Shown: positions 1-32,979 of the stretch, piece by piece | Layout of the letters: each line of letters begins with the position of its first letter | How positions within the stretch are numbered: the stretch's first letter is position 1 | NCBI GenBank assembly: GCA_015232365.1 | Contig: JADFZU010000030.1 | Span: forward strand, 1 to 32,979 | From: Magnetococcales bacterium | Lineage (GTDB): Bacteria; Pseudomonadota; Magnetococcia; Magnetococcales; JADFYX01 | Length of the DNA stretch: 32,979 bases | Reading direction: 5' to 3' | Notes under the pieces: model-generated | Told to the model about the DNA's origin: nothing | The model's input: the letters and a program-made list of their open reading frames with translations, nothing else | Database searches by the model: none | Translations under genes and position numbers: made by a program

Positions 1-113
1 TTGCCAGGTGAATCAAGAGGTTGCACCAGTGATGTACGAACAACTGCCGAATCTAGGATTATTGGTGGAAAGCATATTCATTAAATGCAACCCCATTTCA
101 GGATGCTGACCAA

Positions 114-1148
114 ATGATTACTGGAGTAGAATCGTTTCTGACTGACGATATACCTATGATAGATGTGCGATCTCCTGGTGAGTATCTCCAGGGCCATATT
201 CCTGGGGCAGTGAGTCTACCCCTATTCACTGATGACGAACGCTGCCAAGTTGGCACAACCTACAAAAAGGTCGGAGCAAAAGAGGCTTTCCAGATGGGGT
301 TGGACTTTGTTGGGCCTAAGATGTCTCACTTTGTTTCTGAGGGTGAAAAACTTAGCCATAATAGCCAGTTGAATATTTACTGCTGGCGAGGTGGAAAACG
401 TTCTCAAAGTGTAGGATGGCTGTTACAACAGGCTGGCTTGCAGATAAACATTTTACAAGGCGGTTATCGTAGCTACCGGCAACAGGCTATGCAACAGTTA
501 TCAGAACCGGCCAATATTGTTGTTATTGGCGGGCATACTGGCAGTGGCAAGACGGAGGTTCTTAAACAGTTACAACAACATGGTGAACAGATACTTGATC
601 TGGAAGGGTTAGCTAACCACAGGGGGTCGGCATTTGGCGGCATTGGCCAACAAAAGCAACCAACTAATGAGCAATTTTGCAATCAACTATGGGAAAGGTG
701 GCGGCGACTTGACCATACCCGGACCATATGGATAGAAAACGAGAGCCTCTGTATTGGCCGGGTGACCGTCCCTGAACCACTTCTTGCCCAGATGAAAAAG
801 GCTCCTCTGTTTATATTGAGTGCTCCTTTAGAGCTACGAGTCCAGTACCTTATAGAGCTTTATGGCACCCAACCCAAGGAGAAGATAGAGGCAGCGGTTA
901 ATAAAATCAGCAAAAAGCTTGGTTTAGCTGATACCAAGCAGATATTGGATAATCTTAATAAAGGAGATCTGGTTCTGGTAGTAAACCGCCTGCTTAAATA
1001 TTACGACAAACGTTACCAATATGGCCTAAGTCGAACCGATCAAACACGTATTCACAGCATCACCTCTAGCCACTCTATACTTACATGGGACGATTGGACC
1101 AGCCAGATGACAGATTCACTAATTAAACACCAATATAAAAACCTTTAA
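114..1148 (+). CDS. mnmH: tRNA 2-selenouridine synthase MnmH (SelU/YbbB)
   Basis: MnmH replaces the sulfur of 2-thiouridine at wobble position 34 of Lys, Glu and Gln tRNAs with selenium from selenophosphate, via a geranylated intermediate (family knowledge). The 344-residue protein has the two expected parts. An N-terminal rhodanese domain runs over about residues 10-125, with the DVRSPGEY start motif and the catalytic Cys90 in YCWRGGKRS. A P-loop domain follows, with Walker A GGHTGSGKT at about 139-147. The length is close to that of the E. coli protein. The ATG at 114 is the first start after the stops in the preceding frames. Its presence implies that the genome also carries selD, which is not in the window. 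Downstream comes a 131-nt gap before an unrelated gene. Identification is firm. Confidence 0.95.
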   Translation: MITGVESFLTDDIPMIDVRSPGEYLQGHIPGAVSLPLFTDDERCQVGTTYKKVGAKEAFQMGLDFVGPKMSHFVSEGEKLSHNSQLNIYCWRGGKRSQSVGWLLQQAGLQINILQGGYRSYRQQAMQQLSEPANIVVIGGHTGSGKTEVLKQLQQHGEQILDLEGLANHRGSAFGGIGQQKQPTNEQFCNQLWERWRRLDHTRTIWIENESLCIGRVTVPEPLLAQMKKAPLFILSAPLELRVQYLIELYGTQPKEKIEAAVNKISKKLGLADTKQILDNLNKGDLVLVVNRLLKYYDKRYQYGLSRTDQTRIHSITSSHSILTWDDWTSQMTDSLIKHQYKNL

Positions 1149-1279
1149 AGTTAATTATTTAGTTTAGATTTAGACGTTATTACTATACTCGTTTATTGTC
1201 AATATGGGTATTGACGGTAAATTTCTGATACTGTAATTTAACAGGTTATTATTTGGCTTTTTTTGAAAAGGAATAAATA

Positions 1280-1732
1280 ATGGTAGATGTGCAGAAATTA
1301 AAGCAGATAAATCTTTTTATAGATTTGAGTGATGATGAATTACAGGCAATTTCTGAGTTCTGCACCATAAAAGAGTATACCGACGGTGAGGTAATTTTGT
1401 ATGACGTTGGCGAAGAGGTTGTTCGAGATCTATTTTTACTGATAGATGGAACAATAAGGGTTAGAAAGCGTGTTTCAAAATTACGCCCTTGGAAAAGAAT
1501 AGACATCAAGGCAATTGACAACGAAGTGTTTGGAGAGGTCGGCTGGTTGCTTGGTACTGCACCATCTGCAGAAGTCTCAAGCGATGGGGAAAGTAAAATG
1601 CTTGTTGTTGACGGCAAAAAGCTATTTTCTCTATGTGAAGAAAATGACTCTATAGGCAATCATATTCATTACCGTATTGCTGCGATTCTTGCTTTGAGAG
1701 TCACCTATCACACAACTTTGATTAATGAATAG
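1280..1732 (+). CDS. stand-alone cyclic-nucleotide-binding domain protein
   Basis: This 150-residue protein is almost entirely one Crp/cAMP-binding fold. It opens with a KLKQINLFIDLSDDEL helix, followed by a beta-roll (EYTDGEVILYDVGEEV, DLFLLIDGTIRVRK) and the phosphate-binding cassette region FGEVGWLLGTAPSAEV, which is close to the usual FGExxxL..xRxA pattern. No helix-turn-helix, GGDEF or kinase domain follows, so it is a bare sensor or effector module rather than a Crp-type regulator. The cassette arginine that contacts cyclic-nucleotide phosphate is replaced (PSAEV), so ligand binding may be lost or altered. An AAGGA Shine-Dalgarno lies just before ATG 1280. A class III cyclase gene sits 1.8 kb downstream on the same strand, a possible functional partner by context only. 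Confidence 0.8.
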   Translation: MVDVQKLKQINLFIDLSDDELQAISEFCTIKEYTDGEVILYDVGEEVVRDLFLLIDGTIRVRKRVSKLRPWKRIDIKAIDNEVFGEVGWLLGTAPSAEVSSDGESKMLVVDGKKLFSLCEENDSIGNHIHYRIAAILALRVTYHTTLINE

Positions 1733-1877
1733 TCGAACTGTTTAGTCTGGAAATTTGATCACTTTCTAAAATTGCAGTTGGAAATAGGCTTATGGCACAA
1801 TCTATAAATTTTCTTATGTATCATGGAAAATTGCACTCCCTAGTTGGTGATAAGATTTTTCCGTGATATGCTGTACC

Positions 1878-1889
1878 AATCTATAGATT
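1878..1889. repeat. 12-bp palindrome AATCTATAGATT
   Basis: A perfect palindrome lies in the 267-nt gap before the DUF3592 gene. Similar ATCTAT...ATAGAT dyads occur in other gaps at 5164-5177 and 12530-12545. It could be an operator, or chance in AT-rich DNA. Confidence 0.3.
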
Positions 1890-1999
1890 ATTCTGGGTAC
1901 CTGCTTCTAACTACCGTTTCTAGGATTATGCTAGTAATATGACCATATGTTGGCGATCTAACTAACTAGCAAGCTTTATTGAATAAAGCTGGAGGTTGC

Positions 2000-2797
2000 A
2001 TGGATTTTAAATTCCTATATTTTTTGAGAAATTTTTTTGTCCTGCTAGGCGTAAGCTTCTTTGTTCTTTCGATTTATCCTTTTTTGCAGTATCAAAAAAC
2101 ATCTGACTGGCCCTCTGTTATCGGGATCATTACCAAATCAGAATTAACAGAGCACGATTCCAGACTTCTAGGCCTTATCAAAGTCTACAACATCGACATT
2201 ACTTTCGACTACGAAGTTGCCGACAAAAAACTTTCCGGAAATAGAATCCAGTATGGAATTGCTGGAAAAACATTCATTTTCAAACGATTTGCCCAAGGTA
2301 TGGTAGACCGCTACCCAGTTGGGAAATCAACCCCTGTTTACTATAATCCAGAAAACCCACAAGATGAAATTGTCGAGTCAGCTCCAGTTATCGGCTTTAG
2401 TTTTTTATGGCTTGTATTTACAGTTATGTTTTTAGGGCTGGCAGTTGTTTTTACCATCAAAAAAAATATCATTCAGACAGAATATACAGACAGGAACCGC
2501 TCTCTACGCCCATCTGATCGTGACGATGAGAATCTTTTTAAAGACTTTTATCCAACTCAGATATATAACCCACCTAAATCAGATGCAGTTCAGCAGTCAG
2601 GTTTTAAACCTACTAAACAAGCAAGAAAACACCCCAATAGCGGTGAAAATAGAGCAGGTCAAACTCATGAGTTTGAGGGGGACTATCCATCACAAATCTA
2701 CAGACCTTCGGCTACTGTAAAAAAGGATGTGAAAAGCCTTACAGTAAAGATCCCAACTCTTGGCTGGAAGTTAAAGATAACTCTTGAGAAAGAATAG
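2000..2797 (+). CDS. DUF3592-domain membrane protein
   Basis: The protein has 265 residues from ATG 2000. I chose this start because GGAGG lies at 1991-1995, directly before it; the open frame begins 21 nt earlier at a TTG with no ribosome-binding site. A TM helix near the N-terminus (about residues 10-30) is followed by the DUF3592 hallmarks: SDWPSVIGIITKSEL, ITFDYEVADKKLSGNRI and RYPVGKSTPVYYNPENPQDE. A second TM helix follows (GFSFLWLVFTVMFLGLAVVF) and then a polar, probably disordered cytoplasmic tail of about 100 residues. That tail repeats the motif YPTQIYNP / YPSQIYRP. DUF3592 proteins have no settled function. The stop codon abuts the kdsB start at 2798, so the two are translated from one message. 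Confidence 0.8.
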   Translation: MDFKFLYFLRNFFVLLGVSFFVLSIYPFLQYQKTSDWPSVIGIITKSELTEHDSRLLGLIKVYNIDITFDYEVADKKLSGNRIQYGIAGKTFIFKRFAQGMVDRYPVGKSTPVYYNPENPQDEIVESAPVIGFSFLWLVFTVMFLGLAVVFTIKKNIIQTEYTDRNRSLRPSDRDDENLFKDFYPTQIYNPPKSDAVQQSGFKPTKQARKHPNSGENRAGQTHEFEGDYPSQIYRPSATVKKDVKSLTVKIPTLGWKLKITLEKE

Positions 2798-3538
2798 ATG
2801 AAGATTCTGGGAGTCATACCATGTCGCATGAACGCCTCAAGACTTCCAGGCAAACCTCTTTTGAAGCTTTTGGGCCGACCACTTATTCAACATGTTTACG
2901 AAGGTGTACAAACTTCAAAAAAAATTGACCAGTTCATCGTTGCAACTGATTCTCAGAATATAATTGACTGCGTGCGAAGCTTTGGTGGTCAAGCAGTCCT
3001 AACCTCTTCTAGTCACAATACCGGTACAGAAAGGGTTGCTGAAGTTGCAGAAAAACTAGCCGAATATGATATAATCTTGAACATTCAGGGTGATGAGCCT
3101 TTAGTAACCGGGGAGATGGTTGACCAACTTGCAACCCCTTTAGTGGAGAACCCTGGCATCCACATGACAGCACTAAAAGGACGAATTACAAATCAAGAAG
3201 AGTTACACGATCCATCGATTATAAAAGTAGTGACAGATAAAAATGATTGTGCCATATACTTCTCCAGACATCCAATTCCCTACCCAAGAAACAGGACAGA
3301 TCACTACTATAGAAATAAAGGAGTTTATGGATTTAGACGTTCATTTATCCTGGAGTTCAAAGATCTACCACGTGGTCCATTGGAGTTAGCTGAATCGTTG
3401 GAACAGTTACGGGCAATAGAGTATGGCAAACAAATTTTTGTTTCTGAAACCAAGACAGAAACTCATGGAGTCAATACACCAGAGGATATTCCAATTGTAG
3501 AAAAAGCACTACGCTCTAAACAGCTATCAAATGGTTAG
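2798..3538 (+). CDS. kdsB: 3-deoxy-manno-octulosonate cytidylyltransferase (CMP-Kdo synthetase)
   Basis: KdsB activates Kdo with CTP to CMP-Kdo for lipopolysaccharide inner-core synthesis in the cytosol. The 246-residue product has the normal length. It shows the nucleotide-binding start MNASRLPGKPLLKLLGRP, the metal-site motif NIQGDEP (Asp99), SRHPIPYPR, GVYGFRR, and LEQLRAIEYG near the C-terminus. The C-terminal motif reads GVNTPEDI where most KdsB proteins have G(V/I)DTPEDL, so one of the two acidic metal ligands appears to be Asn226. The gene starts directly at the stop codon of the DUF3592 gene and is followed 21 nt later by a cyclase gene, so all three form an operon. A CMP-sugar synthetase for a Kdo-like sugar is the main alternative. 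Confidence 0.9.
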   Translation: MKILGVIPCRMNASRLPGKPLLKLLGRPLIQHVYEGVQTSKKIDQFIVATDSQNIIDCVRSFGGQAVLTSSSHNTGTERVAEVAEKLAEYDIILNIQGDEPLVTGEMVDQLATPLVENPGIHMTALKGRITNQEELHDPSIIKVVTDKNDCAIYFSRHPIPYPRNRTDHYYRNKGVYGFRRSFILEFKDLPRGPLELAESLEQLRAIEYGKQIFVSETKTETHGVNTPEDIPIVEKALRSKQLSNG

Positions 3539-3559
3539 TTTTTTTATTGGAAATAATCT

Positions 3560-5017
3560 ATGAATTATGCTGCAACCTTAAAGCAGGTCACATTCGCAGT
3601 GCGGATTCGACTGCACATTATGACTGGATTAACAGTTGTTTTTCTGAGTATCTATGGCAAAGTTGTCTGCCCGTTTATTGATACTCTAACCTTTGGCCGT
3701 ATTCTCTATGTATTGGGTATTGTCTATGTTTTCCAAATAGTCATTCGAGAACTTTTCTACCTCCTGTTTCCAACCCCTCTATTAGCTGTATCTACATCAC
3801 GACACGGTTTCCATGTATCTGTAGTAACTTGGCTTTTAGCCGGAGTTGCAGCTAGTCTGCTCCACTCCTATCTTTATACCGATTTTCACTGGGCCAGCCA
3901 TCTAAAGCTTCTGTCAGGCTATTGGGGTCTAGGGGCAGGTATTTTATCTCAACTGGAGTATGTTGTTTTAGAAAAACATTTTAGAGGACTGCAGCTCGGC
4001 CCTCAACAAACTGTAAATGAAAAGATAACCAGCCGCCTGATGGAGAGCTTCGCTGTTTTTACTGTAGTTCCTGCATTGATGATGATCTTGGTTAGTTTCC
4101 GTTTTGTTTTTGAGGGGTTTACCAACCGTGCAGCCGCAGTTGAAGTTCTATTTCTGGGCGGCTGTTTTGTGGTAGCTGGACTATTTGTCTCTTGGCAGTA
4201 TGGACAAGCATTAAGAGAGGATTGCGACCATCTAACAGAGGCGGTTAATGAGGTCTCTGAAGGCCGCTTTGAAATAAATGTTGATACATCACGCTCAGAT
4301 GATCTGGGGAGAGTTGCCAACGGTATAAATATAATGGCTAACGGCCTACTTTTGCGTGAGAAAATTCGTGATGCGTTTGGCCGCTTTGTCAACCCTGAAG
4401 TTGCAGACTCTTTTATAAAAAGCTTTTCTGAGAGTGGCTCAACTATTAAAATGGGTGGTAAACGTCAAGAGGTAGCCATCTTGATGGCAGATATTAGAGA
4501 TTTTACAAAGCTATCAGAATCTATGGAACCAGAAGAGATAACCATGTTAATCAACGGCTATTTCAGTGAAATGGTTGCCGGTGTACAGATGCACGGTGGT
4601 ATGGTTGATAAATTTATTGGTGATGCCATCATGGTTGTGTTTGGCCTGAGCGATAAGCACCCAAACTATGCAAAAGATGCAGTATTAGCAGCTATTGAGA
4701 TGCGCAAAAGGCTGGAGAGTTTCAATAAAGCTCAATCCAGCAGTGGAAAACCATCCATAGAAAACGGTATTGGCATCCATGTTGGAGAGGTTGTTGCCGG
4801 ATATATTGGTAGCAAGGAACGTTTAGAGTTCACTGTAATAGGCCATGCGGTAAATCTGGCTGCCCGTATTGAGAGCCAAACCAAAGCACCGAACCCACCG
4901 CTTCTTTTTAGTGACAAAGTTGCTGAATTAATTGCAAAAGATATTGATGTAAAAAAGGTTACAGAGGCAAGTCTGAAGGGAGTATCAGAGACGGTAAGCC
5001 TCTTTACCGTCGCTTGA
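3560..5017 (+). CDS. membrane-bound class III adenylate cyclase with HAMP domain
   Basis: This 485-residue protein probably makes cAMP from ATP. Residues 1-210 hold about five to six hydrophobic helices. A HAMP-like linker spans about 212-268 (LTEAVNEVSEGRFEINVDTS, DDLGRVANGINIM). A class III cyclase domain occupies about 300-485. Both metal-binding aspartates are present (Asp311 in MADIRDFT, Asp355 in KFIGDAIMVVFG). So are the purine-specifying Lys351 and Thr425 (FTVIG), a pair typical of adenylate rather than guanylate cyclases, and the transition-state Asn432 and Arg436 (VNLAARIE). The usual Asp after VIG is His here. A GGAAA site precedes ATG 3560. It is the last gene of the DUF3592-kdsB operon; the membrane region may sense a signal that I cannot name. 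Confidence 0.88.
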   Translation: MNYAATLKQVTFAVRIRLHIMTGLTVVFLSIYGKVVCPFIDTLTFGRILYVLGIVYVFQIVIRELFYLLFPTPLLAVSTSRHGFHVSVVTWLLAGVAASLLHSYLYTDFHWASHLKLLSGYWGLGAGILSQLEYVVLEKHFRGLQLGPQQTVNEKITSRLMESFAVFTVVPALMMILVSFRFVFEGFTNRAAAVEVLFLGGCFVVAGLFVSWQYGQALREDCDHLTEAVNEVSEGRFEINVDTSRSDDLGRVANGINIMANGLLLREKIRDAFGRFVNPEVADSFIKSFSESGSTIKMGGKRQEVAILMADIRDFTKLSESMEPEEITMLINGYFSEMVAGVQMHGGMVDKFIGDAIMVVFGLSDKHPNYAKDAVLAAIEMRKRLESFNKAQSSSGKPSIENGIGIHVGEVVAGYIGSKERLEFTVIGHAVNLAARIESQTKAPNPPLLFSDKVAELIAKDIDVKKVTEASLKGVSETVSLFTVA

Positions 5018-5163
5018 TATTTATACTCCACACTATTGATCATAGCTGTTGGTAATATAACAAACCAAAACACTCAAAATATTAAAACTAAATTTATAAG
5101 AAAACTTCTTCCCACTTATTAGGCAATTATTGCTTGTATCGCCCAAACGAGTTCTACCTCAAC

Positions 5164-5177
5164 CATCTATATAGATG
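5164..5177. repeat. 14-bp palindrome CATCTATATAGATG
   Basis: A perfect palindrome lies in the 275-nt gap between the cyclase and a small downstream gene. It resembles the dyads at 1878-1889 and 12530-12545. It could be a regulator-binding site for 5293-5421, but no regulator is identifiable. Apart from this dyad I see nothing else in 5018-5292. Confidence 0.3.
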
Positions 5178-5292
5178 CTACTTATTCTCATTAATTTATT
5201 GTTATTGAATGTTTAGAATCATTGGCATGGATCAAGCACTTAGTGAAAGTAACAGATAAATAAACAGTGTTACTAAAACTTTGTGGAGATAT

Positions 5293-5421
5293 ATGATGGG
5301 AATGTTGATAAACAAAGATGCTAAAGTATTTTTTACCCAAAGACGGATTATCAGGCACATGTCTGGCAAAGCAGTATTAATAATCTTTGCAATATGGGCA
5401 GTGTTTTATCTATCACTGTAG
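5293..5421 (+). CDS. possible 42-residue single-pass membrane protein
   Basis: A short frame starts ATGATG after TGTGGAGAT, a reasonable Shine-Dalgarno. The product has a basic, polar N-terminal half (KDAKVFFTQRRIIRHMSGK) and one clear C-terminal hydrophobic helix (AVLIIFAIWAVFYLSL). That charge pattern predicts an N-in inner-membrane orientation. I do not recognise a family. It lies alone between the cyclase and a small polar-protein gene. The ribosome-binding site and the well-formed TM helix support it; its small size and lack of known relatives limit certainty. Confidence 0.45.
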   Translation: MMGMLINKDAKVFFTQRRIIRHMSGKAVLIIFAIWAVFYLSL

Positions 5422-5585
5422 TGGCAGCAGAGGTTTGCCTGCCAAGACAAAACAAAGCTAAATTATTGAAACTCAAGACTATATCTTACCAAACCAATAT
5501 TTGTTTGGGTTGATTTTTTATTAAAAGCTCTATAGAGTGCGTATATGGGGGTTTGATTAATAGATGAGTTGGGAGGACGTTAAAA

Positions 5586-5891
5586 ATGTCAACAATAGTT
5601 AGCAATCTCACCAGTCCAGCCCTTTTTCCTGGCGGTGATGCCGCCCGCAATACTCCATCTGCAGGTGTTACTGACCTTGCCAACAACACCCAAAGCACCT
5701 CCAACATTTCAGCCCTAATCTCTGCAGAAGATGTGGTTAACATCCAAAATACCAGCACTACCCCCCGCTCTACTCCTCAAGATATGGCCCAAGAGCTTGC
5801 CAAGCTTAGCCGAGAGAGCCGTGATGTCTCAGGTAGTTTTGAACCTAGTGGCGGAATGGATATTCCAAGAATAGTTGACTTAATCGCATAA
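5586..5891 (+). CDS. hypothetical 101-residue polar protein
   Basis: I do not recognise this protein. A strong GGGAGGA ribosome-binding site ends about 9 nt before ATG 5586, which supports a real gene. The product is Ser/Thr/Asn-rich and probably disordered over residues 1-60. A short charged helix follows (DMAQELAKLSRESRDVSG), with a hydrophobic end (MDIPRIVDLIA). There is no signal peptide, TM segment or cysteine. The composition recalls small flagellar or chaperone-type accessory proteins, but I find no diagnostic motif. It is followed by an 86-nt gap and a convergent gene on the minus strand. Confidence 0.6.
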   Translation: MSTIVSNLTSPALFPGGDAARNTPSAGVTDLANNTQSTSNISALISAEDVVNIQNTSTTPRSTPQDMAQELAKLSRESRDVSGSFEPSGGMDIPRIVDLIA

Positions 5892-5977
5892 GAGAGTTTT
5901 TCCAGAGACTATCTGCTAAACTACCCCATCGGTCATTTCTGCATATTTTTTAAGTAAAAATATGATTAGATAGCCCC

Positions 5978-6778
5978 CTACCCATCAACTTCAAGATCTT
6001 TTGAACTACCTCCTCGACCATCTTCGTACTCCATCAGGTCCATACCTATAGAGCCAACACCTGTCTTGATCTGTATCCGCACCAACATGTGCCGTTCATC
6101 ATCGGTAAACCAAAATACAAAGTCACCACGGTTTTTGAAGTGTTTTGAATTTGGCACGACAAGACTGATCGGAAGAGTCCTTAGATAACCAACAGGTGTA
6201 GCTAGACCCTCACGTTTTTCAGCCCAGATATGGGCCTCATAAAGGGTCTCTTTTTCCAGGACAATTGTGGTCTTGAAGTTATCACCTGGTTTAAGATCAG
6301 TTTTACGTACAGAATAGACCGCTGACAGATAGTCATTGATTGCCCCCTCAACCGGAATCTCTCGACTCTCCTCGTCACGACTAAACAGTATCCGTTTGTT
6401 AGGCCGATCAAAACGAAATTGAATGGTTCGCTGTTTGCCATTTTCATCTTGTTCTTTTGTGTAAACATCAGCAAGAAGCTGGTCTGACATATCACGACCA
6501 GTCACCACAAAGTTATCCTTAATGGGAAAGAAAAAATCCATGGCACCATATGATTTCAGGCTGGACTCCAATCGATAACCTGACGCACCAACCCGATTAA
6601 AACGCATAATCGCTGTCCCGGAAGGCACAAATCCCCAACGAACATTAAAGACCAGTTTTTCCCCAGGAACCGGACCAAATTTCTTTTCAGAGTCTGCAAT
6701 AGCCACTACAGGATGGCTTAGTAGAACCACCAGAAACAGTAACGGAAACACCAAGCCAATCTTTGCAACTTTAGACAT
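5978..6778 (-). CDS. DUF3108-domain exported protein
   Basis: The protein has 266 residues with a signal peptide at about 1-29 (lysine, hydrophobic core GLVFPLLFLVVLLSHPVV, then AIADS). The mature part fits the DUF3108 family: PVPGEKLVFNVRWGFVPSGTA near the start, a YRLESSLKSYG strand, an FDRPNKRI strand, INDYLSAVYSVRKTDLKPGD, and a C-terminal FWFTDDERHMLVRIQIKTGVGSI strand ending in a Gly/Ser-rich acidic tail. DUF3108 proteins are predicted beta-rich envelope proteins of unknown job. GAGGT before ATG 6778 supports the start. It stands alone: its 3' end faces 5586-5891, and 293 nt with no visible gene lie upstream. Confidence 0.8.
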   Translation of the reverse strand: MSKVAKIGLVFPLLFLVVLLSHPVVAIADSEKKFGPVPGEKLVFNVRWGFVPSGTAIMRFNRVGASGYRLESSLKSYGAMDFFFPIKDNFVVTGRDMSDQLLADVYTKEQDENGKQRTIQFRFDRPNKRILFSRDEESREIPVEGAINDYLSAVYSVRKTDLKPGDNFKTTIVLEKETLYEAHIWAEKREGLATPVGYLRTLPISLVVPNSKHFKNRGDFVFWFTDDERHMLVRIQIKTGVGSIGMDLMEYEDGRGGSSKDLEVDG

Positions 6779-7071
6779 GCTTATACCTCATTTTATTTAA
6801 AAAACAGAGACAACAACCGTATCTAGCAGATAAAACTCTATCTAGAGCCACCGCCAAAATAGTCCGTAGCAATATTTAACCTTTGTAAATTACTGGTAAC
6901 AATATAACAAAAACTTCATTAACAGTATATATAACGTTTAAAATTAATGAAATCTAGAAATGGCGACATGCTGGCCAGGAAAGGTATGTGCTGCTCTGTT
7001 GTAGCATGGAGTTCTATAGGTCCAAGGTTCTTAGGTAAGTTTTTAACCTTGTAAGTTCAATCAGTATGGAG

Positions 7072-7641
7072 TCAAGTATGGTTTTTTAAACGGCCTGTAT
7101 ACTCATCACAACGGTCAACCAGCCCACTATACATGAAGCTATACTCATCATGCTTTGCATTACGGGCTTTCTCAAGATAGTCCCTCTTTTTAGATTCTAA
7201 AAAGTTGGTGCTTTTAGATCTTTCGCCCCAAGTAAATAACAAACCGTCGTGCAGTTTCTCAAGCTCCGACCGCTCATTTTCCCAAACATCTCTATTTACT
7301 TGATCAACTGCATAACCATCCAGAACCTTTAAAACATATAAAGATATGAATGCAAATGTAACAGCTACAACCCTCTTAACCGCCATGGAATCCCATCCAA
7401 ACCAAAAACTATCTGGTATCAAAAGCAGAACTCCAACAGAACCCAAATAGATCAAACTTCCCCAGCCAACGATTAAAATTCCAAAATATATACGACCAAC
7501 AAATGGTGTCGTTTCAATTTTTTTTGTAAAATCATAATAACCCCAGGGGTCTCTTATACCGAGGCTTATATGATGAACAACTGTTACAATACTAAACAGG
7601 TAGGTTAAACCGAGTAGAGCAGGCAAGGAGTTTATGTGCAT
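7072..7641 (-). CDS. hypothetical inner-membrane protein
   Basis: I do not recognise this 189-residue protein. It has about three hydrophobic helices: residues 5-25 (PALLGLTYLFSIVTVVHHIS), 48-75 (VGRIYFGILIVGWGSLIYLG with the following VGVLLLIP) and 88-105 (VAVTFAFISLYVLKV). A hydrophilic, charged C-terminal domain of about 80 residues follows, predicted helical. Its ribosome-binding site (GGAGGTGAG) is embedded in the last codons of the upstream BRCT-like gene, which ends 8 nt before this start. The two are therefore almost surely co-transcribed and may be translationally coupled. Confidence 0.65.
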   Translation of the reverse strand: MHINSLPALLGLTYLFSIVTVVHHISLGIRDPWGYYDFTKKIETTPFVGRIYFGILIVGWGSLIYLGSVGVLLLIPDSFWFGWDSMAVKRVVAVTFAFISLYVLKVLDGYAVDQVNRDVWENERSELEKLHDGLLFTWGERSKSTNFLESKKRDYLEKARNAKHDEYSFMYSGLVDRCDEYTGRLKNHT

Positions 7642-7649
7642 TGTGCTAA

Positions 7650-7904
7650 CTACTCACCTCCACAACGCTGTTTACTTATCTTAACGGTAAACTGCTCTTC
7701 CCAAACCATCTCAATATTATACGTCTCTGCCATTGTCAATGCATGCTCCCCTGGATGGCTACCAACAACTAAACATGTAGTATTCTTATTTATAGTGTAG
7801 GCATAGGCACACCCAGCCTCATGTATAAGCCTGATGGCTTCATCAATGGTCATGGTAACCAACGTTCCAGTAATGCCGATACAGCAATCCTCAGGGCAAG
7901 TCAT
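7650..7904 (-). CDS. stand-alone BRCT-like domain protein
   Basis: The 84 residues from ATG 7904 read as a single BRCT-type fold: an opening GITGTLVTMTIDEAIRLIHE strand-helix, a GCAYAYTINKNTTCLVVGSH strand-loop-strand corresponding to the family's T-x-L-V-x-G, then AETYNIEMVWEEQF, matching the helix 2 to C-terminal strand of the DNA-ligase BRCT. A Cys cluster (TCPEDCC) precedes it. BRCT domains normally sit at the end of LigA or in multi-domain DNA-repair proteins, so a bare copy is unusual. The open frame starts 9 nt earlier at a TTG; I prefer the ATG, which has AAGG upstream. It is coupled to the membrane gene at 7072-7641. The BRCT call rests on pattern similarity only. Confidence 0.6.
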   Translation of the reverse strand: MTCPEDCCIGITGTLVTMTIDEAIRLIHEAGCAYAYTINKNTTCLVVGSHPGEHALTMAETYNIEMVWEEQFTVKISKQRCGGE

Positions 7905-8128
7905 AGCTCTCAACCTTTATTCTAGGCTTTAATTAGAGTCATAGATCATGCAGTTTCAGCAAAATTCTTTCAAGGGATCAGATTCAATTAATGAATGTTT
8001 AATATTTCTCTTATAAAGCCTGGAGTTCTACGGTTGGCTTGAAAAATTGCTGGTACCATACAGATTGATAGCCAACTAAATCGCATTCTTCTCATAGCTT
8101 TAAAGTGGACAAACATATTTTTCACAAA

Positions 8129-8740
8129 CTATTTACCACAAAGAAAGTTCAAGAATCTCGATAAAGGTGAACTGGGAGAGCCATTTGGTATTTTTTTAAT
8201 CCTATGCTTATAAATTTTTTTAACCGCTATAAAAGCAACAATTGTTAGAATAGTAGCGATGAATGACTGAAATGGCCCTATTTGCCGGACACTCAATGGA
8301 TATATTTGGCCCTTATTCCAAATATATTCGAAAAACATGCTGTAATCATCATCAACATAATTAATTTTTACCCGTTTACCACCAGTCTCAATGGCAACAA
8401 CCTCATAATATACCTCTTGCTTATAATATGGATCTGATGTTGAAAGATCGATCATACCTTTACCAGCCGGCAGAGAAAATGAGTACCGGCTATTATTATC
8501 TGTAAACTGGCTAACTCCATCCAACCTAATGTACTGCAAAAACTTCTCTGGACTTTTTTTACTACTATCTACTACTGCGATAACACCAAAATAGTCAGGG
8601 ACAGAATCGGTATCATCAACTGTCCAGACATCAATTGACGGAAGAAGTAGAGATACGACTGCCGCACTAGGTAAAAATAGTACAATCAACAGAATCCAAC
8701 GCCAGAACTCCAATAAAAATCCTGAAAATCTTAAACTCAT
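8129..8740 (-). CDS. hypothetical two-TM membrane protein with extracytoplasmic domain
   Basis: I do not recognise this 203-residue protein. It has an N-terminal TM helix at about 13-34 (FWRWILLIVLFLPSAAVVSL), a beta-rich domain of about 120 residues (residues 38-155), a second TM helix at about 157-175 (FQSFIATILTIVAFIAVKK) and a basic tail. This topology places the central domain in the periplasm. The layout resembles DUF3592-type proteins (TM, beta domain, TM), but the hallmark motifs are missing. GGTGAG before ATG 8740 supports the start. It is separated by 215 nt without a visible feature from the BRCT-like gene downstream. Confidence 0.6.
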   Translation of the reverse strand: MSLRFSGFLLEFWRWILLIVLFLPSAAVVSLLLPSIDVWTVDDTDSVPDYFGVIAVVDSSKKSPEKFLQYIRLDGVSQFTDNNSRYSFSLPAGKGMIDLSTSDPYYKQEVYYEVVAIETGGKRVKINYVDDDYSMFFEYIWNKGQIYPLSVRQIGPFQSFIATILTIVAFIAVKKIYKHRIKKIPNGSPSSPLSRFLNFLCGK

Positions 8741-8920
8741 AGCTCACCACCAGCAACCGATATTTTGGAGGAAAAACAGGAGTGTTACTATTTGAACTAT
8801 CAACAAAATCTATTTAAAAAAAACATGGAATTTCGATGACTCTACCACTCTACATCTATTCATTACAATCATCTTATATCTTTATGTTTTTCAAACTGCT
8901 GCCCAATATAATTGCCTGTG

Positions 8921-9094
8921 TCAGTTACAGCCCTTTACTGGTGCGGTTTGAGACCCGTTTTGAACGGATTCTGTGGTTGAGACCATGCTTTTGTCATTTG
9001 TGGACAAAAGCTTAACATACTTGCCTTCAGGGGCATACCAAGGCTTATGCAGAAGCGTGGCGTGCAGGATATTCAATGCCCCATCCTGGTCCAT
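8921..9094 (-). pseudogene. possible remnant of a transposase-like gene
   Basis: A 57-codon minus-strand frame starts at ATG 9094. Its product begins MDQDGALNILHATLLHKPW. The D-x-D-x-A-x-N-I-L pattern is faintly like the C-terminal DRDxNAAxNIL of TnpB-type proteins, but two residues are missing and the frame upstream is closed by a stop. No ribosome-binding site is seen. It could equally be a chance frame. Confidence 0.2.
8987..9011. repeat. hairpin GCTTTTGTC / GACAAAAGC
   Basis: Perfect 9-bp inverted repeat with a 7-nt loop. No U-tract follows on either side, so a terminator is doubtful. It could be the end of an element or an operator. Confidence 0.5.
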
Positions 9095-9181
9095 ATTTTA
9101 AGACGCTTGATCATCACTGTCATTAGAGAAATCTGCAATATTGCTGTGATTTGACCTCCATACCTTTATGATTCTACTTGA

Positions 9182-9225
9182 GAGTTGTATATGTTTCGCA
9201 TAAGTCTGCTTTACTCATACAACTC
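9182..9225. promoter_or_regulatory. inverted repeat GAGTTGTAT / ATACAACTC upstream of the LuxR-type gene
   Basis: Two perfect 9-bp arms (9182-9190, 9217-9225) are separated by 26 nt and lie about 235 nt before the regulator gene. The arms are spaced like paired regulator half-sites. Autoregulation by the LuxR-type protein is possible but unproven. Confidence 0.3.
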
Positions 9226-9460
9226 AGTTCACACTACAAATATGAGTAACATCGGCAACTAGCTTTTCCAGATTAACTGTGTGAGAATGACTTGCTATTA
9301 TGGACAAAGCGTCACCCATTTTGGGTAGAGTAAGAATTTTTCGATTTTTTATATTTTTTAACGATCAAGTCAACTTGAGCCAAACAGCTCATCAATTTAG
9401 TGCAGTTTGTTTAATAACATAAAATAGGCTGCACCTTGGCCTGGAGAACAGAGGAAAGTC

Positions 9461-10705
9461 ATGACAAACAACGGAACCATTAACCGGCGCATTCTGGATG
9501 TTATTGATGCGATTTATGATGCCTCTACTGATCCAAGCCATTGGCAGCGCGCACTTAAAAGCATCTGTGAACTTTTGGGAGCAGATGCCGGTCATCTGGG
9601 TCATTTCGATCAAAAAAACATGCAGTTCAATGTTTCCATCCTTTTCACGGAGGGAAACATGCACTGGAACGATACGTTGCAGAAAAACCTGGAACGCTTG
9701 CTACCGGAGGACCCTCGCACCATCCTCTGCAACCAATATCCAGGCAAGCCCATCTCTTGTCGGCAGTATCTAACCGACCAGGAGCTCCATGAATCTTCTG
9801 TTTACCAGGAGGTGTTACAGTTCTCTCGGGCCGAATATTCCATGATGATCATGTTGCCTGATGCTAAAAACGAAACATTGACCGGACTAGGAGTGTTCCG
9901 TCCGCCTGAAAAGAGTGAGTTTAACCAAACTGATTGCGACTTAATGGGTGAGCTGGTGCCTCATCTCAAAAGATCTTTCGCTATCCAAAAACGATTGAGT
10001 GAAGCATCGCTGTATGAACATATGGCCTCCAGAGCACTGGATCATATTCCTATGGGCCTGTTCATAGTAGATGGTCAAAACCAGATACGGTTCGCCAACG
10101 CTATGGCAAAATCGTTTTTGAAACAGAATGATGGGTTTCTTGACAACCAGAAACATTTGACTCTGATTAACAGTAGGGAAAACACTGAACTACGAGAGCT
10201 AATCGAACAAGCTGTGATAAGGGATGGTGATTTGAAGTCGCCTGCGGATTCCCGCACGCTAGCAGTGAGCCGGGAAAGTTGCGAGAGTAGTTTTTCCCTT
10301 CTGGTTTCCCCGTTATCCAAAAGTTACCTGCCCCAAGGCATGGATCATCTGGATATTCCTTTGGCGGTGGTGTTTGCAACAGATCCAACCCTGCCGCAGG
10401 AGACACCACCGGAATTGGTACAACGCTTGTTCGGATTGACCAGCCGGGAAGCGGAACTTACCGCTCAGTTGGTCATGGGCCGCACCCTTCAAGAGGCAGC
10501 AACGGCTCTTGAGATTTCCGACCACACTGCCCGTTCACATCTGAAGGCGGTATTCGGCAAGACCAATACTGCTCGACAACATGACTTGGTCAGACTGGTG
10601 ATGTCTTCACCGGTATGGATGCGTAATACATCAAAAGATTTGGATAGTGATGATGCTCTGAATGCCTTGTTCGAAGGAAGCCGAAGGTATTTGTTGTACA
10701 ATTAA
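9461..10705 (+). CDS. LuxR-family transcriptional regulator with PAS-like sensor region
   Basis: The 414-residue regulator ends in a LuxR-type helix-turn-helix at about residues 325-385: FGLTSREAELTAQLVMGRT, then QEAATALEISDHTARSHLKAVFGKT. This follows the family pattern of LTxRExE and VxxHLxxIxxKT. Residues 1-190 look like a GAF-type region (HWQRALKSICELLGADAGHL near the start). About 190-270 resemble PAS (LDHIPMGLFIVDGQNQIRFAN). There is no receiver domain, so it probably senses a small molecule or internal signal instead of being phosphorylated. GAGGAAAG before ATG 9461 is a strong ribosome-binding site. The coding sequence appears clearly richer in GC than its neighbours and has inverted repeats on both sides, which suggests transfer. 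No obvious target gene adjoins it. Confidence 0.85.
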   Translation: MTNNGTINRRILDVIDAIYDASTDPSHWQRALKSICELLGADAGHLGHFDQKNMQFNVSILFTEGNMHWNDTLQKNLERLLPEDPRTILCNQYPGKPISCRQYLTDQELHESSVYQEVLQFSRAEYSMMIMLPDAKNETLTGLGVFRPPEKSEFNQTDCDLMGELVPHLKRSFAIQKRLSEASLYEHMASRALDHIPMGLFIVDGQNQIRFANAMAKSFLKQNDGFLDNQKHLTLINSRENTELRELIEQAVIRDGDLKSPADSRTLAVSRESCESSFSLLVSPLSKSYLPQGMDHLDIPLAVVFATDPTLPQETPPELVQRLFGLTSREAELTAQLVMGRTLQEAATALEISDHTARSHLKAVFGKTNTARQHDLVRLVMSSPVWMRNTSKDLDSDDALNALFEGSRRYLLYN

Positions 10706-10865
10706 TAGTCATGGTTTAAAACCTCATATCCCAGATAGTTACTCCATGACCAGAAAAAGTTAACACTCAGTTTAGCTGCCATATTAAGGCTCTCTAAACC
10801 ATCGGGCTTTCTTTTTTCATGCATAAGGTTTAAATCCAATCTCTTTGGCCGATGGCTGTTTAGTT

Positions 10866-10892
10866 CCTGTCCAAAAATATATTTTGGACAGG
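10866..10892. terminator. 11-bp perfect inverted repeat, possible terminator after the LuxR-type gene
   Basis: The arms CCTGTCCAAAA and TTTTGGACAGG flank a 5-nt loop. TATGATTTTTTT follows on the plus strand, which is close to a rho-independent terminator though the T-run is offset by about five bases. It lies 160 nt past the LuxR stop. An operator or element end is the alternative. Confidence 0.45.
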
Positions 10893-10947
10893 TATGATTT
10901 TTTTATTTGAACATATTCATGATAGATTGACATGCATGTAACATGAA

Positions 10948-11082
10948 TTATGCCCGGAAAGCTATTCCATACTGCATCAGAACAAGACACTGATGAAAAT
11001 TGACCGGTGAGCGTACTTCATGTACGTGATTCGATCAATTTTAACCGGCAACACAGTGCTGATGTGGCTTAGGGCGGCATAA
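10948..11082. repeat. 135-nt imperfect palindrome (MITE-like element or structured RNA)
   Basis: Nested complementary arms occur in order: TTATGCC (10948-10954) with GGCATAA (11076-11082); AAGC with GCTT (11067-11070); CATCAG (10975-10980) with CTGATG (11059-11064); CACTG (10988-10992) with CAGTG (11054-11058); AAAATTGA (10996-11003) with TCAATTTT (11035-11042); CGTAC (11012-11016) with GTACG (11022-11026) around a 5-nt loop. Such ordered pairing over 135 nt is unlikely by chance. It could be a miniature inverted-repeat element or a stable RNA hairpin. It lies 64 nt before the FKBP start. Nothing else but the hairpin at 10866 is visible in the 441-nt gap 10706-11146. Confidence 0.6.
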
Positions 11083-11146
11083 CCAGGATTGTTAGGTGCA
11101 GCATGTTGTTTAAGCTCTATCTAGGCATGTGCAGGAGTGCTGCAAT

Positions 11147-11575
11147 ATGGGTCTACTCTCTAACTTATCAAAAAAGCGTTTGGCTAAAAACAACCTTAAA
11201 GCAGGCCGAAAATTTTTACTGGAGAATAGTAAAAAAGCTGGGATCACTACCACTTCAAGTGGTTTGCAATATAGAGTCATACGGCAAGGGTGTGGACAAA
11301 AAACCAAAGGGTGGCAAAGAGTGACAGTTCACTACCAGGGTAGATTCATCAACGGGGTGGAGTTTGATAGCACTGACGAAGAAAGTGGCCCAGCAACCTT
11401 TGCCCTCAATGAGCTGATTAGCGGCTGGTCAGAGGCACTGAAATTGATGAACCCCGGCAGCATCTACCAACTTTTCATCCCATCAGAGCTGGCCTATGGT
11501 GCTAAAGGGGCCGAGGATATAATCGGTCCCAATGAGGTGTTGATTTTTAAAACCGAGTTGCTAAAACTTTCCTAA
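11147..11575 (+). CDS. FKBP-type peptidyl-prolyl cis-trans isomerase
   Basis: This protein catalyses proline isomerisation in folding proteins. The 142 residues from ATG 11147 begin with a short charged helix of the FkpA/Mip kind (KAGRKFLLENSKKAGITTT, then SGLQYRVI). One FKBP domain follows, with RVTVHYQGRFINGVEFDST, the GPATFALNELISGWSEALKL loop-helix, and IPSELAYGAKGAEDIIGPNE. The final strand is VLIFKTELLKL. The usual A-Y-G motif is intact. There is no signal peptide, so the protein is probably cytosolic, unlike FkpA. The AGGAG at 11133-11137 sits 9 nt before ATG 11147 and decides this start over an in-frame GTG at 11129. It converges on apaG with 15 nt between. Confidence 0.92.
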   Translation: MGLLSNLSKKRLAKNNLKAGRKFLLENSKKAGITTTSSGLQYRVIRQGCGQKTKGWQRVTVHYQGRFINGVEFDSTDEESGPATFALNELISGWSEALKLMNPGSIYQLFIPSELAYGAKGAEDIIGPNEVLIFKTELLKLS

Positions 11576-11590
11576 AAAGCTGAGAATAAT

Positions 11591-11974
11591 CTAGTTTAAC
11601 ACTCGAGAATTTGGTACTTCGAAGAAGAATGGGGTAACATCCATCCAGGATTGCTGCCCATCGTCAGTGATGAAGAAAAACCGCCCCTCCATATGACCAG
11701 TTGCTGATTGCAGGGTGACCCAGCTGCTATATTTGAAAACACCTGCCGGTTTGATTAATGGCTGCTCACCAACCACACCTTCACCTTTAACCTCCTGAAC
11801 ATTACCGTTATCACTTTTGACAAGCCAATGCCGACGAAGCAGGCGGGCAGGAATATCTCCATCATTTTTTATGGTAACAGTGTAGGCAAAAGCATACTCG
11901 TCATTTTCCGGGTCTGAACGCGACTCCATATATTTTGTCGTTGCTGTGGCAGATATTATAAATTTTGTACTCAT
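11591..11974 (-). CDS. apaG: ApaG (Co2+/Mg2+ efflux-associated protein)
   Basis: The 127-residue product is a full-length ApaG with a fibronectin-III-like beta sandwich. Diagnostic stretches are EYAFAYTVTIKNDGDIPARL, RRHWLVKSDNGNVQEVKGEG, VVGEQPLIKPAGVFKYSSWV, and the glycine turn at ATGHMEGRFFFITDDG. The protein is named from mutants with altered Co2+ resistance and Mg2+ efflux; its molecular role is not settled. The gene is not next to apaH or ksgA, its classical partners, so it appears displaced. Start and length match the family. Confidence 0.95.
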   Translation of the reverse strand: MSTKFIISATATTKYMESRSDPENDEYAFAYTVTIKNDGDIPARLLRRHWLVKSDNGNVQEVKGEGVVGEQPLIKPAGVFKYSSWVTLQSATGHMEGRFFFITDDGQQSWMDVTPFFFEVPNSRVLN

Positions 11975-12094
11975 TATTTTTACTCATGCTAATTTTCAAG
12001 TCATGGCTAAAGAGCATCTGGAACTGTACACGGTGTTTTACTGTCTACTGTTATAGATGGTCTTTCAACTGTTTGAAAAGCAATAGGGCCTGTT

Positions 12095-12199
12095 ATGTCA
12101 AATATAACCAGTACGAACAAAATTGTCATTGAATCAATATACCGGATAGTATTGGTCCTGATGGTTCTGTGGCTCCTGCTATTTTTGTTTACACCATAA
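12095..12199 (+). CDS. possible 34-residue single-TM peptide
   Basis: A short frame encodes a polar start (MSNITSTNKIVIESIYR) and a Leu-rich hydrophobic helix (IVLVLMVLWLLLFLF) ending TP. The upstream TAGGG is a weak ribosome-binding site. It overlaps no other gene and ends 4 nt before the stop of the convergent gene at 12204. It may be a small membrane protein or chance. Confidence 0.3.
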   Translation: MSNITSTNKIVIESIYRIVLVLMVLWLLLFLFTP

Positions 12200-12203
12200 C
12201 CGA

Positions 12204-12437
12204 TTAACTTGTGATTTTATGCCGCTGCAGAGAAGTCTGGGAGATGGTTTGTGCTATTCTCGGGTCAACTGAAACCTCTTGAAACTGGGTACAACTATTT
12301 GGTTTTGACGGGAGAAATGAGTGACCTTTAACCACATGCTCAAGACAGACATCACCAAAATATTTTCTGCTTAACGGATGTGACTTATTAGGAACCCAAT
12401 AATGACATTTAGAACAAAGCTTACCTATCTTAGACAT
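12204..12437 (-). CDS. small cysteine-rich, possibly zinc-binding protein
   Basis: The 77-residue product has CSKCHYWVP near its start (Cys8, Cys11), then DVCLEH (Cys31, His34), GHSF and NSCTQF (Cys49). That spacing of Cys/His pairs fits a small zinc ribbon or knuckle. The C-terminal 25 residues are polar. I do not recognise a named family. An AGGTG sequence lies about 9 nt before ATG 12437. It stands alone, with AT-rich DNA without genes upstream (12438-12629). Confidence 0.5.
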   Translation of the reverse strand: MSKIGKLCSKCHYWVPNKSHPLSRKYFGDVCLEHVVKGHSFLPSKPNSCTQFQEVSVDPRIAQTISQTSLQRHKITS

Positions 12438-12529
12438 TTATACACCTAAACAAAAATTGACCCCTATGTTTTAAATCTAACACTATTGCTGCAGTGCAAC
12501 AATGTTTTATCTTGATTTTTATAACAAAT

Positions 12530-12545
12530 AATCTATCAATAGATT
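12530..12545. repeat. dyad AATCTAT-CA-ATAGATT
   Basis: Two perfect 7-bp arms with a 2-nt spacer lie in an AT-rich gap between two small minus-strand genes. The arm sequence is shared with 1878-1889 and partly with 5164-5177. It may be an operator or chance. Confidence 0.3.
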
Positions 12546-12629
12546 TTTCTCTTAATCCAATCTAGTTTATTAGCAATAAAATCAGTACTATACAGCATAT
12601 ACAAATCGAATGCTTCCATTAAAATTTTT

Positions 12630-12845
12630 TTAACAATGTTTGATTTCATCACCCTCTGACAGCAGGGAACCTATGACCCAGCCAATGATCAAACCACCAA
12701 CAACCCATACCAACGATGCGTCATAATCTGACTGAAACCATGTTATAAGGTCATCTTTACCATCAGCAGTATACCAACCGACAAAAGTGGCAATGACAGC
12801 AGTAAAAATTGATGAATAAAAAGATTTATTTATACTCTTCTTCAT
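12630..12845 (-). CDS. small two-TM membrane protein
   Basis: I do not recognise this 71-residue protein. It has two hydrophobic helices, residues 10-25 (SSIFTAVIATFVGWYT) and 45-62 (LVWVVGGLIIGWVIGSLL), joined by an acidic loop (DGKDDLITWFQSDYD). The GxxxG-like glycines of helix 2 suggest helix packing. GGGAT lies just before ATG 12845. It lies 52 nt downstream of the KfrA-like gene on the same strand and may be its operon partner. Confidence 0.55.
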   Translation of the reverse strand: MKKSINKSFYSSIFTAVIATFVGWYTADGKDDLITWFQSDYDASLVWVVGGLIIGWVIGSLLSEGDEIKHC

Positions 12846-12897
12846 TTATCCCGATCACTGATCACTATAGACGGTTTTTACTATTTATTTACGACTA

Positions 12898-13557
12898 CTA
12901 AGCACCAGACCATTTTACAATCCGGGAACGAATCTCTCTTTTGGCTTTTGCCAAGCTCTCTCTCATAGTCTTGATTTGCTCTTCTGCTGCTTTAAGTTTT
13001 TTCTCAGAAGCGGCATAATTTTTTGCCAAGACAGAAACTTTTTTTCTTAGCCTGCCTTCCAAGGCTTTATGTGCCTCTGTTATCTTCCGTTTTTCATCAT
13101 CATATGCTGCCGACATCTTACGTTTTTCACGCTCAGATTTGTCTTCAAATTCAATCAGTTCACGTTTCAAGGCTTCAGTTGTTGCAATATGTTCACGTTT
13201 AAGAGCTTCAATAGCTTCAATATTCTCTTTTTTTTCTGCGGCCAAAGCATCAGAATATTGTTGAACCTCAGCGTGGGCTAAACGGATATGTTCAGACCAT
13301 TCGTCTGATTCCTGACTTGCCGACTGCCAAAGTTCTGCTGTTACTCTCTCAAGAACAGAGAGAATCTGCTCAGGTATTTTTGGCGCTTCTACTATCTTCA
13401 CCACCCGGTTCTTTTTTTTCCACTCTGTTAGAACCGGACCGATTGACGAAAAAGAGCCGCCAACCTTGGCCCGAATGGCTGCCAAAGTAGGGTTGCCGCC
13501 TTTAGCAACAATCTCCTCAATAGCTGTTATAATCTGTTCATTAGTAGTTGATGACAT
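12898..13557 (-). CDS. KfrA-like coiled-coil DNA-binding protein
   Basis: From ATG 13557 the product has 219 residues. An open frame extends 38 codons further, but that part is Cys/aromatic-rich and lacks a ribosome-binding site, while TAGAGAA precedes 13557. Residues 1-60 match the KfrA N-terminal DNA-binding domain: EQIITAIEEIVAKGGNPTLA, IRAKVGGSFSSIGPVLTEWK. The rest is a long charged coiled coil (about 85-210) rich in Lys/Glu/Ala. KfrA proteins bind DNA and form filaments or scaffolds, mostly on plasmids. Here it follows the secretion gene train 168 nt after a hairpin, so it may be the last gene of that unit or an independent regulator. Confidence 0.75.
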   Translation of the reverse strand: MSSTTNEQIITAIEEIVAKGGNPTLAAIRAKVGGSFSSIGPVLTEWKKKNRVVKIVEAPKIPEQILSVLERVTAELWQSASQESDEWSEHIRLAHAEVQQYSDALAAEKKENIEAIEALKREHIATTEALKRELIEFEDKSEREKRKMSAAYDDEKRKITEAHKALEGRLRKKVSVLAKNYAASEKKLKAAEEQIKTMRESLAKAKREIRSRIVKWSGA

Positions 13558-13693
13558 ATTATTCTCTATACTTTTACAGTAAAATATTAGATGGCATAGA
13601 TTGCAAAACAGAGCTATTGCAAAGCACCAAAAAATATAAAGTACGCAAGAATCTTTCCAACATCCATACAAGCTAACTATTTTATAACTATCG

Positions 13694-13715
13694 CCTTTGC
13701 TGTTTTTAGCAAAGG
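13694..13715 (-). terminator. hairpin between the PEGA/FGE gene and the KfrA-like gene
   Basis: CCTTTGCT and AGCAAAGG form a perfect 8-bp stem with a 6-nt loop, 10 nt past the stop of the PEGA/FGE gene on the minus strand. No U-run follows, so it may act in RNA processing or attenuation more than in intrinsic termination. Confidence 0.45.
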
Positions 13716-13725
13716 AGTTTAATCC

Positions 13726-15774
13726 TCATGGCTCTCTCACCAACCTAAAACCGGTATAATCAATACTGTATGATGGTAGATAGTTACGGCGATGGGCAAA
13801 ACTGATATTTTCTGGTCCACTATTCCAACAACCGCCCCGACTTCCTTTAAAGAACCCCTTGAGAGGACCGTTTGGCCTGTTGCGGGGAGAGTTTTGGTAG
13901 TAATTTTCATCGTACCAATCTGCAACCCACTCACAAGCATTACCCAACATATCAAAGAGACCAAATTTATTGCCACGGAACCTACCCACAGGAGCCGTTA
14001 CCTTGAATCTGTCTTCACAGTTGAAAGCCTGCCATGACCAACCAAATTCAGTTTTGGCTTCTGGGGTTAAAAAATTGCCATATTGACAAATGTTAGTCTC
14101 TGACTCACCCCAAGGAGTCTCATTTTTAGAGCCTGCCCTCGCCCCATACTCCCACTCAGCTTCTGTTGGCAGACGGTAGCTGCCACTGGAATTTTTTGAT
14201 AACCATTTAGCAAAGTTGTTTGCATCTTGCCAACTGACATAGACCACAGGCTGTTGTTCACCATTCAAGGTGTAGCCAGACCAGCTTTTACTATCGTGTT
14301 TGCTTTTAAACATCCGGTACTGTCTGTTTGTAACCTCATATTTACCAAGCCAAAAACCCTCATGGCATACCTCATGGCGAGGTTTTTGATCTGAATTAGA
14401 CAAATCACTACCCATAAAGTTGCAACCAGGATAAATCCAGACAAACTCCATACCGGTTTTTGGCTCTACCCAGACCGGGGCCGACTCTGGGCTGCGGCTC
14501 TGCTCCAATTTACGAGCTTCTGCAAGTCTGGACTTTACGCTTTTTATCGACTCCAACTCTGGACTCAACTCAGAAGCCATGCTCAAGAACTCCTCCACCT
14601 TTGTCCAGTCAGATTTTCTCAGCACCACCTCTGCCAACAGCACATACTTCTCAGCTATCTTGGCCATACCAGCCCTGGCCTGAACATTTCCTGGGTCCAG
14701 GGTTAGCACCTCTTGATATCTAGATAAATTATTCAACCACAGTTGACTGTTCATCTCTCCAGCCCCCTGCCCCTCTTGGATACCATCTAGCAGCTCTTTG
14801 ATTTTCAACTGCTTTATCTGCTCTTCTTCAATTTTTCTCGCCACAGCCTCTTGACGAAGTCGCTCATCTTCAATTTTTTTCAACTCTTCTGCTATCAGCC
14901 GTTTTTTCTCCTCACGTTCAAAAATTTCCACCTGACTCAAACACTCTCCCTCATATTTACTGGTATCAGCACCTTCAAGGATTAAATCTAGCTGAATTGT
15001 TTGACCGTGGGAGAGATCAAAATCGGTAGAAATTTTTGCACAGGGACCATAGGCTAAACTAATTTTATGTTTACCAGCTTTAAGCTGGTTTAGTATTGCC
15101 GGGGTTTTTTCCTTACGAGGTTGATCATCAATGCTTATTGACGCCCCTGCTGGCGTACTCAAGACCGATATTTTTCCACTACCGCTCTTTAGCACATAAC
15201 TACGTTTGGTAACCACCCCCTTCTCCACTCTAACCGCCTCTTTTTCCGGTGTGTAGTAACGTTTTTCAACAAACAGCCGGTGGAGACCAGCAGCCATTTG
15301 CTCTTCTAAATATGGGGTTATCCCTACAAGTTTACCATCTATGATGACGCTGGCTCCAGAGGGTATTGACTCAACCTTAAACTCACCGTAACCAAGAATA
15401 TTGGCAGGTTTTTGTTTAGCAGTTGTTTGACTGCTGCCCGTTTTTATATTTGTTTTTTTGGCGACAGGTTTTTGTTTAACAACAGAAACACGACGAACAA
15501 CCGTCGAGCTATTTCTATGTTTTTTTTCAGAATCAGGAACTTCAGTAAAGCTCCATACCAGCAGGCCGCTAATTATAAAGCCTACAATACCGGCAGTAAC
15601 CTGCACCCAAAGCTTTGCTGAATATCTGGCTGTTTTAAGTTTTATGGATTGAAAAAGAGGAGATTGTTCAACATTTTGCAACCATGTTTTAAACTTCAAC
15701 TGCTCAGCCGGTTGCGGCAGATAGCTACCTAACTTGCCAAGCAATTCTCTAAATTTTTGCCAACTCATAGGCAA
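13726..15774 (-). CDS. membrane-anchored PEGA and FGE-sulfatase-fold protein
   Basis: Residues 55-77 form one TM helix (LWVQVTAGIVGFIISGLLVW), placing the long C-terminal part in the periplasm. Two PEGA domains follow at about 131-197 (VESIPSGASVIIDGKLVGIT) and 198-268 (LSTPAGASISIDD). Next come a Lys/Glu-rich coiled coil (about 275-335), a TPR-like stretch, and a formylglycine-generating-enzyme fold (about 440-682: GMEFVWIYPGCNFMGS, SYRLPTEAEWEYGARAG, LFDMLGNACEWVADWY, TGFR). The C-terminal RGGCWNSG segment lacks the paired cysteines of active FGE, so a binding or scaffold role is more likely. The start is uncertain: TTG 15774 lies 7 nt after GGGGGA, and ATG 15768 lies 6 nt further. It follows the GGDEF-like gene by 39 nt. 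Confidence 0.8.
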   Translation of the reverse strand: MPMSWQKFRELLGKLGSYLPQPAEQLKFKTWLQNVEQSPLFQSIKLKTARYSAKLWVQVTAGIVGFIISGLLVWSFTEVPDSEKKHRNSSTVVRRVSVVKQKPVAKKTNIKTGSSQTTAKQKPANILGYGEFKVESIPSGASVIIDGKLVGITPYLEEQMAAGLHRLFVEKRYYTPEKEAVRVEKGVVTKRSYVLKSGSGKISVLSTPAGASISIDDQPRKEKTPAILNQLKAGKHKISLAYGPCAKISTDFDLSHGQTIQLDLILEGADTSKYEGECLSQVEIFEREEKKRLIAEELKKIEDERLRQEAVARKIEEEQIKQLKIKELLDGIQEGQGAGEMNSQLWLNNLSRYQEVLTLDPGNVQARAGMAKIAEKYVLLAEVVLRKSDWTKVEEFLSMASELSPELESIKSVKSRLAEARKLEQSRSPESAPVWVEPKTGMEFVWIYPGCNFMGSDLSNSDQKPRHEVCHEGFWLGKYEVTNRQYRMFKSKHDSKSWSGYTLNGEQQPVVYVSWQDANNFAKWLSKNSSGSYRLPTEAEWEYGARAGSKNETPWGESETNICQYGNFLTPEAKTEFGWSWQAFNCEDRFKVTAPVGRFRGNKFGLFDMLGNACEWVADWYDENYYQNSPRNRPNGPLKGFFKGSRGGCWNSGPENISFAHRRNYLPSYSIDYTGFRLVREP

Positions 15775-15813
15775 CTGGATATCCCCCGCTTTTTCACTAC
15801 GTCCACCATAAGA

Positions 15814-17457
15814 CTATTTAACAGCGATCATGGTATTACCACCACCACTAAGCTTAGCTGAATCTAGTGAGGCCTGAGCACCACGCAGCAGTGCCCTGGA
15901 TTTATTATATGCCGGATACATGGCAATCCCTGCCGAGATTGATTTAAAAGCGAGAAGGTCTGGATTCTCTTTTTGTAGTTTGTGCCACATCTCTCTGGTT
16001 TTATCTATAGCCACCATCGCCCCGTCAGCATCGGAATCAATCAACAAAACCCCAAACATACCTTCATCTATCCGGCCGATAAAATCGGAGTTGCGCAGTG
16101 ATTTCTTCATAACCTCGCTCAACCCCTTCAAGGCGGACTCAGAGACAGCAGTTTTGTTGCCACCAGATGAATCAAGCTCTAAAAGAGCGACACAAAAATT
16201 ATTTTTACTCCGCTGGCAGCGTATCAGCTCACCATCGATTTTCTCTAAAAAAGCCTCATGGTTTAGATGACCGCTAAAAGCATCGGTATTGGTGTTCAAT
16301 ATTTTTTTCTTGGAAATTTTAATAGCGTTTAAAACTGCCCGCACCAGCCGAACTTGTGAAGTTGGTAACGGTATAAAATTGGTAATATCGAGATTTCTCT
16401 CATAGGTAAGACCAACCTCGACAGGATCGCTGGAGAGAAACATGATTGGTGTTTGAGCAAAACCAAGCTCTTGCCTTATAACTCTTTGCAACTCAAAGCC
16501 GGAACACATGGACATACGCAGGTCGATAAGCAGAACATCAGGGCGAAAACGACGCATTGGCGGCAACATCTCCATGGGTTTGGCAACAATTGCAACCCTG
16601 GCACCAATATTATGGAAAACCATGGCAATATGTTCGGCCAGATATCGTGACTCTCCAACCACCATGATTTTAAGATCGCCAGTTTTTTTGGTCTCTAAAA
16701 CAGAGTTGAGAGCCATGACTATACGCTCTGGACCAGCAGCTTTTGGCAGAAAAAAACTAGCTCCACTCCTTAAGGTATCAAACCTTTTTTGCATATCATC
16801 AACATCAGAGATCATTATAATAGGTGGTGGAACCTGACCCGATTGACTAACCATGGTCTCAAAAGGAATTTTACTCTTCTGAGCCATCTCATTGTTGACT
16901 ATGATTGTCGCTGGCTCCATGTTTGAAAGAATATCAGCCAGACCATCAATAGATGTGAGATGCTTTACCCGCATCTCATTCTGTCTTAGTTTTTTGGTAA
17001 CACCAGCAACAAACTCGGCATCCTCTTCAACAATGACTATAATCAACTCATCAAGGCGGTTTTTTGATCTCCAGCCATAATCTTCAGCCTTGAAACCATC
17101 TTGATCTCTGCTTATAGCGGCCCGGCACGCCTGGCCTATCTGCTCCAGAAAGCTGCTGATTTTTTCAATTTGCAAAGTTTGATCACTGCCGCCACCCCAT
17201 AACGGATAAGAGAGTATCTTCTCAATTTCCAGGGCCAGATCTTTAACTTTTGCTACCGAAAAAATCCCACTTCTATCACCTAGATTCTGCACCAACCGTT
17301 TAAAGGTTTTTTGCAGATCATAATCCTCAGGGGATTCGACAATCTTCTTCCATATTTCATCAATTGTATTAAAATTGGTAATGAGTTTATCGTTAAAATC
17401 GTTAGTAGCTTTTTCAAGCAACGTAACTTTTGTCGACGGAGTGTTTGAATCGCTCAT
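15814..17457 (-). CDS. degenerate REC-REC-GGDEF protein with HPt-like N-terminus
   Basis: The 547 residues form four parts. Residues 1-125 are helical and HPt-like, but the phospho-histidine position seems absent (TFKRLVQNLGDRSGIFS). A first receiver domain (about 138-255) keeps the acidic pair EED (144-146) and the conserved Lys in FLPK, but has Asn188/189 where the phospho-acceptor Asp should be. A second receiver (262-378) keeps Asp312 (DVLLIDLRM) but lacks the conserved Lys (FIPLP). A GGDEF-fold domain (390-547) has its signature changed to RIDEGMF (462-468), so cyclase activity is unlikely. It may still bind c-di-GMP or act as a scaffold. AAGGA lies just before ATG 17457. Six nt separate it from the HlyD gene. 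Confidence 0.85.
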   Translation of the reverse strand: MSDSNTPSTKVTLLEKATNDFNDKLITNFNTIDEIWKKIVESPEDYDLQKTFKRLVQNLGDRSGIFSVAKVKDLALEIEKILSYPLWGGGSDQTLQIEKISSFLEQIGQACRAAISRDQDGFKAEDYGWRSKNRLDELIIVIVEEDAEFVAGVTKKLRQNEMRVKHLTSIDGLADILSNMEPATIIVNNEMAQKSKIPFETMVSQSGQVPPPIIMISDVDDMQKRFDTLRSGASFFLPKAAGPERIVMALNSVLETKKTGDLKIMVVGESRYLAEHIAMVFHNIGARVAIVAKPMEMLPPMRRFRPDVLLIDLRMSMCSGFELQRVIRQELGFAQTPIMFLSSDPVEVGLTYERNLDITNFIPLPTSQVRLVRAVLNAIKISKKKILNTNTDAFSGHLNHEAFLEKIDGELIRCQRSKNNFCVALLELDSSGGNKTAVSESALKGLSEVMKKSLRNSDFIGRIDEGMFGVLLIDSDADGAMVAIDKTREMWHKLQKENPDLLAFKSISAGIAMYPAYNKSRALLRGAQASLDSAKLSGGGNTMIAVK

Positions 17458-17463
17458 TTCCTT

Positions 17464-18768
17464 CTATCGCTCCTGTAAAGCAGTTCCTGCTGACCCAAGT
17501 AAGGGTTCCAGAAAGAAGTTAAGCACAGTTCTGTCTCCGGTTATAATACTGCATATTACCTGCATGCCGGGAACAAGGGGATATTTAGCCCCCTGCTGTT
17601 CAAAATAGTACTGCTTTGTTGTTACCTGAATTTTATAAAAAGACAGTCCATCTTTATTAATGTAGGTATCAGGGCTGATTGAACTTACAGAACCTTCAAT
17701 AATTCCCAGCCTTGCAGCATCGGCTGATGCCAGCCTGATAGTTACCTTCTGTCCAACCTGGACAAACCCAATATCTTGGGTTTGCAACTCCGCTTCAATA
17801 ATTAACTGATCTTTTCCTGGAACTAGTTCGATCACTGTGCCGCCAGGAGGAACCACGCCACCAACAGTTACCACATGCAGGGTTTTAATCACCCCATCAA
17901 CCGGAGCCAAAAGCACAGCACGTTTAAAGCTATCTTCAAATTTAAGCAGTTGCTGGGAGAGTTTCTCCTCCTCACTCACCGTCTCAATCAGCTCTTTTTG
18001 TGCCTCCTCCTGAAAAGCATTCCAAATTGTTTTCTCTTTGGCTTCTGCCTCTTGAATCGAAGATTTAATTCTCCGTAACGCCTCTTGATCTTCAGATATC
18101 TGCCCTTGCAAGCGAGCTTCGTCTATAAGCAGAGTGATATGCTGCATCCGGTTGGCAAGATCCTTCTTGAGAAGCTTTTTACTGATTTTAATCTGTTCAC
18201 GAAAAAGATTTGCAATGGTACGGTTCGATTTCAGTCTGGCTAAGGTTCCAGCTATTTCGTGCTTTCGCTGTAAAACAACCTCTTTTTGTGCCTGCACCTG
18301 ACTATCACGTCGCTTCAGTCTGGAGATAAAAAGATCAGTACTCCGCCTCACCAAATTGGGAAACTGCTCTTGCAACTCTTCAGGAAAAACCAAAGAGGTA
18401 GCACCGGACAGCTCAGCCTTTAGACGTATAGTTTTGATTTTAGCATTTATCCGCCTGATTTTCAGATCCACCACATCAGACTCAGCACCAACTGACTCCA
18501 GAGCAATCAGAGGTTGACCAGCAACCACCCTATCACCCTCTTTAACCATAATTTTACTGACAATACCACCCTCCAGATGTTGAATCTCTTTTATCTGGCT
18601 GGCCGGAATCACCTCCCCGGTGGCACTGCTGACAATATCCAGACGACCTATAGCAGACCAAGCCAGAAGTGCCAGAAAACCAAAGCATATGACAAACAAA
18701 AAAATATGATTGCCAGAGGTAAGCATGACACTGTCAGGTAAAGATTGTTGGGGATTTGTATCATTCAT
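17464..18768 (-). CDS. HlyD-family type I secretion periplasmic adaptor
   Basis: This is the membrane-fusion protein linking the inner-membrane ABC exporter to TolC. It has 434 residues from ATG 18768; an in-frame TTG at 18777 is possible, and neither has a clear ribosome-binding site. An N-terminal TM helix at about 20-40 (HIFLFVICFGFLALLAW) is followed by the family motif GEVIPASQIKEIQHLEGGIV and a lipoyl half (VSKIMVKEGDRVVAGQPLI). A long coiled coil follows (about 75-270). The second lipoyl/beta-barrel half includes LLAPVDGVIKTLHV and VQVGQKVTIRLAS. Length and order match PrtE/LapC-type adaptors. It lies between the TolC-like gene and the GGDEF-like gene, and is a core part of the secretion unit. 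Confidence 0.93.
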   Translation of the reverse strand: MNDTNPQQSLPDSVMLTSGNHIFLFVICFGFLALLAWSAIGRLDIVSSATGEVIPASQIKEIQHLEGGIVSKIMVKEGDRVVAGQPLIALESVGAESDVVDLKIRRINAKIKTIRLKAELSGATSLVFPEELQEQFPNLVRRSTDLFISRLKRRDSQVQAQKEVVLQRKHEIAGTLARLKSNRTIANLFREQIKISKKLLKKDLANRMQHITLLIDEARLQGQISEDQEALRRIKSSIQEAEAKEKTIWNAFQEEAQKELIETVSEEEKLSQQLLKFEDSFKRAVLLAPVDGVIKTLHVVTVGGVVPPGGTVIELVPGKDQLIIEAELQTQDIGFVQVGQKVTIRLASADAARLGIIEGSVSSISPDTYINKDGLSFYKIQVTTKQYYFEQQGAKYPLVPGMQVICSIITGDRTVLNFFLEPLLGSAGTALQER

Positions 18769-18824
18769 AACGGTCAATTATTTACAAACATTAATGGGTG
18801 AACAGCTAAAGCCTGCTGATTATC

Positions 18825-20738
18825 TTAAAGTGGAGCATCATATGAAGCTCTTGCCCCTGCCGGCGTACCGTATGATGCTCTTGCATCCGCTGGCATACCG
18901 TATGATGCTCTTACACCTGCCGGCGTACCGTATGATGCTCTCTCGTCAGATAGCGGCTCTTTATCCGGCAGATCATAAACAGGAGGCAGGCTCTCAATAC
19001 TACCTATCTCTTCTGGCTCTATCTCATCAGGTGGAACTTCATATGGTGGTTTTTCATACTCAGAATCAAAATCCTCATATGTGGGGGCTTGACCATCCTG
19101 TTCTGGTGAGTCGTCAACCGGTTTCTGCCCCCCAGAAATTGGTTCTGTATCAGGAACCAGATACTCCTCTTGCATCTTCCGCTCCTCTTCAGAGAGCATG
19201 GAGTCAGGATCTTGAGTATCTATTAACGGATCACTATCAGAGCTCTCTTCTACAACTTCAGGTGTAGCTGTTTTCGCCTTAGACAGTGCCTTATCAGTGA
19301 TTTTTTGCAAACTCGCGACAACCCTGCTTGACGGCTCTAAAGAGAGATCTCGATGAAAATATGGTAGCGATTCCTCTTTGATACTGCCCTTTTTCAGATC
19401 TACCTTGGATAATATACCAATTTTCACATCACCCATAATTTTAAGCAGAGATAGGGCATTAATTAAAATATCTATCCTTGCCGAGCTTGCATCACTCTGG
19501 GCGGTTAACAGAGCAGTCTCTGCGGTTAAAACCTGAATCTGGGAACTCATCCCCAGGTTACTCTGGGAGTATGATATCTCCAGAGAAGCAGCAGCAAGGT
19601 CAGCCTGCCGCCTGATCGAGGTCCAGACCATAGTTGAGGTGATAAGCTTCTGCCAAGCGTTTCCAACCTCTTCAACCATATCATCTCTTAGGGACTCCAT
19701 GGTTATGGTCAGGGAGTCTTTATCCTTGATAGACGCCCTGTACTCATTGAGTTCTGTCATCCCCAAACTGATAGGAAAGGTCAACTCAAGCTTACCAAGT
19801 GTCTCCTTTTTATTGCCAGCAGTGCCACCAACATTCTGTTTCCATTTCTGCTCAAGAACAGCCTCAATTTTTGGGAAGAATGACCGACTACGCAGAGCAT
19901 CACTCTCATTTTGAGCCGACTCTACATCAACCAAAGCCAGCTTAATATCACGGTTATTGTTCTCAACTCTGGTAATTGCCTCATGGAGAGTTAGTGGAAT
20001 ATGGCTCAAAATGGCAAAATCAATATCTTCAAAGCTGTTAACATCAACTGGAGTTGACGCAAAAATCTTTTTAAAGTTATTACTCTGGGTGACCATAGCC
20101 AATTCAGAGTTAAACAGCTTGGTTTGAGATTCGGCTAGCTGTTTTTTTGCCTCGATCAGATCTGATGTGAGACCAGCTCCACCCTCTATTAGAATCTCCT
20201 CCAGGCCGGTTTTACGCCTGATATTAGCTTCAGATAGTTTTGCATAGTCCAAAACTATAGCTGCTCGCTTAACCTCTAAAAATGCCGTAATACCTTCAAC
20301 TAGACTCTCCTGCATCTGCTGATCCATCAACAGTGACTTCCCATCCACCCCCTGCTCGCCTTTTCTGATGTCAGATAGTGTTGCACCAAAATCCCAAACG
20401 GTCTGGGTAAGAGAGAGGTCTACCTCATGAAAATCTAAATTGCTATCAGATGAAGTACCTTCACCATCTATCTGCTCAAAACCTCTGTTTATCGTCACAT
20501 CAATAACTGGAAATAGTTTACCCTTTTCCATTTTAAGGCGATCTTTTTCTGCAGCAAAGTCTACCTTTGTCCCCTTAATCTTTTTATTGTTTTTAAGAAG
20601 GTCAACCAACAGAGGCTCCAATCTCTGCACACTCGCAAGAAGTGGTGACGGAACCAGCAACAGCATGGAGATGGAAATGCATCCCAGATAACAGAACAGA
20701 GCCGGTTTTGTCCTGATTAATGTTGCGAGCACCCCCAT
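18825..20738 (-). CDS. TolC-family outer-membrane channel with an acidic, repetitive C-terminal tail
   Basis: A signal peptide covers about 1-36 (LFCYLGCISISMLLLVPSPL then LA). Residues 37-460 form the TolC fold, with two helical-hairpin halves: KDRLKMEKGKLFPVIDVTIN and DALRSRSFFPKIEAVLEQKW are the equivalent strands of the two halves. Family members usually end near 450-480 residues. This one continues to 637 with a Pro/Glu/Asp-rich, probably disordered tail (about 490-598), finishing in a 10-residue tandem repeat (600-637). The ATG directly follows the stop codon of the channel-fusion gene, so translation is probably coupled. It is the best candidate for the outer-membrane pore of the type I system. 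The tail should face the periplasm if TolC topology is kept. Confidence 0.9.
   Translation of the reverse strand: MGVLATLIRTKPALFCYLGCISISMLLLVPSPLLASVQRLEPLLVDLLKNNKKIKGTKVDFAAEKDRLKMEKGKLFPVIDVTINRGFEQIDGEGTSSDSNLDFHEVDLSLTQTVWDFGATLSDIRKGEQGVDGKSLLMDQQMQESLVEGITAFLEVKRAAIVLDYAKLSEANIRRKTGLEEILIEGGAGLTSDLIEAKKQLAESQTKLFNSELAMVTQSNNFKKIFASTPVDVNSFEDIDFAILSHIPLTLHEAITRVENNNRDIKLALVDVESAQNESDALRSRSFFPKIEAVLEQKWKQNVGGTAGNKKETLGKLELTFPISLGMTELNEYRASIKDKDSLTITMESLRDDMVEEVGNAWQKLITSTMVWTSIRRQADLAAASLEISYSQSNLGMSSQIQVLTAETALLTAQSDASSARIDILINALSLLKIMGDVKIGILSKVDLKKGSIKEESLPYFHRDLSLEPSSRVVASLQKITDKALSKAKTATPEVVEESSDSDPLIDTQDPDSMLSEEERKMQEEYLVPDTEPISGGQKPVDDSPEQDGQAPTYEDFDSEYEKPPYEVPPDEIEPEEIGSIESLPPVYDLPDKEPLSDERASYGTPAGVRASYGMPADARASYGTPAGARASYDAPL
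18828..18941 (-). repeat. 30-bp in-frame tandem repeat at the 3' end of the TolC-like gene
   Basis: Nearly four units encode RASYGTPAGV, RASYGMPADA, RASYGTPAGA and RASYDAPL. The DNA units are highly similar, which points to recent slippage. Copy-number change would alter only the tail length. Confidence 0.85.
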
Positions 20739-23700
20739 TTAATCAACCAACTCCTCTAACAGGGTCTCGTTCCATTCATCTTCTTTAGCCTCTTTAAAGC
20801 CTTGTTCTTGGATATCATCATCAAAAGCCTCCCCTTTAGAGCCGACATCAAGCTGGATGTTCCTCTCGGCAAAATAACGAAAAACCTCTACCCACAAAGC
20901 TCTGGTAATACTGCCGTCTTCATAATCTTCCAGCCAGTACCAGATCTCATATTTTGCGACCCACTGCCTGAAAAAGTTTTCTATCCCTTTGTTGACACAC
21001 ATACATGGTTTTACTTCCGAAGCCCGGGGAACATTATCACAGATCTCGCCTAGATAACCGATGATATCTTCTGGATCATAAGATGTTGAGACATATATGG
21101 GGATCTTGACTTTTGTCGCACCGCCAACAGTATAGTTTGTTACTGCTGCATCAGATGCCATACCGTTTGGAACGCTGATAATCTCTCCGCAGAGTGTTTT
21201 AAGGCGCAGAGTCCTCCATGTGATATCGATAACCTGAGCATCGTCCAGTTCACCCACTCGAATCCAATCACCAACAGAAAATGGCCGCTCAATATTGACA
21301 ACAATACCGGAGAAGACATTGGCAATGTTGGACTGCACAGCCAGACCGATGATCATGGTAAGCAGACCACCTGTAGCAAGAAGGCTGGTTAGTGCCTGGC
21401 CAAAGACAAATGCGATAATCCCCAAAATGGCAAACAGATAGAAAAGTACCGAGACAAATTTACGGATGATATTTGGTACAATCTGCTCAGTACGTCGCTC
21501 AAGCGGTTTCCAGACAAACCGTTCAATAGCAATGTTTATCAATACCGGAGGCAGAAACCACCAGAGAATATCATAGACCATTACAATACTATCGATGGCA
21601 CTTAAAGAGAGGTTGTTTACAGCAAAATCCAAAACAACATTTCCCATTGCCAACAGAAATAGCGGCCAGGAAAAAGCGTAGAGACTGAAGGATGTAAGCG
21701 ACCAAAAAAAAGTACGGTTCTTTTTATCAATACCAACTCCAAAAAAGATACCGATAGCAGCAAAAATGCCCAAATATATAAAATAATCTGAAGGGACGAT
21801 ATCTCTTAGAGAGAATGAATCGCTGGAGATCATCACCCCGAAATCTATTCTTGAAAAGGCCGGGTCTTCGGTACCAAAACCTACATATTGTGGACGACCT
21901 AAACTGCTCTCAATAGTCGTCTCTGAAGAGTACCACGCTTTATCAACATCCCAGCCAAGTGAAGGATCAAGTACCCTTGACTCCTGAATAGTCTCCGATA
22001 GGGGAACCCCGCTACCAAGACGGATACCCAAAATATCAACCACCAGGATAATGTTGTTTCTTGAAAGGTTTTTATGGCGGAAAGATAGCCCTAGTACGTG
22101 ACTACCGTAAGGTCTTATAGCGTCGGAAAAATTAAGCCTGAAGGTTCCTTTTACTTTGTATAGTTTAAAATTAAGATCTTTTTTTGTCGTTGATTCAACA
22201 GGCTTGCCAAGCTCTACGTCACCAACTGCGTTGATAATCTGTAGATCAGCCGGATCAAAGACCCCCTGGTAGCGAAACCAGATAGAAAACTCCAGATCTA
22301 CCGTATTGGTCTCCAGGTTGATATTTGATACTTCTTTCAGGGTGACACCGGAGTAGACGACATTGGTTTTGTACATAAACCTGTCATTTACATACAACAT
22401 CCGCCCCTGTTTAATCTCATTGATGAAGTTGATATTGCCTTTAGCGGTAATCGGCATCAACTGGGTAAGGTCAGAGACAAGCTGGTTTCCATTAAATTTT
22501 CCAAGGAGGATATTTTTTTGGATCTCACCATATTCATTAAAATATAGATCACCGTTAACCCCCTTGAAAGAGCTGTCAAATGAGACCAGAGAACGCATAT
22601 AGGTGTGAATTTGGCGGCGGGCCTTCTCTATTTCTGATAGAGACTCATCCTCAACAACAGTTTCAACTTCAATTTTTTTATCTTCAACATAAGCAGGTTT
22701 TTTGCCGAGAAAAGTCAAAAGGCTAGAGATCAGCCCAGGCTCTTTACGGCTTTGGGCTTTCAGCTCTTCTGTGCTTTGCACCAGAGCGTTAAGAGAGAGA
22801 AAAACAGCATCATATGCGTTGGCCCCAACCCAGTCAGATTGACCACGATATCTCTCTTGGTAGGCGTTATTATAGTTTTGCCCCTGCTGTCCGGCGGTAT
22901 CCCATAAAAGAGAAGAGGTTAACAGAATATCGTTGCTATCATTTGCCGACATATCCCCGCTCAGCTCTTTTAGTTTACGGCTAAAATCGTGGCTGGCCAG
23001 GGAGTCTGGGCCAACCAAACGGTTTTTAAGCTTTGCTCCTCGGGCAAAATGAACAAAATGGGCTGCATCAACGGCATTCATGGCAAGAAAAACAATACCG
23101 GTATCACGCTTCTCTTTAAGTGTTTCGACTACCTCGGAAAAAACCGCCTGCCGTCCATCGCCAGAATCAAAAGCCCATTTAAAACGGACCCTGGTTCCAA
23201 ACCGTTTGTAGGTCTCTTCAAAACCACGAGCCATCTCCTGACCAACGAAGGAGTTGTCATGGACTATGGTGGCAATGTTCTCTTTAAGAACATTTTTAGT
23301 ATAGTTGGCAAGAAATCGAGCCTGCTGCCAACCATTTAAACCGGTCTTGAACACCCAGTTTTTACCCTCAACCATCTCCCTGCCACCAGCAGCAAAGGTG
23401 ATAAAGGGTATTTGGCTGTTTTCATAAATTGGACTGGCGGCATTGGCCCCCTCTTCGGTAGAGTGGCCAACAACAGCAACATAATCACCACTCTCAGCAA
23501 TCTCATTGGCAATGGCAATTGCCTCATCCGGGTCGCCAGATTCATCATAGACGATTAACTCCAACTCTTGACCACGACCACCGAGAGCCATATTTAAATT
23601 GGATATAGCCAGCTCTGCACCACGACGCATGGATTGGCCGGTTACGGAGTGAGTTCCGCTAATAGGGGCAACCAGAGCTACTGACAGTACATCCTTTGCA

Positions 23701-23792
23701 GCTAAAAAATATTTCTTGGCAACATAGGAGCTAACTCCACCTAAAATGAAGATCACTGCAATAACTAAAATAAGCTGCCTTTTTTTCGACAT
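20739..23792 (-). CDS. substrate-binding protein / pLGIC-like domain / MscS channel fusion
   Basis: This 1017-residue membrane protein starts with a signal-anchor helix (6-28). A periplasmic binding domain of the branched-chain amino-acid (Peripla_BP_6) type follows at about 35-455: LSVALVAPISGTHSVTGQSM, YVAVVGHSTEEGANAASPIY, GIVFLAMNAVDAAHFV. A beta-rich module at about 472-600 contains VDLEFSIWFRYQG, DLQIINAV, YKVKGTFRLNF and IRPYGSHVLGLSF, resembling the extracellular domain of pentameric ligand-gated channels. TM helices follow at about 670-690, 700-720, 738-757 and 778-800. The MscS core comes last: pore helix near 805-833 (LLATGGLLTMIIGLAVQSNI) and beta domain (PFSVGDWIRVGELDDAQVID, SVPNG). 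It is coupled to the TolC-like gene. A ligand-gated MscS-type channel is inferred. Confidence 0.85.
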   Translation of the reverse strand: MSKKRQLILVIAVIFILGGVSSYVAKKYFLAAKDVLSVALVAPISGTHSVTGQSMRRGAELAISNLNMALGGRGQELELIVYDESGDPDEAIAIANEIAESGDYVAVVGHSTEEGANAASPIYENSQIPFITFAAGGREMVEGKNWVFKTGLNGWQQARFLANYTKNVLKENIATIVHDNSFVGQEMARGFEETYKRFGTRVRFKWAFDSGDGRQAVFSEVVETLKEKRDTGIVFLAMNAVDAAHFVHFARGAKLKNRLVGPDSLASHDFSRKLKELSGDMSANDSNDILLTSSLLWDTAGQQGQNYNNAYQERYRGQSDWVGANAYDAVFLSLNALVQSTEELKAQSRKEPGLISSLLTFLGKKPAYVEDKKIEVETVVEDESLSEIEKARRQIHTYMRSLVSFDSSFKGVNGDLYFNEYGEIQKNILLGKFNGNQLVSDLTQLMPITAKGNINFINEIKQGRMLYVNDRFMYKTNVVYSGVTLKEVSNINLETNTVDLEFSIWFRYQGVFDPADLQIINAVGDVELGKPVESTTKKDLNFKLYKVKGTFRLNFSDAIRPYGSHVLGLSFRHKNLSRNNIILVVDILGIRLGSGVPLSETIQESRVLDPSLGWDVDKAWYSSETTIESSLGRPQYVGFGTEDPAFSRIDFGVMISSDSFSLRDIVPSDYFIYLGIFAAIGIFFGVGIDKKNRTFFWSLTSFSLYAFSWPLFLLAMGNVVLDFAVNNLSLSAIDSIVMVYDILWWFLPPVLINIAIERFVWKPLERRTEQIVPNIIRKFVSVLFYLFAILGIIAFVFGQALTSLLATGGLLTMIIGLAVQSNIANVFSGIVVNIERPFSVGDWIRVGELDDAQVIDITWRTLRLKTLCGEIISVPNGMASDAAVTNYTVGGATKVKIPIYVSTSYDPEDIIGYLGEICDNVPRASEVKPCMCVNKGIENFFRQWVAKYEIWYWLEDYEDGSITRALWVEVFRYFAERNIQLDVGSKGEAFDDDIQEQGFKEAKEDEWNETLLEELVD

Positions 23793-23794
23793 CT

Positions 23795-24826
23795 TTAAAC
23801 CACCGGACTATTTTGTGAACGCATAGGTATTGAAATTGGCATCGGGGTATCTGGCAATAGGGCAATGCTATTAACCTCTGCACTCTCAAAGCCAAGTCGA
23901 ATCCAATGCACAATACATGCCTTATCAAGATTATAGACAATCAATCCTGAAGGCTGCAGATCGTCACTAAAATCTTCGCTGGGTGGTTTAATACCAGCAA
24001 TAGAGGTTGAGAGGGTTATGAAAGCGTAGTTTTCAAAGAACGCCAAGGCAGTTGGATAACCAGGAGTCCTAAACACGGATGAGAATTCGCCACTCTTAAT
24101 ATCAACATAACCAAACTCTGAAGTGCCAGAGTTTAGCAGCCAGACGCTATTGCGATAGAGTACCGGCGAGCATGGCAGGGTAAGTCCACTGCTTACGACT
24201 CTGTCATCGGTTATATCTATCACCTTTCCAGCTTTATTAAAATTTGACTCCCAACCCAATCTTGTACTGGTATCGCTAAAACTAGTTACATAGCGAACCT
24301 CATTGCCATCAAGAGCCATACCACTGAGATGACAGCAATCATTTGGTTCATCTTTGGCTACAAAAATTGGCTGCCATATTTTTTTAAATGGTGAGCTAAA
24401 ATCAACTGTAGCCAGAGCGTTATCTTTAGCGGCAACATATACAGGCCGCCCTTCCGGGTCTAGCTCTATAGCTTCAATACCACGGGGACCAGTTGCAATG
24501 GTCATTATAGGAGCAAACCTGGAGCCTTTTTCTGTTGGAATTTTTAAAAAACCATGGAGATGATTGTTGCTTGAAAACCATAATTTTCGCCCGTCACTAT
24601 AGAGGGCAGAAGCCCCTGGAACTGGAACCTTGGTGACAGAGACCGCACCTTGATTACCAGCAATACCAACGCAGTAGATTTTGCCACGAAGCTTCTCAGT
24701 AAATGCCAAACTTATTTTGTTGCGTAACAGCCATCGGTCAAAGCCGTCTGAAATAACAATTTCAGGATCTTTAGGTTCAGAGAACACCTCTTCAGCTTCC
24801 ATATTGTTTGGCACACAAAATTGCAT
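23795..24826 (-). CDS. TIGR03032/DUF4915-like beta-propeller protein
   Basis: The 343 residues from ATG 24826 form repeated beta-strand blades without a signal peptide. The family's typical signposts are visible: CCHLSGMALDGNEVRYVTSF, the TRLGWESN turn, GLTLPCSPVLYRNSVWLLNS, GTSEFGYVDIKSGEFSSV, TALAFFENYAFITLSTS, and a closing VHWIRLGFE, VNSIALLPD. TIGR03032 proteins have no established reaction. GAGG sits 7 nt before ATG 24826 and decides against a GTG six nt upstream. It lies 2 nt before the channel-fusion gene and 33 nt after the ABC transporter gene, so it belongs to the secretion operon. A cytosolic chaperone or sensor of the adhesin is one possibility, by context only. Confidence 0.75.
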   Translation of the reverse strand: MQFCVPNNMEAEEVFSEPKDPEIVISDGFDRWLLRNKISLAFTEKLRGKIYCVGIAGNQGAVSVTKVPVPGASALYSDGRKLWFSSNNHLHGFLKIPTEKGSRFAPIMTIATGPRGIEAIELDPEGRPVYVAAKDNALATVDFSSPFKKIWQPIFVAKDEPNDCCHLSGMALDGNEVRYVTSFSDTSTRLGWESNFNKAGKVIDITDDRVVSSGLTLPCSPVLYRNSVWLLNSGTSEFGYVDIKSGEFSSVFRTPGYPTALAFFENYAFITLSTSIAGIKPPSEDFSDDLQPSGLIVYNLDKACIVHWIRLGFESAEVNSIALLPDTPMPISIPMRSQNSPVV

Positions 24827-24859
24827 TGACACACCTCAAAATAAGACCAATGGTGCAGA

Positions 24860-26521
24860 TTAATCAGCTTTTAATACTAAGCGTGGAACAGGTTTCACAT
24901 TAAGGTCGAGAATCTGCTGGGCATTTTTGGCTATTGCTGTCTCATGGGAGCAGATTACCATGGTATGTTTCTGCTCTAACATCTCATTCATCACCTGGAC
25001 AACCGCCCTACTTCCAACTTGATCCATACCACTTAGCGGTTCATCAAAAACAATCAGGCGGCCGTTGGTAGTCAAAGCTCTAGCCATTGCCAATCGCCTG
25101 CGAATTCCCACCGAGAGTCTTGCTCCACCATTTTGAATCTTGGTATCCAATCCATCTGGAAGCTGATCTAAAAATGTCTTCAACCCAGCCCTATGCATAC
25201 AGTTTTTCAACCCCTCATCATCCATTTCAGGATTTAAGGTTGTCAGGTTATCCCTGATGGTTCCGTCTAAAAAAGTCGGCTCTTGAGGTAGGTAGACAAG
25301 CTGCTTTCGCCACCAGTCAGCACTAACCTGGGATAGAATCACCCCGTCAACAAAAATCTCTCCCCGTGTTGGCTCAACCAGCCAGGCGATCATTTTTGCT
25401 ATTGTGCTTTTTCCCGAACCATTACCGCCAGTGACAATTATAGAGTTACCAGGTTTAAGGGTAAAAGAGAGAGACTCAAAAATAGGTGCTGTAGCTTCCG
25501 GGTAGGAAAAGGATACGTCACGAAACTCCAACTGACCTTTGTAAGTAGCTAGCTCAGCACCATCACGGCGTTCACTTGGCAGCCCAACAACCTTGTCAAT
25601 ATCTGCCTTGGACTCTCTGCTACGCATTAAAACTGCAACCAGTGAGGAAAACCTGCTGACAATACTCAAAGCTCGTCCAGCAAGTATATTGACGCCAATT
25701 ATCGTCCCAATTGGCATCAGGCCGTCTACTGCCTGAGCCGCTCCAAAACCTATAACCAGAATTACCAAACTAAATGATGAAAATTGAATCAGGGATTGGT
25801 TCAGGTTTTGTGACTGCCCCAACTGAATACGAAAACTCTGTGCAATATTGTTTAATTTTTGCCACTGCTGCATAAGCAGGCTGTGACCGTTAAAAGCCCG
25901 TATTGTATCAATATCAGTCAAAACAGAACGGCTTATAACAGCAACTTGTGCGTTGGCGTTGTTCATCTCACGGGTTGCGATACCGCTACGCCAGCCACCA
26001 AACACCCCAAGAGAGAACGATAGAATCAACATTCCAGTAACAATAAGCCCTAATTTGGTGTTGATCATATAGACCGCGCCCAGATAAAAAAGAGCAAACG
26101 GAAGATCAACTATTGTTAAAATGTTGTTTGGTGAAAAGGCAGAAGATAACATCTCAAGACCGCTAAAGGCTTTACGCCCCTCGCCTTGGGGAAGCTGGTC
26201 CAAAACACTGTATTTTGCTGTAAGGCACGATTTGAATAGAGAGTCACCAACTGTTTGGTCTTTTGGAACCTGGAGTGCAACACAGACACGGTATCTTAAA
26301 CGGCGGAGAAAAAACTCAAACAGCCCAGCGATAACAGCACCAATTGTCAATGTTGCCAGGGTTGAGTCCACACCACTATTGACATAACGGTTAAGAACCT
26401 GCATCACATAGAGTGAAGAAGCCAGCCCAAGAATGTTGACCAGTGCTGACGATAGCAAAATTTCTGTTATTAGCAGTTTTTTACTTGGAGGTGTGCTTTC
26501 TGTAGAGTCTGAACTTTTCAA
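24860..26521 (-). CDS. type I secretion ABC transporter (permease-ATPase)
   Basis: This inner-membrane exporter drives substrate export through HlyD and TolC. It has 553 residues: a six-helix TM domain (about 20-300) and an ATPase domain (about 330-553). Walker A is GGNGSGKST (365-373), the Q-loop LPQEP (411-415), Walker B LIVFDEP with Asp493/Glu494, and the switch His526 in CSHE. The ABC signature is LSVGI in place of LSGGQ. No N-terminal C39 or C39-like domain is present, so it resembles PrtD/HasD size classes rather than HlyB/LapB. The start is TTG at 26521 with AGG about 9 nt upstream; the next ATG falls inside the first TM helix. It follows the SPOR lipoprotein gene by 118 nt, a stretch with no visible feature. 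Confidence 0.92.
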   Translation of the reverse strand: MKSSDSTESTPPSKKLLITEILLSSALVNILGLASSLYVMQVLNRYVNSGVDSTLATLTIGAVIAGLFEFFLRRLRYRVCVALQVPKDQTVGDSLFKSCLTAKYSVLDQLPQGEGRKAFSGLEMLSSAFSPNNILTIVDLPFALFYLGAVYMINTKLGLIVTGMLILSFSLGVFGGWRSGIATREMNNANAQVAVISRSVLTDIDTIRAFNGHSLLMQQWQKLNNIAQSFRIQLGQSQNLNQSLIQFSSFSLVILVIGFGAAQAVDGLMPIGTIIGVNILAGRALSIVSRFSSLVAVLMRSRESKADIDKVVGLPSERRDGAELATYKGQLEFRDVSFSYPEATAPIFESLSFTLKPGNSIIVTGGNGSGKSTIAKMIAWLVEPTRGEIFVDGVILSQVSADWWRKQLVYLPQEPTFLDGTIRDNLTTLNPEMDDEGLKNCMHRAGLKTFLDQLPDGLDTKIQNGGARLSVGIRRRLAMARALTTNGRLIVFDEPLSGMDQVGSRAVVQVMNEMLEQKHTMVICSHETAIAKNAQQILDLNVKPVPRLVLKAD

Positions 26522-26639
26522 AACTTTAACCTGAGTTGGTTTATATTTGGATAGAATTTTTTAAAAAATCATGGATGTTACTAACTATATCAAAAACTAG
26601 AGAGCCATTCAAAAAAAAGAAAAACAGATTGTATACAGC

Positions 26640-29600
26640 CTATTCAGCAACTACACTTTTTAGCAGTCGCTTGGGAATAATGAATGAGGGTCTATGCTCA
26701 ATTTTTTGGTAGTTTTTACTAACCTCTTTTGCCCGGTCAATGCTCTGGAAAAGACCTATTAAAATCTTCTTGAGTTTTATACCTTTTTTATCTATTGACG
26801 GCCAAACAACAACCTTATACCCCCTCTCAGCAAGGTGGGAAACCAACTCATCAACCGCCAACTCATCGTATAGTGCAGCTACCTGTACTGCATACCTCCA
26901 ACTCTTAGAGTTAGGTGCAGAAGGTGAAGGTAGATCAACTTTTTCTACATCAATAATTTGGGTAGGAACAACCCCTTGCTCCATGGCTTTTTCAATATCA
27001 GACGACATATTCTCTTCACCCATTAGAATACTAACAGGCACAACTACTGAACTTTCATGCTCATGCTCACTATAGTGTCTTCGCACTTTTACTGCCTGCT
27101 CTACATCTTTGAAAACACCAAGGAGAATCCGGCGAAACCTTCGACCATTTTCATCTTCTGCTTCCCAAAAAAATGGCGAATAACCAACTCTACTTAGATG
27201 ATTAACCATCTTTTCAGCAACTTGGTCTTCATAAACTGCCGAAACCTGTACTGCATAATGCCAAGGCATTAATTCAGACAGATCAACTCTGGAACTGTTT
27301 ATCTGTTTATAGGTGAGGTTCGATTGAGGCAACGGTTTTAGATTGGGTTTTCCAACTCTCCTTACCATCGTCAACTTTTCTGCCTTGGCTTTTTCTCTTG
27401 CAAGCTTTTCTGCTTTAGCCTTTTCGGCTCTCTCTCTAGCTAGCTTTTCTGCCTTGGCTTTTTCAGCTCTCTCTTTAGCTAGCTTTGCTGCCTTGGCTTT
27501 TTCTCTAGCAAGCTTTTCTACTTTAGCCTTTTCGGCTCTCTCTTTAGCCAACTTAGCTGCCTTGGCTTTTTCAGCTTTTACTCTAGCTTCCTCGGCGGCA
27601 TTGGCTGCTTGAACAAATTTAGTCGGCTTTTTTTCATGAACACTATTTTTTGCTTTTTTAAAATCAATTACTGAACTAGGAGGGGCTAGCATACCACCTT
27701 CAATCTGATGTTTTGAGACAATGAATGCCGGCTTACTCTCCTGTTTACTATAAAACTCCTGAACTTTTTTAGCCTTAACAAAGCTTTTGTAGAGACCGAT
27801 CCAGACCCGTTGCATTTTTTTGCCACTCTTATCTTTAGACTCCCAAACAAAAGTTGAGTAGCCCTTCTTATGAAGCTGCTCTAACAACTCAACTATCAAG
27901 CCTTTTTCGTAAACAGCAGCAACTTGAACTGCATAACGCCAATCAAGCTTGGCAAAATCATTTTGCTTTTCAACCACCTCCTTAGTGGATTTTGGTTTTT
28001 CAATCTTTTTTGCTGCAACAACCTGTTTAGTTTTGGCTTTATAAGGTTTTGCAACAGTTTTTGCTATAACTTTCGGAGAAATATTAGCTATTTTAACCCC
28101 TGCTGCTTTGGTAATGGCTGGAGAATCAAGCAGCTCTTCTGGAGGAATAGATGTTAGTGGCGAACCAGCCTCTTTTTTCCATCTTCTCTCCACCTCCTGT
28201 CTGGCATTAGCTTCATAAGCAGCCTGTTGCTCCTCAACAGCAGGAAGGTTCAAAGCCGTCAACACTGCCAAGGTCTGCACCTCACTGTGCCAACGAAAAT
28301 TACGCAGCTCAATATTTTTTGCCAGGGTCTTGACGGAACGGTTTTGAATTTTTCTAAACGGAAGAAGATCAAAACCGATGGATGACTGCAAACGGCCTAC
28401 TGAGTTGTGAAAACGGCCATAATCTTCATAACGCTCAACCTTGTTGAACAGCGACTTGGAAGCAGTGTCTACATATGCCAGATGGTCAAATGCCCACTGT
28501 ATGCCCTGGTTACTAACAAAACTCTTGTACGGCTCGATTTTTTCTGGATATTCTCTTCTTTTTTTTATAGCTTTTCTCGCCTCAATATACTCACTATAGG
28601 CTATGTTGACTTGAGCAATAATAGCCATGGAAATATCAATAGGCATCGGTGTGGCCTGCCCCGTTTTTTTTCTCTCTAGGTTGAAGAGCTTTCCTGCCAT
28701 ATTGACACCAGCTTTCTCCCATTTTTTACTGTTCAAAGCTTGACTCTCTCCACCACTGCCAGGAAGAGCAAGGTTAAAGTCGTTCATGGCTTTTTCAAGA
28801 GATTCTCTGGTTTCAACTATATTGACAGAGTTAACCGCCTGCTCAGTCTGAAGTTCTGGCCTTAACAGTATCGCCAACTGCTCCATCTGCGGCAGAGAGA
28901 GCGGCAAGGTTGAATCCACCATCTGTTCTTGACTGGAATCCAGCAGTTTTAAAGGCAGATCCGGGTTATGTTTTATTAAAATTGCAAACTCACTTTGGGC
29001 AAACTGAAACTCAGACTTCAACTGCTCCAAACGACGAATAACATCAAGCATGGTCAACTGATATTGAAGTATTTCTGTGGGAAACCTTCTACCTTTTTTT
29101 TCAATTGCACGAGCCTTTTTCATCGATTCATTTGCCATCTCAAGGATCAACTCAAGCTCTGGCAAGCTCTGTTGGGCAGCAACAACCTTCCAATATCCAG
29201 TTCTCGCCTCCTGCATTAAATTTTCGATCATTTTCCGTCGCAACTCGTCAAACACCTGGTCTTCGTTAGGTAGTTGTTGCAGATAAAAATGGTTTATCCC
29301 TGAATCCAGAAGGTTCCAAACTGTAGCTAAATGTGACTTTTGAGAACCGGTATCATATGACTGATACAGCTCTTCAGCTATCACATTTGCTGGAAGGTAA
29401 CTGCCTGTTATATCAATTTTAGGCGGAAATTTTTTCTGGTCAAACACAGATGATGGTGCTGGGTTGCGAAGAGCAGAACCAACCCTACTCTGCTTTGCTG
29501 CTCTCTGCCTGGCTTTATAGCTATACAGTTTCTCAATTCGTGCCGCCAAATTGTATTTAATAGCTCTGGCTATTACCATCTCAATGGAGAGCATGTTGCC

Positions 29601-29792
29601 AGATTGTTTTTGATTAACGTAATCTTGCTGTTTTTTTTCTAATTTTTTAGGTTTGATTATGAGATTATCATCTGGTGCTAAAGTTATTGATTTATCCTGG
29701 TTGGCACAACCACCACCAACCAACGCAACCACAAAGAAGATAGCAGGCACAAAGAAGCTCACGAAAATGTTGGTTTTACCAGCCATTCTCAT
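26640..29792 (-). CDS. lipoprotein with TolC-like domain, Lys/Ala-rich stalk and three SPOR domains
   Basis: The first 31 residues form a signal sequence ending VGGGC, a probable lipobox. Residues about 45-540 are helical and TolC-like (SIEMVIARAIKYNLAARIEK, QYQLTMLDVIRRLEQLKSEF, LRPELQTEQAV). Three SPOR domains lie at about 614-690, 842-917 and 962-1047. Each opens with YAVQV(A/S)A(V/L)Y and contains a GYS/GYK...KKxxxVxIGLxxS-like block. Between SPOR 1 and 2 is a highly charged helix of 13-residue units (731-807). SPOR domains bind peptidoglycan stripped of stem peptides. The protein could fix a secretion complex to the wall or to division sites. ATG 29792 has GGGA 7 nt upstream. It is the first gene of the minus-strand train, divergent from the adhesin. 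Confidence 0.85.
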   Translation of the reverse strand: MRMAGKTNIFVSFFVPAIFFVVALVGGGCANQDKSITLAPDDNLIIKPKKLEKKQQDYVNQKQSGNMLSIEMVIARAIKYNLAARIEKLYSYKARQRAAKQSRVGSALRNPAPSSVFDQKKFPPKIDITGSYLPANVIAEELYQSYDTGSQKSHLATVWNLLDSGINHFYLQQLPNEDQVFDELRRKMIENLMQEARTGYWKVVAAQQSLPELELILEMANESMKKARAIEKKGRRFPTEILQYQLTMLDVIRRLEQLKSEFQFAQSEFAILIKHNPDLPLKLLDSSQEQMVDSTLPLSLPQMEQLAILLRPELQTEQAVNSVNIVETRESLEKAMNDFNLALPGSGGESQALNSKKWEKAGVNMAGKLFNLERKKTGQATPMPIDISMAIIAQVNIAYSEYIEARKAIKKRREYPEKIEPYKSFVSNQGIQWAFDHLAYVDTASKSLFNKVERYEDYGRFHNSVGRLQSSIGFDLLPFRKIQNRSVKTLAKNIELRNFRWHSEVQTLAVLTALNLPAVEEQQAAYEANARQEVERRWKKEAGSPLTSIPPEELLDSPAITKAAGVKIANISPKVIAKTVAKPYKAKTKQVVAAKKIEKPKSTKEVVEKQNDFAKLDWRYAVQVAAVYEKGLIVELLEQLHKKGYSTFVWESKDKSGKKMQRVWIGLYKSFVKAKKVQEFYSKQESKPAFIVSKHQIEGGMLAPPSSVIDFKKAKNSVHEKKPTKFVQAANAAEEARVKAEKAKAAKLAKERAEKAKVEKLAREKAKAAKLAKERAEKAKAEKLARERAEKAKAEKLAREKAKAEKLTMVRRVGKPNLKPLPQSNLTYKQINSSRVDLSELMPWHYAVQVSAVYEDQVAEKMVNHLSRVGYSPFFWEAEDENGRRFRRILLGVFKDVEQAVKVRRHYSEHEHESSVVVPVSILMGEENMSSDIEKAMEQGVVPTQIIDVEKVDLPSPSAPNSKSWRYAVQVAALYDELAVDELVSHLAERGYKVVVWPSIDKKGIKLKKILIGLFQSIDRAKEVSKNYQKIEHRPSFIIPKRLLKSVVAE
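27373..27590 (-). repeat. 39-bp-type coding repeat (AEKAKAEKLARER units)
   Basis: The DNA encodes about six units of 13 or 10 residues, AEKAKxEKLARER or AKAAKLAKER, inside the SPOR lipoprotein. The composition predicts one long charged helix. Length variation between strains would be expected. Confidence 0.8.
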
Positions 29793-30165
29793 AGCATTCC
29801 CATTGAGTTGTTATACTCAATACAACCAAAACAACCAGCCAAAAACATGCACACAAACCTTTTTCTTTGCTTTTCCCATATTTTACAACCTATACATCCC
29901 ACTGCCTATGTGCATTTACTGTGCCTTAAAAAAATTTGATCAAACAATTTCCTGAAAAATTATATATATATATTTATTATTAAATAAAAAAATATATATT
30001 CTTTATAATTCAATAAATAGTTCACATTTTATAAACAGCAAAAAGTGCCTACTTTAAAGTAACTTAGACAAAAAATTTTGCCTTATAAATCTTATATATC
30101 AATATAAAAAAAATGCATGGCAAGAGATCTTATCTACACTCTTTTTGTCCAAGTAGAAACACAGA

Positions 30166-30179
30166 TTAACACTTGTTAA
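30166..30179. promoter_or_regulatory. dyad TTAACA-CT-TGTTAA upstream of the adhesin promoter
   Basis: Perfect 6-bp arms with a 2-nt spacer end 19 nt upstream of the predicted -35 box. The position suits an activator or repressor site. The regulator is unknown. Confidence 0.35.
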
Positions 30180-30198
30180 CAGCATTAAAATTAAATGC

Positions 30199-30227
30199 TT
30201 GAAATAATGGAGAAAAAGTAATATGAT
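30199..30227 (+). promoter_or_regulatory. sigma-70-like promoter of the giant adhesin
   Basis: TTGAAA (30199-30204) and TATGAT (30222-30227) each match consensus at five of six positions and are separated by exactly 17 nt. Transcription would start near 30234, giving a leader of about 117 nt. The -10 box lies inside the left arm of the inverted repeat, which suggests operator-type control. Confidence 0.5.
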
Positions 30228-30297
30228 TCACATCTGCATTGTAAAAGGCGTTTTAAGCTATGTTTTCTATCGCTTTTTACCTGGCAGAAATCATATT
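30220..30297 (+). promoter_or_regulatory. nested inverted repeat / structured leader before the adhesin
   Basis: Three nested pairs occur: AATATGATT (30220-30228) with AATCATATT (30289-30297); TCTGC (30233-30237) with GCAGA (30284-30288); GTAAAAGGCG (30241-30250) with CGCTTTTTAC (30271-30280), the last with one G-T pair. The apical loop is 20 nt. If transcription starts near 30234, the two inner stems lie at the 5' end of the mRNA while the outer arms would act as DNA. It does not match a riboswitch class I know. Confidence 0.55.
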
Positions 30298-30350
30298 TAC
30301 ATAATCAGATTTATATCTATTTATTTTTGATTTATAGCTGGGGAATTATC

Positions 30351-32979
30351 ATGGCTGAAGAGACCAACAGCACTGGCATTACCGACACAGCAACACCAGA
30401 CGGAGTTGAGACCGAGATGTCCGATGATCAACTTCTTACAGCTATGAGTGACCCGACACAGATGGAGTCCTTGAGCCAGACGATCCTGGATCAAGTTCTT
30501 GCTGAGCAAGATGGTTCAATTTCCACAGAGATGCAAGGAGATGCAAAAGAGGCTCTAATGGAGTCCATCCTTGAAGGCATTGCAAATGGCATGTCGCCTC
30601 AAGAGGCTGCAGCCGCAGCCAAACTAGCTGCAAAAGATGTTCTCTCACCTCAAACTGCAGACAGCACATCCACAGACGAAGCCAGCACTGAAGATGGGGC
30701 CTCAGAAATATCTCTCGATGCAGTTATGGAGGTGATGGACTCCCCAGCACAGCTAGAAACACTGGTGAAGCAGATTCTTGAGTCTCAAGGTGAAAGTATA
30801 GATGGGTCTGGCGAAGCTGCTGTACAGGCGTTCATGGATGCATTCCCTGATGCATTAGCCAACGGACTATCCCCTGCTGAAGCACTATCAGCAGCCCAAG
30901 ACTCCATGAGCAGTGCATTGGCAGCAGACGGTTTAGCTGAAGAGCTTGATGTCGGTGGTGGTGAAGAGGGAGACCTTCTCTCCGCTCTGGCATCTGGAGA
31001 CAATATTGATGATGCAATAGGCGGTGTGGCAGGAGATTCAGACTCAATAAATGTTGACACCCTGGCCGATAGTATTGCCTCAGCCCTTGAAGACGGAGCC
31101 AACCTTGGCGATGCTATCGCCGATGGTGAATCTGCAGTTCAGGCAGAAAACGAAGCCAACGCACAAGTTGAAGATGCTTCTGCTGATCTTGGAGTATTGG
31201 AATCTCTAGTATCTGGTGAAAATATAGATAATCTTGCTGGCTCCCTTGACGAAGATGGTGCCAGTTCCTTCATTGAAAGTTTAGATTCAGGCCAAAACCC
31301 AGAAGAGGCAATGCAGGCTGCAGAGGCTACTGCCAAGGCCGCTAGCGAAGCAGAATCAGAGTTAGAGACCAGCGTTGAAAATGGTGGAGATATTCTCGCC
31401 AACCTTGCAAGTGGTAATCTGGATGGCAACGCTGACGACTCATTTCTCAATTCAGTATCAGAAAACCTGGCTGACGGTAGCTCTTCCAGCGAAGCTATTG
31501 CAACAACCAACAGTGACATCGCCAACCAACAGCAGGCAAATGCCGACCTGAAAACCGCAACTGACCCACTAATCAACGCTCTCTCATCTGGTGAAAATGT
31601 TGATAACTATGTTGATGACAACACGTCTGAGATACTCTCTGCTGTGCTATCCGACAGCACAAAACCAGAAAATGCCATGGCAGAGGCAGAGTCGATCATC
31701 GCCTCCAACGATGAGGCATCAGAGGCACTAGCAGAGCCTATCTCTGCCGAAGACATGGCAATACTAGCTGCCTCCTCAGATATTGAAGCAGAAGCAGGAG
31801 AGGTAGTAGATGAAGTACCTGTTGAAGCGGCAGAAGTTATTGCTGAAGCTCTGCTGAACCCAGAACTAGAGCCAGTTACAGCGGTAGAAGAGCCGGTAGT
31901 ATTAGCCCAAGCACCCACAGAAACAGTTGTCAGCTCTACATATAGCGGAACCACTACAGAAACAACCACAGAAAGTGCAACATCTGGATACACAAGCAGA
32001 GAATCATCATCTGATAGTCCCAATGCCAGGGAGGCTAGAAATAATCAGGGTGATGACAACACCGACGTTATCCCTGATGCAGCCGAGGTGATTGAAGATA
32101 TTATCCCTGATGCAGTCGAAGTTGTTGAAGAGGTTGAAGAGGTTGAAGAGGTTGAGACTCCGACATTAACTGTTTCTGACTCATCAGGGGTTGAAGATAG
32201 CGAGATCAGTCTGAATATTTCTGCTGGACTAACAGACAGCGATGGCTCGGAGTCAATATCTATCACAATTACCGGGGTTCCTGAAGGAGCAACTCTGTCA
32301 AATGGCATTGACAATGGCGATGGTAGCTGGACTCTAGATGCTGAAGATCTAGAAGGATTGACTGTTACCCCACCAACTGATTCTGATGATGATTTTACCT
32401 TGGATGTTATTACAACATCGTCAAATGCTAATGGTGAAAAAGCAACAACAACAGGAACAATTGGTGTATCTGTTGATGCAAGAGCTGACACACCAGTTTT
32501 CAAGGTTTCAAATAGTTCAGGCGTTGAAGACAGCTCCATTATTTTAGACATATCTGCTGCTGTTACTGACAGTTCAGAATCGCTATCAATTACCATTGGT
32601 GGCGTTCCTGATGGAGCAACTCTATCCAACGGAACTGACAACGGTGATGGCAGTTGGACTCTTTCATCTGCCGATCTCGATGGTTTAACCATAACACCGG
32701 CAGAAAACTCTGATGAAGATTTTACATTAACAGTCTCTGCAACTTCTACAGAAGCTGATGGCGGGGACTCTGCTATTACTACCGGCACTATTGATGTCTC
32801 GGTAGCTGCTGATGCTGATGCTCCTATATTAAATATCTCTGACACTGCTGGCACTGAAGATCAGGCGATTGCTCTAGATATCTCAGCGGTTGTTACTGAT
32901 GATTCAGAATCGCTATCAATTACCATTGGTGGCGTTCCTGAGGGAGCAACTCTATCCAACGGAACTGACAACGGTGATG
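30351..32979 (+). CDS. giant repeat adhesin, probable type I secretion substrate (5' part only)
   Basis: The open frame starts at ATG 30351 behind GGGGA and runs to the window edge without a stop (876 codons). The product is acidic and has no cysteine and no Sec signal peptide, as usual for type I substrates. Residues 24-98 and 121-190 are two helical repeats (GIANGMSPQEA, DALANGLSPAEA). About 207-470 hold four further 60-73-residue helical repeats marked by LASGDNID / VSGENID / SSGENVD. A Thr/Ser/Glu linker follows. From 604 on come 110-residue Ig/cadherin-like tandem repeats with SGVEDS, ITIGGVPDGATLSNG and DNGDGSWTL, known from T1SS-143-type surface proteins. The long antisense open frames are shadows. 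RTX repeats and the C-terminal secretion signal should lie beyond the edge. The divergent operon supplies the exporter. Confidence 0.88.
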   Translation, partial: MAEETNSTGITDTATPDGVETEMSDDQLLTAMSDPTQMESLSQTILDQVLAEQDGSISTEMQGDAKEALMESILEGIANGMSPQEAAAAAKLAAKDVLSPQTADSTSTDEASTEDGASEISLDAVMEVMDSPAQLETLVKQILESQGESIDGSGEAAVQAFMDAFPDALANGLSPAEALSAAQDSMSSALAADGLAEELDVGGGEEGDLLSALASGDNIDDAIGGVAGDSDSINVDTLADSIASALEDGANLGDAIADGESAVQAENEANAQVEDASADLGVLESLVSGENIDNLAGSLDEDGASSFIESLDSGQNPEEAMQAAEATAKAASEAESELETSVENGGDILANLASGNLDGNADDSFLNSVSENLADGSSSSEAIATTNSDIANQQQANADLKTATDPLINALSSGENVDNYVDDNTSEILSAVLSDSTKPENAMAEAESIIASNDEASEALAEPISAEDMAILAASSDIEAEAGEVVDEVPVEAAEVIAEALLNPELEPVTAVEEPVVLAQAPTETVVSSTYSGTTTETTTESATSGYTSRESSSDSPNAREARNNQGDDNTDVIPDAAEVIEDIIPDAVEVVEEVEEVEEVETPTLTVSDSSGVEDSEISLNISAGLTDSDGSESISITITGVPEGATLSNGIDNGDGSWTLDAEDLEGLTVTPPTDSDDDFTLDVITTSSNANGEKATTTGTIGVSVDARADTPVFKVSNSSGVEDSSIILDISAAVTDSSESLSITIGGVPDGATLSNGTDNGDGSWTLSSADLDGLTITPAENSDEDFTLTVSATSTEADGGDSAITTGTIDVSVAADADAPILNISDTAGTEDQAIALDISAVVTDDSESLSITIGGVPEGATLSNGTDNGD
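32067..32156 (+). repeat. 33-bp duplication followed by a GTTGAAGAG microsatellite
   Basis: Two 33-bp units (32067-32099, 32100-32132) encode VIPDAAEVIED and IIPDAVEVVEE. Overlapping the second are three 9-bp GTTGAAGAG units plus a partial one (32124-32156). All are in frame, so slippage would change the linker length without a frameshift. Confidence 0.8.
32160..32979 (+). repeat. tandem ~330-bp adhesin repeats
   Basis: Unit 1 spans 32160-32492 (111 codons), unit 2 spans 32493-32822 (110 codons), and unit 3 starts at 32823 and is cut by the edge. Units 2 and 3 share 76 of 77 nt over 32573-32649 and 32903-32979, which indicates recent duplication or gene conversion. Unit 1 is more diverged. 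Confidence 0.9.

Follow-up and report, generated by a model that had tools for sequence, protein, structure and literature searches.

The window analysed here, i.e. the whole stretch of 32,979 nucleotides of contig JADFZU010000030.1 from a Magnetococcales bacterium, carries on its minus strand a gene encoding a protein of 1017 aa (20739..23792). For this protein, the first-pass annotation had claimed three parts in one chain: a Peripla_BP_6-type N-terminus, a middle domain called by eye as resembling the extracellular domain of pentameric ligand-gated ion channels (pLGICs), and an MscS core. It had also suggested an amino-acid ligand and a tie to secretion or adhesion. The locus therefore raises the question of whether such a chimera is real, where its middle domain comes from and what a channel of this kind would do beside the genes that surround it.

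Domain architecture of the channel protein

The reading frame runs from ATG to TAA without interruption and is present as a single copy in the source genome, whose assembly has 103 contigs and is 83% complete. A fusion of two genes by an assembly error, which the first-pass annotation had named as an outcome that would undo its reading, is ruled out by the full-length single ORFs found in many independent genomes. Many of these homologues lie within genomes of the same order, and intact ones also come from isolates (Azospirillum, Skermanella and Desulfamplus magnetovallimortis) and from large plasmid replicons.

Pfam placed Peripla_BP_6 at residues 37-341 (E 1.5e-29) and MS_channel_2nd at residues 823-888 (E 6.9e-15); the sole other weak match was DUF5389 at residues 694-787 (E 0.08), and residues 345-680 gave no Pfam match at E ≤ 10. 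In a phmmer search of PDB sequences, LIVBP was the match for the N-terminus and YnaI/MscS that for residues 684-916. The two outer parts of the initial claim are thus confirmed by both searches. In the AlphaFold2 (AF2) model of the full-length protein (pLDDT 83.4), a membrane anchor helix (residues 3-30; 23703..23786), also visible in the hydropathy, is followed by a two-lobe, LivJ-like periplasmic binding protein domain of type I (SBP; residues 34-447; 22452..23693; Foldseek TMt 0.90 to 4gnr) and by the extracellular domain (ECD; residues 456-660; 21813..22427). Then come five YnaI/MscS-type membrane helices (residues 668-834; 21291..21791), also delimited by phmmer to YnaI and by conservation and including the pore helix (801-834), and finally the MscS beta domain with the cytoplasmic C-terminal domain (residues 835-985; 20838..21290), all these coordinates being on the minus strand. 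The beta domain and the pore helix of the MscS superfamily are both present (Pfam, phmmer, AF2). No Neur_chan_memb match was found in the window protein with Pfam or in the PDB phmmer search, an MscS domain standing in place of the pLGIC pore of four membrane helices.

The middle domain and its relatives

Residues 440-693, modelled with AlphaFold2 from 48 homologues (pLDDT 79.7), were compared with the PDB using Foldseek. The ECDs of AChBP and nAChR alpha9 made up all top 50 matches (E ~1e-9, probability 1.00), with ~206 aligned columns, 10% identity and a TM-score of ~0.6 on the target for this single-chain model. At the sequence level, the 48 members gave no match to Pfam, nor to PDB sequences with hmmsearch, and hhalign, run directly against five plain bacterial pLGICs, gave no significant result, its lone short match being in register at strands 1-2. 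An HMM of the middle domain detected a second class of proteins in the same order, namely SBP-ECD proteins (~650-775 aa; hereafter SBP-pLGICs) whose Pro-loop reads PFD and whose membrane helices are of the pLGIC type; the best of them matches Neur_chan_memb (2e-4) and Neur_chan_LBD (7e-3) in Pfam, weakly and under the curated cut-offs. The middle domain is joined by hhalign to the ECDs of these SBP-pLGICs (99.1%, E 1.6e-18), which are in turn joined to ordinary bacterial pLGICs (98%, E 3e-13). In addition, BLASTP aligned residues 37-660 of the window protein with the SBP-pLGIC L195 (22% identity, E 1e-35), over both the SBP and the ECD and up to 8 residues short of the first membrane helix (TM1, residue 668). 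Outside this order, the SBP-pLGIC L208 has an ECD nearer still to the MscS type, yet it retains YPFDHQ and aligns with a further sequence, L189, throughout the membrane part. The homology to pLGICs is therefore drawn from a two-step chain through SBP-pLGIC intermediates, the direct comparison alone being insufficient.

The middle domain is thus a pLGIC-type extracellular domain, by its fold and by this chain of sequences. A generic beta sandwich placed between SBP and pore, and like an ECD only by convergence, would agree with the missing Pfam and PDB sequence matches and with the non-significant direct hhalign, but it is very improbable and largely refuted: the profile chain is significant across the whole domain, the BLASTP alignment with an SBP-pLGIC runs end to end, L208 is intermediate, the ECD occupies the same pre-membrane position and the top fold matches are pLGIC ECDs without exception. 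The call made by eye was right, although the domain extends over ~456-660 rather than 472-600. Of the checks proposed with it, the structure prediction of the monomer bears it out, and the profile comparison does so by way of the SBP-pLGICs, while Pfam and direct hhalign with plain pLGICs gave nothing significant. The strings quoted at the time (VDLEFSIWFRYQG, YKVKGTFRLNF and IRPYGSHVLGLSF) were all found, within ~498-571, and the Cys-loop had been placed correctly, as RPYGSH falls exactly at the Pro/Cys-loop position in the alignments (residues 553-566; 22095..22136, minus strand).

The Pro-loop motif PFD couples the ECD to the pore in pLGICs. This pLGIC motif is absent from the window protein, which has YG instead, a replacement conserved in the alignment (of 47 sequences, 40 have the Y and 44 the G). 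Conservation reaches 90% or more in 14 of the 34 columns of the pore helix, in 45 of the 205 of the ECD and in 24 of the 313 of the SBP; no segment is more conserved than the pore helix, and within the periplasmic half none more than the ECD. To judge by these alignments, a conserved ECD with a variable SBP is the pattern expected of a conserved transducer that serves a variable sensor. The amino-acid ligand is not supported: at the positions of the LIVBP/LBP amino-acid contacts, which we take to be S79, T102, Y150 and E226, the window protein has E113, G136, V183 and D263, and the family is variable there, so that the ligand may differ between members.

In maximum-likelihood trees of the ECD, rooted on plain pLGICs with a root made less certain by long outgroup branches, the MscS-type sequences fall into a single clade (100/99, and 99/98 once rows were added) nested among SBP-pLGICs, and L208 is the nearest pLGIC-type sequence (97/78). 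In the tree of the SBP, proteins of the MscS type and SBP-pLGICs group together (100/100), apart from free transport SBPs. The simplest reading is that the pLGIC membrane part of a PBP-I-pLGIC was apparently replaced once by a YnaI-type MscS module, and that the Pro-loop PFD apparently became YG alongside this pore swap. Fusions of PBP-I and pLGIC (ART-LGIC) were reported in 2004 (Tasneem et al., PMC549065), in a text that makes no mention of MscS. The window protein shares with them the order of a type I binding protein followed by a Cys-loop-type ECD, both domains being homologous in sequence, but they have the pLGIC pore of four membrane helices and PFD where the window protein has an MscS pore and YG. 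Magnetococcales also encode short pLGIC-like proteins lacking the SBP (L183, L184, L186, L187, L188 and L192:4415-5620), several of which show neither a significant Pfam match nor a PFD motif; the one in L192 adjoins an SBP-pLGIC.

GTDB genomes were scanned with the middle-domain alignment, a search biased towards the SBP-ECD-MscS architecture since conserved motifs were required; it gave 80 further loci with the order SBP, middle domain, MscS, which answers the proposed survey of the domain combination. They come from Magnetococcales, Azospirillum and other Rhodospirillales, Acetobacteraceae, Rhizobiaceae, Methylococcaceae, Gallionellaceae, Sphaerotilus and Desulfamplus, plus one record titled Helicobacter cetorum (L107, a MAG), whose species label looks doubtful. 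In all 80, the middle domain is followed by MscS-type membrane helices; the SBP is at least partly visible in 79, the exception lying at a contig end, and the two loci without the MscS domain itself are likewise cut by contig ends. When 399 genomes were drawn evenly from the phylum, almost every match came from the home order, so the family is patchy outside it. Two paralogues bear an extra C-terminal cNMP-binding domain (SBP-ECD-MscS-cNMP; L034:13855-17268 and L043:2106-5537), and the L034 paralogue is separated from the orthologue of the window gene by a dCache-adenylate/guanylate cyclase gene (8894-11122). A divergent SBP-ECD-MscS protein (L207:6371-9211), from a single-contig genome of 4.6 Mb, has as neighbours an ABC_sub_bind protein and a Na/sulfate symporter with a cNMP domain, not type I secretion genes.

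Secretion and adhesin genes around the channel

Five genes next to the channel in the window lie on the same minus strand. A TIGR03032/DUF4915 protein gene (23795..24832) ends 2 bases before the channel gene and is preceded by that of a type I secretion-type ABC transporter (24860..26521; TIGR03375 E 2.5e-104, under the curated cut-off of the family; Pfam ABC_membrane/ABC_tran). On the other side, the gene for a TolC-type outer membrane partner (18825..20738) starts directly after the channel stop codon, followed by those of an HlyD-type adaptor (17464..18777; TIGR01843 E 2.9e-114, above the cut-off) and of a double receiver-GGDEF protein (15814..17457), which probably belongs to the same operon and is kept in the sister genome L034. 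A 1050-aa protein with OEP (TolC-like) and two SPOR domains (26640-29792) adjoins the ABC gene and is predicted to be a second outer-membrane channel, with peptidoglycan-binding domains. Farther away are a protein with PEGA and formylglycine-generating-enzyme-type domains (13726-15774), with a homologue in the L034 cluster, and a MASE10-HAMP-adenylate/guanylate cyclase gene (3560-5017), ~15 kb from the channel.

The ABC, HlyD and TolC genes of type I secretion (T1SS trio) are present in 50 of the 80 loci, and in 34 of the 44 with flanks of at least 7 kb on both sides. Outside the Azospirillum-type group, the trio occurs in 16 of 26 such long-flanked loci, in at least four gene orders. From HlyD counts in 48 Magnetococcales genomes (245 T1SS HlyD genes, ~5 per genome), a T1SS HlyD gene would be expected by chance in ~3% of 20-kb windows, a background for Magnetococcales only, to be set against related loci that are not independent. 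In comparison, none of 7 SBP-pLGIC loci has the trio, and in the two tested, an MCP-type signalling domain was found among the neighbours instead of secretion genes.

ORFs of at least 1000 aa adjoin the channel in 18 loci, and most of the large adjoining ORFs tested contain cadherin, bacterial Ig, laminin-G, NIDO or FG-GAP domains. Among loci without T1SS, one has a giant of the two-partner-secretion type (L130) and two have ShlB-type transporters (L097, L149), while L099 and L100 have neither T1SS nor a giant protein adjoining. The large neighbour in L107 was rejected as an adhesin, being a PKS, and no Big_9 adhesin match was found in the source genome at its 83% completeness. In L098 (13423-16722) and similar Azospirillum loci, a gene related to IcmF (type VI secretion type) lies downstream of the channel, and a cluster of ~1126 aa recurs in 18 loci. 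The proposed tie to secretion or adhesion is thus strong. Whether T1SS always adjoins had been raised as well: it usually does among long-flanked loci, but not always, other export of giant adhesins occurring too. Since T1SS or other exporters stand beside the giants, the link is to large surface proteins, whatever the export route.

A proposed signal-controlled channel for adhesin export

We consider it reasonably likely that the protein is an inner-membrane channel of swapped pore, gated by a periplasmic signal and acting on the adhesin encoded next to it. The periplasmic half of a PBP-I-fused pLGIC (SBP and ECD) would sit on a YnaI-type MscS pore. The SBP would close on a periplasmic small molecule and its movement would pass to the pLGIC-type ECDs which, via the short pre-TM1 link, would bias the pore towards opening or closing, alone or with membrane tension. 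Ions would flow or the membrane depolarise as a result, and this would tune how the large surface adhesin is exported, retained or released. Ring assembly, ligand gating and the effect on secretion are the parts that we infer.

This mechanism best explains what was computed, i.e. the domain identities, the homology of SBP and ECD with those of SBP-pLGICs, the single origin and the gene neighbourhood. It draws on the AChBP/nAChR fold, the sequence chain, the pLGIC membrane parts in relatives and the nested clade; on an SBP shared with SBP-pLGICs and not with free SBPs, in constant order across 80 loci; and on the contrast in T1SS trios between the two types of loci, the adjoining giant adhesins and the unequal conservation of ECD and SBP. 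The loss of the coupling PFD counts against it, as do loci like L099 and L100 and the missing Big_9 match. Subunit number is a further difficulty: MscS channels assemble from seven subunits and pLGICs from five, and the ECDs may thus fail to form a ring of the pLGIC kind.

The protein could instead be an osmotic valve gated by tension like YnaI, with SBP and ECD merely aiding assembly or anchoring near the secretion machine and no ligand gating. The intact and highly conserved MscS core and pore helix, the lost coupling motif and the variable ligand positions of the SBP speak for such a valve; we nevertheless hold it unlikely, because SBP and ECD are kept together wherever the gene start is intact, the ECD is strongly conserved, as mere decoration would hardly require, and the paralogues with an added cytoplasmic cNMP domain suggest control by signals. 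We judge it quite unlikely that the protein serves the adhesin export complex as a subunit, structural or regulatory, whose periplasmic part would sense or hold the adhesin or HlyD/TolC, conduction being secondary: the tight operon with ABC, HlyD and TolC genes and the adjoining adhesins would suit such a role, but the channel also lies beside two-partner-secretion proteins, whose export relies on other machinery, so that a specific T1SS contact is not needed, and the segment most conserved is the pore helix.

Compared with YnaI and the MscS superfamily, the signal-gated channel that we favour has similar membrane helices, pore helix and beta domain, to which SBP and pLGIC ECD are added. We know of no described MscS subfamily with both. 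MscS channels with cNMP domains are known as bacterial cyclic-nucleotide-gated channels (bCNG, cited in PMC4560390). They likewise join a ligand domain to an MscS pore, as do the two cNMP paralogues here at their C-terminus, but the sensor of the window protein is periplasmic and no cNMP domain is present in it. SiiAB of the Salmonella SPI-4 T1SS (SiiE) is an inner-membrane proton channel of the Mot/Exb/Tol family, encoded with the T1SS of a giant adhesin and thought to affect its retention or release (review PMC12607715). A conserved gene link to T1SS and giant adhesin is common to both, a likeness of role that may be drawn by analogy, without sequence kinship: the membrane part of the window protein matches MscS only in Pfam, not Mot/Exb/Tol. 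In the open-access literature, no paper was found that joins MscS with a pLGIC ECD or an SBP, or that ties such a protein to adhesin export.

We therefore regard the protein as probably a signal-controlled channel that serves surface attachment and is newly recognised here. More tentatively, it may be a natural receptor across superfamilies and a ligand-gated class of its own, in which Cys-loop-type ECDs at the MscS stoichiometry of seven respond to a periplasmic signal by gating a mechanosensitive-type pore, and so control the secretion of giant adhesins. Artificial pLGIC chimeras have been used to ask how the ECD drives the pore; here is apparently a natural one, with a pore from an unrelated superfamily and a different number of subunits, which allows one to ask whether a Cys-loop-type ECD works when the ring is not pentameric and its coupling loop is missing. 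Adhesin export loci of environmental proteobacteria, many Azospirillum species among them, would then regularly include a signal-gated ion channel.
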